64,000 nucleotides of DNA from a virus: IMG/VR virus record IMGVR_UViG_3300005289_000052, positions 1 through 64,000 of that record, one strand, 5' to 3'. Positions 1 through 64,000 of this stretch are shown here, piece after piece; positions within the stretch are counted from its first letter, which is position 1, and every line of letters begins with the position of its first letter. The position numbers and the translations under genes were made by a program. The notes under the pieces were generated by a model. It did no database searches, had not been told where the DNA came from, and saw nothing but the letters and a program-made list of their open reading frames with translations.

Positions 1-1
1 A

Positions 2-592
2 ATGCAATCGTTCATGGAGAAGATGGGTGGACGTCCGTTCACCATGACTGTCGTGAGCGCAGAAGGAAGTACCGAGACTCCTCAAGGTACCCAAGGGGCT
101 CCTGCTCAGGAGCAAAGTCAAGTATCGCCTCTGGCAGCATCGGTTGCGGCTCCAATGCCAACGCCTTCGCCGTCAGCGCCGACTGCTGCGCCTACCTTGG
201 CTTCTGTAAGCAATAGCTTCAGTGCTGGCTCTGGTGGTGGTAGTGCTGAACCACAACTCAACGTTGCCTCGGCTGCGTTGTACTCCAAAGCCCAAGCAGA
301 GAAGCAGGCTAACGCTGTAGCGGTCCAAGACCGTGAGAACAATAGCCAGCTTCAAACTAACGTGGGGTCGATTACCGACTACTTGAAACAACAGTTGGAA
401 ATGCAGACCAAGATGGCTACGTCGCTGGATAACATCGACAAGAACATCCAACACTTGGTTGAGTCCGAACCTGCTCAAGGTCAGGCTCCTGCTGAGAAAC
501 AAGCACAAGCGCCACAAGGTAACACCGCATCACGACCTGCCGAAGTCGCTGTTCGCAGCACTCCGATCAGCCTGAGACGTATGAAGGCATAA
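2..592 (+). CDS. Ala/Pro-rich protein with predicted coiled coil, probably 5'-truncated by the window
   Basis: I do not recognise a family. The first ATG lies at base 2 and the frame is open to the window edge, so the true start may be upstream. Residues about 20-75 are an Ala/Pro/Ser/Thr-rich, probably disordered linker. Residues about 90-155 are rich in Gln, Lys, Asp and Leu and look like an extended helical or coiled-coil stretch. The C-terminus is short and basic (SLRRMKA). A flexible linker joined to a helical segment is common in phage structural or scaffold-like proteins. The gene is followed immediately by a terminator and then by the 655-residue gene on the same strand. Confidence 0.6.
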   Translation: MQSFMEKMGGRPFTMTVVSAEGSTETPQGTQGAPAQEQSQVSPLAASVAAPMPTPSPSAPTAAPTLASVSNSFSAGSGGGSAEPQLNVASAALYSKAQAEKQANAVAVQDRENNSQLQTNVGSITDYLKQQLEMQTKMATSLDNIDKNIQHLVESEPAQGQAPAEKQAQAPQGNTASRPAEVAVRSTPISLRRMKA

Positions 593-594
593 AC

Positions 595-624
595 GGAGAG
601 GGGGCAACCCCTCTCCTTTCTTTT
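595..624 (+). terminator. Intrinsic terminator
   Basis: A GC-rich inverted repeat (GGAGAGGGG, loop GCAA, CCCCTCTCC) is followed by TTTCTTTT, just after the stop of the first gene. The ribosome-binding site of the next gene (GAGGTC) begins right after the T-run. Confidence 0.8.
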
Positions 625-635
625 GAGGTCAGTCT

Positions 636-2603
636 ATGGCTACCGCCACACAGATTAAAGACACAGACTGGATCAGACAATCGTTTATGTTGCCCCGAAA
701 GGCCATTGCGAATGCGGACTCGATTCGACGCACGTTAACCGATGCTCGATTCAAGTTCACAGACACACGCCTGGGTGGTAACTTTGCGATTAACCCTCCT
801 CCCCAGTTCACTCGCTATGCAGACTTGGTGGTTCCGAGTTTGTACAGTGGGTCAACCGGACAGGGTCGCTACTACAGTGAGGCCATTGACGACAACGCAC
901 AATTGATCCATATGCGTTTTGGTGTCCCGGAGTTTAACTCCCTCACTAACTTCTTCTTCAACTTCTACAACCCACAGGCTGCTACCCTTGCACGTACGGG
1001 TCGGGCTAACCCCCTGTCCTTCGCATTGGGTAAGTTGTTCGGTACAGTAATCACCTTGCCTCTCCAGTTGTTAATCACTGGCGGTGCAGCGTTGAGCTTC
1101 TTCTTAGGTCGTCCTACGTCGAAGTACTACTACCTCAAGCCTGCCATGCCATTGTACTGGAACGCAGTGAATACCATCGCCAACGGTATCGCTGTAAACA
1201 TGGGTCTCACCCCACGTACCTTCCAGGACGATGAAAAGAAATCCATGCCGGGTACTTTAGAGAACACGGCAGAAGCGTCGAGAACTTACCACGCATTCAA
1301 CCCAGGCATCTGGCACGAATCAGGTCAGATCGACGTCTATTCGTTGGCAACCAATGCTCAGCGTCTGGCAAACGATCAACGAGCGAAGATGGAGGAGATC
1401 CTTGAGACCCGAGAGTCTCCAGCGGCTATCCGATCAGCCATCTTGCAATACCGTGAGAAACCACAGATCAACGACAGTCGTGTCTTCAAGGACTTTGAGT
1501 CTTACCTGTCAGCCTATCAAGGGTTGAACAAGAAGGACGCAGAGACCGACGACGGTAGTGCCGAGAAGACGGGTGATACACGAACCTATGAGAAGTCGCT
1601 GTTGGACTTTATGGAACGTGAGCACAACGACGGTGGTCAATGGGTCACCTTCAACGTAGAACACACTGGTACCGCAGCAGAGAGCTTCCAAAGTTCTACC
1701 CGTGAGTCAGACATCTCGTCTAAACTTAACGGTCTGTCTGCTACTGGTCGTTCTGCACGTTTCTCCACCGCTGATGGTCAAACTGGTATCAACCCAATCG
1801 ATAGCGTTATGTCGATGGTTGGTAGCTTTATCGACGGTGCATTGGACTCTATTAAGCTGTCAGGCTTGATGGCGTTCTCTGGTATGGCGATTGCTGACAT
1901 TCCAAAGATGTGGGAATCCTCCTCGGCTCAACTGCCACGGATGGACTACACCATTAAGCTGCGGACTCCGTACGGGAACAAGTTCTCTCGGTTCTGTGAC
2001 CTGATGGTTCCACTGTCGATGCTGTTGGCTGCTGCTCTGCCAATCTCCACGGGTAAGCAATCCTACACCGCTCCGTTCCTTTGCGAACTCTACTCCAAAG
2101 GTCGTGCGCAAACACGTCTTGGTATTGTTGAGTCGTTGAGCATCACCCGTGGTACGGGTAACTTGGGTTGGACGCAAGACCAGGAACCTCTGGGTATTGA
2201 CGTGACCTTCTCTGTGGTAGACCTGTCTTCTATCATGCACATGCCAATCAACGCAGGGTTCTCCTTGAACGATGCGGTGGCAACTGGTCTGGGTGTGGGT
2301 ACTGCACTGTTGGGTGGCGGTGGCGTTAAGTCACTGGCTGCTGGTGCGTCGATGATTGCAGGTACTGACTTCGCTAAGGGTGTGTTCTCTGAAGACACCA
2401 TGTTCTCCGACTATCTGGCTATCCTGTCGAGTATGTCTCTCACTGAGCAGACGTACACGTATCAGAAGCTCAGGGTCAACTTGGCGAAACAAATGGGCTC
2501 GATGAATACCTGGTTCTCGAAGTCTCACTTTGCCAACTGGTTCATGAACACCACGCCTGCGCGGTTGTTCTCTGGATTCGCAATTGGTACAGGGCTTGGA
2601 TGA
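636..2603 (+). CDS. Large virion-type protein with hydrophobic segments and an SITRGTG motif
   Basis: 655 residues; not assigned to a family. A hydrophobic stretch at about residues 131-158 could be a membrane-interacting helix. Gly/Ala-rich hydrophobic stretches at about 385-425 and 545-585 may be further membrane or packing segments. Near residue 500 it carries ESLSITRGTG followed by G, D and E residues. The same motif occurs in the unrelated-length gene at 7714-8340, which suggests a shared structural domain. The start has GAGGTC upstream at good spacing. Size and neighbours suggest a tail or baseplate component or an ejected protein; this is inference. Confidence 0.75.
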   Translation: MATATQIKDTDWIRQSFMLPRKAIANADSIRRTLTDARFKFTDTRLGGNFAINPPPQFTRYADLVVPSLYSGSTGQGRYYSEAIDDNAQLIHMRFGVPEFNSLTNFFFNFYNPQAATLARTGRANPLSFALGKLFGTVITLPLQLLITGGAALSFFLGRPTSKYYYLKPAMPLYWNAVNTIANGIAVNMGLTPRTFQDDEKKSMPGTLENTAEASRTYHAFNPGIWHESGQIDVYSLATNAQRLANDQRAKMEEILETRESPAAIRSAILQYREKPQINDSRVFKDFESYLSAYQGLNKKDAETDDGSAEKTGDTRTYEKSLLDFMEREHNDGGQWVTFNVEHTGTAAESFQSSTRESDISSKLNGLSATGRSARFSTADGQTGINPIDSVMSMVGSFIDGALDSIKLSGLMAFSGMAIADIPKMWESSSAQLPRMDYTIKLRTPYGNKFSRFCDLMVPLSMLLAAALPISTGKQSYTAPFLCELYSKGRAQTRLGIVESLSITRGTGNLGWTQDQEPLGIDVTFSVVDLSSIMHMPINAGFSLNDAVATGLGVGTALLGGGGVKSLAAGASMIAGTDFAKGVFSEDTMFSDYLAILSSMSLTEQTYTYQKLRVNLAKQMGSMNTWFSKSHFANWFMNTTPARLFSGFAIGTGLG

Positions 2604-2605
2604 CG

Positions 2606-2639
2606 GCATAGAGGGAGGCCACCAGGCCTCCCCTTATGC
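2606..2639. terminator. Bidirectional terminator with GCATA/TATGC arms
   Basis: A long inverted repeat, GCATAGAGGGAGGCC, loop ACCA, GGCCTCCCCTTATGC, sits exactly between the convergent genes ending at 2603 (+) and 2640 (-). It belongs to a recurrent terminator type in this window. Confidence 0.85.
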
Positions 2640-3647
2640 TCAGTCGAACTTGGCCAGTGGATACCACTGTTTTAAGAACGAGGTCAAAGCTGCTGACCGG
2701 TACGTCGGTGCAATCATGATCGGAAGCTTGTAGGCTTCCATGCGACCCAACAACACCACAGCGTGTGTCGAGGCGTACGTGAACATCTCAAGGTTATCCA
2801 CCACAGCACCGTTGCGGGTGTAGTTCGCCCAATTAGGGTCGATGTGGTTTAAGACCTCTAGCAGCTCCGTAGCGCGCTGATCGTACTGAGCCGGTGTGGT
2901 ATTGTCCGCGAACTTGTAAAACATCAGGATACGCTTGCAGGCGTCTGGTAGCGTGCCTAGCACACCCCCTGGCGTCAACGTGTCACCCATCTTCTTCAAA
3001 GCATCGATGTTGCTCGTCAGAACAGCTACTGGGTAGTTGGTTCGGTAGGCGTAGTAACCCACAGACTTGTCACTGGTGGACTTGATTGCTTCATCCAACA
3101 GATCAGTAGCACCAGACCTGATCGCGTAGTCAATGATGGTGGATGCCATCGCTGCTTCTGCTGCCAAGTCAAAGACGTTGAACACATCGGACTTACCAGT
3201 TAACTCTTTAGCCAAACGAGCCAAACCAGTAGCATCATCGAGATTACCCGACATGTACATCTTCACACCAGTCTGGGTAGCCCCCATAATGGAGCTGACT
3301 GTTTCCTTCGACACCCCAAACTTGTCAAAGGTTTCAAACATGGTGTTCTGCATCCCACCAGTTAGGGTCTTGATTAAACCACCCGAACCTAAGGACTTAC
3401 CGATACGCAACAACGCATCAGTCTTAGACAACTTGCCCGACGCAGCATTGGTCACATCTTTAATGATGGACTTCAACGCACCAGGGTTTTTCCTCAATGT
3501 CGCAGCAGCATCGGCACTGAAGTTCTTCAGAATGTCCGGCAACTGGTTGAGGGTAGTGTTCGCTTTCTGTTTGTAGTGGTCAACCGTGAGGAGAGCATCC
3601 ACCGGTCCAGACTTAAACAGGGAAGACGCTACTTTATTCGCAGACAT
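2640..3647 (-). CDS. Uncharacterised alpha-helical protein
   Basis: 335 residues from the ATG at 3647; a GGGGGG stretch upstream acts as a plausible ribosome-binding site, and I rejected an upstream TTG. Composition is mostly helical (many Ala, Lys, Leu, Asp), with Gly-rich turns near residues 85-100. No catalytic motif or membrane segment is evident. It is the last gene on its side of a convergent junction and has its own upstream terminator separating it from the next minus-strand gene, so it is probably transcribed from a promoter close to its start. Possibly an internal or structural virion protein; function unknown. Confidence 0.7.
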   Translation of the reverse strand: MSANKVASSLFKSGPVDALLTVDHYKQKANTTLNQLPDILKNFSADAAATLRKNPGALKSIIKDVTNAASGKLSKTDALLRIGKSLGSGGLIKTLTGGMQNTMFETFDKFGVSKETVSSIMGATQTGVKMYMSGNLDDATGLARLAKELTGKSDVFNVFDLAAEAAMASTIIDYAIRSGATDLLDEAIKSTSDKSVGYYAYRTNYPVAVLTSNIDALKKMGDTLTPGGVLGTLPDACKRILMFYKFADNTTPAQYDQRATELLEVLNHIDPNWANYTRNGAVVDNLEMFTYASTHAVVLLGRMEAYKLPIMIAPTYRSAALTSFLKQWYPLAKFD

Positions 3648-3666
3648 ACTGAGCCCCCCACGAGAC

Positions 3667-3700
3667 AAAAAAAAAAGAAGGGACCGAAGCCCCTTCTTTT
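3667..3700 (-). terminator. Intrinsic terminator, minus strand
   Basis: On the minus strand, AAGAAGGGG, loop CTTCGGT, CCCTTCTT is followed by a run of ten T residues. It terminates the gene ending at 3705. The plus strand also has a short TTTT after the stem. Confidence 0.85.
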
Positions 3701-3704
3701 CGTG

Positions 3705-4202
3705 TTAACGCTTCCTGAGGAATTCACGGATCTCAGTGAGGTCCGTTACTAACCGTCCAGGATTCTTTGGGGCAACGACCTTACAGTTTCCTGAGTCCGG
3801 GTCCCCATAGTAATAGTAGTGCGTTAACGGCTCGCAACTGTCCATGAACAGCTTGAACAACTTAGGGTTTTGTGTCACCTTCGCAAGGAGCCCTAAGCGC
3901 ATGTGGTAATCGAAGTCGTGGTTGAGCACCATGTGGGTACGGCTTAACTCCACACCCCTTCGTTTGGCTTCGATACCCCAGAGAGTTCGAAACTCTTCGA
4001 ATCGCTTTACCTCGCCGGTCGCTTTGTTTTCTTCGCCGACTTTGAGGTAGTAGTGCAATCCTTCTGCCGATTGAAAGTACCCAAGGATCGGATGCTTAAT
4101 CGGTGTCTGTGCAAAGTTGGTGAGCAGTCTCCCCAACTCCGTGCGTCCTTTTGTATAAACGTTACAGTGAGTAACGCCGTCCATCATTGGATTTGGTTCC
4201 AT
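3705..4202 (-). CDS. Uncharacterised protein, about 165 residues
   Basis: I chose the ATG at 4202 because AAAGAG lies six bases upstream; in-frame ATGs at 4226 and 4238 are alternatives. The protein has aromatic and charged segments (HYYLKVGEEN, HYYYYGDPDSG) and ends with a basic helix. No family was recognised. It lies in a minus-strand set running from 5229 down to 3705 and ending at a strong terminator, so the three genes are probably co-transcribed. Confidence 0.65.
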   Translation of the reverse strand: MEPNPMMDGVTHCNVYTKGRTELGRLLTNFAQTPIKHPILGYFQSAEGLHYYLKVGEENKATGEVKRFEEFRTLWGIEAKRRGVELSRTHMVLNHDFDYHMRLGLLAKVTQNPKLFKLFMDSCEPLTHYYYYGDPDSGNCKVVAPKNPGRLVTDLTEIREFLRKR

Positions 4203-4253
4203 TACGTTCTCTTTCTGTTTCGGCATACAGCCGCCCACACGGAGCGGCCATAA

Positions 4254-4733
4254 CTACTGCTTATTACCCAAGCTTGGATCGATTGCTTCCAGCGCTCTAA
4301 CCAGACTTTCGACGGTGGGCCCAGCATGCTTCACTGGGATTCGGGATTCATCATCGGCTGGTTGTTCAGCTTCCGACAAATGGATGATGGTAGAGTACTC
4401 GGTCTTAAGACCTGTTCGCCACTCAAACTCTAACGTCATCTTTACACGCAAAGGATTTAGAAATCGCAACGCCTTCTCAAAGACCCCCCACGTCATGGTT
4501 GGGCGCAAGAGTTCCTTAGAAAGGTTCCCTCGGGCTGATGACATGTCGCGTGGGTTCTGTGGGATACGATTTCGTGGGTCCTTCAAATAACGCAACATGT
4601 TCCGGTTCCAAACGTTCTTGTTAAACGTCTGGTCAGCCATGATGCGTCGAAACAACTTACTCAGGGTGCCGCTGGCTTCGTCGACCGCTTTGTTCTTCGA
4701 GTCGAGTATCCGAGTGAGATCCTTGTTTTGCAT
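4254..4733 (-). CDS. Uncharacterised protein, about 159 residues
   Basis: The start at 4733 has GAGG nine bases upstream but overlaps the end of the preceding gene by 77 bases. An internal ATG at 4640 would remove the overlap but has a poor ribosome-binding site. The protein is basic in its first 90 residues (many Arg, Lys, Asn) and acidic near residues 120-135. The basic N-terminal half could bind nucleic acid, but no motif proves it. Confidence 0.6.
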   Translation of the reverse strand: MQNKDLTRILDSKNKAVDEASGTLSKLFRRIMADQTFNKNVWNRNMLRYLKDPRNRIPQNPRDMSSARGNLSKELLRPTMTWGVFEKALRFLNPLRVKMTLEFEWRTGLKTEYSTIIHLSEAEQPADDESRIPVKHAGPTVESLVRALEAIDPSLGNKQ

Positions 4734-5229
4734 ACAGTTGGGCCTCAATTAGTGCTAGGGTAACCGCCTCGGTTTCACCCATCAAGTGAGTGAACTGGCG
4801 AACGTAGTAGTCAACGTTCCCTTTTGTATCGGCACTCTCGGATAGCAGCGCTTTCTGGAGTGTCTCCAGTTGAAGCTGGATTGCATTATAAACCTCCGCA
4901 GGCTTAAGTTGATGTCCGTTGTCAGTGGTCAGGTAATCGTCTAAGAGAGCTACCCGCATGTTCACAGGAAGATTCCTGCTGCGTTGTAGCTTCTCAGTGA
5001 CGACCAACCTTTCTCGGACTAGACGTGATGCTTCGTTCAGAAGAACGAGTAGCGCATACATGTTCGGGTGAGCAACCTCAAGTGTGACCCTGAGCCCGAC
5101 CAATGGTGTGTACCGATGCAATACCTTCTCATCTACCAGTTTGAGCAGAGACAGACAGTAGGTGACGTCCACTTCAAGGATGTCATCTGTAGTGTGCTTA
5201 GCTTTGACGGCCTGAATACGGTCTTGCAT
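4657..5229 (-). CDS. Uncharacterised helical protein
   Basis: About 190 residues from the ATG at 5229 with AAGAAG upstream. An in-frame ATG at 5322 would start opposite the divergent gene's ATG (a shared CATG) and would place the TATATTA motif inside the gene, so I prefer 5229. The protein is rich in Leu, Val, Glu and Lys, and helical throughout, without a recognisable domain. The C-terminal 30 residues are polar and Arg-rich and overlap the next gene. A putative promoter lies at 5272-5291. Confidence 0.6.
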   Translation of the reverse strand: MQDRIQAVKAKHTTDDILEVDVTYCLSLLKLVDEKVLHRYTPLVGLRVTLEVAHPNMYALLVLLNEASRLVRERLVVTEKLQRSRNLPVNMRVALLDDYLTTDNGHQLKPAEVYNAIQLQLETLQKALLSESADTKGNVDYYVRQFTHLMGETEAVTLALIEAQLYAKQGSHSDTRLEEQSGRRSQRHPE

Positions 5230-5271
5230 AGTAACTTCTTTGGGTCCACTGAACAAGTTTCTCAGACGACG

Positions 5272-5291
5272 TTCACTGGAATAATATACAT
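5272..5291 (-). promoter_or_regulatory. Putative phage promoter, TATATTA type
   Basis: Read on the minus strand this is ATGTATATTATTCCAGTGAA. The same element, with few changes, occurs at 10531-10550 and 61803-61821, each time 40-85 bases upstream of the first gene of a minus-strand operon. From memory, early promoters in the phiKZ group have an AT-rich TATATTAC-like core; I could not check this. Confidence 0.5.
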
Positions 5292-5320
5292 TTGTAATAT
5301 TTTTGATCAGGGTGCGGAAC

Positions 5321-5734
5321 ATGGCTCAAGACCTTATGACGGATGACGACATCCTGCGGTTTACTCAAGGACAGCGCAGGAAGTTGGAGGCCCACCTATT
5401 ACAGAACGGGTGGCCTCAGGATGCCGATGGACAAACTCAGTTGATGAGTCTCTGGAACGACATGGATCGTCAGGCGTTGGGCAACAAGCGAATCGGTGTC
5501 GAGCAGAAAGCTTCCGAAGCCGACCGGATGATCGCTACGGTGATTGCCGACGTTGCGAAACGTTTTGGTGCTCAAGTTCCTTTCGCTCAAGGCGAAGGTG
5601 GCTTGGTCATCGACCACAATCCGCCAGATGGTGCGGAAATGTTGCCACGCATCAGCACTGTTCCTGGTGAGATGGACATTGGTATCGAGACTCAAAACTT
5701 CAACGACTTTGTCAAGAAGTTCGAAACCGAATAA
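5321..5734 (+). CDS. Uncharacterised small acidic protein
   Basis: 137 residues from the ATG at 5321 (CAGGGTG upstream; a possible earlier start at 5303 is less likely). The N-terminus is Asp/Gln-rich. The middle is Ala/Val-rich, and the C-terminus has a Met/Glu/Asp-rich segment ending NDFVKKFETE. No domain recognised. It is a single plus-strand gene between divergent and convergent neighbours and is closed by a bidirectional terminator. Confidence 0.7.
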   Translation: MAQDLMTDDDILRFTQGQRRKLEAHLLQNGWPQDADGQTQLMSLWNDMDRQALGNKRIGVEQKASEADRMIATVIADVAKRFGAQVPFAQGEGGLVIDHNPPDGAEMLPRISTVPGEMDIGIETQNFNDFVKKFETE

Positions 5735-5772
5735 TGCCATAGTATCATCATACTCTGTAATTTCTGACTTGG

Positions 5773-5804
5773 GCATAAGGGGAGGCTCAGGCCTCCCTCT
5801 ATGC
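5773..5804. terminator. Bidirectional terminator with GCATA/TATGC arms
   Basis: GCATAAGGGGAGGC, loop TCAG, GCCTCCCTCTATGC, placed between the convergent genes ending at 5734 (+) and 5807 (-). Confidence 0.85.
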
Positions 5805-5806
5805 TG

Positions 5807-6520
5807 TCAGTTCACTGGACAGAAGAACTTCAAGTCCAGTAGGTGCATGTCAACAAAGAGCTTGGCAGAACCTTCCACCAGCTCAAACGGAGACACCACA
5901 CCGTAACCTTCGATGGTAATGTCTTTCTCAGTAAAGTCCTTTACAAAGGACATCGCTGGGGCAAACACGGTAACTGTCGGCGCACTTACCTTCTCGAAGT
6001 TCTTAGACTGCACACCCAGCCAGTAGTTGTAGTCGTAGAGGATATAAGCCGAGTACTCAGCATTGAGCATGGTCGGAGTAATTTCCTCAGGACGATACCA
6101 CACCGCTTCCATCTTGGCCCGGTTGTTCACAAACACCGAGATGCTGGTCAGGTAGGCATCTTGTTCCTGTTGGGTTAGCGCGTATGGCCAGAAGTTGACT
6201 GTCAGGATCAAGTCACCCACGTGTGGCGAGTTTACCTGTTGGTCACCTAGCTCATCGAACAGCGTAGTCAGGATCAGACACATGTTGGTAGCCAAGGCTC
6301 CACGCAGAGTGTCTTTGTCCCGCTTGGCGTACTGCTCTTTGAATGCGGCGTTAGTGACCAGTCCCTCAGTGTACTTCTCAAAGTCGTCTGAGAGGCGCTT
6401 CCAATACGACGGCTGCATCATCAACTTAGCAGCATCGGGGTTACAACGAGCCAGACTTGGGATACGAGTATCCAGCAGGGCGTCTAGCTCAACGAGGACG
6501 TTCTGGTCATTGTCACTCAT
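5807..6520 (-). CDS. Uncharacterised protein of a four- or five-gene virion-type operon
   Basis: 237 residues, starting in an ATGA overlap with the stop of the gene at 6517-7008, which indicates translational coupling. The second half is rich in Tyr, Phe and Val (EYSAYILYDYNYW), typical of beta-rich phage structural proteins. No catalytic motif. It is the last gene of the minus-strand run that starts at 8622, which suggests a shared role in one structure, probably tail or baseplate; function not established. Confidence 0.7.
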   Translation of the reverse strand: MSDNDQNVLVELDALLDTRIPSLARCNPDAAKLMMQPSYWKRLSDDFEKYTEGLVTNAAFKEQYAKRDKDTLRGALATNMCLILTTLFDELGDQQVNSPHVGDLILTVNFWPYALTQQEQDAYLTSISVFVNNRAKMEAVWYRPEEITPTMLNAEYSAYILYDYNYWLGVQSKNFEKVSAPTVTVFAPAMSFVKDFTEKDITIEGYGVVSPFELVEGSAKLFVDMHLLDLKFFCPVN

Positions 6521-7008
6521 TCAGGTTCTCCCTCAGCCAACTTTTGGAGTTCCTCAGCCGACACGCCCAAAGCTTTCTGGAGGTCAGTCATGTCGATCAA
6601 CAGCGTAGCCTTCAACCACGGATAAAGACTAATGAACTTCTTGAGGTTTTCCTTGGAAGACATGCGCTCCAAGGTTTCGTCACCAATCGGTGCGTCTATC
6701 TCAATGCTGGCTTCGTAGACAATCGAGTAGGCTCGACTCAAACGCTCTACGATATCGGCCCACTGTTCATCATCAACGTGGAATGCTAAGTCCTGAGTCA
6801 CCAAGAACAGGAAGTCTGTCAGAACCTCCTCATCCCGAATGTGTTCCCAGAGAGCAGCCACCTGAGTATCACTGGCAACCTGATTCAACCGCACGTCGTT
6901 TTGAACGAAAAAAAGAAACTCGACGACTTGCAGCTTTTGTTTGTCATCCAACATTGCCTCATACCGACGGCGAACGATGGAGGTGAAAAGATCCAGTAAT
7001 GCTTGCAT
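6517..7008 (-). CDS. Uncharacterised acidic helical protein
   Basis: 163 residues; helical and acidic (about 30 Asp/Glu), with Leu/Phe/Val heptad-like spacing. Its start is one base away from the stop of the preceding gene (7010), and its stop overlaps the next start, so it sits inside a coupled operon. No family recognised. Confidence 0.7.
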   Translation of the reverse strand: MQALLDLFTSIVRRRYEAMLDDKQKLQVVEFLFFVQNDVRLNQVASDTQVAALWEHIRDEEVLTDFLFLVTQDLAFHVDDEQWADIVERLSRAYSIVYEASIEIDAPIGDETLERMSSKENLKKFISLYPWLKATLLIDMTDLQKALGVSAEELQKLAEGEPE

Positions 7009-7009
7009 G

Positions 7010-7681
7010 TTACTTGTCCAGTGTGTTGTCCAGGTGGATGGTCTTGAGCAACACGGACAGTGTAGTCACAGACTTCACTTTGGTGCCAAACTGAGACAGG
7101 TACTCAAGGTTCACAGTACCCGTGTCAATGATAGACCGGTTCATGGCGTTGAACGCCTTGGAGTCACCACCCCGGAACTTAATCAGCTCGGTAATGGTTG
7201 AATCCAATCCCTGAGCAAACAACACCTGGAGTTCTGGGAAGGAGATCTTCGAGCCCTTGGAAGGACCAGTCGATTGTCCCGACAACTCGTCGATGTGTTT
7301 GTTGTTCTCAGGAATGGTGGACTTACTTTCCAGCAACTGGACCTGACGACGCAACGGCAGATCGATCACGAGATACTTTACAGGCGTCTGGTAGAGCTGA
7401 CCGGTGGTAGGGTCAGTCAAGAGAAGGTGTTCGAAGAATTCGTGTCCCAACTCTTTAGCAATCGCCAAGTTGCGCTGTAGGTCCAGTTTGTACTTACCCA
7501 GGTTCGGTACGTTGATAGTGAGAGTTTCCTCACCCGAGTCGAGCCTGTCGATGAAAGCACCGAATGCTTTATCAGACATTGCCGCAAGGCTAGTCCGATA
7601 GAACTCAGTGTTCGGGCTTCCCGGCAAGATCTTGTCAATGTAGCGCAAGATCATATCGGTTGCAGCTTTGCGGTTTGCCAT
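7010..7681 (-). CDS. Protein resembling the extreme C-terminus of RNA polymerase beta
   Basis: 223 residues from the ATG at 7681 (AGGA upstream). By eye the second half follows the order of motifs in the C-terminus of bacterial RpoB. TTGQLYQTPVKYLVIDL compares with the TGE..F..PV.VGY segment. A linker ending STGPSKGSK follows. FPELQVLFAQGLDSTITEL compares with FGEMEVWALEAYGA...L.E. The ending SVLLKTIHLDN compares with NVLLKEI..LGI. phiKZ-group phages encode multisubunit RNA polymerases with split beta chains, so an orphan beta C-terminal piece is possible, but it is much smaller than the split subunits I remember. A structural protein with chance resemblance remains possible. Confidence 0.4.
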   Translation of the reverse strand: MANRKAATDMILRYIDKILPGSPNTEFYRTSLAAMSDKAFGAFIDRLDSGEETLTINVPNLGKYKLDLQRNLAIAKELGHEFFEHLLLTDPTTGQLYQTPVKYLVIDLPLRRQVQLLESKSTIPENNKHIDELSGQSTGPSKGSKISFPELQVLFAQGLDSTITELIKFRGGDSKAFNAMNRSIIDTGTVNLEYLSQFGTKVKSVTTLSVLLKTIHLDNTLDK

Positions 7682-7713
7682 GATTGCAGTCCTGATTCTT
7701 AATACCCATAGAA

Positions 7714-8340
7714 TCAGAGTGTCAGAGCGAACTTCAAGTAAGAAACACCATGGGTCCACGCTGTTTGTGCAAACGTCGAGGTCACTGAATCGGTGTGGTT
7801 CGTACGGGAAGCAAACTCCACCGCATGAGTCACATGCTTGAACGAGTGGTCCAAGGCTTCCAATGCCAACTCAGGATCACGAGGCAAACGCACACTGCTA
7901 AACGGCAAACGACGACGGTGGATTACCGATGTCATAGCGTTGATGAAAGCTGGATCGCCCATGAAGTGAACCGCAGCACCTACACGAGGTTCTTCCGGGT
8001 CCCAACCTAGGTCTTCCAGCAATTTGAGGACGGTGTTCTCGATGTAGGTCATCTCACCGGTGAAGCGTGGGCAGTAGACCATCAAGTGAACGATGGAGTA
8101 CATCCCTTGGGTGCAATGACGCACGTCAGAAGAAGGTTGAGGTTCACCACCGCGAGTGATGCTCTCAGTCTCACCGTCCCGACTGAAACCCGCATCGCCA
8201 GTTCCCCGAGTGATGGAGATTGACTCGATACTGCAAAGACGCCTGTAGCCTCCGTTGGCTAGGTCTTGTACGTGATAGTCAACCCCTGGGTGGGGATTAA
8301 TGGGCAGGTGGAGAATCGCCTGCAATGCTGAATAGTCCAT
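7714..8340 (-). CDS. Virion-type protein sharing the SITRGTG motif with the 655-residue gene
   Basis: 208 residues. Residues 38-48 read SIESISITRGTG and are followed by G, D and E residues, matching the segment near residue 500 of the gene at 636-2603. The flanking regions are otherwise dissimilar, so a shared small fold or interaction motif is likely. The middle has LEDLGWDPEEPRVGAAVHF. The role is probably structural (tail or baseplate); not proven. The start is three bases from the stop of the upstream gene at 8344. Confidence 0.7.
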   Translation of the reverse strand: MDYSALQAILHLPINPHPGVDYHVQDLANGGYRRLCSIESISITRGTGDAGFSRDGETESITRGGEPQPSSDVRHCTQGMYSIVHLMVYCPRFTGEMTYIENTVLKLLEDLGWDPEEPRVGAAVHFMGDPAFINAMTSVIHRRRLPFSSVRLPRDPELALEALDHSFKHVTHAVEFASRTNHTDSVTSTFAQTAWTHGVSYLKFALTL

Positions 8341-8343
8341 AAC

Positions 8344-8622
8344 TCATTTCCAAGCGGGGAGTCCGTACGTAACAATCGTTTGGACTACGTGTTTATTGAA
8401 GAGGCGCATCCACTCTTTCTCGCTGACATCGTCCATCAAGCACTCACGTTCTTGAATGGTCGGTACAGGCAACAGCCCGAGTTGCATACGCAGGTAACGG
8501 TTCATATGGATGAGCGCATCAGCCTGCACTGGGGTCGGTTGATAGTGAGCAACAAACTTGGTAGCGCAATCGGGACTACGTTTGTTAATGGAGGATACGA
8601 CTGAGTTGTAAAGGGAATTCAT
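8344..8622 (-). CDS. Small protein, first gene of the minus-strand operon 8622-5807
   Basis: 92 residues with AGGTG upstream of the ATG. Basic and hydrophobic, predicted helical, no membrane span. No family recognised. The AT-rich 70 bases upstream (8623-8692) contain a TATATAAG stretch read on the minus strand, which probably holds the promoter for this operon. Confidence 0.65.
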   Translation of the reverse strand: MNSLYNSVVSSINKRSPDCATKFVAHYQPTPVQADALIHMNRYLRMQLGLLPVPTIQERECLMDDVSEKEWMRLFNKHVVQTIVTYGLPAWK

Positions 8623-8692
8623 TTTAACACCTGTAAAGTAATGGACACATGGTCTTATATAGTTCCTCCACTCATTAAAGAATTACTACGTA

Positions 8693-8725
8693 CAAAAAAA
8701 TAACCCAGTCGAAACCGGGTTATTA
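8693..8725 (-). terminator. Intrinsic terminator, minus strand
   Basis: AATAACCCGG, loop TTTCGA, CTGGGTTATT followed by a T-run on the minus strand. It ends the small-gene operon 10477-8738. Confidence 0.85.
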
Positions 8726-8737
8726 AAGGGGCGGTGC

Positions 8738-9124
8738 TCAGCCGCGTTGAATCGTTTTCTCCAACTCCATGATCTCTAACATGAGAGGTTCATAGCGGAG
8801 ATTCAGTCGATCACCGATTGTAAGCAGGCGGTCAACTTGGTGTCTGTGTAAGATCTCGCGGCGGATCTGTCCTTCAAGTTCAAGTTTGATTTGACCCGTG
8901 AACTGCCAGAGCCAGATCATCACCGCGAGGTTGTGTTGCAGTGCACCCATGAAGAACATCTTGAAGAGAACCTCCAAGTGTTCGTCAGTTACGATGCAGT
9001 CTTCTTCTTTGTCACGCACGATGTCTAGCAATCGCTTGATGCGATGGAACTGAGCTTGCATCTTGCGAGCTTCTTGCACTTTACCGACAATCAAGACTTT
9101 TGCAGCATAGACTTTAGCAGACAT
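8738..9124 (-). CDS. Small helical protein of the 8.7-10.5 kb operon
   Basis: 128 residues, strongly helical with heptad-like Leu/Ile and many Glu, Arg and Gln, plus a central aromatic stretch (MFFMGALQHNLAVMIWLW) that could pack against a partner or a membrane. No family recognised. Last gene before the terminator. In phiKZ-type phages, clusters of very small genes are often expressed early and act on the host; that is only an analogy here. Confidence 0.65.
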   Translation of the reverse strand: MSAKVYAAKVLIVGKVQEARKMQAQFHRIKRLLDIVRDKEEDCIVTDEHLEVLFKMFFMGALQHNLAVMIWLWQFTGQIKLELEGQIRREILHRHQVDRLLTIGDRLNLRYEPLMLEIMELEKTIQRG

Positions 9125-9154
9125 TCTTAGTTCTCCGTAGAACCTGAGTTTAGA

Positions 9155-9499
9155 TTAGTGTGCGACGTTGAGTACGTCCCAGACTTTGTGGTGCTCCCAA
9201 TCACGGTAGGTTTCCACACGGTCAGCCATTGGCATGTTCTCACCGTTCAGTTTGTTACCTACAGCGTTGCGGCTCAGTACCAGTTGGTTGTTCATGAACT
9301 CGATGGCACAGAGGTTGGTAGCGACACCATCGATCAAACCAACTACCGTTTCCCATTCGCCTTCGTGGCCGAACAGGGCAACGTGAGTCAGGCGGATGGG
9401 GCGCCGGGTTGCAGCGTCGATCACCAGGCCTTTTTCAGCCAGGATAGTTTCGATGATCGAAGTGTTACGCAGACGCAGAGTGTCGATTTTGTTTTCCAT
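9155..9499 (-). CDS. Small uncharacterised protein
   Basis: 114 residues with a strong AAGGAGAG ribosome-binding site. Short beta-rich segments (THVALFGHEGEWETVVGLIDG) sit between polar ends. No domain assignment. Member of the five-gene small-protein operon. Confidence 0.7.
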   Translation of the reverse strand: MENKIDTLRLRNTSIIETILAEKGLVIDAATRRPIRLTHVALFGHEGEWETVVGLIDGVATNLCAIEFMNNQLVLSRNAVGNKLNGENMPMADRVETYRDWEHHKVWDVLNVAH

Positions 9500-9523
9500 G
9501 GTGTCTCTCCTTGAGGTTTGTTT

Positions 9524-9838
9524 TTATGCTTTCGCTTTGTTGTCCCACGATTGGTAAAGCTTGATGGTCTTGGTGCGACCTTCAATAGCTTCGAGCCGAC
9601 GCGCCTGATCACGCTTGATGCAGCTCAAGTCGGAGTTCAGGGAGTTCAGGTAAATGCGGGCCATCTCGTTATGTTCCGGTTGATCTTCGCGATTCACGCG
9701 ATCGATCTCGTCAACAATGTCGTTGTACTTCACATTCTCCGCCACGACCAAGCGGTTATGTTCTTCTTGAGCCTGATCGATCAGGTTCAGGTCTTCTTGC
9801 CACACAGCTTCGTTGATCAGTTTCCAGAAGTGATTCAT
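9524..9838 (-). CDS. Small coiled-coil protein
   Basis: 104 residues from the ATG at 9838 (AAGGAAA upstream; a GTG three bases earlier is possible). Charged and helical throughout with Asn/Asp/Glu-rich heptads; no other features. Member of the small-gene operon. Confidence 0.65.
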   Translation of the reverse strand: MNHFWKLINEAVWQEDLNLIDQAQEEHNRLVVAENVKYNDIVDEIDRVNREDQPEHNEMARIYLNSLNSDLSCIKRDQARRLEAIEGRTKTIKLYQSWDNKAKA

Positions 9839-9848
9839 CACGCTTTCC

Positions 9849-10067
9849 TTAACGTCGGCTTTTGATCATATCGAGATTGGTGAGTCCTTCGAGGAACACC
9901 GTGGTTTCGGTTGCGGCAGTGATAGGTGCTGCCACCGCAAAGGAACCTTTACTTGGGTCGCGATAAATCGTGTGGGTACGAATGATCGTACCACGAGGAA
10001 GCACCATGGCGTAGGTAGTGGTATCGCCAGCTTCTTCCAATACAACCCAAAGACTTGATTGTGCCAT
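9849..10067 (-). CDS. Very small beta-rich protein
   Basis: 72 residues with many Val, Thr and Ile residues and predicted beta strands; it ends with a basic tail (MIKSRR). No family recognised. It lies between two coiled-coil genes of the same operon, 14 bases after one and 11 bases before the other. Confidence 0.6.
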   Translation of the reverse strand: MAQSSLWVVLEEAGDTTTYAMVLPRGTIIRTHTIYRDPSKGSFAVAAPITAATETTVFLEGLTNLDMIKSRR

Positions 10068-10081
10068 TGCTACATTCCTTC

Positions 10082-10477
10082 TTAGGAAGTGAGTTTAGAA
10101 ATCTCAGCGTTCAGCCGAGTTTGTTCATCCATTACTTGATTGTAGTGGATGGTCACGCGGTGCATGCACTCCATCGTTTTACGGACGAAGTGTTGGGTAC
10201 GTTTCTGACCCGCTATCGCCTTATCGATATCGCTACCGATTTTATTGATGACAGCAGTCCAGTAAGCAATCCGCAGTTGATCCATTTCGGCTATCGCGCA
10301 GATGACGATCTGGAGGCAGGTCCTCATGTCTTCTTCGGTGTAGTGTAGCTCACGTGGAAGACCGGCAACCTTCTCTAACAACTTCCTGATCCGTTTGATC
10401 TTTTGGTGATCTTGAATCAGGATTTCATGATTCTGTTGAACTTGGTTAGCAAGTTGTTTCACTTGGGCTAAGCTCAT
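10082..10477 (-). CDS. Coiled-coil small protein, first gene of the small-gene operon
   Basis: 131 residues. I chose the third ATG (10477) because AAGGA lies at correct spacing before it, while the first ATG at 10483 directly abuts the Shine-Dalgarno. The protein is almost entirely helical with many Gln, Lys, His and Ile. A TATATTA-type promoter motif lies 54 bases upstream. Confidence 0.65.
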   Translation of the reverse strand: MSLAQVKQLANQVQQNHEILIQDHQKIKRIRKLLEKVAGLPRELHYTEEDMRTCLQIVICAIAEMDQLRIAYWTAVINKIGSDIDKAIAGQKRTQHFVRKTMECMHRVTIHYNQVMDEQTRLNAEISKLTS

Positions 10478-10530
10478 GGTCATTTCCTTCTGAGGACAAA
10501 TAGATTAGATGAAAGGGATTTGGTATCCTA

Positions 10531-10550
10531 TTCACTGGAGTAATATGTAT
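10531..10550 (-). promoter_or_regulatory. Putative phage promoter, TATATTA type
   Basis: Minus-strand reading ATACATATTACTCCAGTGAA, nearly identical to the element at 5272-5291. It lies upstream of the small-gene operon and just before a poly-T tract on the plus strand. Confidence 0.5.
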
Positions 10551-10576
10551 CTGAGATTTTTTTAATTGGACTTTGA

Positions 10577-10613
10577 CGGCATAAAAGCCTAGGGGTCCGA
10601 AAACCCCTAGGAC
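10577..10613 (-). terminator. Intrinsic terminator, minus strand
   Basis: CCTAGGGG, loop TTTTCGGA, CCCCTAGG followed by CTTTTATGCCGTC on the minus strand. It ends the operon that runs from the UvsX-like gene through the small membrane protein. Confidence 0.8.
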
Positions 10614-10859
10614 TCAGTGTCGCTTGAAGATGAAGGCTTGGTAGTTGCTACCGTCCCACCAGATCCACTGGCCAGACGACTTGTCCCGCTTGATGAACTT
10701 CCAACGTTTCCCAGTGCGACGACTTATCCCACCGTTCCACATTATCTTCTCATCAACCCACAGGGCACCCACGATCAACAGACCCATCGCCACTAGGGCG
10801 AGTAAGACTGATGCTGACATTTGGGCTGCCCCCAGAAGTCCCTCCAGGGAAATCTCCAT
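10614..10859 (-). CDS. Small membrane protein
   Basis: 81 residues from the ATG at 10859 (an upstream TTG at 10880 is also in frame). A single clear transmembrane helix covers about residues 14-35 (SVLLALVAMGLLIVGALWV). It is followed by a basic, Trp-rich soluble tail (KRDKSSGQWIWWDG). The N-terminus overlaps the end of the open frame starting at 11007. Function unknown; a host-membrane effector or a lysis accessory are both possible. Confidence 0.65.
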   Translation of the reverse strand: MEISLEGLLGAAQMSASVLLALVAMGLLIVGALWVDEKIMWNGGISRRTGKRWKFIKRDKSSGQWIWWDGSNYQAFIFKRH

Positions 10860-11007
10860 GCCTTGCTCTCCGTGACGCAATGGTCAGCAACCAGTTCAGG
10901 AGCTTCCCACCACGCTTGTTCGTTTGCTCGAGGTTGGCGATTCGATCAGCCGTCACTACATCAAAGGTCCGATCGTACAATTTCTGACGTGGACTGCGAA
11001 AGTCCAT
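10753..11007 (-). CDS. Possible small gene coupled to the UvsX-like gene
   Basis: 84 residues. Its ATG overlaps the stop of the ATPase gene (TAATG), which suggests translational coupling. The first 50 residues look protein-like (basic, helical). The last 34 overlap the membrane protein's gene in another frame and look like a shadow (GGTSGGSPN). Either the two genes truly overlap by about 107 bases, or the frame is shifted near 10880. An in-frame stop directly upstream of the membrane protein's frame argues against a simple fusion. Confidence 0.4.
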   Translation of the reverse strand: MDFRSPRQKLYDRTFDVVTADRIANLEQTNKRGGKLLNWLLTIASRRARHGDFPGGTSGGSPNVSISLTRPSGDGSVDRGCPVG

Positions 11008-12407
11008 TACGCAGCCTTCTTGGCAGGTTTGTACCAGTAAGGTACGTACTCGCCTTTAGCCATGCGCAGCAGATCGAGAGTGGACAAGAAGTTCTTCGGG
11101 TTCTTGTTCTCTTCGAAGTCCCAGTAACCACGAGTGTCCAGGATCTCGTCCCAGTCGTAGCCCAGTTCTTTGATCTTGAGGTACAGGTCTTTCGGGTCCA
11201 TCAGGTAGCCACGGGCTTGGATGAAGCCGAGGTTTTCCATCTGGCACATTTCAGACGTGATTTCCATTGCTCGTTGCAAACGAGGGTTATCACGGATCTT
11301 GCCACGGACTGTAGTGCGCTGCATGGTGACGTCAGGACACAGTTCCATGTAGTACGCACGGTCGTGACCGCCGATCCCGTACTTGAAGAACTTGCAGTAG
11401 TTGAACTCAGTGAGGCCAACCAGCAAACCTTCGCGCTGGGAGTAGATCACTTCGAACGGCATGCCGGTAGGACCAGACTTGGCCCGCAGGTTCTGAATGA
11501 CCAGCAGGTTCAGGTCGGTATCACCTTTCAGATCGTCGTCAGGACCAGCAGGGAACTCTGGACCTTTGGTGGTCTGGTTCTGGAGTACCGAAACGCTGTT
11601 GCAGTACCAGAGGTTGTTGGTGAGGAAGGTGAACTTCTCGGGAACGTTCTTGAAGACCGTCTTGCCTTTGAGGTGAGCCAGCTTCTTCGGATCTGGTGCG
11701 TACTGATCGAGCTGGTGTTTGTCACCGGCGTGAGCAGTTGCGATCACGAGGTTGTTGGCACCGGCAGTCAGGTTTGGCATCTGCATCAACATCTGCGTCT
11801 TCGCAGCAGCAGAGCGCAGGGCGTCGGTGTTAGCAGCCGAGTCGCCGATCTCGTTCTTGTCGTAAATGCCTTCGACCGAGTCGGTGATGAACATACTGAG
11901 GGAGTCGATTTCGAACAGGTGCGGGAAGATGCACTTGATGAACTCGTCTTTGTTGTCGATGAACGGAGTCGTCTTGAGCAGCGACTTCTGTTCTTTCTTC
12001 TTCATGTTCGACATGTCGCGGAACTTGTCGAACCACTTGTTGCCCGAGATCATGGTCGAGTCGGTCAACAGCAGACGCTTCTCTTCGGCCAGGTCGATGC
12101 CCATCAGCTCTGGGAACTGCATGGCCAACTGGTACAGGCGCTCCAACGTCATCGAAGTTTCGGTGTCGTAGAAGTTGGCACGTGCCCAGTAACGAGCCAT
12201 GATCCGCAGAATCATGAAGTGAGCAATCAGGGACTTACCCATGTTGCCGCGACCAGCAATACCAGTGAAGGATGCCAAGCCGCCGCAAAGAATCATTTCC
12301 CCATGCTTGCCTTTGTAGTAGCGCCCAGTGGGGATATCGAACAGGCAGCCCAAGTTATAGATGGGGCGCAGACGCGGGGCCTGTTCGAAAAAGTCGTCTA
12401 ATTCCAT
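11007..12407 (-). CDS. RecA/UvsX-like ATPase (recombinase or helicase core)
   Basis: 466 residues. Walker A is GIAGRGNMGKS at residues 49-59. A Walker B-like strand (LSMFITDS) lies near residues 169-176. Later the protein has VIATAHAGDKHQ and NLRAKSGPTGMPFEVIYSQREG, an order typical of the RecA/DnaB ATPase core. The probable role is strand exchange or replication-linked DNA unwinding during phage recombination. phiKZ-group phages carry UvsX-like recombinases next to internal head protein genes, as here. Strong use of C/G-ending codons suggests high expression. Assignment between UvsX-like and DnaB-like is not settled. Confidence 0.7.
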   Translation of the reverse strand: MELDDFFEQAPRLRPIYNLGCLFDIPTGRYYKGKHGEMILCGGLASFTGIAGRGNMGKSLIAHFMILRIMARYWARANFYDTETSMTLERLYQLAMQFPELMGIDLAEEKRLLLTDSTMISGNKWFDKFRDMSNMKKKEQKSLLKTTPFIDNKDEFIKCIFPHLFEIDSLSMFITDSVEGIYDKNEIGDSAANTDALRSAAAKTQMLMQMPNLTAGANNLVIATAHAGDKHQLDQYAPDPKKLAHLKGKTVFKNVPEKFTFLTNNLWYCNSVSVLQNQTTKGPEFPAGPDDDLKGDTDLNLLVIQNLRAKSGPTGMPFEVIYSQREGLLVGLTEFNYCKFFKYGIGGHDRAYYMELCPDVTMQRTTVRGKIRDNPRLQRAMEITSEMCQMENLGFIQARGYLMDPKDLYLKIKELGYDWDEILDTRGYWDFEENKNPKNFLSTLDLLRMAKGEYVPYWYKPAKKAA

Positions 12408-12526
12408 GCGTTGAACTCACTGAGATAGATGGATGGATACTTTGAACTCACTAGATAGGTCCTAGGAGTTTAATTTTATGTGTCTTTGCTCTAACTTGAG
12501 CTTTCCCTATTTACAGGATGGAAACC

Positions 12527-13336
12527 ATGCAGATCTCCCTTGAACAACAGGCCAGCGTCCTGTCGATGGAAGCTTTCAACCTGCGAGCGTCTCTGACGGC
12601 CTTAACCAAGGTCTTCCCAGCGTACGCTCGTGGTATCAGCGACACCATTCAATCGTACCTGGCTAATGACCAGCAAACCATTCCACTGGTTCGTGTAAAG
12701 ATCAAAACCAAGATCGCACACAATATCGATTACAGCGCACACCGAAAAACTGTGATCTACGGACCACAAGGTTTGAAGGTGACTTATCTTGAGTATCTCG
12801 AGGCAATCGAAGCGTCGGTAGACATCGCCAAACACGTCCACGACAACCAACTGGTTCCGTTCAATGGTTGGGTGACCAAGCTGTTGGGTAGCCCAGAGGA
12901 ACTGGGTAGCATCAACCTCAAAGACATCCTCAAGATGGACGAGTCCGATCTGGACAAAGCCAAGGGTCGCTTGGAGCGTTGCGTTAACCGTTCCAACTCC
13001 CAGACCTCTCACGAATACGGCAAGCTGGTTAAACAGAACGCCGAGTGGGATCTGATCCTCGAGAAGACCAACGCCCTGATCGTCACCTACCAAGCAGTGG
13101 ACCGTAAGAAGCTGCTGGATGAAGTCGAGCTGTTGAACGAACAACTCCTGCGTTTGGCTGAGCGCATGAAAGAAGACCCGGACACCTACAAGGCTTCTGG
13201 TGTAACCATCTCCGAACTGGCCAAACGTTGCCTGCTGATGGCTCGCTTCGTTGAGTTCTATTCGATCACCGGCTTCCTGTTGACCGAGCTGTCCTCCACT
13301 GTACAAAGCTCCTTCGACGCCATCGAGCGTCTGTAA
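12527..13336 (+). CDS. Probable internal head (inner body) protein with processing motifs
   Basis: About 270 residues from the ATG at 12527 (AGGA at eight bases; the ATG at 12518 abuts the Shine-Dalgarno). The N-terminus contains SLE and SME followed by AFNLRASL. phiKZ-group prohead proteases cleave after Glu in S/A-x-E motifs to release propeptides from internal head proteins, so this is a candidate substrate. The rest is helical and charged. Codon use is highly biased, consistent with an abundant virion protein. A single-gene plus-strand unit closed by a bidirectional terminator. Confidence 0.55.
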   Translation: MQISLEQQASVLSMEAFNLRASLTALTKVFPAYARGISDTIQSYLANDQQTIPLVRVKIKTKIAHNIDYSAHRKTVIYGPQGLKVTYLEYLEAIEASVDIAKHVHDNQLVPFNGWVTKLLGSPEELGSINLKDILKMDESDLDKAKGRLERCVNRSNSQTSHEYGKLVKQNAEWDLILEKTNALIVTYQAVDRKKLLDEVELLNEQLLRLAERMKEDPDTYKASGVTISELAKRCLLMARFVEFYSITGFLLTELSSTVQSSFDAIERL

Positions 13337-13340
13337 GCGT

Positions 13341-13390
13341 CATAAAGACTGACTCCCCAGGATCACCTTGGGGAGTCAGTCTGTTATGCT
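13341..13390. terminator. Bidirectional terminator
   Basis: AGACTGACTCCCCAGG, loop ATCA, CCTTGGGGAGTCAGTCT, flanked by CATAA and TTATG, between the convergent genes ending at 13336 and 13396. Confidence 0.85.
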
Positions 13391-13395
13391 GGGAG

Positions 13396-13803
13396 TTATG
13401 CTAAACCCAGTTTTGCCGTTTGCATCACAACACGGGCATCGTCCAGCATTTGCTTGACATCGTCGTATTGCAACCACTTCGGCATTTGTTCCACTACCTT
13501 CAACGAGCACGCATCGAGTGATCCTGTTGCGACTGTTTCGTCCAGGTTACAACCGCCCCAAATCGTTCGAGACAGTAGTGCCGGGATTTCAAGAGCTTCT
13601 GAGGAAGACGACAAAGCCATCTTCTCATTCAGCACTTCCAGCTCTTGCAGTTCGTTGTGGGTAAGGTGCTTGAGACCGGCGAAGAGACTAACTGCAAACA
13701 GCAGTCTCTTACCGTACCGAGGCAACCCCACCCGAAGAAGACGGAGCAGCAAACGCCGGTTAAGACCGGCCACCGTCTTCGTAAGGGAGGTAATAGGGTT
13801 CAT
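13396..13803 (-). CDS. Uncharacterised protein with basic N-terminus
   Basis: 135 residues. The N-terminal 35 residues are strongly basic and hydrophobic (LNRRLLLRLLRVG), resembling an amphipathic or DNA-binding helix. After a helical segment, SSSSEALEIPALL contains an A-x-E site that could be cut by a prohead protease. It lies 12 bases after the RNase H gene. Function unknown. Confidence 0.55.
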   Translation of the reverse strand: MNPITSLTKTVAGLNRRLLLRLLRVGLPRYGKRLLFAVSLFAGLKHLTHNELQELEVLNEKMALSSSSEALEIPALLSRTIWGGCNLDETVATGSLDACSLKVVEQMPKWLQYDDVKQMLDDARVVMQTAKLGLA

Positions 13804-13815
13804 AGGTCATTCTCT

Positions 13816-15369
13816 TCAACTGGTCAGTAGACAGATGTTGGAATAGATGCCAGCCCAGATCCCGATGTCATCATCCGTCTTGATGATGGTAGCGTAACGG
13901 AAGGCCGTATCGCTTTCACGCCATGTGATCAGGTACACCCGTGGATTGTTTCCTGCCAGCGCAGACAAAGTATTGCGGTTGGCAATGTCCAGCCCTAAGG
14001 TGATTGGCAATTTGAACTGGCCCGACTTCGCACCTGTGTGGTATGGAGCCTCAATCTCAATGCGCTTGAGCGCACTGTTGATCGTAGACCGGAGTTTCGT
14101 AACAGACTTATTCTTCTTGACTTCCGTCTCGTAGAACAGATCAGTGATCTCATGGTGGACGAAGGTCTGGCCAACAGGCACGCAGATGGCTTTATCGCTG
14201 ATGAAATCAAGAAGCATGTTTTCCATGACGGCCATGGACTGCATGACACGGAAAGCAATGCGCGGAGGTTTCAGGTCTTTGGTCAACTGGAGAGCAGACT
14301 CACCAGGCATGAACAGGTCCATCTTCCCCCAGTTTTTGCAATGGAGGAACTGGTCACCATACTTATCCAGCTCAGCGTAAACTTTACCGCCTAAGACGTT
14401 GTTCAGACGCCCCACCACCATGCTATTGAAACCGCCGGTGTCGAGAGAGTCTTGATACTTCGTCAACATCTCCATTACTGGGTCACGTTCCTTGAGGAAC
14501 AGAACCGAGAACGAAGCATCGCTGATCTTCTTCCCACAGAAGTCGTCTTCCGACCCGTGGTCGCCCAAGTAGTAAACCACACGTCCGTCAGGCGCAACCT
14601 GAGTTCCACCCACATTGGTATTGAAGTACCAGTACGGGAGAGAGAACATGCGATTGTACGTGGACTTGACTGCCCAATAACCTTTGGCGTCAGTGAAGAA
14701 GACGTCGCGCACTTTCAACTGTTTCTTACCAGCGTTAATTGCGCCGCCAGCCAGATAGTCTACAGTGTCATTACCGAGATCGTTGGAATGTCCACGAACC
14801 CAACGAGTGTAGATCTGTGTACCACGCGATTGCAGAACATCAACCGCAGCAACGATCTGTTGCCACAACTCTTTGTTCGCAACAGGAGTCTGGTCAGGTC
14901 TGCACCAGTTGTTGGTCTGCCATTTCCGAGACCAGTTCAGCAAACCATTCAAGGCGTACTTACTGTCAGGGATCAGCATGACCGACGCCACCTTCTCCTG
15001 AATAGCCACTTGTAAGGCTTCCAGAAGCGCCGAGGTTTCTGCTTCGTTGTTTGTCGATTCGGGAATCAACGATCCATACCCCGAGACATAACGTAGGGGT
15101 GTAACCGTCTTGATTTGAATCTCGTCGTACCGCTCAACCTCTGGATCACGGTCGGTCGGTTTGTAGTTAAAGAAGGCCATCCCAGGCTGACCTTCGTCTG
15201 GGTCGATATACCCAAAGTTAGTAACCAGAGCAGGTGCACCGGTCCCTTGCTTCGACTTCTCAGTCGTGTAGATGTAACCATGAATGGCCCACCCACCAAT
15301 GCCACGCGACGGCTTGCAGCCACCGTCGGTGTAGATAACGGCATGCACCGCTTGGTCAACGTTACTCAT
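13816..15369 (-). CDS. RNase H-fold nuclease with large C-terminal extension
   Basis: 517 residues, far longer than stand-alone RNase H (about 150). The N-terminal 210 residues show RNase H type I signatures: D15 (TDGG), E109 or E111 (NNEAE), D135 (IPDSKYAL), H194 and D204 (GHSNDLGNDTVDYLAGG). A long insertion (about residues 37-100) separates the first and second acidic residues. The C-terminal 300 residues are unrecognised. The likely role is removal of RNA from DNA:RNA hybrids in replication or transcription. AGGGA lies close to the ATG. Confidence 0.7.
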   Translation of the reverse strand: MSNVDQAVHAVIYTDGGCKPSRGIGGWAIHGYIYTTEKSKQGTGAPALVTNFGYIDPDEGQPGMAFFNYKPTDRDPEVERYDEIQIKTVTPLRYVSGYGSLIPESTNNEAETSALLEALQVAIQEKVASVMLIPDSKYALNGLLNWSRKWQTNNWCRPDQTPVANKELWQQIVAAVDVLQSRGTQIYTRWVRGHSNDLGNDTVDYLAGGAINAGKKQLKVRDVFFTDAKGYWAVKSTYNRMFSLPYWYFNTNVGGTQVAPDGRVVYYLGDHGSEDDFCGKKISDASFSVLFLKERDPVMEMLTKYQDSLDTGGFNSMVVGRLNNVLGGKVYAELDKYGDQFLHCKNWGKMDLFMPGESALQLTKDLKPPRIAFRVMQSMAVMENMLLDFISDKAICVPVGQTFVHHEITDLFYETEVKKNKSVTKLRSTINSALKRIEIEAPYHTGAKSGQFKLPITLGLDIANRNTLSALAGNNPRVYLITWRESDTAFRYATIIKTDDDIGIWAGIYSNICLLTS

Positions 15370-15423
15370 TGGTCCCTACCCAAAATTGGCTTTACTCAAG
15401 AGATTACTGTTTCGAGTAATCAC

Positions 15424-15849
15424 TTACTTCCGGCCAGGTCTGCGGCTACGCTCAAATTCTAGGCTCGCTTGGGTGTCGACTAAGCGCTGCTCAAGAACTG
15501 ACTGAGTTGCTTTTGCCGATGCCAAGTCCACTTCTAATTGATGAGCTTGTCCACGGTTGATTTCATACTTACCCACCAGCTCCGCATGGGTAGTGGTGAG
15601 TTGTTCGTATTTGGCAGTAGTCTCCCGACTTTCCCGCAACAGACGATCGTACAAGCGTGAGTACTCTTCTGCCGTGCGAGCGTTACCGATGGTCAAAAGA
15701 AGAAGAACCAACGATGACGCTAACAAGGTCACGATACTTTTGTTGCTACGAACTGCGAGTTGGAAGTCCTTGTTCCTGAAGAACACTTCCCTCAGAAAAG
15801 GCCACAGTTTCAAAAGAAACTTAAAAAGAAGGACAGTATTCCCGATCAT
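15424..15849 (-). CDS. Membrane-anchored coiled-coil protein
   Basis: 141 residues. A basic N-terminal region precedes one transmembrane helix at about residues 38-56 (KSIVTLLASSLVLLLLTIGN). A coiled coil of about 80 residues (Glu, Gln, Ala, Leu heptads) follows, ending with a basic tail. This layout resembles an inner-membrane spanin, but a separate spanin pair lies at 46-47 kb, so this gene is more likely something else. Confidence 0.65.
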   Translation of the reverse strand: MIGNTVLLFKFLLKLWPFLREVFFRNKDFQLAVRSNKSIVTLLASSLVLLLLTIGNARTAEEYSRLYDRLLRESRETTAKYEQLTTTHAELVGKYEINRGQAHQLEVDLASAKATQSVLEQRLVDTQASLEFERSRRPGRK

Positions 15850-15876
15850 CTTGGTTTGCTCCGTTCAAACCCCAAG

Positions 15877-15900
15877 AATGGTATAGGTAATTTACTTTAC
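15877..15900 (+). promoter_or_regulatory. Putative promoter region with AATGGTATAG
   Basis: AATGGTATAGGTAATTTAC lies about 30-50 bases upstream of the gene at 15928. The core AATGGTATAG recurs at 31804-31813 upstream of the modification operon. Only two copies were seen, so this is tentative. Confidence 0.3.
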
Positions 15901-15927
15901 TTACACCCTCCCCTCGAAGAGGTTTCT

Positions 15928-17247
15928 ATGTATAGTCTCAAAGCGTTTATGATCTACGCGCCGTTGGCTGACAACGCAGTAGATGTGATTGCGCCCTTAG
16001 GGGAGCTGTCCACCCACTGTCGTACTTTCTCGAAAGAGAAGGGTCAGTACATCAGCAGCGATTACAAAGACTCGAAGCTCATCAGCTTTGTGAGTCAGAA
16101 CATCGCCACCAACGGCACAAAGACCTTGGTCAAAGTTCCAGCCGCACATTCTAACGCTGCTCTGAACTTAGGTCAATGGATTTATGCAAAAGCCATTGCC
16201 AGTGAAATCCGTGATGACCGTGATGCACTCACTGTAGCACTGAACACCGCATTCGGTGGTCTGCTCACTGACCTGACTTTCGGTGAGATCGTCAGTGACG
16301 GTGTGCGTTGGATGCCAGAGTGGGTCACCTACTCCTTGGCCGGTCAACCCGAGAACCGGGTACGGATCTGGTTTGCTGATGACTCGATGCGTCGTCAGTA
16401 CGACGAATACGAAATCGCATTCGTTGCCCCCATTGCTACCCTCGACGATTTCTTCCGTGACCCCAATGAGGTCAAGGCACTCGTTGATGCGTACAAGTTG
16501 GAAACGGCGTTGGCAAAAGGTGATGCGGTCAAGGACCGTAAACCAGAAACCGTCATGCTCAACCGTGTGTACAAGTACTACGCACAGAAGGCTCCGTTTA
16601 TCACCCTCGACACCAACTGGTTGGTAATCGTTTGGGGTCCAGCGGGTAACAACCCCGATATCATCAAACAAGAACTGGCTAAATGGATTCTGGCCAACTC
16701 ACAACATACCGAAGAAGAATGGATGGATATCTTCCCCGATATCTTCACTTCGACGGAGTTCATCATCACCCCTTTTTGGGATAACATCGCAATCGAACAG
16801 AAAGCGATCCTGTCCGGTGTCTACTCGCCAACTATGTTGCTGACTGACATTCGTGCAAAGTCCCTCAAGACCATCAAGGGTAAGAACTACACCACGGCCC
16901 ACATTGACCAGAACTTGGTCCAGACGGCGTTCCAATACGCATCGTTGTGTGCATCCGTTTGCGGTGGTCCATACAACCGTGGTGGGGTGAAACGTTTCGA
17001 CGACCAATGGCCTGACTACATCAGTGTGGCATACGACTCGCTCGATGCTGGCCGTATGAAGTTGGCGACTCAGAACTGGTTGACCTTCATGGTTGCGATG
17101 TTGATCCAGGCTGAGAAGGCTACGTTGTTCTCTGACTTGCCTCAGGGGATGGCTCGTGTAACCCGTGATGGTATCGTCTACATCGGTTCGACCCACGAAG
17201 ACATTCTGTATCTGGTGGTCACCAAGTACTCGATGCTCGACATCTGA
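15928..17247 (+). CDS. Uncharacterised virion-type protein, 439 residues
   Basis: The start is the ATG at 15928 with GAAGAGG upstream. The open frame extends back across the divergent promoter region, so I rejected earlier starts. Mixed alpha/beta with many aromatic residues and no catalytic motif. The gene directly precedes another plus-strand gene, and the pair is closed by a bidirectional terminator, suggesting a functional pair, probably structural. Confidence 0.7.
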   Translation: MYSLKAFMIYAPLADNAVDVIAPLGELSTHCRTFSKEKGQYISSDYKDSKLISFVSQNIATNGTKTLVKVPAAHSNAALNLGQWIYAKAIASEIRDDRDALTVALNTAFGGLLTDLTFGEIVSDGVRWMPEWVTYSLAGQPENRVRIWFADDSMRRQYDEYEIAFVAPIATLDDFFRDPNEVKALVDAYKLETALAKGDAVKDRKPETVMLNRVYKYYAQKAPFITLDTNWLVIVWGPAGNNPDIIKQELAKWILANSQHTEEEWMDIFPDIFTSTEFIITPFWDNIAIEQKAILSGVYSPTMLLTDIRAKSLKTIKGKNYTTAHIDQNLVQTAFQYASLCASVCGGPYNRGGVKRFDDQWPDYISVAYDSLDAGRMKLATQNWLTFMVAMLIQAEKATLFSDLPQGMARVTRDGIVYIGSTHEDILYLVVTKYSMLDI

Positions 17248-17255
17248 GGTGAGTT

Positions 17256-17867
17256 ATGGCTGGAGTAACCCCACCTCTGTTAACCAGGGGTCGATACACC
17301 CTCATCACGCCCTTCACGGCGCTCCCTACGTCGCTCTATAACTGTGCGGCTATCCGTACCATGCAGGAGTGTCAAATCCACGGTGAGGACGTCTTAAACG
17401 ACATCTACATCAAAGCGGGTTTGACCAAGGCTGACTACGACCGGGACTCCAAAGCAGGTTCAAAGATCGTTACCCTGTTGTCTGATGACTCGGTGCCGAT
17501 CTATGTGCCAGACTCCTACATCGAGTCGTATCCGAACTATGACGCTGTACCGTATTCTCACACGGTGCTGTCGATTGACTTGGGTGCACTCCCTGACTAC
17601 GTGAGTCTGGCTAACCTGCAACTGGAAATCTCTGCACTCACTTCTGATGTGGTGGGTAAAGAGTCCAAGGTTGCTGTACACCGTGGTGCGTCCACTGGTC
17701 TGGTTACTCCAGAACAGCATGAAGTGGCAGAGGTTGCTCGTGTTGCTGCTATCAAGCGTCGTACTACTTACCGGGCGGAGAACGTGCGCCTGGAGCGGGA
17801 GAAGACGGCACTGCTCGAACAGAACCAAGTACTGATGGATCTGCTCAAAGCAAACGGTCTGATGTAA
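17256..17867 (+). CDS. Uncharacterised protein with C-terminal coiled coil
   Basis: 203 residues. The first 120 are mixed and the last 60 form a helical, coiled-coil-like region (VRLEREKTALLEQNQVLMDLL). The start is eight bases after the stop of the upstream gene with GAGGTGAG before it, so the two are co-translated. No family recognised; a structural or assembly role is inferred from context. Confidence 0.7.
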   Translation: MAGVTPPLLTRGRYTLITPFTALPTSLYNCAAIRTMQECQIHGEDVLNDIYIKAGLTKADYDRDSKAGSKIVTLLSDDSVPIYVPDSYIESYPNYDAVPYSHTVLSIDLGALPDYVSLANLQLEISALTSDVVGKESKVAVHRGASTGLVTPEQHEVAEVARVAAIKRRTTYRAENVRLEREKTALLEQNQVLMDLLKANGLM

Positions 17868-17871
17868 GACA

Positions 17872-17905
17872 GCATAGAGGGAGGCCCAAAGGCCTCCCCT
17901 TATGC
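17872..17905. terminator. Bidirectional terminator with GCATA/TATGC arms
   Basis: GCATAGAGGGAGGCC, loop CAAA, GGCCTCCCCTTATGC between convergent genes. The sequence is almost identical to the element at 2606-2639. Confidence 0.85.
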
Positions 17906-17908
17906 CGT

Positions 17909-18418
17909 TCAGATGTTGTATCGGAACACGGTGATCCAGCGACTGTAGGCGATTTCATCCGCAAACAGAAGCTCATGTAACTGCGCCGTAAAGACTTCAT
18001 CAGTAGCATCTTGCAAAGTCCGGGTTAGGAACTTCTCAATATCTTTCCGACGAGCCTCACGACGGTTGTTCTGGATCGGGTACAACACCAGAATGAACTG
18101 GACGGCCAGGGTGGTTTGAATGTCCACAGGGCGTGGATCATCATCACTGAAGGTCCGCATGAAGAGGTCGTGTGCCGTCTCCAGTTGGTTCTTCACTGTT
18201 GCAGGAGTCGGGAACAAAGCCCGGACACCACCCTCGGTGAAGTGATGCAGAAGAGCATTGACCAAGTTGGGCAGAGTGAACGGCTCCAACAGCTTTGCGT
18301 TCACAGCGAACTCGAGATCCTTGTGGGCAAGGAACAAGTCGGCCATCACTCGGCGGTAAGCTTTGTGTTCCCGGACCATTACAGTCCGTTCAACGCGTTC
18401 GTGGAGGAATTCACTCAT
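17909..18418 (-). CDS. Uncharacterised helical protein
   Basis: About 169 residues from the ATG at 18418, which overlaps the stop of the upstream gene (ATGA). Helical, with many Leu, Phe, Arg and Glu. No domain recognised. Last gene of a minus-strand run from the acidic protein gene (19545). Confidence 0.65.
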   Translation of the reverse strand: MSEFLHERVERTVMVREHKAYRRVMADLFLAHKDLEFAVNAKLLEPFTLPNLVNALLHHFTEGGVRALFPTPATVKNQLETAHDLFMRTFSDDDPRPVDIQTTLAVQFILVLYPIQNNRREARRKDIEKFLTRTLQDATDEVFTAQLHELLFADEIAYSRWITVFRYNI

Positions 18419-18786
18419 GAGATCGTAATCTCCCAACGGAGGTCTTGTTCAACCCAGCGCGAGAACCACCCCAGACAGTTAGCATTGAGGTTTGCACCAT
18501 CAAAACCAAACGCTGCGGTGGCACTCCCCATTTTGCCGTTAAAGATGCAGACTGCAAAGCGATCCCACTCAGCCTCCGAACAAGGAAGAACCTTGATACC
18601 ATCCAGCGGTGTTGGGGAGAAGCAGTAGTTAAACGCCTCCACAATATCGCATTCGGCAATCGAACAGATTACCCCGTTACGTTTAGGGAGATAGAACAGA
18701 GGTACGCCACTGATCAGCTCGTGTTGCTCAAGCTTAAAGTCGCCTACCTCGGTAATAACTCCCAATGAATGTAGATCGCTCATCAT
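18415..18786 (-). CDS. Uncharacterised small protein
   Basis: About 123 residues; AAGGTGG precedes a GTG-ATG-ATG run, and I placed the start at the first ATG. Contains Cys residues (VICSIAECDIVEAFNYC, VLPCSE) and aromatic strands. No domain recognised. Ten bases after the acidic protein gene. Confidence 0.6.
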   Translation of the reverse strand: MMSDLHSLGVITEVGDFKLEQHELISGVPLFYLPKRNGVICSIAECDIVEAFNYCFSPTPLDGIKVLPCSEAEWDRFAVCIFNGKMGSATAAFGFDGANLNANCLGWFSRWVEQDLRWEITIS

Positions 18787-18795
18787 CACGCCACC

Positions 18796-19545
18796 TTAAA
18801 CGTCGTTGGAACCGGGTTCATCTTCCTCTTCTTCTTCTTCGTCTCCATCAGTGTTTCCATCGTCACCGTCGGAGCCGTCGCCTTCATCACCTTGGCCATC
18901 ACCGGCGTCTCCCTCACCACCGTCGCCAGCGCCCTCGGAGCCACCGTCATCGCCGCCAAGATCGTCAGCACCAGTATCATCACCAGTGCCATCGCCTTCA
19001 CCCGCGCCGTCCGCGCCCGTATCGCCGCCTGAGGTGTCGCCAGCTTGGTCACCGTCTGCTGCGCCACCGGCCGAGCCGTCGTCGTATCCACCATCACCGG
19101 AACCCTCTCCGCCTTCACCACCTTCACCGCCCTCGCCTTCTGGCAGGCCGGTACCTGGCTCGTTCACGCCTTCAGGACGTGGGTTCTTGTCATCCTCGGT
19201 CAGGACGAGTTGACCATCAGCCATGGATTGCTCCATCGACTTGACGATCATGTTCTTGGCTTCACCAACGGCGACAGGATCGCCGATACCAGCCAGAGGA
19301 ACACCACGGTCACGCAGCAACTCTACAGCCGCCAAGATCTCGTTCATTTCTTTGATTGCTTTGAGGACCAGGGGTTGGCCCATGGCGTCACCCGCGCCTT
19401 CGTCGCCGTCTTCTGCGGAAACGATTGGTGCGGAGTCAGTCTGATCGACAGCTTTCGGACCCATGGCAGCCAGTTGAGCGAAAACGGCTACGAGTTCACC
19501 GGCTTCCTGAGCACCCCGTACAAACAGAGATTGAATAAGGTTCAT
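18796..19545 (-). CDS. Extremely acidic Gly/Asp/Glu-rich low-complexity protein
   Basis: 249 residues. Residues 1-120 form a short folded, helical region. Residues about 125-249 are almost pure Gly, Asp, Glu, Ala and Ser, ending in an EEEEEEDE run. Such tails are disordered and highly negative; they can mimic DNA, bind cations, or act as scaffolds. The portal-like gene at 53170 has a comparable acidic C-terminus. The repetitive sequence gives long spurious open frames on the opposite strand. Function unknown. Confidence 0.75.
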   Translation of the reverse strand: MNLIQSLFVRGAQEAGELVAVFAQLAAMGPKAVDQTDSAPIVSAEDGDEGAGDAMGQPLVLKAIKEMNEILAAVELLRDRGVPLAGIGDPVAVGEAKNMIVKSMEQSMADGQLVLTEDDKNPRPEGVNEPGTGLPEGEGGEGGEGGEGSGDGGYDDGSAGGAADGDQAGDTSGGDTGADGAGEGDGTGDDTGADDLGGDDGGSEGAGDGGEGDAGDGQGDEGDGSDGDDGNTDGDEEEEEEDEPGSNDV

Positions 19546-19673
19546 CAGTGTTACCTTTACAGTTGGTTACAAAGAGTGCCGCACCGCCCAAACCTTGGGT
19601 GGTAATGAGCGGCGTTTGACGCTACTACACCCTATATGGGAGACGAGCTTATCAAACCATACGGCACCCAAAC

Positions 19674-22136
19674 CTACTGAATTGTAACGTGCTGATTGTA
19701 TCGGGCTGGAAGTGTAACGTTGCTTGGGTCCATCACCAGAACCTCAGCATTGGTGAAAGAACCGTGACTAACGGCGTAGTGAGAGATCATAAAGACTTGA
19801 CTGAAACCTTTGGTCTCAACCAGATCCTTTACGAACAACATCACGTTCGCTTTGTGAGTCTCATCGAAGAAGTGACCCAACTCATCGAGGAACAGTGGGA
19901 ACTGATCCAGCCGTTTGTACAGCATCGCAACCAACATGAAGGCAAAGTCAATCATCTCCTTCTGACCCATGGAAGTCTTCATTACGTCAGGAGTAGGCCG
20001 CTCACCTTTCACAGAAACAGGGAAGCGATAATCCAACTCACCAGAGGACTCACCACACGGCAACACCTCCAAGCTGTAGGTCCACACGTTGTCAGTGACA
20101 GCGTTAATGTCTTTGGCCCACGACTTGATGAAGCCGATCATCTGTTCAGCAATGATACCGTCCTTAGGAGACAGTTCATCTGCGATAGCCTTAAAGATCT
20201 CGTGACGGGTTTGTGCATCAGCCCGAGAGATCTCCAAGTCGCTCAACAGATCCTCAATGGTCTTACGCTCACTGAGTTTGCTGTTCAGGAAGGCCAGACG
20301 AGATTGGTTAGTGCGGGTGATCTCTTGGATAGTGTCATCCCGAAGCTCCACCACGTAGTCCTTGAACGCCTCTTCCTTCTTCTGCGAACCTGCTTCCAGT
20401 TGACGCCCCAAGTCTTCCAACTGCGACGACTTCTGAACAATCACCTGCACTTCATCGTAATCACGACCCAACTTAATCAACTGCTCAGTAAGGGCCGCGA
20501 TCTTGTCAGAGTTCTGATCAATACGAGATTGCAACTCACCTTGACCGTTGGACTTCTTCATGGCCTCAACAGAGAGCTTGAGTTGTTCCAGACGACGGTT
20601 AGCCATCTCCCATTCAGAGTACGTCTCAGCATCCCGAGAGAATGCGTTGAACTTACGAATCCAACCTTTAGGGTCATTGTTGATCCCGTCGTGTTGGAGC
20701 ATGTCGTCCCAGAACGTACCCATGGTTGGGTTGTTAGCCACCAGCGCACGATAACGCTGATAGAAGTTGGAGAACTCCCCAGCCTCTTCCAGATACTTCT
20801 CACACACCTCCAGATCCAACAACGAGTCTTTTAGGCGTGCTTGGTACTGAGCCAAGTTTGCCTCTGCTGCCCGACGGATCTGCTCAGTGTTACCCGGCAG
20901 CCACTTGTGCTCGCAGTTGGGACATTCGTTGTGGTTAACCGTGGAGATATGTTCGAGGATGGATTCCTCTTTGGCGACCCGGTTCTGAAAGCCCTCAATT
21001 TCCTTTTTAAGGCTGGTTCGAGTATCCCGGTTGCCTTGTACCCGTTGCATGTTGAAACGCTTGTCAGAGTTGTCTGGGATGTCCCTGAACACCTCGGTGA
21101 CTTGCTCTCGTGCATTGTTGATGGCTTGGTTCAACGCAAGTCCATCTACCCCAACGATTTGCGGGTACTCAGTCATGCAACCGCGCAGGTACTCCGTCTT
21201 GCGGGTCAGGGAAGCCATTTCAATTTCAGCTTCTTCCAAAGAACCCACACCACCAGACTCTACAGCGGCTTTCAAACGTTGCAAGTCTTCCAGAGACTCA
21301 GTGGTCCATTGGATCGAATGCTTGACCAGCTCTTGCTCTTTCTGGATAGAGGTCAGGCGATCTTTGGCATGTTCCAACGAATGGAACTTACCAGCCACTG
21401 GATTACCCATATCCAAGATACGAGCAGCCATTCGACATTCCCAATCCAACATTTGCTGGATACGAGACTCGCCACCTGACAGATTACGGTTGGAACGGTT
21501 CAGGTACAGGATCTCCAGTTCTTGTTGGAGTTCCTCAGCCTCAGCAGCCCAAGCAACATAATCGTCACCCAAGGCCCGCAACTTGTTGGTCTCTGTCACC
21601 ATCCGGTCAGCCAGACCTTTGGAGTAACCCAAAGCGTCACGAGCAGAACGAGACATGTCGTTGAAGTAACCGACCACGAACGAGAAGTCAGTGTCGCACA
21701 ACAACGTGAACCATTTGCGACGTTCCGAAGTCGACATCTGCGAGAACTTGATTTGTCCTGTGATCAGTTCATGAATGTCATCGTCGTAACCAAACTCGAT
21801 CATCGCCAATTCACGACTGACGCTTTGAGTGCCACCCGGATTGAGTTCTTCCCCGTCTTTAACAAACGAGTGCTTACCAGCTTTGGTCTTGAAATTGGAA
21901 CTGATGACGTAGATGGAACCTTTGTGCTCCCACTTGGTTTCCTTGCTACCACCAGTCAAATAGTCTTTCGAGTCTGCCGGTAGCGGCGAGATCTCGTTCA
22001 CGATAGAACTCTTACCGCTGCCGTTAGTGCCCAGAATCAACTGGTACATCTGAGTCGGCTTAAACACGATGTGACGGATATTGGCTACCAGCATCAGCCG
22101 AATACATCCATCAATGGTCATCTCTAACAATCGCAT
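19674..22136 (-). CDS. SbcC/Rad50/gp46-like SMC-type ATPase
   Basis: 820 residues. Walker A is GTNGSGKSS at residues 36-44. Long coiled coils flank a zinc-hook CPNC at 405-408. A signature-like GQKEMIDFAF region precedes Walker B LDELG at 750-754. This is the layout of SbcC/Rad50 and T4 gp46. It would work with an SbcD/gp47-type nuclease to process DNA ends during replication and recombination, but no such partner is visible in this window. The gene is divergent from the tail spike gene. Confidence 0.85.
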   Translation of the reverse strand: MRLLEMTIDGCIRLMLVANIRHIVFKPTQMYQLILGTNGSGKSSIVNEISPLPADSKDYLTGGSKETKWEHKGSIYVISSNFKTKAGKHSFVKDGEELNPGGTQSVSRELAMIEFGYDDDIHELITGQIKFSQMSTSERRKWFTLLCDTDFSFVVGYFNDMSRSARDALGYSKGLADRMVTETNKLRALGDDYVAWAAEAEELQQELEILYLNRSNRNLSGGESRIQQMLDWECRMAARILDMGNPVAGKFHSLEHAKDRLTSIQKEQELVKHSIQWTTESLEDLQRLKAAVESGGVGSLEEAEIEMASLTRKTEYLRGCMTEYPQIVGVDGLALNQAINNAREQVTEVFRDIPDNSDKRFNMQRVQGNRDTRTSLKKEIEGFQNRVAKEESILEHISTVNHNECPNCEHKWLPGNTEQIRRAAEANLAQYQARLKDSLLDLEVCEKYLEEAGEFSNFYQRYRALVANNPTMGTFWDDMLQHDGINNDPKGWIRKFNAFSRDAETYSEWEMANRRLEQLKLSVEAMKKSNGQGELQSRIDQNSDKIAALTEQLIKLGRDYDEVQVIVQKSSQLEDLGRQLEAGSQKKEEAFKDYVVELRDDTIQEITRTNQSRLAFLNSKLSERKTIEDLLSDLEISRADAQTRHEIFKAIADELSPKDGIIAEQMIGFIKSWAKDINAVTDNVWTYSLEVLPCGESSGELDYRFPVSVKGERPTPDVMKTSMGQKEMIDFAFMLVAMLYKRLDQFPLFLDELGHFFDETHKANVMLFVKDLVETKGFSQVFMISHYAVSHGSFTNAEVLVMDPSNVTLPARYNQHVTIQ

Positions 22137-22229
22137 CCGTTTAGCCCCATCAAAAATTTACTCCACATACTCTAAAGACCCCGTGTGATAATTAACTTAT
22201 CCTCTGAATGCCCCTTACGGATTAAGACA

Positions 22230-22988
22230 ATGGACGCTACTTGCTTCAAGATCGTCTCCATTGGGATTGTGGCAGAGAATAAGTCCATGGTGAACATGGA
22301 TGGAAGCTGGAACCACGAGGTAGATGTAACTCCCATTGAAAGCATGAGCATGCTTGATGGGGAGATCAAGTCCAACCCAACCCAAGTAGAGAACAAAGGT
22401 GTCGATCGCACCGGCAAACAGTTCGGTAACTCGACCATCGTTGACCAAACAGTCAAAGCTACATGGTTGCCGCTCGGTACCAACCGAGTGACTTCCCCTG
22501 ACGTTCGTCGTGGTGAGCGTGTGTACCTCTGGCAGGCCGCTGACGACGATAAATACTACTGGACCATCTCTGGTCTGGATGATGACAAACGTCGCTTAGA
22601 AACGGTTGTCTTCGCGTTTAACGGCAGTCCTACCGAGGGAGGCCTGAACCTCGATAACTGTTATTACTTCGAAGTCTCCACCCACAACAAAACCATCACA
22701 CTGGAAACCAGTACGGCTAACGGTGAGTCACACAACTACACCATCCAGATCAACGCGGCTGAGTCGGTCATCACGATTCAAGACGACGCTGGTAACTACT
22801 TCCAGTTGGATAGTGAAGAACACAAACTGATTCTCCAGAACCAAGACCAGTCACACGTGATCTTGGACAAGACCCGTATCAGCATCAAGGCGCTCGATGA
22901 GATCGCTTTAGATGTGGGGGCGACTCAGGTCTCTCTTACTCCGGCTGGGACTATCTGGAAAACTCCAACCTTCAAGGGGTCTAGCTAA
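22230..22988 (+). CDS. Tail spike / baseplate assembly protein V-like
   Basis: About 252 residues from the ATG at 22230 (GGA upstream; earlier in-frame starts lie in the AT-rich promoter region). The N-terminal 130 residues resemble the OB-fold region of gpV/gp5 proteins (GERVYLWQAADDDKYYW). The C-terminal part has repeated short beta strands with periodic polar residues (TITLETSTANGESHNYTIQI, ITIQDDAGNYFQL), as in a trimeric beta-helix spike. The stop overlaps the start of the PAAR-like gene, which supports a spike plus tip pair. Confidence 0.7.
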   Translation: MDATCFKIVSIGIVAENKSMVNMDGSWNHEVDVTPIESMSMLDGEIKSNPTQVENKGVDRTGKQFGNSTIVDQTVKATWLPLGTNRVTSPDVRRGERVYLWQAADDDKYYWTISGLDDDKRRLETVVFAFNGSPTEGGLNLDNCYYFEVSTHNKTITLETSTANGESHNYTIQINAAESVITIQDDAGNYFQLDSEEHKLILQNQDQSHVILDKTRISIKALDEIALDVGATQVSLTPAGTIWKTPTFKGSS

Positions 22989-23251
22989 TGGGTGGTATTT
23001 CTCGAGTAGGTGTCAACTCCGCAGGTGGTGTCATCCAGGGGCCAGGAGAACCGACGTTCACCTTAGATGGTGCGGTGGTATCCGTTCTCAACGATGACGT
23101 CGCAGGACACGGCGTAGGCTCTCACGCAGGCCCTAAAATGGTGGAGGGGTCAGCGTGGATGAGTTGGAATGGTGTTCCGGTAGTTCGGGCTGGTAATAAA
23201 GCCTCGTGTGGTCACGAAGCAGACGGACATCCGACGTGGGACATTGAATGA
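22988..23251 (+). CDS. PAAR-like spike tip protein
   Basis: 87 residues, very Gly-rich. Motifs such as GVGSHAGPKMVEG and NKASCGHEADGHPT supply His and Cys residues suited to metal binding at the tip of a PAAR-type cone. PAAR proteins cap phage and type VI spikes and help pierce the cell envelope. The start is immediately after the spike gene stop. No C-terminal effector extension is present. Confidence 0.75.
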   Translation: MGGISRVGVNSAGGVIQGPGEPTFTLDGAVVSVLNDDVAGHGVGSHAGPKMVEGSAWMSWNGVPVVRAGNKASCGHEADGHPTWDIE

Positions 23252-23253
23252 CA

Positions 23254-23287
23254 GCATAAGGGGAGGCTCTGGGCCTCCCTCTATGCC
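23254..23287. terminator. Bidirectional terminator with GCATA/TATGC arms
   Basis: GCATAAGGGGAGGCTCTGGGCCTCCCTCTATGC between the convergent genes ending at 23251 and 23290. Confidence 0.85.
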
Positions 23288-23289
23288 GG

Positions 23290-24534
23290 TTACAGGTCTG
23301 AACCAATTTTCAAGAAGTAAGCCTTCGAGTAACGGTTCGGGTAGTGACGATCTTGGGTCGGGTCGATAGAAACCCCTTCGGTCCAGTGAGTGGTCTCGAA
23401 GTTGTACTCAGGACGTCGGTTAGAACTCCCTGCCAGTACGTAGGTGTCGCCTTCACGCACAACCCAATAGGACATCAGCTCACCTTTGTCAATCACCACA
23501 GGCCAGAAAGGACGAGTCTTGGTGAAGTAACGGTCTGGGGTCTTGGAGACTTCCAGTTGCTCACGATCCACATAGATGTCGTTGTTGTTGATCACGACGA
23601 GGAAGGTTTGCGAAAGGGTGAACAGTTTGGTGATGACGTCATTGCTAAAGAACTCTTCCAGAGCAATCTGGTCGTAGTTCCCGTTCTTGATAGTCATCAG
23701 TGGACGAATCGACTCGAGGTTGATTCGCTTCTGTGCATGGAAGTACCACTCGACGAACACTTGGTTACGCAGATCGACAGAGAAGCTTTTCTCACCGATA
23801 CGTTTCAGTGCTCGACCCCAAGGTAGTAAGAAGCCCATAAAGGACAACATCACCGTCTTGTCGCTAAGGTCTTCCTCCACCGTGATGATGGTGTTGATCA
23901 GCAAGGAAGGATCACTACCGCCTGCTGCAATCATCTCAGTAGTAATCGGAATAGTCTTCACACCACCCACTGCTGAGAAGTTCAGGATGCCGACATGGTT
24001 GTCGTTACAGATCCGACCAGTCCTTCCGCCTTCTGGAATGTAGTTGGCTTCTGAGTCGTAGTCCACTCTGTGCAGTAACCCGTTAACTTCAACCAGACAG
24101 TTGTCATGGAAGTCTTTTGGTGACACGCCTTCACGCCACAGACGCAGGTCGTGTGCATCCGAGATCAGGTAGTCGTTACCATAAGCAACCCCTGGTGGCA
24201 CCGGAGCCAAACTGTAACCAGCAGCAATGGCGTCACGGTAGGTCACGTACTTCGGATTGATCTTGGGTACAGTCGTTGAGGTGGGTAGAGACTCATTCCC
24301 CAAACCTGCCAGCCACTGTTTAAGGGTGGTTCCTGGCATCACTTTGGTAATGCGACTGCGGACTTCATTGAGGTCCAAAGACAGGGGTTCTTCGTAGAGA
24401 GGAGAACTCAATACGAGGATTAAGTGGGAGTAGTCCGTCCAGAGTTTGAAGACGTCCATATCCGCCAAGTCTACTTGGGCCCAGCGACCCGTACGACCGC
24501 GCGTTCTGGCCAGCGTATAAAGGAGTGTGTACAT
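23290..24534 (-). CDS. Uncharacterised structural-type protein
   Basis: 414 residues from the ATG at 24534 (AAGAG about ten bases upstream). The open frame upstream overlaps the promoter of the fibre gene, so I rejected the longer form. Beta-rich, with a strand-turn pattern and many Val, Tyr and Trp residues. Its place between the spike module and the fibres suggests a baseplate or tail protein; not proven. Confidence 0.65.
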   Translation of the reverse strand: MYTLLYTLARTRGRTGRWAQVDLADMDVFKLWTDYSHLILVLSSPLYEEPLSLDLNEVRSRITKVMPGTTLKQWLAGLGNESLPTSTTVPKINPKYVTYRDAIAAGYSLAPVPPGVAYGNDYLISDAHDLRLWREGVSPKDFHDNCLVEVNGLLHRVDYDSEANYIPEGGRTGRICNDNHVGILNFSAVGGVKTIPITTEMIAAGGSDPSLLINTIITVEEDLSDKTVMLSFMGFLLPWGRALKRIGEKSFSVDLRNQVFVEWYFHAQKRINLESIRPLMTIKNGNYDQIALEEFFSNDVITKLFTLSQTFLVVINNNDIYVDREQLEVSKTPDRYFTKTRPFWPVVIDKGELMSYWVVREGDTYVLAGSSNRRPEYNFETTHWTEGVSIDPTQDRHYPNRYSKAYFLKIGSDL

Positions 24535-24637
24535 GGGCAAAATCTCTTGGAAGCCGGACCAGAGGCCGGGCAATAGTATGGTGCGTATTCTTTTACAGGC
24601 AACTATAACATTCGCTGTTTTCTGAGGAGTCAACGGT

Positions 24638-27160
24638 ATGGCCGCGACCTATACTTACCCATTTGACCCCACCGGTTCCGCGACTACGAACGCCGTTGCT
24701 AACGAGCGGCACGTACTGTCACCCCCGGCGTGGACAGACTTTTACTTCATCGTTCCGAAGTTTGCACCTTACTTTCGGGACTCGCTCCGGGTAATCCATC
24801 GTCCTTCCGGCAAGCTGTTGGTCGAAGGGCAAGATTACCACTGCACCCACTACTTCCACGCAGCGTCTCATGGCGTGGCTCGTCGGGTGTATGGTTCGAT
24901 CACGTTCTTGGACAAGACCCTCACCGGTGTTGCCGAGATCAGCTATCAGACCATCGGTGGCGACTGGATTCTGGATGCTTCGGCTGACCTCACCCGTCTG
25001 ACCAACACCCAGCTCAACCCGCGCATCACTACTTGGGAACAAGTGGTCGACGTGCCGTATCAATTCCCACCGATCGATCACGAGTGGAACCTCGAAGACC
25101 TCAAGGGCGTTGAAGCCATCCTCCCGATCCTGGAAGAGATGACCGAAGCGATCCGTGAGTCTGCTGGTAGCGACTTCGCGCTTCACATCAACGACAAGAA
25201 CAACCCTCACAACGTCACCAAGGCGCAAGTAGGGTTGGACCAAGTTCAGAACTTCCCATTGGCGAACATCTCCGAGGCGCAACAAGCCACGGTGAACACT
25301 CGCTACATGACGCCTGTTCGCACCAAGAACTTTGTCGACTTCTACGTTGTACCGTTGCTCGACGCCCACAAGAACGATCTGAACAACCCGCACTCCACTA
25401 CTAAGGCACAAGTCGGCCTGGGTAGCGTCCAGAACTACGGCATGGCAACTCAAGCCGAAGCCGAAGCTGGTTTGGTAGCTAACAAATACATGACCCCGCT
25501 GCAAACTAAGCAGGCGATTGAAGCGTTGGCGAATGCGGGACTTGCGACCCACATTGCAGACAAGTCGAACCCTCACGGAACCACGAAGGCTCAGGTTGGT
25601 CTGGCTCTGGTAGAAAACTTCCCATTGGCTACCGCTGCGGAGGCACAAGCTGCTTCTCGTAACGATCGCTACATGACTCCGTTGACTACTGCTTCGGCAA
25701 TCAACACGTTGGTTGGCGAGTCTCTGACTCTGCACATCAATGCCACCAACAACCCACACATGGTTAACAAAACCCAAGTGGGTCTGGGAAGTGTACTGAA
25801 CTACGGGATTGCTGCGGAAGCTGATGCTGCTGCCGGTACTCGTAACGACTTGTACATGACCCCGTTGATGACCAAGAAGGCTATCGAGTCTCTGGCCACT
25901 GGTTCCATCGCATCTCACTTGGCTGACGACCAAAACCCCCACGCCACTACCAAAGCTCAAGTAGGTTTGGGTAGCGTGCAGAACTTCCCAATCGCTAACG
26001 TGACGGAAGCTCAACAGGGTACGTCGAACATTCGCTATATGACCCCACTGTTGGTGGCCGCTGCGATTGAAGCCCGCGTTGGTGAGTCTGGTGTGGCTGC
26101 TCACATCAGTGACTACAACAACCCACACAGAGTGACTGCTGCACAAGTAGGTGCTCCAACTACCGCTGCGATGAACACTGCGCTGCTGAGTAAGCTGGAT
26201 GCAACTGCCCAAGCTAAAGACTCTGCTTTGCTGGCTGGTCAAACTGTAGATCAGATCATCGCTGCTGCTGGTGGTGTGAAAGCACCTGACTCGGCTAAAC
26301 TCGATGGCAAAACCTACAGCGAAGTACTCGCCGCTGCTGCCCTCCAGAAAGCTCCTGACAGCGCCAAGCTCGACGGTAAGACTCTGGCCGAAGTGATCGC
26401 ACAAGCGAACGCCGATGTTGGCAAGCAGGACGTCGCTGTCCAGTACATCTTCGAAGAGGTGTCTAACGACGCCGAAACGTGGGTGCGGTTGGGTCAAACC
26501 GGGTACACGCCTGAACAGTCCGTTACTGACGTGGTCTTGATGATCAGCGGTGCAACCCGTACTGACGGTACGCCGGAAGCAGCCAGCACGGTAATTGTTC
26601 GAATGGCGTCCCACGGTGGTTCTGGTGCTGCTGTCAACATCACCTCATCGGCCACTCCTTCGTACTCGTTGATTCGTCAGCAAATGCCAAACGCCACTGC
26701 TGCATTGTGGTTGAAAACGGCAGTAGGTTGCGGCCCTGTAAGTGTCACAGTACTGTCTGGTAAAGAGTTCTGGACCTACGACGTGGAAGCAGACAACGAC
26801 ATTGCAGCCCCTGTGGGTGGTGGCGTTACCATTCCTGTCAATAGCTACGCATCGTCCGGTCTCGTCCCACTGACTGCGGTGAATGAACAGGTCACGATCG
26901 GTGCCGGTACCGCTAAGTTCTACCGCCTGAACTCATTGGTTCCTGACATCACCAAGGTCAACGTCCCTGGTGCCAAAGTCGAGGTGCGGGTACTGGACCA
27001 AGTGGTTGGTTCTTCGACTAACGGTCGTTGGATTGACTCTGAGGCTCTGATCTTGACGTCGATTGCTACTGCAACCGCCAGTGACCAGCGCGTGTGGCTC
27101 AACAACCTCTCCGACAGTGCACTCACCGTGTACGTCCGTGTGGAGATTCCTCAATTCTAA
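24638..27160 (+). CDS. Tail fibre protein with 61-residue repeats (fibre 1)
   Basis: 840 residues. Residues 1-110 form an N-terminal domain with YPFDPTG and GQDYH segments that matches the start of the fibre at 30157 and is probably the attachment module. Residues 183-505 hold six copies of a repeat with the core NNPHxxTKAQVGL and the end RYMTPL, as in the Phage_fiber_2 repeat of long tail fibres. Residues 520-600 have Ala-rich repeats (APDSAKLDGKT). The C-terminal 230 residues are a unique beta-rich head, probably receptor-binding. The start has GAGGAG upstream. Confidence 0.85.
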   Translation: MAATYTYPFDPTGSATTNAVANERHVLSPPAWTDFYFIVPKFAPYFRDSLRVIHRPSGKLLVEGQDYHCTHYFHAASHGVARRVYGSITFLDKTLTGVAEISYQTIGGDWILDASADLTRLTNTQLNPRITTWEQVVDVPYQFPPIDHEWNLEDLKGVEAILPILEEMTEAIRESAGSDFALHINDKNNPHNVTKAQVGLDQVQNFPLANISEAQQATVNTRYMTPVRTKNFVDFYVVPLLDAHKNDLNNPHSTTKAQVGLGSVQNYGMATQAEAEAGLVANKYMTPLQTKQAIEALANAGLATHIADKSNPHGTTKAQVGLALVENFPLATAAEAQAASRNDRYMTPLTTASAINTLVGESLTLHINATNNPHMVNKTQVGLGSVLNYGIAAEADAAAGTRNDLYMTPLMTKKAIESLATGSIASHLADDQNPHATTKAQVGLGSVQNFPIANVTEAQQGTSNIRYMTPLLVAAAIEARVGESGVAAHISDYNNPHRVTAAQVGAPTTAAMNTALLSKLDATAQAKDSALLAGQTVDQIIAAAGGVKAPDSAKLDGKTYSEVLAAAALQKAPDSAKLDGKTLAEVIAQANADVGKQDVAVQYIFEEVSNDAETWVRLGQTGYTPEQSVTDVVLMISGATRTDGTPEAASTVIVRMASHGGSGAAVNITSSATPSYSLIRQQMPNATAALWLKTAVGCGPVSVTVLSGKEFWTYDVEADNDIAAPVGGGVTIPVNSYASSGLVPLTAVNEQVTIGAGTAKFYRLNSLVPDITKVNVPGAKVEVRVLDQVVGSSTNGRWIDSEALILTSIATATASDQRVWLNNLSDSALTVYVRVEIPQF
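25184..26160 (+). repeat. Tandem 183-bp coding repeats in fibre 1
   Basis: The NNPH core codons start at 25199, 25382, 25565, 25748, 25931 and 26117, a period of 183 bases (186 for the last interval), i.e. 61 residues. Confidence 0.85.
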
Positions 27161-27168
27161 GGTGAACC

Positions 27169-30141
27169 ATGGCTAACCTGTCGTTAAGCGTTGAACCGGG
27201 GTACTACCTCGAAGCGCAACATGCCAATTGGGTACTCAGCTCTGAAGTTGACTTCATCAGCTTTGCACTCAACGGTGCACAACCTGCCCTGTCGAAGTAC
27301 ATCGCTTACGACACCCTGAATCCTGCTAACCCATTTATCGCCGTTACGGAAGACGGCACTGGGCGAGTGGTGTACGACGGTGGGTTTCCTAAGTTCTACA
27401 ACACCTTCGCTCCTGCGGCTGGACTTGATCCATTGTTCAGCCTAGAGTTCCGAGGGACCACCGCTGGTAACACGTCGGGTACGAACTTTTTCTACTACGA
27501 CATGTTCTGTGATACCAAGGTGACCATCGCAGCCGGTGACAAGCTGGTATACGACATCTGGACTAACGATGCTAACGCTCGTGTCGGTCTGGATGGCGTT
27601 ACCGCCAATGACCCAGCGACATTCCGTTACGCTTTGCGTGACTGGATCGATCAGACCAACCGTATCAAGGATCAGAACGGTTTGGGTTGTCACCCCGCTA
27701 CGGACCTTTCGGCTTACGCGTTGAACAAGTGGTATCACCGCGAGTTTGACCTCACTCTGTGTGCCGGTTACCGCTTCGATAAGTGGTCATTGGCTTACGA
27801 GGGTGAGAAGGCCGGTACGTTCTACACCCGGTTCAAAGAGGTGTACATCCTGGACAAGAACGGGAAGGTGAAAGCCACCCTGTTCAAGGACAAGATCCTG
27901 ATCGCCAACTCTGCAAACATTGAGGGTGGTGCATCGGGGTATACGAACATCTCCAAGACTATCTACGATCCACGTTCTCACCTGAACGCTGCTTTCAAGT
28001 ATCTGTTCAACGCCATCCGTTGGGTGTCGAAGACTTCGATGTTGGAGGCAGGGGTCAAGAAGATCCTGATCTTGGGTGACTCCTCTGGTGCGTCGAACTA
28101 CAAGGTCAAAGGTACGGCTTCCACTGACTTCTTTACCAGTTTGACCAACCTCTGTACGGCGGTTGGTTTTACTCCCACGTTTAAAGACGTGACGGACTAC
28201 GCTGGTGGGTTGTTGAATGCTACCTTGGCTGAGATGAACCAGTACGACTGTGTGTTGCTGATGGGCTCACAGAGCGGTACAGGTGCACTGATCACCACGT
28301 CGATGATTCAGGACATCCAGACCTACCGGCAACAAGGCGGTGGGATTATCATGATCACTGACCATGGTAACGATGTTCCCAACATCGGTGCTGCTTACCC
28401 ACCAAGTACGAGTACTGCGTTCTTCCACATGGTGAACGCCGTAGCAGTCAACTTCGGTGCATGGTTCTCGGGTAACTTCGACCGAGTACCAGTGAACGTT
28501 GGGTTCCTTCGCACCAACTACGGGGATCACCCTCTGTACGATGGCATGGAGAATACCGAGTCTATTGCTGCGGGCGGTTCTGAATCCAAGGTGATCATCA
28601 CCAACCCTCCACAGTATCGAGATCCTGTTCCTCCCATCGACATCTCTAAGCAAGGGGTGAATACGGTCAAGGTCATGGCTTTGTTGAAAAACGGCACCAT
28701 GGAGGCTTACAGCTTTGTCTATGTGATTGCCACTGGACAGTTGCTCAAGTTCCTTGATCCTGATGGCGTAGAGATCAACGCCCTGCCTGCCTCGTTCTCC
28801 TCTAAGGTGGACTTCAACGTTGAGGTAGTGGGTGCTGGTCTGGGTACGATTCAAGGGGACATCCAGCTCAACGGTAAAACGGTGGGTAAGTTGGCCTACA
28901 GTGATTCTGAGGGGAGTTCGCAAGCGTGGATGGCAGGTGGTTCTAACCAACTGTTCGTTAACAAAGGCGACGTCTTTACCGCTCGGATTACCAGTCCGTT
29001 CCAGTTCACGCGTAACTTGCCTGTCAATCGGTATCAGCCTAACCTCACGGGTTTGGTCACGGTGCCTGCGGTGGTGAAAGCCATGCGTGCTGATGGGTTC
29101 GGAACCACTGAGCACAACAAAGTGGTGAACGCTGGCATTCGTCAGATGAACTTGGAGTACTCGCATCTTCAATACTTGCCTAAGGGTGACTACGCACGGG
29201 ACATCATCCAGTTGCGTTCATTCTTTGGTAGCCAGTTGGAGAAGCCAGGACAACAGGTTTACATCTACCAGACGTTGGCTCAAGCCCAAGAAGCAATGGG
29301 GCGGTTGACTCCTCCTTCGGCTCGGGACGTGTTCAATACCTGGGACCGCTTCACCAACAACGAGTACTTCGTTGGCGGTGTGGGGGCTACGGGCGATGCC
29401 GCTGCTTGGCAGTGGAACGATGCGTTAGGTGCTGCGGTGCAACCGTTGAACACGGCAACGTGGAACGGCTTCATCTCTCCTGACGTGGTGGACAACTACG
29501 AACTGGATGTGGTGATCAAGTCGGACAACGCGGACGATGACTCCAACGGTCTGGTGTTGGCGTTGAATCGCGATGGTGGAATCAACCACCGTTTGATCGT
29601 AGCGTTGAACCAAGGGGGTAACTCTCCTGCGGCTTCTCACTCGATCGGGATCTACAGTGGCGCAACTACCCAACACCTGGTCTTGAATGACTTCGCTGGA
29701 CGTAAGTCCAACGCAGCGTTCCCAACTGATGGTGGATGGCGTGGGAAGTTCAGCCGTGTGAAAGTTACGCGGTCAGGCAACTACTTCAAAGTGTTGGCCA
29801 GTCAGTGGAACTCGCTTATCTTGGACCCTGCGTCCTTGATGGAATTGACACTGAACGACACCGCACTGCAAGCACAGTTCAAAGGGGCTAAGCCCTGGGG
29901 TTTCATCAACCTCTCGCAAGCACAGTCCTACTTCACCCTGCGCGGCTATAAAGGCGGTCCTCTGAAGGACGTAGTGGTGGTTGGTGCGACTGGCGCTGTG
30001 TATTACTACACCAACGGGGGTTGGGCTTTGATTCCCGGTACGACTGCTAAGGATGTCTTCGGATACCCTCGCAAGCTTACGAACCCAGAAACTGGTGCGT
30101 CGTTCATGGTTAACGCGAACGGCACGATCACCGCACTTTGA
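27169..30141 (+). CDS. Large tail fibre or tailspike-like protein (fibre 2)
   Basis: 990 residues; nine bases after fibre 1. The first 290 residues are beta-rich. Residues about 294-420 form an alpha/beta segment (KKILILGDSSG, YDCVLLMGSQSG, GGGIIMITDHG). Its strand order resembles glutamine-amidotransferase/ThuA-like or flavodoxin-like folds, unusual in a fibre. Residues about 720-905 look like a LamG/concanavalin-like beta-sandwich (NYELDVVIKSDNADDD, GNYFKVLASQWNS). The C-terminus is a short beta tip. It may bind or process surface glycans; that is inference. Confidence 0.7.
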   Translation: MANLSLSVEPGYYLEAQHANWVLSSEVDFISFALNGAQPALSKYIAYDTLNPANPFIAVTEDGTGRVVYDGGFPKFYNTFAPAAGLDPLFSLEFRGTTAGNTSGTNFFYYDMFCDTKVTIAAGDKLVYDIWTNDANARVGLDGVTANDPATFRYALRDWIDQTNRIKDQNGLGCHPATDLSAYALNKWYHREFDLTLCAGYRFDKWSLAYEGEKAGTFYTRFKEVYILDKNGKVKATLFKDKILIANSANIEGGASGYTNISKTIYDPRSHLNAAFKYLFNAIRWVSKTSMLEAGVKKILILGDSSGASNYKVKGTASTDFFTSLTNLCTAVGFTPTFKDVTDYAGGLLNATLAEMNQYDCVLLMGSQSGTGALITTSMIQDIQTYRQQGGGIIMITDHGNDVPNIGAAYPPSTSTAFFHMVNAVAVNFGAWFSGNFDRVPVNVGFLRTNYGDHPLYDGMENTESIAAGGSESKVIITNPPQYRDPVPPIDISKQGVNTVKVMALLKNGTMEAYSFVYVIATGQLLKFLDPDGVEINALPASFSSKVDFNVEVVGAGLGTIQGDIQLNGKTVGKLAYSDSEGSSQAWMAGGSNQLFVNKGDVFTARITSPFQFTRNLPVNRYQPNLTGLVTVPAVVKAMRADGFGTTEHNKVVNAGIRQMNLEYSHLQYLPKGDYARDIIQLRSFFGSQLEKPGQQVYIYQTLAQAQEAMGRLTPPSARDVFNTWDRFTNNEYFVGGVGATGDAAAWQWNDALGAAVQPLNTATWNGFISPDVVDNYELDVVIKSDNADDDSNGLVLALNRDGGINHRLIVALNQGGNSPAASHSIGIYSGATTQHLVLNDFAGRKSNAAFPTDGGWRGKFSRVKVTRSGNYFKVLASQWNSLILDPASLMELTLNDTALQAQFKGAKPWGFINLSQAQSYFTLRGYKGGPLKDVVVVGATGAVYYYTNGGWALIPGTTAKDVFGYPRKLTNPETGASFMVNANGTITAL

Positions 30142-30156
30142 TAAACAGGAAAGGTT

Positions 30157-31785
30157 ATGGGCACTATCATTGTTAAGTACCCGGAAGACCCGACGGGGAT
30201 CAACCCCAACAACCTGGTCATCAACGAGCCTCACGATCTTGGAGCAGGGCGCAATCGCGCCTTTGTTCCTAACTACGGTTCCTACTACACGGAGTCGATG
30301 ATCGTTACTGAGCTTGCGACCGGGCGGGTCCTCAAGAAGGGCGAGCACTACATCGCTGCACAGTTGCAACAAGAAGCCACGCTGGCGATGGACAAAGAGA
30401 TTTGTGCCGTTGTTGTCATCACTGACCCAAGCGTGCAAAACCAACTGCTGTTCACTTACCAAGTTGTTGGTGGTGTGTTCAGTACGTCGGTCTCTGCGTT
30501 GCAGAAAATGATCGAAGACCTCGATCTGGACGAACGGGCTGTTGAGTGGGGCGCCATCATTGGTAAGCCTACCGCATTCCCACCTGCTCCTCACCTTCAC
30601 GATATCGGCGACCTGTACGGTTTCGAATACCTCGTGGAAGCGTTGGATGCTCTGCGTAATGCTATCCTGATCGGCGACGAAGCCGCGCACGATGAATTGC
30701 GTCAGTACATCCAGTACGAGGATGGTCTCCTGCGTGCGTCGATTGCTGAGCTGAAAGGCCAGTTCGATGCTCACGCGCAGGACAAGAACAACCCGCACGG
30801 TACAACCAAAGCTCAGGTCGGACTCGGTTCGGTCGAGAACTACGGTATTGCTACCACCGCCGAGGCTCAGGCAGGCACTTCCAACGCGAAGTACATGACT
30901 CCTCTGCGTACTGCCGAAGCGATTGCTCAGCAAGCGTTGATTCCTCTGAACGCACACATTGCTGACAAGAACAACCCTCACCAAACCACCAAAGCCCAAG
31001 TTGGCTTAGGTAGTGTGGAGAACTACGGGGTTGCGACTACAGCAGAAGCACAAGCGGGTGTGAGTGACGTCAAGTACATGACGCCTTTGAAAACCAAAGA
31101 CGCCATTGCCCAACAAGCGCTCATCCCACTCAACGCTCACATCAACGATAAGAATAACCCCCACCAGACTACCAAAGCTCAGGTAGGGTTAGGCTCCGTT
31201 GAGAACTTTGCGTTGGCGACCACTGCGGAAGCCCAGGCGGGGACTTCGAACCTTAAGTACATGACACCTTTGCTCACTGCTCAGGCGATTGCACAGCAGG
31301 CTCTGATTCCCCTCAACAACCACATCGCGGATAAAAGCAACCCACACCAAACCACGAAGGCACAGGTTGGGTTGAGCGATGTAGACAACTTCGCAACGGC
31401 AACTACCGCAGAAGCTCAGGCTGGCGTTCTGAACACCAAGTTCATGACTCCCCTGCGGACCAAAGAAGCCATCGCCTTCCAAGTGGGTAACGCGCTGACT
31501 GCTCACTTGAACGACATGAACAACCCTCACAACACGACTAAAGCGCAAGTCGGTCTGAGTCTGATTCCTAACTCGATCACTCGTAGTCGGGCAACCAACT
31601 CTGACGGTTCGTTGCTTACTGCCGGGGGTATGTACGACCACGTCAACTCAGCAGACCACGATGCACGCTATGCACCGAAGAACACTGCGGGTGTAGATTG
31701 CTCTGTTCACTGGAACGGTAGTGGTGTGTACGTTTGGGGTGGTGGTGCTTGGCGTCAGGTATGGCCTGCTCAGTGGGCTGCGTAA
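30157..31785 (+). CDS. Tail fibre protein with 61-residue repeats (fibre 3)
   Basis: 542 residues. The N-terminal 115 residues match fibre 1 in order (YPEDPTG, NEPHDLG, GEHYIAA), so both probably attach at the same type of site. Residues 205-470 hold five near-identical 61-residue repeats (NNPHxTTKAQVGLGSVEN ... AEAQAG ... KYMTPL). The last 70 residues (SADHDARYAPKNTAG, VHWNGSGVYVWGGGAWR) form a small tip typical of phage fibres. It directly precedes the modification operon. Confidence 0.85.
   Translation: MGTIIVKYPEDPTGINPNNLVINEPHDLGAGRNRAFVPNYGSYYTESMIVTELATGRVLKKGEHYIAAQLQQEATLAMDKEICAVVVITDPSVQNQLLFTYQVVGGVFSTSVSALQKMIEDLDLDERAVEWGAIIGKPTAFPPAPHLHDIGDLYGFEYLVEALDALRNAILIGDEAAHDELRQYIQYEDGLLRASIAELKGQFDAHAQDKNNPHGTTKAQVGLGSVENYGIATTAEAQAGTSNAKYMTPLRTAEAIAQQALIPLNAHIADKNNPHQTTKAQVGLGSVENYGVATTAEAQAGVSDVKYMTPLKTKDAIAQQALIPLNAHINDKNNPHQTTKAQVGLGSVENFALATTAEAQAGTSNLKYMTPLLTAQAIAQQALIPLNNHIADKSNPHQTTKAQVGLSDVDNFATATTAEAQAGVLNTKFMTPLRTKEAIAFQVGNALTAHLNDMNNPHNTTKAQVGLSLIPNSITRSRATNSDGSLLTAGGMYDHVNSADHDARYAPKNTAGVDCSVHWNGSGVYVWGGGAWRQVWPAQWAA
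30768..31570 (+). repeat. Tandem 183-bp coding repeats in fibre 3
   Basis: Core codons start at 30787, 30970, 31153, 31336 and 31519, an exact 183-base period. The period equals that of fibre 1. Confidence 0.9.
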
Positions 31786-31803
31786 AAGTTTAGTGTAGAT
31801 GAC

Positions 31804-31824
31804 AATGGTATAGATTTTCTATAC
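31804..31824 (+). promoter_or_regulatory. Putative promoter/operator upstream of the modification operon
   Basis: AATGGTATAG (shared with 15877-15886) overlaps a perfect inverted repeat, GTATAGA TTT TCTATAC, about 15 bases before the first gene of the operon. It could be a promoter, an operator or an mRNA hairpin. Confidence 0.4.
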
Positions 31825-31838
31825 GTGGGTGAAAAGAA

Positions 31839-32345
31839 ATGGGTAATGTGAGTGGCTCTTTATTTGGCTGTATCACAGAGTCTACCCTACAGGTAGACGA
31901 CATCCTTAGTAGTCCTTACCCCTATGAGCAACAGCTTGTAAAGATTCTCACAGGGGACATTGTCATTGACGCTATGAGTGTTTCAGATGTCTTGGAACAC
32001 TCAGACAAGGTCATCAAGATTGAAGGGATCGAGAAACTCAATCGATCCCTGTACCAAGCTTGCAAAGACCTAGCAGAGGTTATGGAACATGATGGGCCTA
32101 TTACTTGCCATCTGTTCCTGTCTCCTGCTGGGGGTAAGAGCTTTCCTTGGCACGATGATCCCGACGACGTGTACCTGTACATGGTCGAGGGTGCTAAAAC
32201 TATGGCTGTGGGCAACGAAGTCCATAAGCTGACCAAGTGGGACCATCTCTTCATTCCACGAGGCACGCAACATAGAGCTGTGAACTATCACGCCTCGAAG
32301 ATGCTAAGCTTTGGGTTGGAGCGATTCATTGCTGAGAAGCTCTGA
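31839..32345 (+). CDS. JmjC/cupin-like Fe(II)-dependent protein
   Basis: 168 residues. Residues 103-150 read PWHDDPDDVYLYMVEGAKTM ... LFIPRGTQHRAVNY. H105-x-D107 and H145 give the HxD...H metal triad of JmjC/cupin oxygenases, and the FIPRGTQH segment is typical of this fold. It is shorter than most JmjC hydroxylases, and the first 90 residues are helical and unrecognised. It is the first gene of the run that continues into six radical SAM genes; its stop overlaps the next start. A hydroxylase acting on a peptide or protein is the simplest reading. Confidence 0.65.
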   Translation: MGNVSGSLFGCITESTLQVDDILSSPYPYEQQLVKILTGDIVIDAMSVSDVLEHSDKVIKIEGIEKLNRSLYQACKDLAEVMEHDGPITCHLFLSPAGGKSFPWHDDPDDVYLYMVEGAKTMAVGNEVHKLTKWDHLFIPRGTQHRAVNYHASKMLSFGLERFIAEKL

Positions 32346-33379
32346 TGACCAAAACTATTTACGTCAAAACCACCGGTACCTGTAACCTTGCGTGCAAGCA
32401 TTGCTTCACCAACGGCAAGAACGGTGATCGTACCCAATTTGATCCAGTGCAGTTCGGTGACTGGATTGAAGAGTACATGTCCAAACACCCTAAAGGGACC
32501 GAGTACCACCTCGAGTTCCATGGTGGTGAACCCTTCCTTGTTCCACTCCCTAAGCTGATCCAGCTCGCGGATCGTTTTTATGACCGTGACGGGGTGTCGA
32601 TGTGCGCCAACAGCAACTTGACGTTTAAGTTGACTGAGGAACTCATCGCCTTTATTAAGCATTACTTCTACGGACACATTGGCACCAGTTGGGACCACTG
32701 GATTCGTTGGGGTAATCAAAAACAGTTTGACCTTTGGCGGTCGAACTTGAAAACCTTGCGTGAGCGTGATGTCTGCATCTATCTCAAGGTGTCGGTGAGT
32801 CGTGAGTTGATCAAGACCACACCGGACTGGTTCTTGGACCAGATCGAAAGCTTTGGGGTAACTGAGGTTTCGTTGGAGCGTCTAACGATGGACGGCAGTG
32901 CCAACGAGAACTTGGACATCTTCCCTAACAACGAGGAACAGGACAACTGGTACCTCGAGCTGTACAAGCGATACAAGCAACGCAAACTCAACTTCAAGAT
33001 CCGAACCCTCGACATCCTTGAGCAGAAGCTTAAGTACAACGTGGTGAAGGTGGACACCAACTGTCGCAACTGTGAACAGAATCTGGTGACCATCAACTCT
33101 AACGGGACTTTGGGTGGTTGTCCGAACGTGGCCTCTGCAAGACAGCATGCTCGTTTGGAAGAAGGGGCTGATGCGTTTCTCTCCTCGGATGCTCGGGTAG
33201 AAGAGATCGCTAAGGAATTGACTTGGGGTGATGGTTGCTTGAACTGTGACGTGTTCGACTTATGCGGTGGGGATTGCCATCGCTTGCCTTGGCAGAAGGG
33301 TCGCTGTGGTGGCCTTAAGAACACGCTGAGGTATTTGTCGGGCCGTTCCACACAATCCAATTTGATCCTGAAGGTGTGA
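32345..33379 (+). CDS. Radical SAM enzyme with SPASM-like C-terminus (rSAM 1)
   Basis: 344 residues. The CxxxCxxC cluster site is C13, C17, C20 (TCNLACKHC), followed by GGEP near residue 62. The C-terminus has a Cys-rich region (CRNCEQ ... GGCPN ... CLNCDVFDLCGGDC) like SPASM auxiliary-cluster domains, which bind extra 4Fe-4S clusters in peptide-modifying enzymes. The gene starts in an overlap with the JmjC-like gene and ends two bases before the Cys/His-tailed protein, which is therefore its most likely substrate. The exact reaction cannot be told from sequence. Confidence 0.8.
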   Translation: MTKTIYVKTTGTCNLACKHCFTNGKNGDRTQFDPVQFGDWIEEYMSKHPKGTEYHLEFHGGEPFLVPLPKLIQLADRFYDRDGVSMCANSNLTFKLTEELIAFIKHYFYGHIGTSWDHWIRWGNQKQFDLWRSNLKTLRERDVCIYLKVSVSRELIKTTPDWFLDQIESFGVTEVSLERLTMDGSANENLDIFPNNEEQDNWYLELYKRYKQRKLNFKIRTLDILEQKLKYNVVKVDTNCRNCEQNLVTINSNGTLGGCPNVASARQHARLEEGADAFLSSDARVEEIAKELTWGDGCLNCDVFDLCGGDCHRLPWQKGRCGGLKNTLRYLSGRSTQSNLILKV

Positions 33380-33380
33380 A

Positions 33381-33935
33381 ATGACGGACATTACAAGACA
33401 GATGGTCGCTGACCAAGCGAACGCTGTGATTCGAGGGAACGCCAACGCCGGTATCTCGTGGGGGACGAACAGCTTCCCTGCTGGTGCCCTGGCTGGTTGG
33501 TTTGGTGGGTCGACTGCGGGTAACCCCGTAGCCCTCAGTGCTGGTAGCATTGCTGCTGGCAACCTTTCGGCATCGAACGTGTCAGCGGTACTGCGTAACT
33601 TCACCAACCAGTTTGCTGCGATTCGTCGTACGCGGATTGTGGTTTATTACGCTAAGAACTGGGGTGAGGATTACATCTACTCCGGTGTTGATGTGCGCGT
33701 GGACTCTACGGCTATTGCCTATACGGCGTATCCTGCTGGCAGTCCCGGTAACAACGCAGCACTCCCTGGCTTGGCGGCAGGGGCCACTGCCTCGTGGGGT
33801 AATATGGCGGCGTGTATCAACAACCTGTGGGCACAGTACAACGAGATGTGTCGTAACACCACGTTGACACTGACCAACACCATCTGTCACTCGAGCTGCC
33901 ACGACAACTGTCACTGCAACCGTGGGCGTCGTTAA
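33381..33935 (+). CDS. Gly/Ala-rich protein with CHxxCHxxCHC tail, candidate modified precursor
   Basis: 184 residues. Residues 1-80 are Gly/Ala/Asn-rich. Residues 85-120 are beta-like (RIVVYYAKNWGEDYIYSGVDV). The last 16 residues contain C169, C173, C177 and C179, each of the first three followed by His (CHSSCHDNCHC), then NRGRR. Four-residue Cys spacing recalls CXXX-repeat peptides linked to radical SAM maturases. It starts two bases after rSAM 1. It may be a ribosomally made, post-translationally modified peptide precursor, a modified fibre tip, or a metal-binding protein. No homolog recognised. Confidence 0.6.
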   Translation: MTDITRQMVADQANAVIRGNANAGISWGTNSFPAGALAGWFGGSTAGNPVALSAGSIAAGNLSASNVSAVLRNFTNQFAAIRRTRIVVYYAKNWGEDYIYSGVDVRVDSTAIAYTAYPAGSPGNNAALPGLAAGATASWGNMAACINNLWAQYNEMCRNTTLTLTNTICHSSCHDNCHCNRGRR

Positions 33936-33945
33936 GGAGTCCTCA

Positions 33946-34692
33946 ATGTCTGAAGAAAAACCTCTGGTCCAAGTTGAGGTCACTGCTCCGATTCCTCTGG
34001 ACGTGCTCAAGCGCAAGTTCAAAGAGAACATCGAGTTCGTTATCGACTACGATGCGAGCAAGCTTAAGGGTAAGGTGTTGATCACCTACCTGAGCAACCT
34101 CAAGATCAAGTGTCGCCTGAAACTGACTGACCAGTCTGTTGCACTGGCGTTGGTGGAAGAGTACCTGAACATTCCGGTACTGGTCGATATGTCAGACCTT
34201 GAAGACTTGGCGATGGACATTCTGTTGGCCTACACAGGCAAGCCGAACCGCATCGCTGTGGACCTGTCTGACTTCTTCGTTCGTAACAAGGAAGCACTGG
34301 ACCGTTGGGTACGTCGTCTGTACTCCATTCCTCTGTACGCTTTGTGGTCGATGGAGCAGTACAAGTCCGAGGTAGAGAAATTCCCAGTGGACGAGGAAGA
34401 TACCATTGCTGGTGTCAACTTCGTGATGCTGATCGCTCACCCTGACTTTGCCGTCTTCATGGAAAACGTTCAAGAGGACCAATACACTTGGTGCCCAACG
34501 TTCTTCAAGGAGTACGTGTTCCAGGGTAGCAACCTCTTCAACTTCTTTGCTGACGAGCGCAACCCGTTCTTCGTGGGACTTCTGGCCATCCAGAGTCCTG
34601 AAATGTTTAACGAGATCGCACCGAAAGTCCAAAAGGCTTACGACGATTCCGTGGCCCTCATGAAAGGTATCGAGCATGTACCATCTCTTTAA
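33946..34692 (+). CDS. Uncharacterised protein of the modification operon
   Basis: 248 residues from the ATG at 33946 with AAGGAG upstream. Acidic, mixed alpha/beta, aromatic-rich (WCPTFFKEYVF). No cofactor or catalytic motif. It overlaps the next gene by 17 bases and lies between the candidate substrate and the second radical SAM gene. Possible roles are substrate delivery or chaperone; nothing in the sequence proves one. Confidence 0.65.
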   Translation: MSEEKPLVQVEVTAPIPLDVLKRKFKENIEFVIDYDASKLKGKVLITYLSNLKIKCRLKLTDQSVALALVEEYLNIPVLVDMSDLEDLAMDILLAYTGKPNRIAVDLSDFFVRNKEALDRWVRRLYSIPLYALWSMEQYKSEVEKFPVDEEDTIAGVNFVMLIAHPDFAVFMENVQEDQYTWCPTFFKEYVFQGSNLFNFFADERNPFFVGLLAIQSPEMFNEIAPKVQKAYDDSVALMKGIEHVPSL

Positions 34693-35731
34693 CTCGGTGT
34701 ATGTAGACCTCGAGCGCCGCATCAACCGCACGGTCGACAACATCACCATCTCGCCGTACATTGGTCTGGAGTATTTCCCAGGCCAGAACGAAACTGCTGG
34801 TCGTCAGATCGGTTACGCCAAGACCATGGAATCGGTTGAACCCGAAGTCCTGATCGGCTGGTTCAAAGAAGCCATGCTGTCCAAAGAGAAGACCTTCATC
34901 TTCTGCGACGGCACCACCTACATGCGGTTGTACTCCATGTTGGTGAAAGCGGTACTGCCCAAGGTGGACCTCGAAACCTTCAAGTGGATCTGGCTCTGCA
35001 AGAAGGCAACCTTCAACACTTCGTTGACCAACTGGAAACAGCCTGGCAACAACGTGCTGGATGGTTTGGAGATCACCACCGAAACCGTCGAGATGATGTT
35101 CAACCTCGACGACCCTCATCAAGAGGCCTTCACTGCACTGCTCGCCGGTAACGACGATGTAGTCTCACTGGAGTGGCATATCCTGCGTCTGGCGGCTATC
35201 GGTTACGTGGGCATCGTTCCTAAGCGTCTGAAACACATCCTGCGTCGTATCGCTCTGGCGAACACTCATGATGCACTCGATGTTTGGGGTCGTGTGATCA
35301 CTGATCCTGAACACTGGGAATACGCTGGCGCTGACCGTGACACCCTGCTCGATGCTCCTAGTGTGTTCCAAGGTGCACTGAACCTTCACTTTACCAACAA
35401 CCCGATCTTCTTGAAGCCTGGGCTGTTCGTGAAGCATCCTCAAGATGCGTGGCTCTGCAACCTGCTGGAAGAACTGCACCCGTTGCTCGAGCGTGTAGGT
35501 GAGGGTCCAACTGCCAAGCGTACGTTGAAGATCCTGAGCTTCCTGCGAGACCTCAACCCGCTGTCCGATCCAGGTAAGTGTCTGGAACGCTGCCGTGACT
35601 TCTTTGTTGGTATTGATCGGCTGGCCATGCCAAACCGTGACTCCAGCAAGTACGACGAAAACCTGATCCGTTATATCCTCAGTCGTGACCAGGCAGATCT
35701 GGCACGCATGTTTGAAGGGGCAACTTGGTGA
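34676..35731 (+). CDS. Uncharacterised protein of the modification operon
   Basis: 351 residues, mostly helical, rich in Leu, Asp, Glu and Trp. No CxxxCxxC or metal triad. It shares a 17-base overlap with the gene before it and a GTGA overlap with the following radical SAM gene, so the three are translated together. Function unknown. Confidence 0.65.
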   Translation: MYHLFNSVYVDLERRINRTVDNITISPYIGLEYFPGQNETAGRQIGYAKTMESVEPEVLIGWFKEAMLSKEKTFIFCDGTTYMRLYSMLVKAVLPKVDLETFKWIWLCKKATFNTSLTNWKQPGNNVLDGLEITTETVEMMFNLDDPHQEAFTALLAGNDDVVSLEWHILRLAAIGYVGIVPKRLKHILRRIALANTHDALDVWGRVITDPEHWEYAGADRDTLLDAPSVFQGALNLHFTNNPIFLKPGLFVKHPQDAWLCNLLEELHPLLERVGEGPTAKRTLKILSFLRDLNPLSDPGKCLERCRDFFVGIDRLAMPNRDSSKYDENLIRYILSRDQADLARMFEGATW

Positions 35732-36735
35732 ATTTAATCCCGGTGGTAGACGTACTAGCGGACAAGAAAGGCGCAACGAAAGAAGCACACCTGATCTTGT
35801 TCGAGAAGTGTAACCTGCGTTGTTCGTTCTGCCACCAGGACCACGATTCAACCGTAGGTTTGGATGCGGATGAGATCATGCGTAAAGGGATCAGGCTCGT
35901 TGAGTCCTCAGACCTTGAAGCACCGATCGTTATCAACATCACTGGCGGCGAGTTGTTTACCGACGACATCGAAGACTGGATGTTTGGGTACTACCTGTCC
36001 TTGGGTGAGTACCTGCTGCAAAACTTCAAACGCGCTAAGATTGTCTACGGGACGAACTTGGTGTACGAGAAGGTATGGCGTGTCGAGCGACTGATGACCA
36101 TGTTGAGCGCTCATAGCTCTCCTAGTCAAGGGGTTAGCTTGTCGACGTCATACGACCCCGCAGGCCGGTTCAATCCAGCACAGCGGGAATTGTTCTTCAA
36201 GAACTTGGAACGGGTTGGCCTTTGGGTTGACACGGTAAACGTGGTAATCACTAAACAGAACATCGACGTCTTCCTGAACGACCGTGAGGGCGTTGAGGTG
36301 AAAGATCTGGCGTACGACTACGATCTGTATTTTGATCATTACATACCAAGCGAAAGATATGAAGAGCACCAACCTACTGAGTCACAGATCCGTCAACTCT
36401 ATTTGAAGCTGGCGAAGAAGTATCCTCTCTCGTATCCCATTGCCTCCTGGAAAAACCAGCAGTTCAATGAGACGACTTGTCGTTCCACCAAGATCATCAA
36501 CAAAGATGGTGTGGTGACTACGTGCTGGTCGGAAGCGGGGAAGGATGCGATCCTTGACGAAGGTGAAGGGTTGGTTGCTAAACAATCGGCGGAAGAACGG
36601 TTTATCGAACATTACGGGTGTTTGTCGTGTGAGTATTACCAACGCTGCGGTTTGCGTTGTTTCCTCCACCACAGCTTTATCGAAGGCTCTTCCACAGAGT
36701 GTGAGATCAAGCTCCTGTTCGACGAAATCTTGTAG
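35728..36735 (+). CDS. Radical SAM enzyme (rSAM 2)
   Basis: 335 residues with a GTG start (AAGGGG upstream; an adjacent TTG is less likely). C28, C32, C35 form the CxxxCxxC motif (CNLRCSFC), with TGGEL around residue 72. The C-terminal Cys pattern (CLSCEYYQRCGLRC) resembles SPASM/twitch domains. It is followed by a hairpin inside the operon and then another radical SAM gene. The likely role is radical chemistry on a peptide or protein substrate. Confidence 0.8.
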   Translation: MNLIPVVDVLADKKGATKEAHLILFEKCNLRCSFCHQDHDSTVGLDADEIMRKGIRLVESSDLEAPIVINITGGELFTDDIEDWMFGYYLSLGEYLLQNFKRAKIVYGTNLVYEKVWRVERLMTMLSAHSSPSQGVSLSTSYDPAGRFNPAQRELFFKNLERVGLWVDTVNVVITKQNIDVFLNDREGVEVKDLAYDYDLYFDHYIPSERYEEHQPTESQIRQLYLKLAKKYPLSYPIASWKNQQFNETTCRSTKIINKDGVVTTCWSEAGKDAILDEGEGLVAKQSAEERFIEHYGCLSCEYYQRCGLRCFLHHSFIEGSSTECEIKLLFDEIL

Positions 36736-36741
36736 CCCAGG

Positions 36742-36767
36742 GCCGGTGGATAAAACCACCGGCTTTG
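36742..36767 (+). terminator. Intra-operon hairpin, possible attenuator
   Basis: GCCGGTGG, loop ATAAAA, CCACCGGC followed by TTTGTGCCGTC, which matches the terminator-tail consensus (TTATGCCGTC) with a G for A. It lies between rSAM 2 and rSAM 3, so it may reduce downstream expression or mark a processing site. Confidence 0.55.
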
Positions 36768-36788
36768 TGCCGTCACTAAGGGGTTAGT

Positions 36789-37877
36789 ATGGATCTCATT
36801 ATAAAGCCAACCGTGAAATGTAACTTCAAGTGCACGTTCTGTTCGAGCACGCACTTGTCAGAAGAACCGAAAGACATTGTCGAGTTGGCTGATATCGAAG
36901 CCTTCTTGAAGCGTTACCCCGACACCCGGACCATCATCGTTAACGGTGGTGATCCATTGATGATGCCACCCAAGTACTACTGGGACATGATCGAGATCCT
37001 AGACCGTTTGGACATGGACACTGTCATCTCCTTTACCACGAACCTGTGGGCGTTCTACAAGAAACCTGAACTGTGGGCTCCGTTGTTTAAGCTGGATCGG
37101 ATTGGTGTCAACACCTCGTTCCAGTACGGCGACAAACGTCTCAAGGGAGACGGTACTCCTCTGACTGAGGATGAGTTCATTGCGATCTCTGATCTGTTCT
37201 TGGAGAAGGTTGGGTATCGTCCAGACTTCATTGCGGTGATTGACCAAGACAACGTTGACACGGTCATCCCGACGGTAGAGTTGGCTAAGCGCCTAGGTCT
37301 GGAGGCGAAGATCAACTACGTCTCTGCATCTGGTCCTGAGGTTGTGAATCGCGGTGTGGTAATGGGGAGCATCAACAACTTCTACACTCAAGCTGACATG
37401 TACGAACAATACATCAAGATCTACGACGCAGGTCTGATGGAGTGGGAGTACAACACCAAGCAGATGTCTCGTCGCTTGAAGTTTGGTAACACGACTTGTC
37501 CTTTGGCCCGGTCCTGCGATGAAGGCATCCGTGCGTTACAACCTGGGCAGACGTACTTCTCTTGTGGTAGTTTCGGGGATGATGGCGAATACCCGATTGA
37601 CTTCCAGAAAGAGATGGCGGGTGAGTTCTTCACGCCTTTGCAAGTCGTTCCTGAATTGGATTCGATGAAAGATGCGTGCTACACCTGCCCGATGTTCAGC
37701 ATCTGTAATGGATGTCGTAAGACTGTGGCTGACACTAAACGCTTTGGACTCACGGAGTACCACTGCAAGAAGATGAAGTCACTTGCTCCACGCATCATCG
37801 AGATCAACGGCATGACGGGGTTGTTGGAACCCACCCCTTACGTTGATGAATCCGTCCAGATCATTGCAAGGGGCTAA
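36789..37877 (+). CDS. Radical SAM enzyme with SPASM-like domain (rSAM 3)
   Basis: 362 residues. C11, C15, C18 form CNFKCTFC near the N-terminus, and NGGDP follows. The C-terminal half has many Cys (CPLARSC, YFSCGSFG, CYTCPMFSICNGC), as in SPASM domains with two auxiliary clusters. AAGGGG lies before the ATG. Typical length for peptide-modifying radical SAM/SPASM enzymes (350-450 residues). Substrate unknown. Confidence 0.8.
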   Translation: MDLIIKPTVKCNFKCTFCSSTHLSEEPKDIVELADIEAFLKRYPDTRTIIVNGGDPLMMPPKYYWDMIEILDRLDMDTVISFTTNLWAFYKKPELWAPLFKLDRIGVNTSFQYGDKRLKGDGTPLTEDEFIAISDLFLEKVGYRPDFIAVIDQDNVDTVIPTVELAKRLGLEAKINYVSASGPEVVNRGVVMGSINNFYTQADMYEQYIKIYDAGLMEWEYNTKQMSRRLKFGNTTCPLARSCDEGIRALQPGQTYFSCGSFGDDGEYPIDFQKEMAGEFFTPLQVVPELDSMKDACYTCPMFSICNGCRKTVADTKRFGLTEYHCKKMKSLAPRIIEINGMTGLLEPTPYVDESVQIIARG

Positions 37878-37878
37878 C

Positions 37879-38070
37879 ATGGCCGCACTCACCGAAGAGC
37901 AGGCGTTCCTCCATATCCAGACCATCCTGCGTGACGAGATCGGTTACCTTCAACGTCAATATGCGCAACGTGGTCTTCAATACAACCCAATCGACATGGC
38001 CGAGTTCGAGAAACAGGTTCGTGAAAAGTTGGTTGATATCTTACTTGAATGTGGCGGGGTAGCTGTATGA
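37879..38070 (+). CDS. Small uncharacterised protein of the modification operon
   Basis: 63 residues from the ATG at 37879 (AAGGGG). Helical and charged; no Cys-rich core except one near the end (LECGGVAV). Its stop overlaps the next start (ATGA). Too short to assign; it could be a small carrier or chaperone, or a peptide substrate, but has no leader-core split that I can see. Confidence 0.6.
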   Translation: MAALTEEQAFLHIQTILRDEIGYLQRQYAQRGLQYNPIDMAEFEKQVREKLVDILLECGGVAV

Positions 38071-38447
38071 CTCACGAAGTAAAAGACAATGTTCACCTGA
38101 TCCATGGATTGATTGACACTCAGACCGGTGCCGACCCAATCTGCGTCTACATCGACAAGGAAAGCTTGGTCGACATGTTGGAGGACATCGTTCACAACGT
38201 GGTGACAGTGCGTTACTGGATCAGCAGTAATCCGCTGAAGACTGTGGAGGAAGCAGACATGCAAACCCTCGAACAGGTCAACGGTTATCTGGATGCTGAG
38301 ATCCAACATCGTTACTCAGACATCACCGGTTACTTGTGGACCGATGAACACTTCAAGGTGGGTGGTCATGACCTGATCCCAATCTTTGAAGAGGCCGAAG
38401 AGAAGTACCTCCTACTGGAAATCACGGTCCATGAAAAGTCCGATTAA
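38067..38447 (+). CDS. Uncharacterised protein of the modification operon
   Basis: 126 residues, acidic and helical (EEADMQTLEQVNGYLDAEI). No motif. Its 3' end overlaps rSAM 4 by 17 bases. Its partnership with the preceding 63-residue protein is suggested by coupling only. Confidence 0.6.
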   Translation: MTHEVKDNVHLIHGLIDTQTGADPICVYIDKESLVDMLEDIVHNVVTVRYWISSNPLKTVEEADMQTLEQVNGYLDAEIQHRYSDITGYLWTDEHFKVGGHDLIPIFEEAEEKYLLLEITVHEKSD

Positions 38448-39366
38448 CCTCAGTCTCAACCTGACCTACTACTGTAACTTCAAGTGTGAGTTCTGTTACC
38501 TCACGCCTGAACAGTTGCGAGATCGTCAACGTCTGCCTCTGGACATTCTGGAGCAGCAGCTAGACAAGGTCCTGGAGCAATACGACGTACATCACGTAGA
38601 CATCTACGGTGGTGAGGTCATGGTGTTGCCGAAGGACTATCTGTTCCAAGTGCGTGACATCCTTCATGCTCGAGGCATCGACGACCTGGTGTTGATCACT
38701 AACGGGTCTGTCCTCAACGAAGTAACCTCGTGTATGGACTTCGACCTGAGCATCTCCTACGACCTCACAGCGCGTGAGAGAAGCGATTGGGTACTGGGCA
38801 ACATCTTTATGCTCGATCGTCCCTTCTCGATGCTTACGCTGGCTTCTAGGAAGTTCCTGGACACGGTTACGCCTGACGACTACGTTCAAGAGCTGAACAT
38901 GCTCAATGGGATGAAGTGTGCAGAGATCAAACCGTACTCTTCAAACCAAGCCAACCAACAAAGCGTGAGTTACAAAGAGTTCGAGGACTTCGTTTGGGCT
39001 GTGATCAATCACCCTGATCGACAGTTCTACTTCGAGAACCGCACGCAAGTCAAAGAGGCGGCAGAAGGTAAGCGTAACGCTTATAGTGACGATCACCTGT
39101 ACATCACACCGAAGGGTGAGTTTGCAGTGCTCGAGTTCGATCACAACGACCATGAGTTCTTCTTAAGGATGGACTCCCTCCATGACTACCGTAACTGGTG
39201 TCAGGTCGAACGATTCCGTGTGGAGGGCAACCTGTTCTGCGGTGCGTGCCCTTACAAAGGAGGCTGCCTGTCGGAACACTTACGCGACGTGAAGTCCTTG
39301 GACAACTCCTGTAATGGATTCCGAGGACTCCTAGACAGGTGGGTAGAACATGCAGGTTCAACATAG
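38431..39366 (+). CDS. Radical SAM enzyme (rSAM 4)
   Basis: 311 residues from the ATG at 38431; an upstream in-frame ATG lies deep inside the previous gene. C15, C19, C22 form CNFKCEFC; YGGEV follows near residue 55. The C-terminus has FCGACPYKGGC, a short SPASM-like or twitch pattern. It overlaps the next gene by 17 bases. Assigned to the radical SAM family by motif; substrate unknown. Confidence 0.8.
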   Translation: MKSPINLSLNLTYYCNFKCEFCYLTPEQLRDRQRLPLDILEQQLDKVLEQYDVHHVDIYGGEVMVLPKDYLFQVRDILHARGIDDLVLITNGSVLNEVTSCMDFDLSISYDLTARERSDWVLGNIFMLDRPFSMLTLASRKFLDTVTPDDYVQELNMLNGMKCAEIKPYSSNQANQQSVSYKEFEDFVWAVINHPDRQFYFENRTQVKEAAEGKRNAYSDDHLYITPKGEFAVLEFDHNDHEFFLRMDSLHDYRNWCQVERFRVEGNLFCGACPYKGGCLSEHLRDVKSLDNSCNGFRGLLDRWVEHAGST

Positions 39367-40354
39367 GCAGCGTTTGGAAATCACCCTCGATATCTTTCGG
39401 GGGTGTGGTCATCACTGTGTCGGGTGTATGATCGACAAACAGTTGGGTGGTGAGGTCAGCGACATTCCTGAACTACTCCAACTGATTGAGGAAATGACAG
39501 CCGTGGGTTACGTCGCCTTTGACTTAGGTGTCGGACCTACTGACTACATGTCCTCTGACAACGTTCAAGACGTGATGGGCAATGAGACCTTCCAAGCGAT
39601 GGCTCAACTGTTCCATCAGGTTACGTTCAACGCAGCGTTCTTGGAAAAGGATCTGGAGAAGTACGAAGCGATGTGCCAAGACATTGATCTGGCGTGTCCT
39701 GGTAAACCGATCCGCTTCCTGATCCCTGCTGCACCGACCTTCTTTAAGAACGAGAAGTTCGGCAACATGATCGTGCAGAAGCTCGAACACATCAAGGCCA
39801 CGTTCCAATCAGCGTTCCTCAATGAGGCAGGCTTTGTGGTGACGTGTAACCATGAAACGATGGACGAGAACTTTGACGCTAACATGCGCAATGGATTTGA
39901 TGTTGAGTTCCCTGTGGACAAAGACGACATCTTAAACATTCCGTATGGTCGTACCAAGAACCTTGACCTGATGGTGGGTCAACGGGTCAAGCGGGTCTCG
40001 CACCAGATCAGTGAGTTCTATGCAGGACTGGAAGGGGAAGACGAGCGTCGCAAGAACCCAGATTTGCACTACGACACAGGCACGATGGTTAACCTGTTGT
40101 ACACTGGTGGAAAGCTGTACTGGGTTCCCTTCCTTAAAGACGACTGTCCGTTCATACACGACGAGTTTGTCGTTCCGAGGCCCTGGACTATGGATAACCT
40201 TCTGCGCGTGCGTAACAGCGCTATGGAGCGTTCTGTGGAGTATCTCCAAGGCACCGAGTGTCTGAACTGTGTGCACTTCGCCAGTTGCATGGAGAAAGGC
40301 ATCAGTACCATCATGCAGAAGCTTTCGATTCGCGATTGCCTAGTGGGGTTGTGA
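39350..40354 (+). CDS. Divergent radical SAM enzyme (rSAM 5)
   Basis: 334 residues. C19, C23, C26 form CGHHCVGC. The usual GGE motif is replaced by GVGPTDYMSSDN, which is shared with rSAM 6. The C-terminus has CLNCVHFASC, a reduced SPASM-like pattern. The stop overlaps the rSAM 6 start (TGATG). The pair forms a subfamily distinct from rSAM 1-4. Confidence 0.75.
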   Translation: MQVQHRQRLEITLDIFRGCGHHCVGCMIDKQLGGEVSDIPELLQLIEEMTAVGYVAFDLGVGPTDYMSSDNVQDVMGNETFQAMAQLFHQVTFNAAFLEKDLEKYEAMCQDIDLACPGKPIRFLIPAAPTFFKNEKFGNMIVQKLEHIKATFQSAFLNEAGFVVTCNHETMDENFDANMRNGFDVEFPVDKDDILNIPYGRTKNLDLMVGQRVKRVSHQISEFYAGLEGEDERRKNPDLHYDTGTMVNLLYTGGKLYWVPFLKDDCPFIHDEFVVPRPWTMDNLLRVRNSAMERSVEYLQGTECLNCVHFASCMEKGISTIMQKLSIRDCLVGL

Positions 40355-41406
40355 TGTTTGCGCTCAGGATTTCCAAATCGTTTAACCTCTCCTTAGAAAT
40401 CCTTAAGGGGTGCGGGTTCAGTTGCCCTGGGTGTACAGTTGAGAAGAACTTTGCTCCCATGGAAATCCCAGAAGCAGACGCTCAGGCTCTGTTGGCTCTC
40501 GTGGATGAATTGAAAGCTGATGACTTCCGACTGTTGGAATTGAAGTTAGGTCCCACTGACATCACCAGCTCTGACAACGGCTTTGCAGCAATGCAACACC
40601 CGTTCGTTAAAGAGATGGCGTTACGGTACAAAGCTTTGAACATCAGCCACCCCATGCTTCATGATCGTGGGTTTGTGGAACTGGCTCAGTTGATTGATGA
40701 ACTGATCCCAGGTAAAAAGCTCAGCGTCGGTGTTCCAATGACGTTGAAGAATATACAGAACCCGAAATATATGGCGCTGGTTAAACAGCACATCGCGTTG
40801 TTCAAAAGTCTGCTTAAGAAAGTCGACTTCAACCGTGTGTATGCAACCTTCAACGTGATCGAAGACAACTTGGAGAACCTGTCCGTAGAGAGTTACGAGC
40901 AGGCACACCAGATGGATTTAGGTGACGTTGGGATTGTGGTGGAGTTTCCTTTCGCCCACTCTCGCCAAGGGATGGATAACTTGCTGGTGTTGGACAGATT
41001 CCGTCGGGACCTGTACCACTTCACCGAGTTCATTAAAGAACGGGCTAACACTAAAAGCTTTCGACCACTGCAACCTGCTGTGTTGAGCGGGATTGAGTTC
41101 ACGTACCGGGCTGGGTCTTTGTACTCTACTCCGGTGCTGGTTGAGAACTTGCCGATCTTCCATCCTGATTTCGAGTTACCCAAACCTTGGAGCGCATCTG
41201 AACTGATGTCGTTCTTGGAGAATCGTTACTACGATAACCTCATCGAGTTTGCAGACCACCCTGAGTGTGGGAACTGCTGCTTCCTCGACAACTGTGCTCG
41301 TGGTGATGTTCACCGCATCATGAAGCTGGTAGGACGTGACACCTGTCTGACTGGCACTAAGAACCGCTGGGACTTGATCCTAGTAGAGGATGGCCTGAAT
41401 GATTAA
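40354..41406 (+). CDS. Divergent radical SAM enzyme, paralogue of rSAM 5 (rSAM 6)
   Basis: 350 residues from the ATG at 40354. C20, C24, C27 form CGFSCPGC, followed by KLGPTDITSSDN in place of GGE. The C-terminus has CGNCCFLDNC. Similarity to rSAM 5 across the length suggests tandem duplication. Overlaps the next gene by eight bases. Confidence 0.75.
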   Translation: MFALRISKSFNLSLEILKGCGFSCPGCTVEKNFAPMEIPEADAQALLALVDELKADDFRLLELKLGPTDITSSDNGFAAMQHPFVKEMALRYKALNISHPMLHDRGFVELAQLIDELIPGKKLSVGVPMTLKNIQNPKYMALVKQHIALFKSLLKKVDFNRVYATFNVIEDNLENLSVESYEQAHQMDLGDVGIVVEFPFAHSRQGMDNLLVLDRFRRDLYHFTEFIKERANTKSFRPLQPAVLSGIEFTYRAGSLYSTPVLVENLPIFHPDFELPKPWSASELMSFLENRYYDNLIEFADHPECGNCCFLDNCARGDVHRIMKLVGRDTCLTGTKNRWDLILVEDGLND

Positions 41407-41854
41407 CCCAAACGATTGCTTTGCGATCATGGATCACATACCGGTTCCAGAAGAAATGGAACTGTGGTGCATGTGTCAACCTGACAAAACCACTGTGGAC
41501 GATGATCGCATTGTCGATTACGTTTGGGACGTTCTGCTCCCCGCTCTGCGTAGCCTGCCAAACCATCCGATGGACTTGGCTAACATCCGACCGTGTGCTT
41601 ACCACGTCAATCTGTCCACCAACGGAGTAACGCCCCACAATCACTTACCGCACGCTTTAACGACGGTGCTGTACGTGACAGACGCTGATGGCGCTCTCGT
41701 CGTAGAACCGTGTTCTGAGAAGCCTCACAAGGTGTATCCGCGCCGTGGTCGCATGGTAGTGATGCACGGTTCAACTATGCATGGTGTTGAGCCTTCCTTC
41801 GACGAACAATTCCGCATCTCACTGGTCGTTAGCTATGAATTCCCAACCACATAA
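41399..41854 (+). CDS. 2-oxoglutarate/Fe(II) oxygenase-like protein
   Basis: 151 residues. The order YHVNLSTNGVTPHNHLPH, a strand-rich middle, then MHGSTMHGVEPSFDEQFRISL fits the double-stranded beta-helix fold with His ligands, a distal His, and an Arg that would bind 2-oxoglutarate. Short for the family. The first of three oxygenase-like genes at the end of the operon. Likely hydroxylates a peptide or protein; inferred from context. Confidence 0.6.
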   Translation: MINPNDCFAIMDHIPVPEEMELWCMCQPDKTTVDDDRIVDYVWDVLLPALRSLPNHPMDLANIRPCAYHVNLSTNGVTPHNHLPHALTTVLYVTDADGALVVEPCSEKPHKVYPRRGRMVVMHGSTMHGVEPSFDEQFRISLVVSYEFPTT

Positions 41855-42272
41855 GCAGTACCAAGAGCTGTACCAGATGGTGGTCACCGACCACACCGAT
41901 GACTTCTCTCTGATGGAGTTCGTTGAAGACGACGAACTGTTGGAGAATGCCAAGAACTACTTCCGTAAGGCTGAGTTCCCTCTGGTGTATCCGGCGAAGT
42001 CGATGGCCGTGGCTGTGATCTACGCCTTGCTGCTTGAAGAAACCTACGCCATCAATCCGTTTGACTCGTTGCGAGACTTGGATCTGTTCTTAGGACAGGA
42101 CCAATACTTCCACGTTTATGACGAACATCCAGAAGAGTACGATGCCTTGCTCGAATGGGTACTCAGTCACGAGAACTGGAAGGAGATGGGTTGGGCTCCG
42201 AAGACTGTGGAATACTTCCGACTGGAGTGTACCGCAGAAGGCATTCAGGAAGTCATGGAGAAACTTGGATGA
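41835..42272 (+). CDS. Uncharacterised acidic protein of the modification operon
   Basis: 145 residues from the ATG at 41835, overlapping the previous gene by 20 bases and the next by an ATGA. Acidic and helical, Tyr/Glu-rich. No motif. Lies between two oxygenase-like genes. Confidence 0.6.
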   Translation: MNSQPHKQYQELYQMVVTDHTDDFSLMEFVEDDELLENAKNYFRKAEFPLVYPAKSMAVAVIYALLLEETYAINPFDSLRDLDLFLGQDQYFHVYDEHPEEYDALLEWVLSHENWKEMGWAPKTVEYFRLECTAEGIQEVMEKLG

Positions 42273-42829
42273 ACATCATTCAACCGTGGGAAACACCAAT
42301 CGGTCACTCGAACTTTGGTCAGTGTCTGGACCTCACTGCTTTGAAAGACGAGATCGGTGCACTGGCGTTGATGTCTGATCAAGAGGACGGTGGACAGCGT
42401 TACGTCAACGACTACGACACCTTCCCCAACATCGTACACCTGTTGCGTGACATCATCGACCACGAAGTCAAAGACTACATCAAGAAGATGTGGGACTACG
42501 GGTTGGGTGAGTTCCGCCGTGAGACCAATGCGAAGTGGATTCCACCGGGAGAGGGCTTGTACCCGCACTACCATCCTGGCTCCCAAGTGTCGGCGATCTT
42601 CTACCCTGAGGACTCTCCTTCTGGCTTGGCGATGTTTGACCCTCGTGGTAATGCGTGTCGTGGCTATCCCAAACAGATCCGTAACCGTTACATGGCTCCG
42701 CACCTGATCTCTCCGGCAGCAGGTGATCTGTGGATCTTCCCTTCGTTCGTACAACACAGCGTCTCCTACGTGAAAGAGGATACGCGGCTTTCTATGTTGT
42801 GTGAATACTACTTCTCTGACGAGCGCTAA
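42269..42829 (+). CDS. 2OG-Fe(II) oxygenase-like protein (paralogue A)
   Basis: 186 residues. Starts NIIQPWETPI. HYHPGSQVSAIFYP is followed by a DPRG segment, then AAGDLWIFPSFVQHSV and an RLSM segment. This resembles the 2OG-FeII_Oxy_5 type (H.H ... FP..H ... R). The family hydroxylates or oxidises small molecules or proteins. The next gene is its paralogue. Confidence 0.7.
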   Translation: MNIIQPWETPIGHSNFGQCLDLTALKDEIGALALMSDQEDGGQRYVNDYDTFPNIVHLLRDIIDHEVKDYIKKMWDYGLGEFRRETNAKWIPPGEGLYPHYHPGSQVSAIFYPEDSPSGLAMFDPRGNACRGYPKQIRNRYMAPHLISPAAGDLWIFPSFVQHSVSYVKEDTRLSMLCEYYFSDER

Positions 42830-42831
42830 CC

Positions 42832-43386
42832 ATGCAACTTATCCAACCGTGGAACACGTCGATCCTCAAGGTCAACTTGGCCGACATCGTAAACCTCGAG
42901 GAGATCTCTCAAGAAATCCTCAACCTGCACTGCATCGCTCCGCAGGAATCGAAGACTGCGTACAAGGTGACTCCAGAAGAGTTCCCTGCTCTGTGCGACT
43001 TCCGTGATCGGGTTGTTACGAACCTGGTGAAGGAATACCTCAAGAAGACCATGGACTACGACTTGACCGACTTCACTGTCGACACGTTCGGTAAGTGGTT
43101 TGAAGCAGGTACTGATCTGGGTGCTCACGTTCATGGTAGTACCGGAGTCACTTCCGTGTTCTATCCTGCCGACTACGAGTCGGGTATGACCATCTACGAT
43201 CCACGTGGTAACGCTTCTCGTGGCTACCCGCGTGAGATTCGTGACTCGTATTTCTCGCCGTACTACCACGCTCCAAAAGCCGGTGATCTGCTGATCTTCC
43301 CTGGCTACTTGCAGCACTACGTTCCGACTGTAAAGGACGCACTGCGTCTGTCGTTGATCAACGACTACATGTTCAAGAGCGTCTAA
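42832..43386 (+). CDS. 2OG-Fe(II) oxygenase-like protein (paralogue B)
   Basis: 184 residues, starting QLIQPWNTSI like paralogue A, with HVHGSTGVTSVFYP, DPRGNASRGYP, AGDLLIFPGYLQHYV and RLSL. Three bases after paralogue A. The pair shares the order and spacing of its ligand residues. This is the last gene of the operon, followed by a terminator. Confidence 0.7.
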   Translation: MQLIQPWNTSILKVNLADIVNLEEISQEILNLHCIAPQESKTAYKVTPEEFPALCDFRDRVVTNLVKEYLKKTMDYDLTDFTVDTFGKWFEAGTDLGAHVHGSTGVTSVFYPADYESGMTIYDPRGNASRGYPREIRDSYFSPYYHAPKAGDLLIFPGYLQHYVPTVKDALRLSLINDYMFKSV

Positions 43387-43387
43387 T

Positions 43388-43420
43388 AAGGGGAGGGCTT
43401 CGGCCCTCCTTTTATGCCGT
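43388..43420 (+). terminator. Intrinsic terminator of the modification operon
   Basis: GGAGGGC, loop TTCG, GCCCTCC followed by TTTTATGCCGTC, ending the 15-gene run. Confidence 0.85.
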
Positions 43421-43459
43421 CAATCTTATGTAGACTTTCATTCCTCAAGGGGATGCCTT

Positions 43460-44137
43460 ATGTATCAAGTAACCGATCGTAGTGAGATCAAAAAGACCCA
43501 ACAGAAGCTTAAAGACCGTGGCTTCTACACTGGCATCGTTGACGGGATCTGGGGTCCCCTGTCGCAAGCAGCACTGGAAGCCTCTCAAGGTGAGAAGGTG
43601 GTGAGTCCTGCCTTTGACACCACCCGGATTATCTGGGCAACCAAGGTGTCCAAAGAGTTCATCCTGAAAGTGCGTGACATTGCCAAGAAGCTCCAGATGC
43701 CTACCGAAGGCGCTAACTGGCTGATGGCGTGCATGGCTTTCGAAACCGGTGAGACCTTCTCCCCAACCATTAAGAACGGTGCTGGTGCTCCGTACTACGG
43801 TCTAATTCAGTTCGGTGCTGCTGCTGCCAAAGATGCTGGCACTACTCTTGACGCTCTGCTCAAGATGACTGCTGAGCAACAGCTCGACTACGTGTACGCC
43901 TTCTTCAAACCGTACACCGGTAAGCTCAAGACCCTGAGCGACATCTATATGCGCATTCTTTGGCCTGCTGCTGTCGGCAAGCCAGAAGACTACGTGATCT
44001 TCGATCAGCAGGTCCGTCCTACTGCGTATGTTCAGAACAAAGGTCTGGACATCAACAAGGATGGTAAAGTCACCAAGGCGGAGTGCGCAGCCAAGGTCCA
44101 AGAAAAATACGTGCGTGGACAAAAGTTCATCGCTTAA
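43460..44137 (+). CDS. Endolysin: peptidoglycan-binding domain, lysozyme-like domain, EF-hand-like loop
   Basis: 225 residues. Residues 8-45 match the PG_binding_1 fold (TQQKLKDRGFYTGIVDGIWG). Residues about 80-180 carry a lysozyme/transglycosylase-like core with E95 (AFETGE) and PYYGLIQFG. Residues 197-208 are DINKDGKVTKAE, a 12-residue EF-hand loop (D1, N3, D5, G6, E12), so calcium may stabilise the enzyme. The layout recalls phiKZ gp144 (N-terminal binding domain) but is shorter. It cuts peptidoglycan at lysis. AAGGGG at good spacing. Confidence 0.8.
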   Translation: MYQVTDRSEIKKTQQKLKDRGFYTGIVDGIWGPLSQAALEASQGEKVVSPAFDTTRIIWATKVSKEFILKVRDIAKKLQMPTEGANWLMACMAFETGETFSPTIKNGAGAPYYGLIQFGAAAAKDAGTTLDALLKMTAEQQLDYVYAFFKPYTGKLKTLSDIYMRILWPAAVGKPEDYVIFDQQVRPTAYVQNKGLDINKDGKVTKAECAAKVQEKYVRGQKFIA

Positions 44138-44146
44138 GGAAAAGTC

Positions 44147-45706
44147 ATGGGTGCATTAGCGAGTTACTTCCCTGCGATGGAGGAGGTCGAACAAGACTTC
44201 CTTAACGCCGGGTTACTGGTAGAAAGTCGTGTTGCTTCGGAACGTGCTGACGATGACGTAACTGAACTGGGCGAGATCCATGCTACCTTAGAAGCTTTGG
44301 CTGTTTCGATGGAAGCAACTCTGGAGGCCGATCCTTGGACTCCTGTCTTCATCAATCACGCACTAGATTCCTTCGGTCGCCGCACTGGCTTGAAGCTCCC
44401 TGTGGCGTCGTTGGAAGATGCTACTGTCACCATTTCGATGGAGAGCATTGGTGGCGCTATCAAGGCCATCTGGGATGCCATCGTCAAGGCAGTGAAAGCA
44501 GCTCTTAAAGCGGTGGCTGACTTCTTCCGTCGGATCTATGAACTGGTTGCTGGTAAGCGCAAGAAGATCGAAGCAGGTTTTGCTAAGGCCAAGAAAGAAG
44601 GTGACTCCACGCCTTCCAAGCTGGCTGACACCAACAACCTGTCGAAGGTCGCTGACGCAGAGATCGAAGCTTTCAAGAAGAAGCTCAAGACCCCTGAGTT
44701 GGTTAAGTGTCGCAAAGACCAATTGGTTGCACTGACTCCAGCGGCAGCCACAGTGATCGACCGGGCTAACATCTTGGATGGCAACCAAACCATCCCTAGA
44801 GAAGAGATCACCCACGGTGGTGAGGTCATCACCCTGGTGCGCCGTGAAGACGTCAAGCGCGCCAAATACGTCAAGCTCTGCCAAGCAGGTAATGACTTCA
44901 TCGCTCACGCCAGTGTTGCCGGTATCTCGTTGGCTGGTCTGAAAGAGCATCGCTGTGAGATCAGTATCGCTGACGTTACCGAAGTGGTCTGGGAGTGTCT
45001 GTACCGAGGTAAAGAGATCCGCGAAGTAGGTAACAACACTTCGACAGCGGTTCAGGAAATCTCGAGACTGGCTATTGCAAAGCTGAAAGGATACTTCGCT
45101 AAGGATCGCAAGAACAATCCTGGCGACTTCCATTTCAGTAGCCAAAGCGACGCTATGAATGCTGAGGTGTTGGCCAAATTCGAAGCGATTCGCAACGAGT
45201 TCAAAAGGATCACCGGTAAGGATGGTTGGATTCCTGCTGGTCGACGTGTGGTTAAGTTCCTGGAACCCAAGAACGTTTATCACTTGTTCCCTGAGTCCAA
45301 TGCGATGCCCGAGCTTGCCAAGTTCACCGAGAACGAAGTCTTGCTGAACATCCCAACTTGGTCTGAAGCCAAGAAGGCCTCTGATGGTGTAACCTCGCTG
45401 TTGATCCTCAACACGCAGAAGGACATCATCACCGTCATCAACATCGGCTTTGACCGAGCGTTGGATGAATGGAACGCAGCCATCAAGTGGGTTGGTGAAC
45501 AAGGGTATGGCGACAAGACCCCAGTAGTCACCAAGTACTTCACGGACTACTGCAAGCTGTTCTTCACTGATATCCAAACTCAGTACAACCGTTTCCTGCG
45601 CTCACAACTGGCAATGGAAGGTACGGCGATTCAATGGGCTAACGTTCTGTCTGGCACCATGGCTCGTTTGGCTGATGCCAAATCTCTCGTTGAGGAAATT
45701 GCTTAA
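44147..45706 (+). CDS. Probable internal head / ejected protein with processing motifs
   Basis: 519 residues. The first 105 residues are acidic and hold several S/A-x-E sites (SMEA, ASLE, SMES). The sequence right after SMES is a long basic amphipathic stretch (AIKAIWDAIVKAVKAALK). An acidic propeptide cut after Glu to release a basic protein is the pattern of phiKZ inner-body proteins. The rest is helical. Highly biased codon use. Placed just after the endolysin, but its role is probably virion structural. Confidence 0.6.
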   Translation: MGALASYFPAMEEVEQDFLNAGLLVESRVASERADDDVTELGEIHATLEALAVSMEATLEADPWTPVFINHALDSFGRRTGLKLPVASLEDATVTISMESIGGAIKAIWDAIVKAVKAALKAVADFFRRIYELVAGKRKKIEAGFAKAKKEGDSTPSKLADTNNLSKVADAEIEAFKKKLKTPELVKCRKDQLVALTPAAATVIDRANILDGNQTIPREEITHGGEVITLVRREDVKRAKYVKLCQAGNDFIAHASVAGISLAGLKEHRCEISIADVTEVVWECLYRGKEIREVGNNTSTAVQEISRLAIAKLKGYFAKDRKNNPGDFHFSSQSDAMNAEVLAKFEAIRNEFKRITGKDGWIPAGRRVVKFLEPKNVYHLFPESNAMPELAKFTENEVLLNIPTWSEAKKASDGVTSLLILNTQKDIITVINIGFDRALDEWNAAIKWVGEQGYGDKTPVVTKYFTDYCKLFFTDIQTQYNRFLRSQLAMEGTAIQWANVLSGTMARLADAKSLVEEIA

Positions 45707-45707
45707 C

Positions 45708-45745
45708 GGCATAAAGGGAGGGCCGAAGCCCTCCCGTTTATGCCC
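45708..45745. terminator. Bidirectional terminator with GGCATAA/TTATGCC arms
   Basis: GGCATAAAGGGAGGG, loop, CCCTCCCGTTTATGCC. The stop codon of the minus-strand gene (45738) lies inside the right arm. Confidence 0.85.
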
Positions 45746-46148
45746 CTGAACTTCCGAGGAGCATCTTGACGAATTCCCATCCAGCCGAGAATACGCCACT
45801 AAGCGTCTCTTTATCCCAGGTCCCGAGTTCGGTATCCCAAGAAGTGATTACACCAATCACCACCATGGCCAACCCACTCACGACACCAACTGTTTTGAGT
45901 ACGTTCCCCCCACGGGATGAGCTTGATTCAACCCCTTCTAAGTTACCGATGTCCATGGTCAGGATAGCGATTTGGACAGCGTCTTCCATCGCTACGATCT
46001 TCTCCATAACCCCTGAACCTGTATCGGTCAAAGCGACTTGTTTATCCTGAGGCAAGTGGAAGTTGCAGATCTGTGCAACCATACTGCCCCATGAATAGGT
46101 TCCAAGGGTTTGATTCCCGATGGTCCCCAGAGCACCTCCGATGTTCAT
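45738..46148 (-). CDS. Small membrane protein, possible holin
   Basis: 136 residues from the ATG at 46148 (AAGGGG). One clear transmembrane helix at about residues 88-107 (VVSGLAMVVIGVITSW). Overlaps the o-spanin stop by ATGA. Position in a lysis cassette and a single hydrophobic span make holin or antiholin possible; one span with a long N-terminus is not typical. Confidence 0.5.
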   Translation of the reverse strand: MNIGGALGTIGNQTLGTYSWGSMVAQICNFHLPQDKQVALTDTGSGVMEKIVAMEDAVQIAILTMDIGNLEGVESSSSRGGNVLKTVGVVSGLAMVVIGVITSWDTELGTWDKETLSGVFSAGWEFVKMLLGSSGA

Positions 46149-46504
46149 TTCGCTTTCCCCTTTTCTGCGATGCGTGCTTGCGTGTCGGCAATCCACTGAT
46201 TCAGATCGATAGTACGGATGTTACACGAACTGACGTTAGACGTCTGGCGCATGTAAAGTAGCCCTAGTACTTTCAACCGTTCTTCTACCGATAGCTTCAA
46301 GAACGCTTCCTTTGAAGGAGGCGGCTCGACTGAACTTAAAACCAACAGCTCACTTGGAGGAATCAGAAGCCTCTCTCTTTCCTCGTACACCGTTGTTGTA
46401 AGACTCCCACATGCCGTCAACGACAGCAGCGGAAACCCGATCAATAACAGCGGATGAACCACGGCTTTCAACAGGCGCTTCTTGAAGCAAAGTGGTAACT
46501 TCAT
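46145..46504 (-). CDS. Outer-membrane lipoprotein spanin (o-spanin, Rz1-like)
   Basis: 119 residues. Basic N-terminus, hydrophobic h-region, lipobox LTAC at residues 29-32 with C32 as the lipid-modified Cys, then a periplasmic segment. Starts within the i-spanin gene and overlaps it by about 155 bases, a classical Rz/Rz1 arrangement. Together with the i-spanin it fuses inner and outer membranes at lysis. Confidence 0.8.
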   Translation of the reverse strand: MKLPLCFKKRLLKAVVHPLLLIGFPLLSLTACGSLTTTVYEERERLLIPPSELLVLSSVEPPPSKEAFLKLSVEERLKVLGLLYMRQTSNVSSCNIRTIDLNQWIADTQARIAEKGKAK

Positions 46505-46784
46505 GTTGCACCTTTTCTATTGCGACCGCTTGTTTAACGGCTAGCTCTCCCTGTGCCTTACCGTGTCCACTTGCGGTGTTGGTATCGATCTTGGTCTGTT
46601 CCCTCAAACCATCGATCTCGCCCGACAATCGCTCCCGAGTTTGCTTTAGTTCCTTGACCTCTTTACGGGCCTCGGTTAGGTTCTTTTCGGTCTGTGTATG
46701 TTTCCAATACAGACCACCCAAAACTATTACAACCAAGAGTCCTTGAAGGACATACTTCTTGAGAAACTCACCAATGATCAACAT
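46350..46784 (-). CDS. Inner-membrane spanin (i-spanin, Rz-like)
   Basis: 144 residues from the ATG at 46784 (GAGGTGG upstream). A transmembrane helix at about residues 10-28 (YVLQGLLVVIVLGGLYW) is followed by a periplasmic coiled coil (TEARKEVKELKQTRERLSGE) and a polar C-terminus. Overlaps the o-spanin gene. Confidence 0.8.
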   Translation of the reverse strand: MLIIGEFLKKYVLQGLLVVIVLGGLYWKHTQTEKNLTEARKEVKELKQTRERLSGEIDGLREQTKIDTNTASGHGKAQGELAVKQAVAIEKVQHEVTTLLQEAPVESRGSSAVIDRVSAAVVDGMWESYNNGVRGKREASDSSK

Positions 46785-47374
46785 ATCACACCACCTCTGC
46801 GCAACCAATCGATTAGCGACAGAATCTTGTAGTACCCTACCGCAATAGCGTCAGTGGAGTGTTCGTCCAGATCTTCGATTCTCTTCCCTGATTCGTTACG
46901 GTAGTTAGGCAACCGCAAGATCCCTTGCTGTACCTCTACTTTATTCTTGCTTTTACCAGGTACCCCGACCGCAATCTTGGCAGAGGGAGGGTCAACTGTA
47001 TCGAGGCGCATGTTGATGTCGTAGTTCAGCAGTGCTCGACGAATGAACACTTTGCACTCGACTAATGCCTCGAAGGCTTGAGGGAATCGCCCTAAGAAAG
47101 GGGATTCGCAGATCACGCCGTGGGGACACCAAAAACGGAGCCAGTTAATCAGCTCTATTTCGTGGGAATGAAGCTTTGCCCAGCGAGGACCGTGAGTGTC
47201 GATGACGTCAGGGTACTGTCGACTGTTCCTTTCCCCACGCAGGGTGTTTGCATCTCGCAAGATGACCTCCCCTGTGAAGAGGTCAAGGTCTTGTACCGCA
47301 GTACCCAAGGTATCAGTCCCTGGGTCGATCGAGTTGACACGAAAGTATCGACTCTGCTCTGGGATAAACAACAT
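46778..47374 (-). CDS. RuvC-like Holliday junction resolvase
   Basis: 198 residues. RNase H-fold acidic residues in RuvC order: SIDPGTDTLG near residue 16, ICESPFLG near 90, and DEHSTDAIAVGYY near the C-terminus (about 170-182). Length matches RuvC (about 170-190 residues). It would resolve branched DNA before packaging. Follows a structural gene and overlaps the i-spanin start by seven bases. Confidence 0.75.
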   Translation of the reverse strand: MLFIPEQSRYFRVNSIDPGTDTLGTAVQDLDLFTGEVILRDANTLRGERNSRQYPDVIDTHGPRWAKLHSHEIELINWLRFWCPHGVICESPFLGRFPQAFEALVECKVFIRRALLNYDINMRLDTVDPPSAKIAVGVPGKSKNKVEVQQGILRLPNYRNESGKRIEDLDEHSTDAIAVGYYKILSLIDWLRRGGVIC

Positions 47375-47379
47375 AACCG

Positions 47380-48246
47380 TTAACCGTTGTTGGCACTCAC
47401 GTAGTTGGAGTCAGACAACAGAGGTTCGGTAGCACCCAGTTCGATGTCCTGAGTGAAGCCCTTGTTGGTGAACGCCACGGAGTGGTGGGTGGTAATGAAG
47501 CTGGCAATCTGTGCGCAAATCACTTCCTTCATGTTGAAGGTGGTGTTGCCCGGACCTTGAACCTGTGCGTTTCTATCTACACCAGATACCATGCCGATTT
47601 CAGAAATTACAGCGTAGGCTTCGTTGTCGTAAAGAATACGGCAAGCGTTGATCAGTTCCATCACGTCTTCGGCAGTGAACACGAGAGTGAGGATCTGAGA
47701 GGTCGACAGGTAGTCGCCGGAGGTGGTGATCACACCGGTGTTCGACATGGCTGGCGGCTGAGGGTTCAGGTTGGCCAGAGTCGGTACGTAGTCTTCGGTT
47801 TCTTTCTGAGAACCGTTGACGATGGTGTGGGTAATCGCTGGCGCAGTGTTGGCCATCGAGATACGCTTGAGGTAGTACGCGAAGTAGTTCACGCCACCAA
47901 TGTTGACCAGCTTACGCAGACCGTAACGCTGACGGGCCACAGGGTCAAGGTCGTTGTCGACACGACGCAGGACGAAAGGCAGTTGACGATACAACGCAGC
48001 GTCCCAAGCACGGTGAGGAATCGGACTGGTGTATTGAGCACCATCAGCACCTACCATGTTCTTGTGGCCACCGTTACCGATACAGTAGTACTGCATCGCA
48101 GGGCGTTCAGCGTCACCGAGTTTCTCGTCAACGAGAATACCGTGCTTCTCGTTCAGGGTGCTGTGTTCCAGAATGGTTGGTTTCTGGCCCAGCAGCAAAG
48201 AGGTTTGCAGCGATGAACCCCAGATGCTCCGGGTGATAGTCTTCAT
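47380..48246 (-). CDS. Uncharacterised virion-type protein
   Basis: 288 residues from the ATG at 48246 (AGGAAC). An upstream start in the same frame crosses the intergenic hairpin and was rejected. Codon use is strongly biased to C/G-ending codons, as in abundant virion proteins. Beta-rich; no family recognised. A tail or head completion role is a guess from position. Confidence 0.65.
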   Translation of the reverse strand: MKTITRSIWGSSLQTSLLLGQKPTILEHSTLNEKHGILVDEKLGDAERPAMQYYCIGNGGHKNMVGADGAQYTSPIPHRAWDAALYRQLPFVLRRVDNDLDPVARQRYGLRKLVNIGGVNYFAYYLKRISMANTAPAITHTIVNGSQKETEDYVPTLANLNPQPPAMSNTGVITTSGDYLSTSQILTLVFTAEDVMELINACRILYDNEAYAVISEIGMVSGVDRNAQVQGPGNTTFNMKEVICAQIASFITTHHSVAFTNKGFTQDIELGATEPLLSDSNYVSANNG

Positions 48247-48309
48247 AGATGAGTTCCTGTGGATAGTTGCTAGGCCAAGCGTACGTAAGCCAATACACAA
48301 TATACGGCG

Positions 48310-48337
48310 GCATAGCGGGCTCCCGAAGGAGCCCCTA
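48310..48337 (-). terminator. Hairpin terminator, minus strand
   Basis: GGGCTCC, loop TTCG on the minus strand, GGAGCCC, then GCTATGCCGCC. It lacks a T-run but has the recurrent tail motif. Confidence 0.55.
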
Positions 48338-48341
48338 CACT

Positions 48342-48914
48342 TTAGGCATCCATCAGGGTGACATTACCCACGTTGCGAGTTGCAGCGAGGTAATCCAACT
48401 GACCACCATTCGGGTCCACAATCTTGATGAAGAAGCTACCGCCACCATTCGCTTTCGGTAAGAACCGAGGTGAGTTGTTGGCGATCTTCAACTCCAATAC
48501 GCCCGCTACAGTCATGGCTTCGTTGAACGCCGTGGCGTCCGTAACAGCCCCAGCAGTAGTTGGGTGCAGCACGTCTTGCGCTTCGATGACCAACCCGTAT
48601 TGGTTCTTGAGGTAGGTAGCCATGGTAGCGAAGGTGAATGGGTAAGCAGTCGTGAATGGGAACTCCACGTAACCTGCCAACAGGGTAGTCACGTTAGCCC
48701 GTTTCCACGTCACTGGAACTGTACCTTTATAACGACCCGGTACACCGCTGGTTGCAGTTACGCGAGCAGTCATGGTGCAAGTAACAGATTGTGCGTTACC
48801 GACGTAAGCCAAGTCCAGGTGAGCAACATCCAGATAGTGGTCGTTGTAATCCTGGAACAGTTTCACCAGCACGTCACTGCCAGTGCTCTTCAAAACTTCA
48901 CTGAGTTCTAACAC
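48342..48914 (-). CDS. Structural protein related to the 417-residue gene upstream
   Basis: 190 residues with a GTG start and AAGGAG seven bases before it. It shares segment order with the larger gene at 48926 (TWKRAN, TMATYLKNQYGLVIEAQDV), so both contain the same domain. A beta-rich phage structural protein. Function not known. Confidence 0.65.
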   Translation of the reverse strand: MLELSEVLKSTGSDVLVKLFQDYNDHYLDVAHLDLAYVGNAQSVTCTMTARVTATSGVPGRYKGTVPVTWKRANVTTLLAGYVEFPFTTAYPFTFATMATYLKNQYGLVIEAQDVLHPTTAGAVTDATAFNEAMTVAGVLELKIANNSPRFLPKANGGGSFFIKIVDPNGGQLDYLAATRNVGNVTLMDA

Positions 48915-48925
48915 CGCAGTGCTCC

Positions 48926-50179
48926 TTAAGTCAGTTTGCTCAGGTTGTAGTGGATCATCAAACTACCCCTGAGGTTGGTGCAATATTGATCGTTGAGTTC
49001 AATCACGGCGATGTAGCCCATGAACACGTTGTAAGCCTGGTCGTACTTACGGTTGAACCCGTTGAAGATCACCTTAGCTCCGTAGAGGTTGTTCTTCGAC
49101 GCACGGTTCACACACTTCCAACGGTTCTCGCCAGTTGCAGCCTCGTTGTTGAGGATGTAGTTGACGAAGTCTACGTCGGTGTTGTTGATGGTGAATTCGT
49201 AGTCGGTTGGGAACGCAGTAATCTTCGCTGGGTAGTTGTGACCATGGTACTGACCATTGTTCAACAACTCTGGAGGAGACTTGAACGTGATCGGGAACTC
49301 AGGCAGGATCTCTCCCAAACGAGAGCTGTAGTAGATCACAAGATCGCCAGCCACGTCAGTGCAATAGTGAGAAGACAGCTCAATAATCAGAGCTTTGGTT
49401 GCCGCACTGTTGTACGGAGACAGACCAATGTTCTCCACTCGACCATTGTACTTCACAGTCGCACCGAACAGGTTACGAGGTCCTGGGGTGTTCTGAGACT
49501 TCCACGTGGTCTGTACACCGATCGGTAAGTCACCATAGATGACATCCAGATACGACGCCAGAGTCACTGCATCGGTCACAGGACCTTTACGCAGGTTAAC
49601 CAAATAGCTACCGTAGAACAGACCGTCAGTGAACGGCTTGCGATGGGTAACAAATGGTCGACCTTGGTTCTCTACCACATCCAGTCCACCAAGATCAGAA
49701 ACCTTAGCCAGTGCTTCCAGAGAGTCACGAGGCAACAGGTTAACCATCATTTCACCCACCCAACGTTTAGAGCGAGGCGTGGCTCTGAGTAGATAACCGT
49801 GGGCGTTGGCAACCGTAATGATCTCCTCGTAGAAATCGTCACTGTCAAACACGTACCCGTACTCAGCAGCCAAGATATCAACCAGGGCGCTAGTGGTGGT
49901 GGGTAAGTCCAACGTTAGGTTGATCTTCACACCCTCAAAGAAAGTGCCTAAGTCCAACCGGTTATAGATGAAGATACTCTGACCTTCGAACGGTACGGGA
50001 GCAAACGGATCAAAGCTCTTGCGTACCTTAAGCGTTACTTGAGTCTGGCGTCCTGTTAAAGCAACGATGTCAGCAATCTGAATGATATCCTCACGGAGAG
50101 TCACATTGTTGCGGGCACCAGCAATCTCAAGCAAGGCTTTCGTAGGAGTCAGTTGAAGAAGACCGATCGTGTCAAGCAC
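48926..50179 (-). CDS. Structural protein with an internally duplicated domain
   Basis: 417 residues from the GTG at 50179 (AAGGAG eight bases upstream). The C-terminal half contains two copies of a domain of about 110-140 residues: TTWKSQNTPGPRNLFGATV ... IIELSSHYCTDVAGDLVIYY, and RWKCVNRASKNNLYGAKV ... VIELNDQYCTNLRGSLMIHY. Relative of the 48342 gene. A tail or neck protein is plausible; not identified. Confidence 0.65.
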   Translation of the reverse strand: MLDTIGLLQLTPTKALLEIAGARNNVTLREDIIQIADIVALTGRQTQVTLKVRKSFDPFAPVPFEGQSIFIYNRLDLGTFFEGVKINLTLDLPTTTSALVDILAAEYGYVFDSDDFYEEIITVANAHGYLLRATPRSKRWVGEMMVNLLPRDSLEALAKVSDLGGLDVVENQGRPFVTHRKPFTDGLFYGSYLVNLRKGPVTDAVTLASYLDVIYGDLPIGVQTTWKSQNTPGPRNLFGATVKYNGRVENIGLSPYNSAATKALIIELSSHYCTDVAGDLVIYYSSRLGEILPEFPITFKSPPELLNNGQYHGHNYPAKITAFPTDYEFTINNTDVDFVNYILNNEAATGENRWKCVNRASKNNLYGAKVIFNGFNRKYDQAYNVFMGYIAVIELNDQYCTNLRGSLMIHYNLSKLT

Positions 50180-50199
50180 TGTCCTCACTCCTTACAAGC

Positions 50200-50245
50200 A
50201 AAAAATAAAAGGGCTTGCACATCCCCGAAAGAATGTGCAAGCACC
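50200..50245 (-). terminator. Intrinsic terminator, minus strand
   Basis: GCTTGCACAT, loop, ATGTGCAAGC followed by CCTTTTATTTTTT on the minus strand; ends the 954-residue gene. Confidence 0.85.
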
Positions 50246-50254
50246 CCGTTAAGG

Positions 50255-53119
50255 TCACTCAGATGGTTTCAATACCAAGCCGTCTAACCGGATGAAAGGT
50301 CGAGGAGTCAATACCAAGCCAGGCAGACGGGTAATCACTACCATGTCAGCCAGTTCGTTGGAATACTCAAAGCCTTCTACCTCAGTAGCAATAGCCAGTT
50401 GCTCAGGTTGTTCACCATACTCCAACCCTTCCATCAGTGGGATCAGCGTCAGACGCTCATCTTCAAATGGTGGGTAGTCGAACGCATTGAACTCCAACGC
50501 AGGCAGTTCTTTGTATTCGTCATACTCGAAACCTTCCATTACTGGATTAAGGTTCAGAGGTTTACGTGGAGCAGGGTAGTCAAACCCAGGCATCTCTCCG
50601 ACCAATTGCAGGTCTTCTGGTTCTTCTGCGTAATCCAGACCAGTCAGATCAACTTCCAGCTCACGGACTACCAATGGTGCTGGATAGTCGAAGCCAGTTT
50701 GATCCTTAGTCAGAGCAAGCGGAATACCCAAGTCCTCGTATTGGAAACCATCCAGGTCAGGACGGAAATCAATTGGAGGTGGGGCTACTGGATAATCGAA
50801 ACCATCCAGATGTTGCAGCTCAATCTCTACCTCACGGAACGGCGAGTATTCAAACCCATTCATCGTCATGACAACGATTGGCGGCACTGTAGTCGGACTG
50901 TAATCGAAACCAGCCAGGTTGACCTTGGTCAACACAGTGTCAATGTGTTTGTATTCCCCGATGTTGTGCGGCGGGTTCTCTGGGTACAGATACTCTGGTA
51001 CTGGTGTCTTGTTAATGACGTCATCCAGATCCAGGGCCTTCACCTCAGGAACCGAGAAGTAAACCGTTGGGATCACATAACGAGTGTGGTAACGCGTGTA
51101 AGCATCCGAACCGAAGTTAACGGTTGGATCATAACCATCCCCGTGTCGCTCTTCTGAGCTAGTGGTCATCTCGAACGTGATTGAATCCAAGTCCGTGATG
51201 TCAACGTGTTTCCCTGTACCGCTCATGTCCTGCACGTACACGTTGGCGCTGTGTACGCGCATGGAACCAGCACCATCACCCGCTTGGTCACCCAAACGAA
51301 TAGCAGACCAGTTCAACGCAATCATGTTCGATCCACGCAGCTCTTTGAGGAACTGTACGGAGTAGCTGCTCAGTTGAGAGAGCAGTCGAATCATCGCGGC
51401 CTGGAGTTCTTCCAGGGAGACGGTAACGTGGAGACTAGTGCCAGTGCAAAGTGCTAACAGATTGTTGTACAACAGTTCGAACTCAGCTTGGCCGAAGTTC
51501 GTCACGTCGATTTGATGTTCCTTTAACCATTGGTCGTAGGACATCTTGTCGGCTAAGTTGCACTCCTTCATCATGTACAGGTGGTTAGCAGCAGCTTCCG
51601 CTTGTCCACGTGAGACATGGTGTTCCTGCGTGGTGTACAGCCAGTTATGCTCTCGCCAAGCCGCGTGGATTTCCACACACTTGTTATAGAAAGCATCAAC
51701 CGACATCACCTTATCGAGCACAGGCTGGTCACGCAACATCGCGTTAATCAACCCATCGGACACTCGTTCCTTCTCACAGATGTGTCGAACCTGATCAAAG
51801 GTAGGTAGCACTCGCTTACGAACAAAGAACGCGTCGATGTTCGGTACATAAGGCATCTCCTGTCCTAACGCCCTGTTGAGGGAATAAAGGAAGAGGATAA
51901 ACGCATCCTTAGCATTCATCCACACCTGATCGCCAGTCAACGGGTTGTCGAAGGAGATAATGGTGGAGTAGAGACCTTCTGTGGAGAAGTATAACCAGTG
52001 GTTCAACAATACGTCAGAGAACGTGACAGCGTAGTCGTTACTGCGGTCGACCACGGAGGACTCGAGGACTTTGGTCTTGAGTCGGTTCTTCGGACTGTTC
52101 TTCATCAAGTCCGTAACGTTGCGAACTTCTCGATCGGTTTCATTGTAGTTGCCTGGTGCAATACCAGACTCACGTTCAACGATACCTTGGATAGTCCACG
52201 TGTCTACAGGGTTGCCACTGGACAGTCGAGACAGCTCTTTTCGCTTAACCTCAACAGTCGGGTACAAGTTGCCCGGTTGATCACTTACGTTATGATGTAG
52301 GTTGTACTCTGCTACAGGAAGCATCCTGAGCGTCATCACTTTATTGACCAACCAGTCGAACGTATCCTGCTTACCAGCGTTGCGCTGGATGTACAGAATG
52401 TTCCGGTAGAAGAAGAGCATCTGCTCTTTGGTCATGTGAGTGATGAACTGATCCAACCGTCCATGCGACGCTAAGTACTCGCGGATATGGAAGCTATGAA
52501 CCTGCTCCGTCCGACAGTTCTCTAAGCGGGCGTTCTCGATGATTAGAGGCAATTCAATGTAGAGCAATGCCAAGAAGGCGGCCGGGTAAAGGTCGTCAAC
52601 AATGGCGTACTCAGGAATGTCCCATCGAGTATAACGGGCGTCAATCTTTTCTTGAATCTGGTCGATCAGACCGGTTTCGTTCTCCTCTATTAAGGAGCTG
52701 TCAATCCAGAGGATCTTCCCGTTGGGGGCGTCAATCGCCGTTTGAAGGTCAACTGGGTTGAGGATACCTAAGATCAGATCTTCTTGGTCTGGGTATCGCT
52801 TCACCAATTCGTTGTAGTAGCGAGTCCCGTAGGCGTAAGCTCTCAGGGTATCGCGGTGGATCGCAAGCGTCTCGATGTCGAAGGAAATCTCTTGTCGAGT
52901 CTCCAAGGACACCACAGTCATCTTCGTGTCGGTGGAGTGATAACGCCCAGCTAAATTCAGATAGTACTTCCATGTCGTCGGATCGTCTACGTTGACGTAT
53001 ACCTTCTTCTCGGACAGACCTGTATTTATAGCGTTAGCACTCGCTTCACTCTTGATGACAATCGTTTTCGCCATCGTGAGGATGGAGTCCACGTAAAGTC
53101 TGTAGTAAGCGTTGGACAC
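50255..53119 (-). CDS. Large virion-type protein with a C-terminal GF(D/E)Y repeat array
   Basis: 954 residues from a GTG at 53119 (GGAGG eight bases upstream). An ATG at 53074 lacks a good ribosome-binding site. Residues 1-700 are mixed alpha/beta with many His, Tyr and Asp residues. The last 230 residues hold eleven copies of GFDY, GFEY or GLEY spaced by about 20 residues, then two degenerate copies (GLVLT, GLVLK). Large size and position next to the portal suggest a neck, baseplate or head protein. Confidence 0.7.
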   Translation of the reverse strand: MSNAYYRLYVDSILTMAKTIVIKSEASANAINTGLSEKKVYVNVDDPTTWKYYLNLAGRYHSTDTKMTVVSLETRQEISFDIETLAIHRDTLRAYAYGTRYYNELVKRYPDQEDLILGILNPVDLQTAIDAPNGKILWIDSSLIEENETGLIDQIQEKIDARYTRWDIPEYAIVDDLYPAAFLALLYIELPLIIENARLENCRTEQVHSFHIREYLASHGRLDQFITHMTKEQMLFFYRNILYIQRNAGKQDTFDWLVNKVMTLRMLPVAEYNLHHNVSDQPGNLYPTVEVKRKELSRLSSGNPVDTWTIQGIVERESGIAPGNYNETDREVRNVTDLMKNSPKNRLKTKVLESSVVDRSNDYAVTFSDVLLNHWLYFSTEGLYSTIISFDNPLTGDQVWMNAKDAFILFLYSLNRALGQEMPYVPNIDAFFVRKRVLPTFDQVRHICEKERVSDGLINAMLRDQPVLDKVMSVDAFYNKCVEIHAAWREHNWLYTTQEHHVSRGQAEAAANHLYMMKECNLADKMSYDQWLKEHQIDVTNFGQAEFELLYNNLLALCTGTSLHVTVSLEELQAAMIRLLSQLSSYSVQFLKELRGSNMIALNWSAIRLGDQAGDGAGSMRVHSANVYVQDMSGTGKHVDITDLDSITFEMTTSSEERHGDGYDPTVNFGSDAYTRYHTRYVIPTVYFSVPEVKALDLDDVINKTPVPEYLYPENPPHNIGEYKHIDTVLTKVNLAGFDYSPTTVPPIVVMTMNGFEYSPFREVEIELQHLDGFDYPVAPPPIDFRPDLDGFQYEDLGIPLALTKDQTGFDYPAPLVVRELEVDLTGLDYAEEPEDLQLVGEMPGFDYPAPRKPLNLNPVMEGFEYDEYKELPALEFNAFDYPPFEDERLTLIPLMEGLEYGEQPEQLAIATEVEGFEYSNELADMVVITRLPGLVLTPRPFIRLDGLVLKPSE
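50258..50925 (-). repeat. GF(D/E)Y coding repeats
   Basis: About 13 short repeats of roughly 20 residues each, read on the minus strand, in the C-terminus of the 954-residue protein. The Tyr, Phe and Gly are conserved while linkers vary (Pro, Val, Glu, Leu). Confidence 0.8.
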
Positions 53120-53169
53120 GTCACGGTCCTCCAATCAACTTTCTTAAATTGTCACTGGGAGCGGTATGT

Positions 53170-56043
53170 ATGGGCCCTAACTATGACGCCAACCAGATGC
53201 AGATGCTGGGGCTGGACAGTCAAAAACGGCGTTTCGAAAAACTCGGGTTGTTCAAGAAACGTCCGTTGGCAACCGCTGTCGTAAGTAAGCTGGTGCGGTC
53301 CGGTACTGATGTACTGGACATCAACACCGGTCAGAACAATCGTGGCGGTGCAGACATGCCCACGTCGAGTTACCTGAACAAGGTCTCGGACACTACCGCT
53401 GGAAACGTCACTGATGCTGCCAACCTGTACCAGATGTTGCCGGATACAGAACTGGCCGAGCAGATCCTGGTTAGTAGTATCCTGTCTCCGAAAGACATGG
53501 TTACCACGGAACTGAACTACCTCTGCAATGAATCCTCTTTGAAAGGGGAAATCACAGGGGTCTTGCTGTCAGTGGTCGAAGAGTTTTTCACCAAAGTCTA
53601 TAAAATAGATCCCCAACTGAAGACGATTCTCTCGGACGTTCTGTTCAAGAAAGGGTCGTACCCAGTCCTGATCATTCCTGAGTCCTCAGTTGATGAAATC
53701 ATCAACGGCGACAAACCGGGAACTGGTCTGGAATCCCTCAGCGGGAAAGGCTCGGATCTGTTCAACTACAGTATTGGTATCCTGGGTGACTCCAGCTTCG
53801 AGAACGGCAAGAAGGTTCCTCGTGCTCGTCAAAGTCTTTCTATGGAAGACATGAACCAGTACTACACGCAGAATTTCAGGATGCTGCGTCCCCGCCTTAA
53901 GAAAGGTAGCTTCGATACCAAGATCACGGTCTCGGACAACCCTGACGTTCTCAAGGCACCGTTTGCTCACGAACTGCAACGTCGCCAACATCTGGCTAAC
54001 ACGTTCCGTAGTCGTGGCTTCGGTATGGAATCGCAGAACGAAGTTTCACGTGACGATATCCAGATGTCGTTCTACCGCCCACGGACCAACCCAATGCGTC
54101 CTGTGGTAGCGATGAAGACCAAGGACCAGCTTAAGCGTGCTACGGTGGGTCACCCACTGGTCATGCGTCTGCCCTCGGAGTCGATCATTCCGGTACACGT
54201 TCCTGGTTCGCCAGAAGAACACATCGGCTACTTCGTAATCCTCGACCAGACTGGTAACCCAGTCGTGAAGGCCAACCGTTCAGAGTACTACAACGACCTG
54301 AACATGAACATGACGATTAACAAGGACATGGCGTCCCAGTTGATCTCACAAGGCCAACGTACAGTCGAAGGGTATCAACAACGTTCTGACGTGGACACCG
54401 AGGAAGCGACTCGGATCTACGCACAGCTCGTAGAAGAAGACCTGATCGCTCGTCTGCGTAACGGTATCTACGCTGACAACATCGAGATCTCACGTCCTCT
54501 GGAAGTGTATCGCATCATGCTGGCGCGTACCTTTGCCAACATGTCCACTCAGTTGCTGTTCGTACCGGCTGAATTGGTAACTTACTTTGCCTTCGACTAC
54601 AACCGTTGGGGCGTAGGTAAGTCGCTGCTGGAAGACAACAAAATCCTGGCTTCCCTGCGAGTCATGATGATGCTGTCTAACACCATGGCTGCCGTGAAGA
54701 ACTCTGTTCCTCACACCGGTCTGAACATTACCCTGGACCCGACTGACCCTGATCCGTCTGGTACTGTGGAGAAACTGGTTCACAACTACACGCAGACACG
54801 TCAAGCTTCGTACCCGTTGGGTGCGTCGAGTCCTGTGGACATCGTGAACTTCCTCCAGAACGCAGGCGTTGACCTTCATGTAACTGGTTCTCCGGCTTAC
54901 CCGGAAACCCGCATGGAAGTTGAAGACCGTCAACGTTCGGTAGCCAAGCCAGACACTGACCTCGAAGACAACCTCAAGAAGCAATTCTTGATGTCGCTGG
55001 GTCTGTCGCCTGAAACGGTGGACAATGGTTACAACGTTGAGTTCGCAGCTTCGATCGTGACCTCTAACCTGTTGCTGACCAAACGAGTGATGCTCTACCA
55101 AGATCTCTTCACTGAGCTGTTGGGTGAGTTCATTCGCAAGTACGTGTTCAACTCCGGTAACCTGCTCGACAAATTGCGCAAGGCTATTGAAGCCAACCGT
55201 AAACTGATCGAAGTAGACGACGGGGAAGAAGCACCAGAGACCGAAGCGATCCTGATGGAATTCGTTAACTCGATCGCGGTGTCCTTGCCACGTCCTGACT
55301 CGATCACTATCGAACGTCAGATGGAAGCCTACGACAAGTACGTAGAAGCACTCGAGAAGTGCCTCGACGCTTACTTCTCCAGCGACTTCCTGGACGGTAC
55401 TGCGATGGGTGAACAGCAGGAGTCTGTGGATGTTGTGAAAGCAGCTATCCTTGCGCACTTCAAGCGTAAGTGGATGCGTGAGAACAACATGCTCCCAGAG
55501 CTGGCAGACTTGGCCACGTTCACCGAAGACGAACACCCGATGATTGATCTGCTCACTGAGCACACTCAACACATCGACGCTATTGGCGCCAGTATCCAAG
55601 GGTACATGGTCAAAGTAGCAGAAGCCCAAGACGCTCGCAACAAACTCACCGAAGCAGTAGAAGCCGACAAACACATTGAAGTAGGTGGCGGTGGTGGTGG
55701 TGATTACAGCTCAGACGACTCCAGTGGAGACGACGACATGGGCGGCGATGATGATGGGATGGGTGACGACGAGTTCGGCGGGGACGAGTTCGACATGGAT
55801 GGTGACTCAGGTGGCGATGACACCGGAGACGATACCTCTGATGACGAGTCTCTCGAAGTAGATGACGCGGATGCTGCTGACGCTGCTGATGCAGGCGGTG
55901 ACGGTAGTAACGATAATGGTGGGGATACCGATGAGGATATCGGTGAAGAGGGTTCGCCTGACACTAGTGGTAGCACTGGTACTCTGGCAGAATTCTTAGA
56001 GTCCACTAAGCGTAATCGTCGCGACAACGAAAACCCGGCATAA
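53170..56043 (+). CDS. Portal-like protein with acidic C-terminal tail
   Basis: 957 residues from the ATG at 53170 (GGGAGC upstream; a TTG at 53149 is less likely). The central region (about 440-640) resembles large phage portals: DYNRWGVGKSLLEDNKILAS, a helix rich in Met/Thr, LKKQFLMSLGLSPETVDNGYN and a following long helix. The last 110 residues are extremely acidic (DDDMGGDDDGMGDDE), which may contact DNA or the terminase. Portal proteins form the dodecameric DNA channel at one head vertex. Divergent from the 954-residue gene. Confidence 0.65.
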   Translation: MGPNYDANQMQMLGLDSQKRRFEKLGLFKKRPLATAVVSKLVRSGTDVLDINTGQNNRGGADMPTSSYLNKVSDTTAGNVTDAANLYQMLPDTELAEQILVSSILSPKDMVTTELNYLCNESSLKGEITGVLLSVVEEFFTKVYKIDPQLKTILSDVLFKKGSYPVLIIPESSVDEIINGDKPGTGLESLSGKGSDLFNYSIGILGDSSFENGKKVPRARQSLSMEDMNQYYTQNFRMLRPRLKKGSFDTKITVSDNPDVLKAPFAHELQRRQHLANTFRSRGFGMESQNEVSRDDIQMSFYRPRTNPMRPVVAMKTKDQLKRATVGHPLVMRLPSESIIPVHVPGSPEEHIGYFVILDQTGNPVVKANRSEYYNDLNMNMTINKDMASQLISQGQRTVEGYQQRSDVDTEEATRIYAQLVEEDLIARLRNGIYADNIEISRPLEVYRIMLARTFANMSTQLLFVPAELVTYFAFDYNRWGVGKSLLEDNKILASLRVMMMLSNTMAAVKNSVPHTGLNITLDPTDPDPSGTVEKLVHNYTQTRQASYPLGASSPVDIVNFLQNAGVDLHVTGSPAYPETRMEVEDRQRSVAKPDTDLEDNLKKQFLMSLGLSPETVDNGYNVEFAASIVTSNLLLTKRVMLYQDLFTELLGEFIRKYVFNSGNLLDKLRKAIEANRKLIEVDDGEEAPETEAILMEFVNSIAVSLPRPDSITIERQMEAYDKYVEALEKCLDAYFSSDFLDGTAMGEQQESVDVVKAAILAHFKRKWMRENNMLPELADLATFTEDEHPMIDLLTEHTQHIDAIGASIQGYMVKVAEAQDARNKLTEAVEADKHIEVGGGGGGDYSSDDSSGDDDMGGDDDGMGDDEFGGDEFDMDGDSGGDDTGDDTSDDESLEVDDADAADAADAGGDGSNDNGGDTDEDIGEEGSPDTSGSTGTLAEFLESTKRNRRDNENPA

Positions 56044-56056
56044 AAAAGCCAAAAAA

Positions 56057-56087
56057 AAGAGCCGGGGGAAACCCTGGCTCTTTATGC
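56057..56087. terminator. Bidirectional terminator
   Basis: AAAGAGCCGGGG, loop GAAA, CCCTGGCTCTTT flanked by A-runs and TTTATGCCGTC between convergent genes. Confidence 0.85.
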
Positions 56088-56089
56088 CG

Positions 56090-56530
56090 TCAGTGAACGA
56101 CCCGTATGTCAGTAGCGCGACAGAACGCAGCCTGAGCATCACGAACAGCGTCTGCACCGCCATTGAAGCGTAGGATGCAGGTGTCTTTGATCATGTAGCC
56201 ATCGATTGCATCGGTGTTGATGGTTGCACGCACCGCACGTGCTGTTTCAGCCACGATCGGGTTGCCAGGGGTACCAACCCCGTACAGGACCATGTACAGA
56301 TCGTTGGTGTGGAATTGGTGGTCACGCATCGTAACGACGTAACCGTATTGGGTCTCGGCTTGCTTCTCACCAGTAGAGACCTTCTGGATTTCGAAGTTAC
56401 CGTGAACGACATCGCCTTTGAGCTGACGGCCATCGAGTACATCAATGAGGGTCACCAGTTCATCGAGATCTTTCCCATGATCCCAGTTTTCCCACGGGGT
56501 ATTCTTGAACATCAGGATAGTCAAAGACAT
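56090..56530 (-). CDS. Small uncharacterised protein
   Basis: 146 residues from the ATG at 56530 (AAGAAGG). Mixed alpha/beta, Asp/Val/Thr-rich (DGYMIKDTCILRFNGG). No family recognised. High codon bias. Preceded by a hairpin terminator of the large gene at 56594. Confidence 0.65.
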   Translation of the reverse strand: MSLTILMFKNTPWENWDHGKDLDELVTLIDVLDGRQLKGDVVHGNFEIQKVSTGEKQAETQYGYVVTMRDHQFHTNDLYMVLYGVGTPGNPIVAETARAVRATINTDAIDGYMIKDTCILRFNGGADAVRDAQAAFCRATDIRVVH

Positions 56531-56563
56531 ATCGAACCTTCTTAGGCTTTTAGTTGAGGGCAT

Positions 56564-56588
56564 AGTGGGAGCCCGAAGGCCCCCACTG
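56564..56588 (-). terminator. Hairpin terminator, minus strand
   Basis: AGTGGGGGCC, loop TTCG, GGCTCCCACT, then ATGCCC on the minus strand; no strong T-run. Confidence 0.55.
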
Positions 56589-56593
56589 TTGCT

Positions 56594-58858
56594 TTACAGC
56601 TTGGCGGTACGAACCAATACAGCTTTCATGCCCAAGTAGCCAGGCAGAACTTCCACCACGCGATCGTAAGCGTCTACGATGTAGTGACGGCTGAACTTCA
56701 CCGACTGCTTGCCAGTACGCTCCAGGATCGCTGCACACGCAGCATGCAGATCTGGTTGCACGGAGGCTTTGACGATCTGAGCTTGCTCGCCGTAGATCTC
56801 TACAGCCCACGGCACGTGAGTCACAGAGAACTTCTCGTAGCGCGCCAGGATCGAGTTCACCTTGGCTTTGTTCTCGCGGGTCATCTGGTCACCCAATTTC
56901 TTGAGGTAGTCCCAGTACTCGTCACCTTTGAGAATGTTGCTGACAGCCTTGATGATATCCTCAGCACGCTCTTGGTTCAGCAGGGTCCACATCAGACCCA
57001 TTTGATCTTCGAGCAATGCTTCACCCAGGGATTCGATGTCTGCCACGAAGTTTTCAATTTCGAGAGCATTACCGTAACCCAGGTTAACAGCCAGTGCTTC
57101 ATTCACACGGGCAGTCAGGGCATCGTTCAGGATGTTGTACAGGCGAGCGGTAATCTGCTCACGTTCCATATGGTCAGCCAAGAACTTCGCTGCGCCCACA
57201 AGGGTTTGCTTCTTGGCCAACTCCAGCATCACGCCAATCATGGCACCATCAACCGACACTGGCTGCATTTCACGGAAGTAGTACTCACGTACCTTACCGT
57301 CAAAGTTGTCAGCACCGAGCTTGATGATTTCGTTCAGGCATTTGATCTCGGCTTCCCGGAAGGAATGTGCCTCGATTTCCGTCGGAATGATCTTCACCTC
57401 AGGATTCTCCACAGGTGTTTCGCTGTGGTCCTCAGGATCGATGACCACCTGCGGTTTCGCCAGATCAGCCACATCGCGCCAGTTGGTAGGCAGCACCGCT
57501 TTGGTTTCATCCAGTTGGTACGGCTTACGTTGACGGATCTCGTGTTGCAGGTATTCCATCTTTTCCATTTCTGCCTCGGAGATTTCCTTCACGACTTCAC
57601 GAACGATGAAGGTACCGTCGGCATTGTTAACGCGAACGTGGAACTTCATGTGGGTGGTAGGGTCGAACGATTCCGGCCACGGGTTGTCCACAGACCAGGT
57701 GACATCCCAACCGCTCGAGTGAGCAGGACGGATCTCGTTCCCGTTTTGCAGACGCACGTAGTCGTAAGGACGTTCCTCGTTGACCGAGTTCATATCCACT
57801 GGACTTTGCAGTCCAGCGTTTCCGACGGTTTCCACTACCGGAGCCTCATTAAGTGGTTCTGGGGTGAGCGCCGCTTGAGCCCGTTGTTGTTCTACTTGTG
57901 CAGCGAATGCTGCTTGCTGTTTGTTGACGGGTGCTTGTTGCACGTTAGTGCCTGCCATGTCGTTGAACATTTCCTCGACAATGCTTGCGGGTTGTTCCGT
58001 AGGCTGCACCGGCCCTTGAGAACTACGCCCACGGGAAGCCACGAAAGCATTCGAGGTAGGAGCCGGGGTTTCCTGTTGCGCCTGTACCGGAGCAGGAGCT
58101 GCCCCGTGAGGGCGCAGGGCCGATCGTCCTTTGTACCCCGAGTTGGGGTTTTCGTCCATCGCATTGGCTTGCGCGATACTGCTTTGGGTGCCAGCGAAAC
58201 GACCCCAATTGATATTGGGATTCCCAGCCGGTTGGTTGTTGTTGCCACCGTTGTACGGCCAACCAGTCCCATGGCGCGCCGCTTGGAACGACGAACCTTG
58301 TTGCTGCTGGTTTCCAGGCCAGCTATTGTTCTGTTGCTGGTTGTTGGGCCAACCGCTGTTATTGAACGACGATTGGGGTTGCTGTTGGAGTTGCTGTACT
58401 GCTTGAGCCAACGCTTGTTGACGCTGGAGCAGACGCTGGATCTCGGCTTCAATGCCGACCCCCATCATCTGTTTCAGAATCGGGTTGTTCTGCGCGATAG
58501 TCGCCGTGAAGCAAGTGGTGACCTCGTTTGCAGCATTCGCCACGATTTGTTCCTGCGTTTGACCTTGACTTGCAGGCAACTTTGACATTGCCTCAGCCAA
58601 ACGCGTGGTGGTATCCAGCATCGTGTAGTACGTGTCGTTCTGCCAGGCGTTGTCCGACGCCATGTTGAACATGAAGCAACGCAGACAGTTCTTCTGCGCG
58701 TTATCTTGCAGCATCTTGATCACGTAACCGTTTACAATGGCAGGCCATTGGTTCTGGAAGGGGATCTGGTAAGGAGCCCCTTGCACATAGAACGTCGCGT
58801 TGGGTTCATTCGCAGAGTACGGCAGACCCTGGTTGTTTGGTTGGTTAAAGAACGACAT
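56594..58858 (-). CDS. Large virion-type protein with Gln/Asn-rich linker
   Basis: 754 residues. Residues 1-140 are a folded helical domain with Cys (NCLRCFMF). Residues 145-330 are a low-complexity Gln/Asn/Pro/Gly-rich linker (NNQQQNNSW, GNQQQQGSS). Residues 380-754 are a charged mixed domain with helical segments. Codon bias is strong. No family recognised; located between the RNA polymerase-like gene and the small gene, in a minus-strand operon with the capsid side genes. Confidence 0.7.
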   Translation of the reverse strand: MSFFNQPNNQGLPYSANEPNATFYVQGAPYQIPFQNQWPAIVNGYVIKMLQDNAQKNCLRCFMFNMASDNAWQNDTYYTMLDTTTRLAEAMSKLPASQGQTQEQIVANAANEVTTCFTATIAQNNPILKQMMGVGIEAEIQRLLQRQQALAQAVQQLQQQPQSSFNNSGWPNNQQQNNSWPGNQQQQGSSFQAARHGTGWPYNGGNNNQPAGNPNINWGRFAGTQSSIAQANAMDENPNSGYKGRSALRPHGAAPAPVQAQQETPAPTSNAFVASRGRSSQGPVQPTEQPASIVEEMFNDMAGTNVQQAPVNKQQAAFAAQVEQQRAQAALTPEPLNEAPVVETVGNAGLQSPVDMNSVNEERPYDYVRLQNGNEIRPAHSSGWDVTWSVDNPWPESFDPTTHMKFHVRVNNADGTFIVREVVKEISEAEMEKMEYLQHEIRQRKPYQLDETKAVLPTNWRDVADLAKPQVVIDPEDHSETPVENPEVKIIPTEIEAHSFREAEIKCLNEIIKLGADNFDGKVREYYFREMQPVSVDGAMIGVMLELAKKQTLVGAAKFLADHMEREQITARLYNILNDALTARVNEALAVNLGYGNALEIENFVADIESLGEALLEDQMGLMWTLLNQERAEDIIKAVSNILKGDEYWDYLKKLGDQMTRENKAKVNSILARYEKFSVTHVPWAVEIYGEQAQIVKASVQPDLHAACAAILERTGKQSVKFSRHYIVDAYDRVVEVLPGYLGMKAVLVRTAKL

Positions 58859-58874
58859 CTTGGAGTAACTCCAC

Positions 58875-60536
58875 CTAAGCGTATTTCGTAAATTGGATTC
58901 GTCGTTGTACGTTGTCGATCAAAGCACGGAACTTCTCGTTCCTCACGACACGATAGGAATCATCGTATTGAACGTAAGGCGAAATGCGGGTACGCCCACT
59001 CGGGCTCGCCTTAGGCAGGTTGTTATAACTGCCTACTTCAACAATCGACGAGTGCAACAATTTGGACGCATCTCCAGCAGAAGACTTCCCGCTGTTGCGA
59101 CCGTTACCAGTAGCGCTGGTCTGTGGGACCAGGTTCGACGTGATCTTGAAGTACAGGTTATCTCCAGGACTGGAAACGCCTGCGACCTCGCCATGCTGCC
59201 GGTTGATTTTCATGATCGCATCTACAGTCAGATTCCGCCGTAGTGCATTGTTGATTTCCTCTTTAACTTTTGGTTTCCGTACCGCCTTTTGCAAAGCGAA
59301 TTTGAAGTGAGAAATCGCCTTGTTGATATCGAACAAAGCGTAACGCAATACCATCAACTCCTTGTCGTACATCGTGGACTCGACGTTGTCCGACTGGATG
59401 ACCATCTCTGAAAGCGCTCCAATGATGAACGCGAACAGTTGGTAAATGTCATTTGCGTGGATATTCTCACTGAGAAGGTCAAGCCGCGATCGTTCGTCCA
59501 GGGATTCGTCCAAAGACTCGATGTGGTTGTCAATCTCGTCTGCCAGCTTACCTTCGCTTTGACCTGGGCCAAAGATCAGGTGGCCGAGCAGGATGCGCCA
59601 GAATCGGGTGCTCTCAATGAACTCGGGTTCCACACGTTGCGGGAAATGATCCGTCACGTAGAAGAACCCTGCCACCAAACCGATGTTCTGCGTAGTCCAA
59701 GCCGTACGGCGAATTGCTAAGCGGATATTCGTTGGAATGTACCCGCTACGTCTAACGCCCCGAAGAGAGCGTGGGCAGATCTGCTTAGAGCCACAGATCA
59801 ACCATTCTTCCTTCGGGTAGATGTCGTAGTTGATTTCGTCGGGATAACCAACGAATACATCAGTGTTCGACATCATCTTAAACGCCTGGCTTACCCCATA
59901 CTTGCTGAAGAGGTAGTGCGCCATCGTGTGTTTCGCTGTGATGCGATTTCTGTTTCCAGTTCCCTGCGCAGGGTTTCGATTATAGACCGTGGCCCATGCC
60001 ACGTTCGCCGTCTCGTTCCAACTGGTCTCCAGGTTTCCCTCGTCGAGATCATAAATACGGAACGTGTGATCCAATCGCTCGAAGGTAAGTTTCGTTACCT
60101 GGAGTGGAATAAAGATCGTGTTTACCCCGTAGCTGATTGCACGGTCGGCCAGCACTGGGCTGATCGAGAACGTACTGCCACGGATCGTGATCAAACCTGC
60201 CTGGGTCATGTAAGGCAAGTACATATGCGGTTCGTACATAGGTTCCCCATTGTACGTGAACCGATACTTCATCAAGAACAGATTGTTCCGCGCGATGTCG
60301 AACACCGGCTTCCCGCTCCGCTTTGGCGTGACCACGTTGTACTCTTCCTGAGGTGTACAGCGTGTGCATCCTTCGTACCGCAACCCTGGTGGGAAGCTCT
60401 TTGAGATACTTCTGAACAACCCATCCACGTGACGCTCAACAACCCGCATTTGCTCTACGGCGAGGCCTCTCATGACCTTTTCATTCATACGGGGAATGGC
60501 ATTATGGTGAATCATGCCAAAGAGGTGGTTATCCAT
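58875..60536 (-). CDS. Probable N-terminal part of a split RNA polymerase beta subunit
   Basis: 553 residues. Residues about 75-165 resemble the RpoB beta N-terminal region: PVFDIARNNLFLMKYRFTY, then LPYMTQAGLITIRGSTFSIS, then LADRAISYG. The match is to IPLMT.NGTFVINGTE...SQLHRSPG. In phiKZ a non-virion polymerase beta N-terminal chain (gp123, from memory) is encoded close to the capsid gene, a position matching this one. It would transcribe late phage genes with other subunits not seen here. Start at ATG 60536; the Shine-Dalgarno is weak. Confidence 0.55.
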   Translation of the reverse strand: MDNHLFGMIHHNAIPRMNEKVMRGLAVEQMRVVERHVDGLFRSISKSFPPGLRYEGCTRCTPQEEYNVVTPKRSGKPVFDIARNNLFLMKYRFTYNGEPMYEPHMYLPYMTQAGLITIRGSTFSISPVLADRAISYGVNTIFIPLQVTKLTFERLDHTFRIYDLDEGNLETSWNETANVAWATVYNRNPAQGTGNRNRITAKHTMAHYLFSKYGVSQAFKMMSNTDVFVGYPDEINYDIYPKEEWLICGSKQICPRSLRGVRRSGYIPTNIRLAIRRTAWTTQNIGLVAGFFYVTDHFPQRVEPEFIESTRFWRILLGHLIFGPGQSEGKLADEIDNHIESLDESLDERSRLDLLSENIHANDIYQLFAFIIGALSEMVIQSDNVESTMYDKELMVLRYALFDINKAISHFKFALQKAVRKPKVKEEINNALRRNLTVDAIMKINRQHGEVAGVSSPGDNLYFKITSNLVPQTSATGNGRNSGKSSAGDASKLLHSSIVEVGSYNNLPKASPSGRTRISPYVQYDDSYRVVRNEKFRALIDNVQRRIQFTKYA

Positions 60537-60565
60537 TGGTTGTTACGCCCTGTCTATCAGACTAC

Positions 60566-61738
60566 CTACTTGAATGCTAGAAAGAGAGCCGCAAGTCCAG
60601 TTGCAATGGCGGGAACCCACTTGAGTAACTCCGAAGAATCTTTTCTCGCATAACTGCGCTCTTCGTAGTGATCTTTACGCTCGAGCGATGCCACTGCTCG
60701 AAGGTGTTCTACTCTTGTTTGTTCTTCTTTAAGTCTGGCACTAGCCTCGTTGATACGAGCTTCCTCCAAACGCCACCGGTGTTCCTGAGTCTTACGGTCG
60801 CTTTCCTCCGCGACGCGCCGTTCCTCGATGTTGCGTTTCCACTCTTCGTGTTCCTGATCTCTGGTGATCCGCTCCAACTTAAGACGATGTTCTGTCTCTT
60901 TCAAGTCGTGAGCGAACTGATCAAGTTCACGTTTCCTCTCAGCGGCGATGTCTCCCAATACCATCGCTTCCTCGTAGGACTTAAACATTCCCAAGAATTC
61001 CTCAGCTTCTGGGAAGGCGAAGTAATCAGACCTAGGTGCTCCAACACCCCCATGTTCGGATACAGGCGCGGTAGACGCCCGATAGACACCGGACTTACGT
61101 CCAGGATCTTTCGTGGGTTGGACTAGGAAGATTTCTTTGTTGATGTTAATGAAACGAGGTCCGAAGATGTCTTCATTGTCAACAATCTGTAGGAAGTACC
61201 CCACTGCTCCCACAGTGTTGATCGTTTCGTTGTTTGCTACTAGGCGGTTGCGAATACCTTCATCGCTGAAGGGATGGTGCGGGACATAACCCCCTTGCAT
61301 CGTGGAAACCACGACGTCAAGGTTAACAAGGTATAATGATCCTCCAGATGCGGCTACATCAGCCTCATCTACACCGTAGTCCACTTGGGCATGACACTGC
61401 CCCATTCGCTGTCGCACACTTCCCTGCAAGACTGCGTCCCTTAAAGCACGCATTCCATCAGAGGTAGCATTTGATAGGCGGTCTACGTCAATATTTACAC
61501 CGGACCGATACTTGATCGTGTATCGGACGATGAACTTGTTAAGAGCCTTCACATTCATTGGCTGAATGATCAGGGGCATTCCAGAACGGTCAACTAACGT
61601 AACGGGGGTACGAAACCCGTTATAAAACTCCTTCTCTATGGAAAGTTGCGCTCCCGGACCTAATTCAAGCACGCCAGGTACTTCGGTCAGGTGAGCTTCT
61701 CTGTTTATCAGTTGGTTGTTGTGGATATATTGGCTCAT
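60566..61738 (-). CDS. Protein with coiled coil and C-terminal tail anchor
   Basis: 390 residues from the ATG at 61738. Residues 1-240 are a beta-rich globular domain. Residues about 260-365 form a long charged coiled coil (Glu, Arg, Lys, Gln). Residues about 372-390 are a hydrophobic C-terminal helix (WVPAIATGLAALFLAF). Tail-anchored or membrane-embedded topology is unusual for a virion gene. A TATATTA-type promoter lies upstream. Confidence 0.65.
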   Translation of the reverse strand: MSQYIHNNQLINREAHLTEVPGVLELGPGAQLSIEKEFYNGFRTPVTLVDRSGMPLIIQPMNVKALNKFIVRYTIKYRSGVNIDVDRLSNATSDGMRALRDAVLQGSVRQRMGQCHAQVDYGVDEADVAASGGSLYLVNLDVVVSTMQGGYVPHHPFSDEGIRNRLVANNETINTVGAVGYFLQIVDNEDIFGPRFININKEIFLVQPTKDPGRKSGVYRASTAPVSEHGGVGAPRSDYFAFPEAEEFLGMFKSYEEAMVLGDIAAERKRELDQFAHDLKETEHRLKLERITRDQEHEEWKRNIEERRVAEESDRKTQEHRWRLEEARINEASARLKEEQTRVEHLRAVASLERKDHYEERSYARKDSSELLKWVPAIATGLAALFLAFK

Positions 61739-61802
61739 AGTTTCACACTGAGAAAGGGATAGCATTTGTAGATTTGTGTGAATGGCATTCCTCTGTGATT
61801 GT

Positions 61803-61821
61803 ACACTTTGATAATATACAC
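61803..61821 (-). promoter_or_regulatory. Putative phage promoter, TATATTA type
   Basis: Minus-strand reading GTGTATATTATCAAAGTGT, the third and most divergent copy of the motif, 65-83 bases upstream of the ATG at 61738. Confidence 0.45.
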
Positions 61822-61840
61822 TTGAAATGACTTTGAATAG

Positions 61841-61895
61841 ACGGCATAAAAAGAAGGAAGTCCTCCTGAGCCCGAAAGCCCAGGAGGTTTCCTTT
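61841..61895 (-). terminator. Terminator of the capsid gene
   Basis: On the minus strand, AAGGAAACCTCCTGGGCT, loop TTCG, GGCTCAGGAGG..CTTCCTT followed by CTTTTTATGCCGTC. Distal of two tandem hairpins downstream of the capsid gene. Confidence 0.8.
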
Positions 61896-61913
61896 TGAGT
61901 CCCCACTTAAAGG

Positions 61914-61950
61914 ACACTCCTCAGGAGCCGAAGCCCCTAAGGAGGTGTTA
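61914..61950 (-). other. Second hairpin downstream of the capsid gene
   Basis: An imperfect inverted repeat pairing ACACTCCTCAGG with CCTAAGGAGGTGT, proximal to the capsid stop codon at 62007. It lacks its own T-run, so it may act as an mRNA 3' stabiliser or processing site. Confidence 0.5.
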
Positions 61951-62006
61951 CCAACCGAAGACCATCAAGTCTCGTGGTTGTGACAAGCTCGGCCAACGTT
62001 TTTCGC

Positions 62007-64000
62007 TTATTGCTCTTGAGTGGCAACAACGATTTTGTTGGTAAGAACTTTATCCAACCCCTTCACTTTGATGATGGCCATGGCAGGGAGGTGGTTGATG
62101 TGCAGGTTACGCGGTTGCACCATGGCTTCCGGGTAAGTACCGCCATCACGTTGAACCATCATGCTGGAAGCCAGCTCAGGAATCCACGCGTGCACACCGA
62201 AGGTGAGCGGGTCGATGCCTTCGGATTGGCCCATGCGGGTCAGACCGATGATGATGGTGTCCTTCATACGGAAGTCGAAGGAGGACTCGATTTGGTATTC
62301 TGGGAAAGCAATACCGAAGGTGCGGCTGTCGCCGACGACCATCAGGTGACGCTGGAGAACCACGTCGGTACCGATCAGCAGCTTCGGCTGTTGCGAGCCA
62401 GTTACGGCAGCGTTCAGCGCAGGCTGGTAGCCGGTGTCGCGGTACATGCGGTAGGACACGTCACGGATGGCGTTAACCAGGATGGCGTTGATGTCTTGCG
62501 CACGGTCCATGTCACGGATGGAGTTGATCTCTTGCTCCAGATCAATTTCCTTCTCTTCGAAGAAAGGCTTGATCAGGAAGCGACCAACACCTTCCACTTC
62601 TGGGATGGTGTCTTGACGCTTGACGGCCTTGGCGTAGGCCTTCAGGGTTTCTGCGTAGTTCAACAGGCGGGTAACCGCGTTGTTGGTGTTACGCACGCGC
62701 ACGGCGTTGATCAGCATTTCCAGGTCGCGAGCGTCGCGGTTCGAACCGGCCGGGGAAGGCGCGGAGATCGGAGCACCCAGCGGGATGTGGAAACGGAAGG
62801 TGCGGTCGTTGGTGTCCAGCAGCAGACCACGAGTACGACGGTTGCTGTTGGTACGAGCAGCTTTCAGATCGTAAGCAACAACGGCAGCGCCTTTCAGCGA
62901 AGCAACGATTGGAGCACCAGCGCCGGAGACCAGGCTGATTTCTTTACCGTCGGCACCGACGATGGAGTCAACAGTCACAGGGGAGCTGTACACACGGCCG
63001 TTACCGAGCTGAGTGTCGAAGTCGCCGTTCAGGTTGACAGCCAGGCGCACGGTCACGTTGGCAGCGGTGATGGCAGCCAGCAGAGTAGGTGCAACGCCAG
63101 CGGTGGTGAGGGTGTCTTTGTCCAGGACCAGGTCAGCGGTCTTGAAGTTCAGGTTCATCTCACGGTTGGCGCCTTCAACCGACTTCACGAAGTGGCTACG
63201 AGCCAGACGTGCAGTCACATACTTCACAGCTTCGCCGTCGGCGAGCTGGATGTAGATGTTTTCCAGACCGATCGAGTTGTCGATCGCGTCGGTGTGGTCG
63301 ATGATGCCAGCGCCGATCAGGCCAGGGTGTTGGGACAGACCCAGCAGGTTCAGCTCAACGTTGATTGCCAGCGGGGCAGTCGGTACGTCGATGTTGCTGA
63401 TGCGGCGAACAACTGGGGCTACCAGTGCTTCGTCGATGAACTTGTCTGCGTTGCCGCCGTTGGCGAGAACGACAGGAACCAGGCTGGTGGATTCGTCGGC
63501 CAGGATTTTGTGGTCCATGGCAGCTTCGACCAGGTTCTTACGGTTCCAGTCAGTCACCTTACCGGTGTTGCTGTGCTGGATGGCGTTGTGAACCAGGGTA
63601 CGACGAACGGTGATGTCCAGGCCGCCTTGCTCTGGCGGTACGACGGTGGTCGGGTACCACATCTCGGAGAAGCTGTCCTGTACGGCAGCTTTCACGTTGA
63701 AGACGATGGAGTAAGGCAGGAACTTGGCCAGCTCACGTTCGTCGAACGATTCCAGGGATGGGGTGTCACGGGTGTCAACGACACCAGCAGCGCCGCTCGA
63801 ACCGATGTCGACGACGTTGTCACCGGAAGCCTGGGAGCGCATGGCGACTTCGGCGTATTCGGCCGGGTTACCAGCAGCCATGGCAGCGATCGCACCGGCT
63901 TGCAGTTGGGTATCGGTCAGATCTTCTTCGCCGTCTTCACCAGCTTCACCATCTTCCAGGGAAGGGCGCAGCGATGCGAAAGCGTCTTTGATCTCACGGC
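62007..64000 (-). CDS. Probable major capsid protein, 5' part missing
   Basis: The reading frame stays open from 62007 past 64000, so the start is outside; about 664 residues are visible. The first visible part is acidic (EDGEAGEDGEEDL). It reaches SLESFDERELAKFLPYSIVF, where cleavage after Glu in S-L-E would match prohead protease maturation. The rest is long and beta-rich, with VVPPEQGGLDITVRRTL and RNLHINHLPAMAIIKVKGLD. Strong C/G-ending codon bias points to a very abundant protein. Position near the polymerase and portal genes matches phiKZ capsid gp120. Confidence 0.6.
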   Translation of the reverse strand, partial: REIKDAFASLRPSLEDGEAGEDGEEDLTDTQLQAGAIAAMAAGNPAEYAEVAMRSQASGDNVVDIGSSGAAGVVDTRDTPSLESFDERELAKFLPYSIVFNVKAAVQDSFSEMWYPTTVVPPEQGGLDITVRRTLVHNAIQHSNTGKVTDWNRKNLVEAAMDHKILADESTSLVPVVLANGGNADKFIDEALVAPVVRRISNIDVPTAPLAINVELNLLGLSQHPGLIGAGIIDHTDAIDNSIGLENIYIQLADGEAVKYVTARLARSHFVKSVEGANREMNLNFKTADLVLDKDTLTTAGVAPTLLAAITAANVTVRLAVNLNGDFDTQLGNGRVYSSPVTVDSIVGADGKEISLVSGAGAPIVASLKGAAVVAYDLKAARTNSNRRTRGLLLDTNDRTFRFHIPLGAPISAPSPAGSNRDARDLEMLINAVRVRNTNNAVTRLLNYAETLKAYAKAVKRQDTIPEVEGVGRFLIKPFFEEKEIDLEQEINSIRDMDRAQDINAILVNAIRDVSYRMYRDTGYQPALNAAVTGSQQPKLLIGTDVVLQRHLMVVGDSRTFGIAFPEYQIESSFDFRMKDTIIIGLTRMGQSEGIDPLTFGVHAWIPELASSMMVQRDGGTYPEAMVQPRNLHINHLPAMAIIKVKGLDKVLTNKIVVATQEQ

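Follow-up and report, generated by a model that had tools for sequence, protein, structure and literature searches.

On the ORF list of the window (the whole 64,000-nt stretch of viral DNA that was analysed), 16 tightly packed plus-strand ORFs span positions 31839-43386. The initial annotation had described this run as almost gapless, as was confirmed, but counted fifteen genes; a 75-aa ORF (37843..38070) is easily overlooked and has no Pfam match. Its placement of the operon directly after tail fibres agrees with the PHROG matches of the plus-strand genes at 27169..31785 (phrog_11065, phrog_33406, phrog_2163, phrog_13857), which are to virion structural, tail fibre and tail proteins and provide the context outside the cassette. 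Scans for promoters and terminators returned signals at or below shuffled expectation. The run is opened by a JmjC_2/cupin-type oxygenase-like protein of 168 aa (31839..32345), followed by rSAM1, a SPASM-like radical SAM protein (32345..33379) encoded directly 5' of gene 3 (33381..33935). The 184-aa product of gene 3, the tag protein, consists of a folded domain and a C-terminal tag, CHSSCHDNCHCNRGRR (residues 169-184; window positions 33885-33932), and is the candidate substrate. Behind it lie genes for two conserved cassette proteins without assigned function, 'TAPI' (33946..34692; phrog_20767; usually directly behind the tag gene) and 'HLF' (34676..35731; N-terminus M-x-HLF), then rSAM2 (35725..36735), rSAM3 (36789..37877), the 75-aa ORF, a 132-aa ORF without a reliable match (38049..38447), rSAM4 (38431..39366), the divergent radical SAM proteins rSAM5 (39350..40354) and rSAM6 (40348..41406), a 2OG-Fe(II) oxygenase (41399..41854), a 147-aa ORF with homologues in some other cassettes (41829..42272) and two further 2OG-Fe(II) oxygenases that share a Pfam family (42269..42829 and 42832..43386).

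The presence of six radical SAM proteins, as initially annotated, was supported by a CxxxCxxC motif near the N-terminus of all six, by Pfam for three of them and by family alignment for rSAM5 and rSAM6. The motif positions given previously were exact for five proteins (rSAM1, 13/17/20; rSAM3, 11/15/18; rSAM4, 15/19/22; rSAM5, 19/23/26; rSAM6, 20/24/27) and one residue off for rSAM2, where the cysteines are residues 29/33/36 when counted from the TTG start. Pfam Radical_SAM (PF04055) scored above its cut-off for rSAM3 (44.2 bits) and rSAM4 (35.4 bits), at the cut-off for rSAM1 (28.3-29.6 bits) and below threshold for rSAM2 (phrog_1802, 8.5e-33) and rSAM5, while rSAM6 itself gave no match. In a profile alignment of rSAM5 (GCGHHCVGC) and rSAM6 (GCGFSCPGC) with 19 relatives, C22, C26, G28 and C29 were invariant and a C-terminal CxxC-C-C set was kept at 90% or more; because 8 of the 21 aligned members match PF04055, radical SAM membership is supported for this divergent pair as well. 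A search of PDB sequences with the same profile returned nothing useful. The SPASM-like C-terminal Cys clusters noted earlier, including that of rSAM2, were likewise found to be invariant among the aligned relatives of rSAM1-4; the SPASM model TIGR04085 scored 26.1 bits against a cut-off of 27 for rSAM1 and weakly for rSAM2. Relatives of rSAM3 were found in phages FLC6, FLC8, SURPRISE13, Atu_ph07 and Phosso (53-60% identity) and in DT01 (71%). The hallmark of rSAM1 is KTTxTCNLxCxHCFTxG; the NCBIfam models closest to it are for the most part those of maturases that act on peptides or proteins (such as anSME, PapB, YhhB and DarE), all scoring far below cut-off. No named radical SAM RiPP class was reached in NCBIfam, the best score being 47 bits against full-enzyme cut-offs of at least 180. 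A DNA modification or QueE-like role was rejected, the matches being weak and to the common core, nothing more.

All four proteins previously listed as three 2OG-Fe(II) oxygenase-like and one JmjC/cupin-like passed Pfam cut-offs: the ORF at 41399 for PF13640 (27.3 bits, cut-off 27), those at 42269 and 42832 for PF13759 (40.7 and 35.5 bits, cut-off 27) and the ORF at 31839 for both Cupin_2 (32.4 bits) and JmjC_2 (29.1 bits). Iron-ligand patterns of the form HxD...H or HxH...H are readable in the 2OG-Fe(II)/JmjC_2 sequences, HxD...H being that of the ORF at 31839. Across 133 tag loci, for which families were counted from a coverage-filtered iterative search, a JmjC_2/cupin orthologue was found in 66 of those listed, where it opens the cassette, and TAPI in 88. 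The TAPI alignment contains invariant residues (P15, S38, Y48, N51, S127, G156, N158 and others) and its fold was predicted with confidence (pLDDT 92), with no significant match in PDB, where the Foldseek match to RsbS was weak and unconvincing.

The initial annotation overlooked a likely substrate inside the operon itself, namely the tag protein encoded by gene 3. Viral contigs were searched with the degenerate pattern CHxxCHxxCHxxRxRR, in which a stop codon was not required, and matches were found in at least 119 stretches. In 141 of the 143 translated matches listed, the tag nevertheless stood at the exact C-terminus of the protein. The consensus, (C-H-x-S/N)x3-R-G-R-R-stop, is carried by otherwise divergent proteins of about 116-364 aa: outside the tag, identity to the window protein is about 21-56%, whereas the Cys, His and Arg residues of the tag are invariant across the family and S172 is nearly so. 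Among 139 proteins listed, the residue two positions after His was Ser or Asn in 133, 135 and 128 (repeats 1, 2 and 3, respectively), and Gly preceded the final Arg pair in 127, all at positions left free in the search. Cysteine was confined to the tag in 99 of the 141 proteins listed. AlphaFold modelled the domain of the gene 3 protein (about residues 1-168) with pLDDT mostly above 90 and the tag with about 55, so that the tag is predicted to be a flexible, protruding end of a well-folded domain. The tag protein had no NCBIfam match and no Foldseek match in PDB; among viral models, the Foldseek matches were a protein of an uncultured phage, the tag protein of Atu_ph07 and a few others.

Tag and enzymes were found to be tightly linked across phages. 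Radical SAM genes were present in 50 of 50 tag contigs tested, compared with 4 of 24 random contigs, of which three also carried the tag. All 25 loci with enough flanking sequence held 3-6 radical SAM ORFs, and in 65 of the 99 loci listed the first assigned gene 5' of the tag gene was rSAM1. The same cassette was recovered, in conserved gene order and downstream of tail-fibre or baseplate genes, from many unrelated phages, and the operon is therefore not a chance arrangement. The tag is absent from phages CP220 and Eowyn. A tblastn search of named phages with a 28-aa tag peptide gave no match, although isolates do carry the tag. One of these is Agrobacterium phage Atu_ph07, in which the virion cluster defined by mass spectrometry comprises CDS 170-215 (PMC6102473). 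With the numbering anchored by gp215, the major head protein, gp170 was recognised as the tag protein; as it bounds this cluster, its presence in the Atu_ph07 particle is inferred, and a virion location of the tag protein can be proposed with moderate confidence.

Taken together, the operon is probably a cassette for the RiPP-like maturation of a tail or host-contact protein at its C-terminal tag. The tag being near-obligately linked to the enzymes, almost always C-terminal and located beside tail genes, its assignment as their substrate is strong by association. The post-translational modification suggested initially can be upheld, by association, for a phage protein, with the tag protein as the candidate substrate. 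The substrate would be the gene 3 protein, whose folded domain probably belongs to the tail or fibre apparatus. On its flexible tag, rSAM1 and the further SPASM-like enzymes would act on the repeated C-H-x-S/N units, yielding cross-links or other radical-based changes to the side chains of Cys, His or Ser/Asn; the JmjC and 2OG-Fe(II) oxygenases would add hydroxylations, and TAPI and HLF may serve as carriers or adaptors. The particle could then present the matured tag and use it in contacting the host, the chemistry on the tag and the contact function being the most weakly supported parts of this scheme. The radical SAM enzymes may also have further substrates.

One RiPP hallmark, an encoded precursor with a candidate core beside its modifying enzymes, was found in many phages. 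Radical SAM/SPASM RiPP systems (sactipeptides, ranthipeptides/PapB, YhhB and FxsB cyclophanes, DarE/DynA) place a SPASM-type enzyme beside a small Cys/His repeat sequence, an arrangement that the cassette resembles, and rSAM1 finds several of its closest NCBIfam models among them. In spacing, the H-x-S/N of the tag would match an aromatic three-residue cyclophane unit. The cassette differs from these systems in scoring far below their family cut-offs, in joining several radical SAM enzymes with oxygenases, and in having its candidate core at the extreme C-terminus of a folded protein, unusual for a RiPP precursor at about 116-364 aa, rather than behind a short leader that is recognised by an RRE (RiPP recognition element) and followed by cleavage and export; no RRE, protease or transporter was recognised among the cassette genes. 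In the His-Xaa-Ser (HxsA-D) system of Haft and Basu, His-Xaa-Ser units occur with the radical SAM enzymes HxsB and HxsC, as mentioned in PMC9062424. In contrast, HxsB and HxsC models scored at most about 25 bits here against cut-offs of 268-370, the tag protein matched no NCBIfam model, and a Cys before every His is invariant in the tag. The four operon oxygenases belong to the JmjC/cupin and TIGR02466/2OG-FeII_Oxy_5 fold families, but their genes sit within a tag cassette. The literature searched (CHSSCH, RiPP with tail fibre, SPASM with phage) yielded no description of the tag or cassette, and to that extent the initial view that no such phage system had been described holds; the individual radical SAM, cupin and 2OG genes had been annotated before in FLC6 (PMC8066314) and SURPRISE13 (PMC11898562). 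Clusters of multiple radical SAM genes were also called unusual in CP220 (PMC2853527) and 332-Vera (PMC12390700), where the excerpts available for CP220/CPt10 and 332-Vera describe many such genes, within a structural cluster in the latter, and contain no substrate proposal; CP220 also lacks the CH tag.

A different reading of the same residues is that the tag is primarily a metal- or heme-type site at the tip of a tail component whose centre is assembled or tuned by the enzymes, with no RiPP-like cross-linked peptide. Invariant Cys-His dyads recur every four residues, CHxxCH contains CxxCH and the tag thus presents overlapping CxxCH triplets, and phage spike tips may offer an analogy in their Fe-binding HxH sites. 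A bare site, however, would not need 3-6 radical SAM enzymes and several oxygenases, conservation of the Ser/Asn at H+2 comes close to that of the putative ligands, and no heme lyase or metallochaperone was seen, leaving this reading rather unlikely. Still less probable is that the C-terminal peptide is cleaved from its protein and acts, once free, on the host or on competitors as a RiPP-type toxin or signal. Radical SAM/SPASM enzymes beside a short repeated Cys motif do resemble RiPP clusters and a protease could cut at the arginine-rich end, but no gene for a protease, a transporter or immunity was recognised among those of the conserved cassette and the tag is always borne on a larger domain; moreover, RGRR lies at the very terminus and cleavage there would therefore release nothing useful. 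That the enzymes have nothing to do with the tag and serve auxiliary metabolism or host takeover (anaerobic metabolism, nucleotide analogues or viperin-like functions), as PMC2853527 suggests for Campylobacter phage radical SAM genes, is very improbable, since tag and radical SAM genes co-occur in both directions in fixed order and rSAM4 and rSAM1 resemble viperin weakly and in the common radical SAM core alone (47 against 180 bits), for which reason an antiviral viperin role was rejected.

The cassette is not confined to jumbo phages, nor even to phages. Most occurrences of the tag beyond viral contigs were in MAGs of Bdellovibrionota, which are predatory bacteria. In at least three of these MAGs the cassette lies among chromosomal genes near S74 genes of phage-fibre type, and in 6 of 8 Bdellovibrionota genomes the tag gene and such a Peptidase_S74 gene are 2.8-14 kb apart. 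This location near S74 genes recalls the MAT fibres of Bdellovibrio (S74 and non-S74), which the available sections of PMC10769870 present as phage-tail-fibre-like prey-recognition proteins with Peptidase_S74; those sections describe no radical SAM maturation, and two of the neighbouring S74 proteins found here (L228, L230) differ in having a prepilin N_methyl start. The shared enzymes and Cys-His tag suggest a remodelling of the tip of a protein that touches or enters another bacterium. More tentatively, tailed phages and predatory bacteria might share, by horizontal exchange, a hitherto unrecognised RiPP-like Cys-His contact tip that binds or breaches the target envelope.

RiPP-style radical chemistry is known to act on small secreted peptides and on a few cellular proteins; in these phages, an enzyme class of RiPP type is tied to a structural-gene neighbourhood, and the tag is preserved on carriers that have diverged to about 20-30% identity. 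The question is testable by standard virion proteomics on the isolates DT01, FLC6, FLC8, SURPRISE13, Atu_ph07 and Phosso. If the proposed reading is correct, several radical SAM enzymes and oxygenases would turn the Cys-His repeat at the C-terminus of a fibre- or tail-associated protein into a non-natural structure, which would explain the puzzling radical SAM/oxygenase banks of several jumbo and marine phages and would connect phage tails to the way in which predatory bacteria contact their prey.

The third gene of the cassette at 31839-43386 (33381-33935), overlooked in the initial annotation, provides the operon with a candidate substrate of its own. No match to its product was found in Pfam and NCBIfam searches, and its PHROG match was weak and to an unnamed family. 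The protein ends in a Cys-His repeat (...TNTICHSSCHDNCHCNRGRR), here called the tag, with the consensus (C-H-x-S/N)x3-R-G-R-R-stop. Genes at the equivalent cassette position of isolated phages end in CHTSCHTSCHSARGRR (Pseudomonas phage DT01), CHSSCHTSCHGSRGRR (Burkholderia phages SURPRISE13 and FLC6, identical in both), CHSSCHASCHNSRSRR (Agrobacterium phage Atu_ph07) and CHTSCHASCHSSRSRR (Sinorhizobium phage Phosso), and FLC8 likewise contains the tag DNA. AlphaFold gave pLDDT values mostly >90 for the domain of the window protein, whereas those of the tag were about 55, as would be expected of a flexible end on a confidently modelled domain. The predicted fold of this domain was also matched by three larger proteins (504-660 aa) of a single phage, Myoviridae sp. 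ctijX18 (BFVD A0A8S5USJ8, A0A8S5USJ7 and A0A8S5USV2).

The virus record runs to 243,669 bases, of which the window covers 64 kb. The earlier observation of an enzyme-rich operon in the window stands. The tight plus-strand packing was confirmed, although sixteen ORFs were found rather than fifteen. The six CxxxCxxC proteins were borne out by sequence, Pfam and family alignments, as were the oxygenase-type proteins, with 41399, 42269 and 42832 (2OG-Fe(II) oxygenases) and 31839 (Cupin_2/JmjC_2) all exceeding the cut-off. Against Pfam Radical_SAM, 36789 and 38431 scored over the cut-off and 32345 fell right at it; 35725 and 39350 gave weak matches, and 40348 gave none in the profile search. The divergent proteins 39350 and 40348 (rSAM5/6) were examined as a family of 21 aligned sequences, in which C22, C26, G28 and C29 were invariant and the C-terminal Cys set was kept at ≥90%; eight of the 21 matched PF04055 individually. 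Among relatives of the other four (rSAM1-4), a SPASM-like C-terminal CxxC...C...C set was invariant. Immediately 3' of the cassette lies a peptidoglycan-binding-domain protein (43460-44137), whose place in DT01 is taken by a putative transglycosylase.

The frequency of the tag was assessed in IMG/VR contigs with a degenerate DNA pattern for CHxxCHxxCHxxRxRR, the stop codon not being required, which was found in at least 119 stretches; among the matches listed, the tag formed the exact protein C-terminus in 141 of 143 translations. At positions left free by the pattern, again among the matches listed, S or N stood two residues past each His in 133, 135 and 128 of 139 distinct proteins (repeats in order), and G preceded the final RR in 127. 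Identity to the window protein was 21-56% across 50 aligned members, with no variation at the Cys, His and Arg positions of the tag, which the pattern itself sets. BLAST clustering with the tag excluded gave one large cluster including the window, a second of short, often tandem-paired proteins, and several outliers, which may be remote homologues, given a Foldseek match, at 13% identity, between the Atu_ph07 protein and the window model. In a second class of loci (L009, L033, L041, L052, L076, L078 and others), short tag proteins of about 125-140 aa are encoded in tandem, two per locus, together with rSAM5/6-type enzymes, rSAM1 usually not adjoining the tag genes. One tag has four C-H repeats (L040:8108-8878, minus strand; CHSNCHSNCHSNCHTNRSRR) and is followed downstream by about seven ORFs of CxxxCxxC type.

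Linkage of the tag to the enzymes was consistent. All 50 tag-bearing contigs tested gave a radical SAM match (45 exceeding the cut-off), as did 4 of 24 comparison contigs of ≥25 kb chosen by arbitrary 15- and 16-mers, three of those four also carrying the tag. In 77 of 130 loci, the tag gene had a radical SAM-type ORF on its own strand no more than 100 bases away, mostly directly upstream and with the signature KTTxTCNLxCxHCFTxG. Coverage-filtered family searches found three to six such ORFs in all 25 loci with enough flank, and a recurrent order of cupin, rSAM1, tag, TAPI (33946-34692 in the window), sometimes HLF (34676-35731), rSAM2, rSAM3 and rSAM4, with oxygenases interspersed. At least one relative encodes a B12-binding radical SAM protein (about 600 aa; L053:6037-7812, minus strand), which suggests that some cassettes have further chemistry, methylation for example; a radical SAM-type gene of similar length occurs at L103:5328-7160 (plus strand). 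Just upstream of another cassette, seven ORFs (L044:4086-11047), six of which start MKII[EK]S, form a run whose first member matches pantoate-beta-alanine ligase (Pfam).

The enzymes are in part already on record. Radical SAM, cupin and 2OG genes at the cassette position have been annotated in FLC6 (PMC8066314) and SURPRISE13 (PMC11898562), and the many radical SAM genes within a structural cluster of 332-Vera have been termed highly unusual (PMC12390700). Eleven radical SAM genes are given for CP220 (PMC2853527); like the tag cassettes it has many such enzymes, but its sequence, when checked, contained no tag. No report of the tag, its enzyme linkage or its Bdellovibrionota counterparts was found in the literature searched, which leaves out most subscription journals and all preprints.

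Both in the window and in distant relatives, the cassette is preceded by genes with matches to virion structural, tail-fibre and baseplate families. Mass spectrometry of Atu_ph07 virions placed a virion-protein cluster at CDS 170-215 (PMC6102473). The Atu_ph07 tag protein is RefSeq gp170, at the edge of that cluster, and the two numberings agree, since gp215 denotes the major head protein under each; the tag protein is therefore likely to be present in the phage particle. Most likely, the tag repeats are matured by the cassette enzymes, the radical SAM and oxygenase set acting on repeated C-H-x-S/N units of a carrier that would be tail- or fibre-associated. As the nearest characterised NCBIfam models, including makers of thioethers, cyclophanes and formylglycine, all scored far under cut-off, the chemistry cannot be read from the sequence. 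Presumably, a three-residue His cyclophane would be compatible with the spacing of H-x-S/N; the Cys residues, we assume, could form thioethers or bind metal. From the gene context, we infer that the tag may act at host contact.

A genome scan for the tag plus stop codon returned 19 stretches, mostly from MAGs. In most, the tag stood at a protein C-terminus with radical SAM-like genes close by; a few, in which no protein ends in the tag, were apparent chance matches. Many carry the label Bdellovibrionota, relatives of predatory bacteria, and others, one in a Rhodobacteraceae bin for instance, could be phage contigs. Three bacterial loci with long flanks are probably chromosomal, because their neighbours look, by eye, like housekeeping genes (among them thiolase, acyl-CoA dehydrogenase, cytochrome oxidase and methionyl-tRNA synthetase); one aminoacyl-tRNA synthetase was confirmed by profile. 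Peptidase_S74 is a phage-fibre chaperone domain. Of eight genomes, each with only one to four such matches, six have a gene for it 2.8-14 kb away from the tag gene; in the remaining two, the tag is on a contig of <12 kb. In two of these neighbours a Pfam prepilin N_methyl start was fused to S74, and in a third the start looked similar by eye. According to one study, Bdellovibrio uses S74 fibres, among other proteins, in prey recognition (PMC10769870). An unrooted tree of rSAM1 nested five of the six rows from bacteria among phage rows (support 100/99 with two phages and 96/97 including Atu_ph07), which would fit acquisition from phages. In the Bdellovibrionota-type MAG contigs L226-L230, the tag cassette appears to be chromosomal and lies near a prepilin-like/Peptidase_S74 gene, an ORF of about 200 aa with the ending GRHWVKVK or one like it, and a short ORF (100-132 aa) that looks signal-like; this gene set possibly encodes a surface appendage of the predator.

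Follow-up and report, generated by a model that had tools for sequence, protein, structure and literature searches.

What is the role of a 184-residue protein whose C-terminal end is rich in cysteine and histidine, and whose gene is embedded among radical SAM genes of a giant phage? Reports on jumbo phages and on the host-recognition islands of marine phages have listed radical SAM genes again and again with no role attached, and published phage papers list such enzymes without a function (PMC8066314, PMC11898562, PMC5468394). The window, i.e., the whole stretch of DNA analyzed here, is the first 64 kb of a giant phage record of 243,669 bases. The original prediction placed in it an open reading frame for 184 residues at 33381–33935 (+ strand), ending CHSSCHDNCHCNRGRR, and saw in its product a candidate radical SAM substrate. 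Coordinates, length and tail all proved exact.

The cassette and its tail protein

Virion and tail-fibre type genes lie directly 5′ of the cassette (all genes given here are on the + strand). Two tail-fibre type genes match the same repeat PHROGs, at 24638–27160 (phrog_2163, phrog_13857 and tail-fibre PHROGs) and at 30157–31785 (phrog_2163, E = 1.8e-175, and tail PHROGs), with another virion structural or tail-fibre type gene between them (27169–30141; phrog_11065, E = 2.9e-142; phrog_33406, tail fiber). The product of 30157–31785, which adjoins the cassette, carries NPHxTTKAQVGLGxVxN repeats. A one-strand run of genes then extends from 31839 to 43386, starting at a cupin gene and ending at a 2OG-oxygenase-like gene.

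The run opens with a cupin/JmjC-like oxygenase candidate (31839–32345; PF07883 and PF08007 above cut-offs), followed by rSAM1 (32345–33379), whose Radical_SAM score of 28.3 bits lies slightly under the Pfam cut-off of 29.5. With CX3CX2C at residue 13 and the full seven-cysteine SPASM pattern, rSAM1 nevertheless has the features that broadly define protein-modifying radical SAM/SPASM enzymes. Then come the tail protein gene, w4 (33949–34692; phrog_20767), w5 (34676–35731), which matched no family, the radical SAM/SPASM-like rSAM2 (35725–36735; phrog_1802; CX3CX2C at residue 29) and the radical SAM gene rSAM3 (36789–37877; PF04055, E = 3.1e-11; CX3CX2C at residue 11). Two small ORFs, one called at 75 aa (37843–38070) and one of 132 aa (38049–38447; weak phrog_20281), precede the radical SAM gene rSAM4 (38386–39366; PF04055, E = 1.7e-08; CX3CX2C at residue 30). 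They are followed by two diverged radical SAM-like genes, rSAM5 (39350–40354; CGHHCVGC at residue 19; PF04055 13.6 bits, below cut-off) and rSAM6 (40258–41406; CGFSCPGC at residue 52), the true start of the latter probably being internal. Three 2OG-Fe(II) oxygenase-like genes close the run (41399–41854, PF13640 27.3 bits; 42155–42829, PF13759 40.4 bits; 42832–43386, PF13759 35.5 bits; cut-off 27 in each case), and among them lies w163 (41781–42272; phrog_20737, E = 1.1e-32), which recurs in cassettes of phages and predatory bacteria. The best or second PHROG of the first and the last of these oxygenase-like genes is phrog_274, named "DNA endonuclease V"; Pfam favours a 2OG oxygenase, and the PHROG name looks like a misannotation.

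The tail gene was said to start close behind the first radical SAM gene, and this is the case: a single base separates the last base of rSAM1 (33379) from the ATG (33381), 5′ of which lies an AAGG sequence. From its sequence, its predicted structure and its position after rSAM1, we describe the tail protein as a predicted folded domain (residues 1–166) with a Cys-His tail (residues 169–184, 33885–33932). It has no hydrophobic N-terminus, as judged by eye. A cysteine at every fourth residue had been proposed for the tail. This spacing holds for C169, C173 and C177, each of which is followed by histidine, but C179 comes only two residues further on, and its position is variable among relatives, which usually have G, S or T there. 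CHSSCH and CHDNCH formally contain CXXCH, the haem site of c-type cytochromes, but the two sites overlap.

Linkage of the tail to the enzymes

Among annotated phages, Pseudomonas phage pPa_SNUABM_DT01 comes closest (38% identity), and the rSAM1 region also matches Burkholderia phages SURPRISE13, FLC6 and FLC8, Agrobacterium phage Atu_ph07 and Sinorhizobium phage Phosso. In the four loci inspected (DT01, SURPRISE13, Atu_ph07 and Phosso), the gene after rSAM1 ends CHTSCHTSCHSARGRR, CHSSCHTSCHGSRGRR, CHSSCHASCHNSRSRR and CHTSCHASCHSSRSRR, respectively; the N-terminal part of its product is diverged or unrecognizable by BLAST, while the C-terminal end is alike. A scan of viral contigs for the tail pattern gave at least 119 stretches. 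As such a scan presupposes the motif, searches were also run with rSAM1 and with w4 as baits. Among the best 80 of 355 rSAM1 relatives, 79 viral loci had room downstream, and in 77 of these the protein after rSAM1 ends CHxxCHxxCHxxR[GS]RR; in the remaining two the tails are diverged and end CHSNCHINRSRR and CHTSCHSNCNCNRGRR. With w4 as bait, the tail was found upstream, nearly always immediately, in all 76 loci with room. The two sets have contigs in common and include near-copies, and neither count is therefore one of independent events. The 78 tails nevertheless comprise 65 distinct DNA versions. A chance motif was ruled out, since the two independent baits both recover the tail.

Beyond the search pattern itself, Ser or Asn at −9, Ser at −5, Gly at −3 and a stop right after the last Arg are conserved, and R[GS]RR and CH are the most constant features. 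The fetched loci contain 5,825 ORFs of 80 aa or more, of which 243 have an R[GS]RR end; each of these 243 also has CH within its last 20 residues. The count is not unbiased, because many of these loci were fetched on account of the tail. In all, the tail is always accompanied by the same radical SAM set, both in other phages, which number in the hundreds, and in certain predatory bacteria. A putative substrate gene adjoins modifying enzymes across lineages, as broadly expected of a RiPP precursor. This near-universal linkage strongly supports the central idea of the original prediction. Homologues with the enzyme and without the tail had been named as evidence against it, and the two exceptions turned out to carry diverged tails instead. 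That the tail is a substrate of the radical SAM enzymes thus appears well supported, but indirectly so.

The enzymes themselves are well preserved. CX3CX2C is present in 175 of 175 rSAM1 homologues and the strict seven-cysteine SPASM pattern in 172 of them; the former motif is kept in nearly all homologues of rSAM1–4 and rSAM6, including 79/79 full-length homologues of rSAM6. As the motif cysteines are retained, rSAM1–4 and rSAM6 are probably active. Comparison of gene order across loci gave a core of tail protein, w4, rSAM1–4 and often w163, common to single-tail, tandem-tail and bacterial cassettes, with w4 adjoining the tail gene in the single-tail type. The cupin, w5, rSAM5/6 and the 2OG enzymes are accessory, although a cupin and 2OG oxygenases usually accompany the core; homologues of w5 are found in many cassettes, and of 77 single-tail loci, 75 have the cupin directly 5′ of rSAM1. 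The tandem-tail type (L009, L028, L046, L069, L085 and similar loci) has two successive proteins of about 127 aa, both CH-tailed, and behind the pair there is often a radical SAM-like protein with CX3CX2C. A tblastn search of the annotated phage collection gave no match to the tandem-type tail protein.

Selection on the two parts of the tail protein is very uneven, with a mean pairwise identity among 48 relatives of 0.36 in the domain vs. 0.80 in the tail. In the tail DNA, the codons of the three Cys and three His are split near 50:50 between synonyms and the Arg codons are mixed; the constraint is therefore on the protein, and a DNA-level element was ruled out. The number of CH repeats also varies, from two units in L148 to longer arrays in which blocks of CH units are separated by NVPV or NVV spacers (L130:6034–6714; L147, about 6530–6750). 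Such variation is as expected for a repeat that would be acted on by enzymes. The expanded arrays of L130 and L147 are natural variants for probing the function of the repeat.

These patterns bear on a reading in which the tail is a passive tag, with the enzymes docking on CH...RGRR and modifying the folded domain or a neighbouring fibre protein. A docking signal would fit with R[GS]RR, which is one of the most constant elements, and with the variable number of CH units. However, the domain is far more variable than the tail, so that no equally conserved target is seen within the tail protein, and the neighbouring fibre genes come from different families; we find this reading quite improbable.

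The predicted structure of the tail protein comprises a folded alpha/beta domain, with 121 residues at pLDDT ≥90, and a flexible tail, with pLDDT of about 53. In a Foldseek search of predicted viral proteins, it matched its Atu_ph07 counterpart (E = 1e-4) at 12% identity; the fold thus seems to persist after the sequence has diverged. The first 166 residues had been described as a neutral leader; they are instead a confidently predicted domain conserved as a fold, and the models thus disfavour a mere leader peptide. Fold searches of the PDB gave no usable match to the tail protein, solved fibres or tips included. The model of w4 is also confident (mean pLDDT 93.5), and PDB fold searches gave neither a match nor a recognizable peptide-recognition fold for it. 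The tail-protein domain fold is matched in BFVD by three proteins of 504–660 aa from Myoviridae sp. ctijX18 (A0A8S5USJ8, A0A8S5USJ7, A0A8S5USV2), which may be larger fibre proteins that include this domain.

Fibre genes in phages and predatory bacteria

The arrangement with fibre genes extends beyond the window. The gene 5′ of the cupin falls into either of two fibre-type families in 63 of 77 viral loci, namely the family of 30157–31785 in 24 loci and another in 39; this count is by family membership, and the members tested match tail-fibre or virion PHROGs. Other genes are found upstream in some viral loci. For pelagimyophages, a published study has independently located radical SAM cassettes in the host recognition cluster (PMC7029224).

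This placement also weighs on the possibility of a released RiPP, in which the modified tail would be cut off and freed by lysis as a small molecule such as a bacteriocin or a signal. Radical SAM/SPASM enzymes beside a Cys-rich C-terminal peptide do resemble RiPP clusters, and there is weak similarity to PapB and cyclophane maturases. On the other hand, the placement of the cassette tracks fibre genes, neither the cassette genes of the window nor the annotated region of DT01 include a recognizable protease or exporter, and the part upstream of the tail, unlike a disposable leader, is predicted to form a folded domain that keeps its fold where sequence similarity is lost. We therefore regard a released product as unlikely, and favour a modified tail that stays on its folded domain.

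The tail is not restricted to phages. A scan of a genome collection with one genome per species (84,980 species) found it on 19 contigs, about half of them Bdellovibrio-like by their titles. Among the bacterial matches, L208, L213, L215, L216, L220 and L225 were discarded because they look, by substrate type, like phage contigs in MAGs, and L211, L212 and L218 because they look like chance matches. Five bacterial genomes have the common cassette gene set. For two of them, G001 and G005, misbinned phage contigs were ruled out by individual inspection of the genes, and the flanks, which by eye resemble genes for acyl-CoA metabolism, cytochrome oxidase and SecA, look chromosomal. In the w4 tree, the Bdellovibrionota side stands apart from the phage side (94/87), with long branches. 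A B12-binding-type radical SAM protein is encoded in one bacterial cassette (L235:7228–8907), with homologues in G002 and G005, and its presence suggests an extra step such as methylation.

Within the Bdellovibrionota, w4 occurs in 17 of 368 genomes and the strict tail in 9 of these. The eight other w4 genomes have variant tails, CHGNFPPPCHGSRGRR (four genomes), CHTNVPTPPPCHASRGRR, CHSNCYTPPPKSRSRR, CHSNHCSHSNHGSRGRR and CHSSHSSHSSHSSRGRR, in which the spacing is altered, yet CH is kept and the end is R[GS]RR in all. In some w4-linked tails the CH spacing changes greatly, as in CHGNFPPPCH and CHSSHSSHSSHSS. Such changes would hardly be tolerable for a fixed metal site, and they argue against a reading in which the Cys and His of the tail merely bind Zn, Fe or Cu, as in an armoured spike tip, while the radical SAM enzymes act elsewhere nearby. 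Three regularly spaced Cys-His pairs could plausibly form a metal site, the spike tips of phages can contain iron, and a modified tail could bind metal too. Nevertheless, the tail is tied to the enzymes in every locus tested and follows w4 despite the altered spacing, and metal binding leaves the invariant RxRR end unexplained. We thus hold this explanation to be very unlikely, and retain a tail that is modified by the enzymes.

Proteins with Peptidase_S74, a fibre chaperone domain, neighbour the bacterial cassettes, and some of them have an N-terminal pilin methylation motif. S74 genes were found within about 9 kb of w4 in 4 of 6 further genomes tested. Adding G001, G002 and G005 (by Pfam) and G003 and G004, where the call is by BLAST homology only, brings the number of bacterial cassettes with S74 fibre/pilin-like genes nearby to 9 of the 11 checked. 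Three such genes from Bdellovibrio-like contigs (L234:16158–17192, L236:9628–10917, L241:15720–16712) encode a C-terminal Peptidase_S74, two of them with the pilin-type N-methylation motif, and they possibly represent pilin/tail-fibre hybrids. The genes next to them encode a protein of about 200 aa that ends GRHWVKVK and a short one whose N-terminus is of the RR type. In Bdellovibrio, S74 fibres are known to lie on the surface and have been tied to prey handling (PMC10769870). A structural tip with a cross-linked tail had been offered as an alternative to an enzyme substrate. The tip gains from the position of the cassette beside fibre genes in phages and predatory bacteria, and for the same reason it is probably part of the same answer and not a rival to it.

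Proposed maturation and known systems

Taken together, the 184-residue protein is likely to be the dedicated substrate of a radical SAM maturation system and a fibre-associated component of the virion. From gene content and sequence conservation, the tail is very probably chemically remodelled, and the remodelled tail would most likely sit on a host-recognition fibre. We infer the modification, its site and mode, the presentation by w4 and the location on the virion. We propose that the folded N-terminal domain is retained and that the tail, (CHxS)n followed by SRGRR, would be presented to rSAM1–4 with the help of w4, a putative presenting or scaffold protein. The Cys and His or neighbouring tail residues would then be modified, most plausibly by cross-links such as thioethers, with hydroxylations possibly added by the cupin and the 2OG oxygenases of the accessory set, while the terminal R[GS]RR is probably the recognition or docking end. 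The matured protein would most likely be fibre-associated, at or near the tip that contacts the host, and in Bdellovibrio-like bacteria the same system may serve a comparable surface fibre. Virion proteomics has been published for phage PhiRP31 (PMC5468394).

We put forward only tentatively the broader view that this is a widespread new modification chemistry, in which at least four radical SAM enzymes and a new core protein would build a modified Cys-His peptide on the tips of host-recognition fibres, in tailed phages and predatory bacteria, to engage Gram-negative cells. Should the product be a modified fibre tip, it would constitute, to our knowledge, the first virion protein matured by radical SAM enzymes, and a new chemistry by which hosts or prey are recognized. 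The radical SAM genes of phages are now tied to a single, concrete candidate substrate with an end that hardly varies between unrelated phages and predatory bacteria, and this makes their function directly testable.

No known radical SAM-peptide family fits the cassette: none of its enzymes reaches any curated NCBIfam cut-off, all being far below. There is a real chance that the tail system is a new class within radical SAM protein modification. In the literature covered, mostly outside subscription papers, no description of the tail or of its link to the enzymes was found. A related published setting is that of the pelagimyophages, likened here by the location of the radical SAM genes in a tail-fibre island alone; the portion of that study considered gives no substrate or function (PMC7029224). 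The MAT fibres of Bdellovibrio bacteriovorus are phage-like S74 surface fibres used on prey (PMC10769870), and S74 genes lie beside the bacterial cassettes as well. However, the S74 proteins described here are short, have a pilin-like N-terminus in the two tested cases and are linked to radical SAM genes, which the MAT fibre paper does not mention (PMC10769870).

Among enzyme families, PapB-type ranthipeptide maturases and anaerobic sulfatase maturases share with rSAM1 a radical SAM domain and a seven-cysteine SPASM domain, but differ in substrate and neighbourhood. Membership was rejected for PapB (45.9 bits vs. a cut-off of 340 for NF047865), and the score for the sulfatase maturases was similarly low (47.2 vs. 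349). The original prediction pointed to peptides with CXXX repeats. The target family (TIGR04115) does have Cys at every fourth residue and an adjacent radical SAM gene, whereas here a His follows each conserved Cys and the repeat ends in RxRR; the best cassette enzyme scored 16.6 bits vs. a cut-off of 350, and membership in this family was abandoned.

The closest concept is the His-Xaa-Ser system (HxsA, TIGR03979; HxsB, TIGR03978; HxsC, TIGR03977). Its enzymes were rejected as a match (25.2 bits vs. 370 for HxsB and at most 23.3 vs. 267.9 for HxsC), as was its substrate HxsA, which the window protein does not match and for which the best variant reached 16.1 bits vs. 121.65. Nevertheless, it has C-terminal His-x-Ser repeats on a longer protein and more than one radical SAM enzyme, and the Bdellovibrionota variant CHSSHSSHSSHSSRGRR is a His-Ser-Ser repeat. 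Compared with this system, the Cys-His pairs, the RxRR end, w4 and the phage fibre context are additions in the present one.
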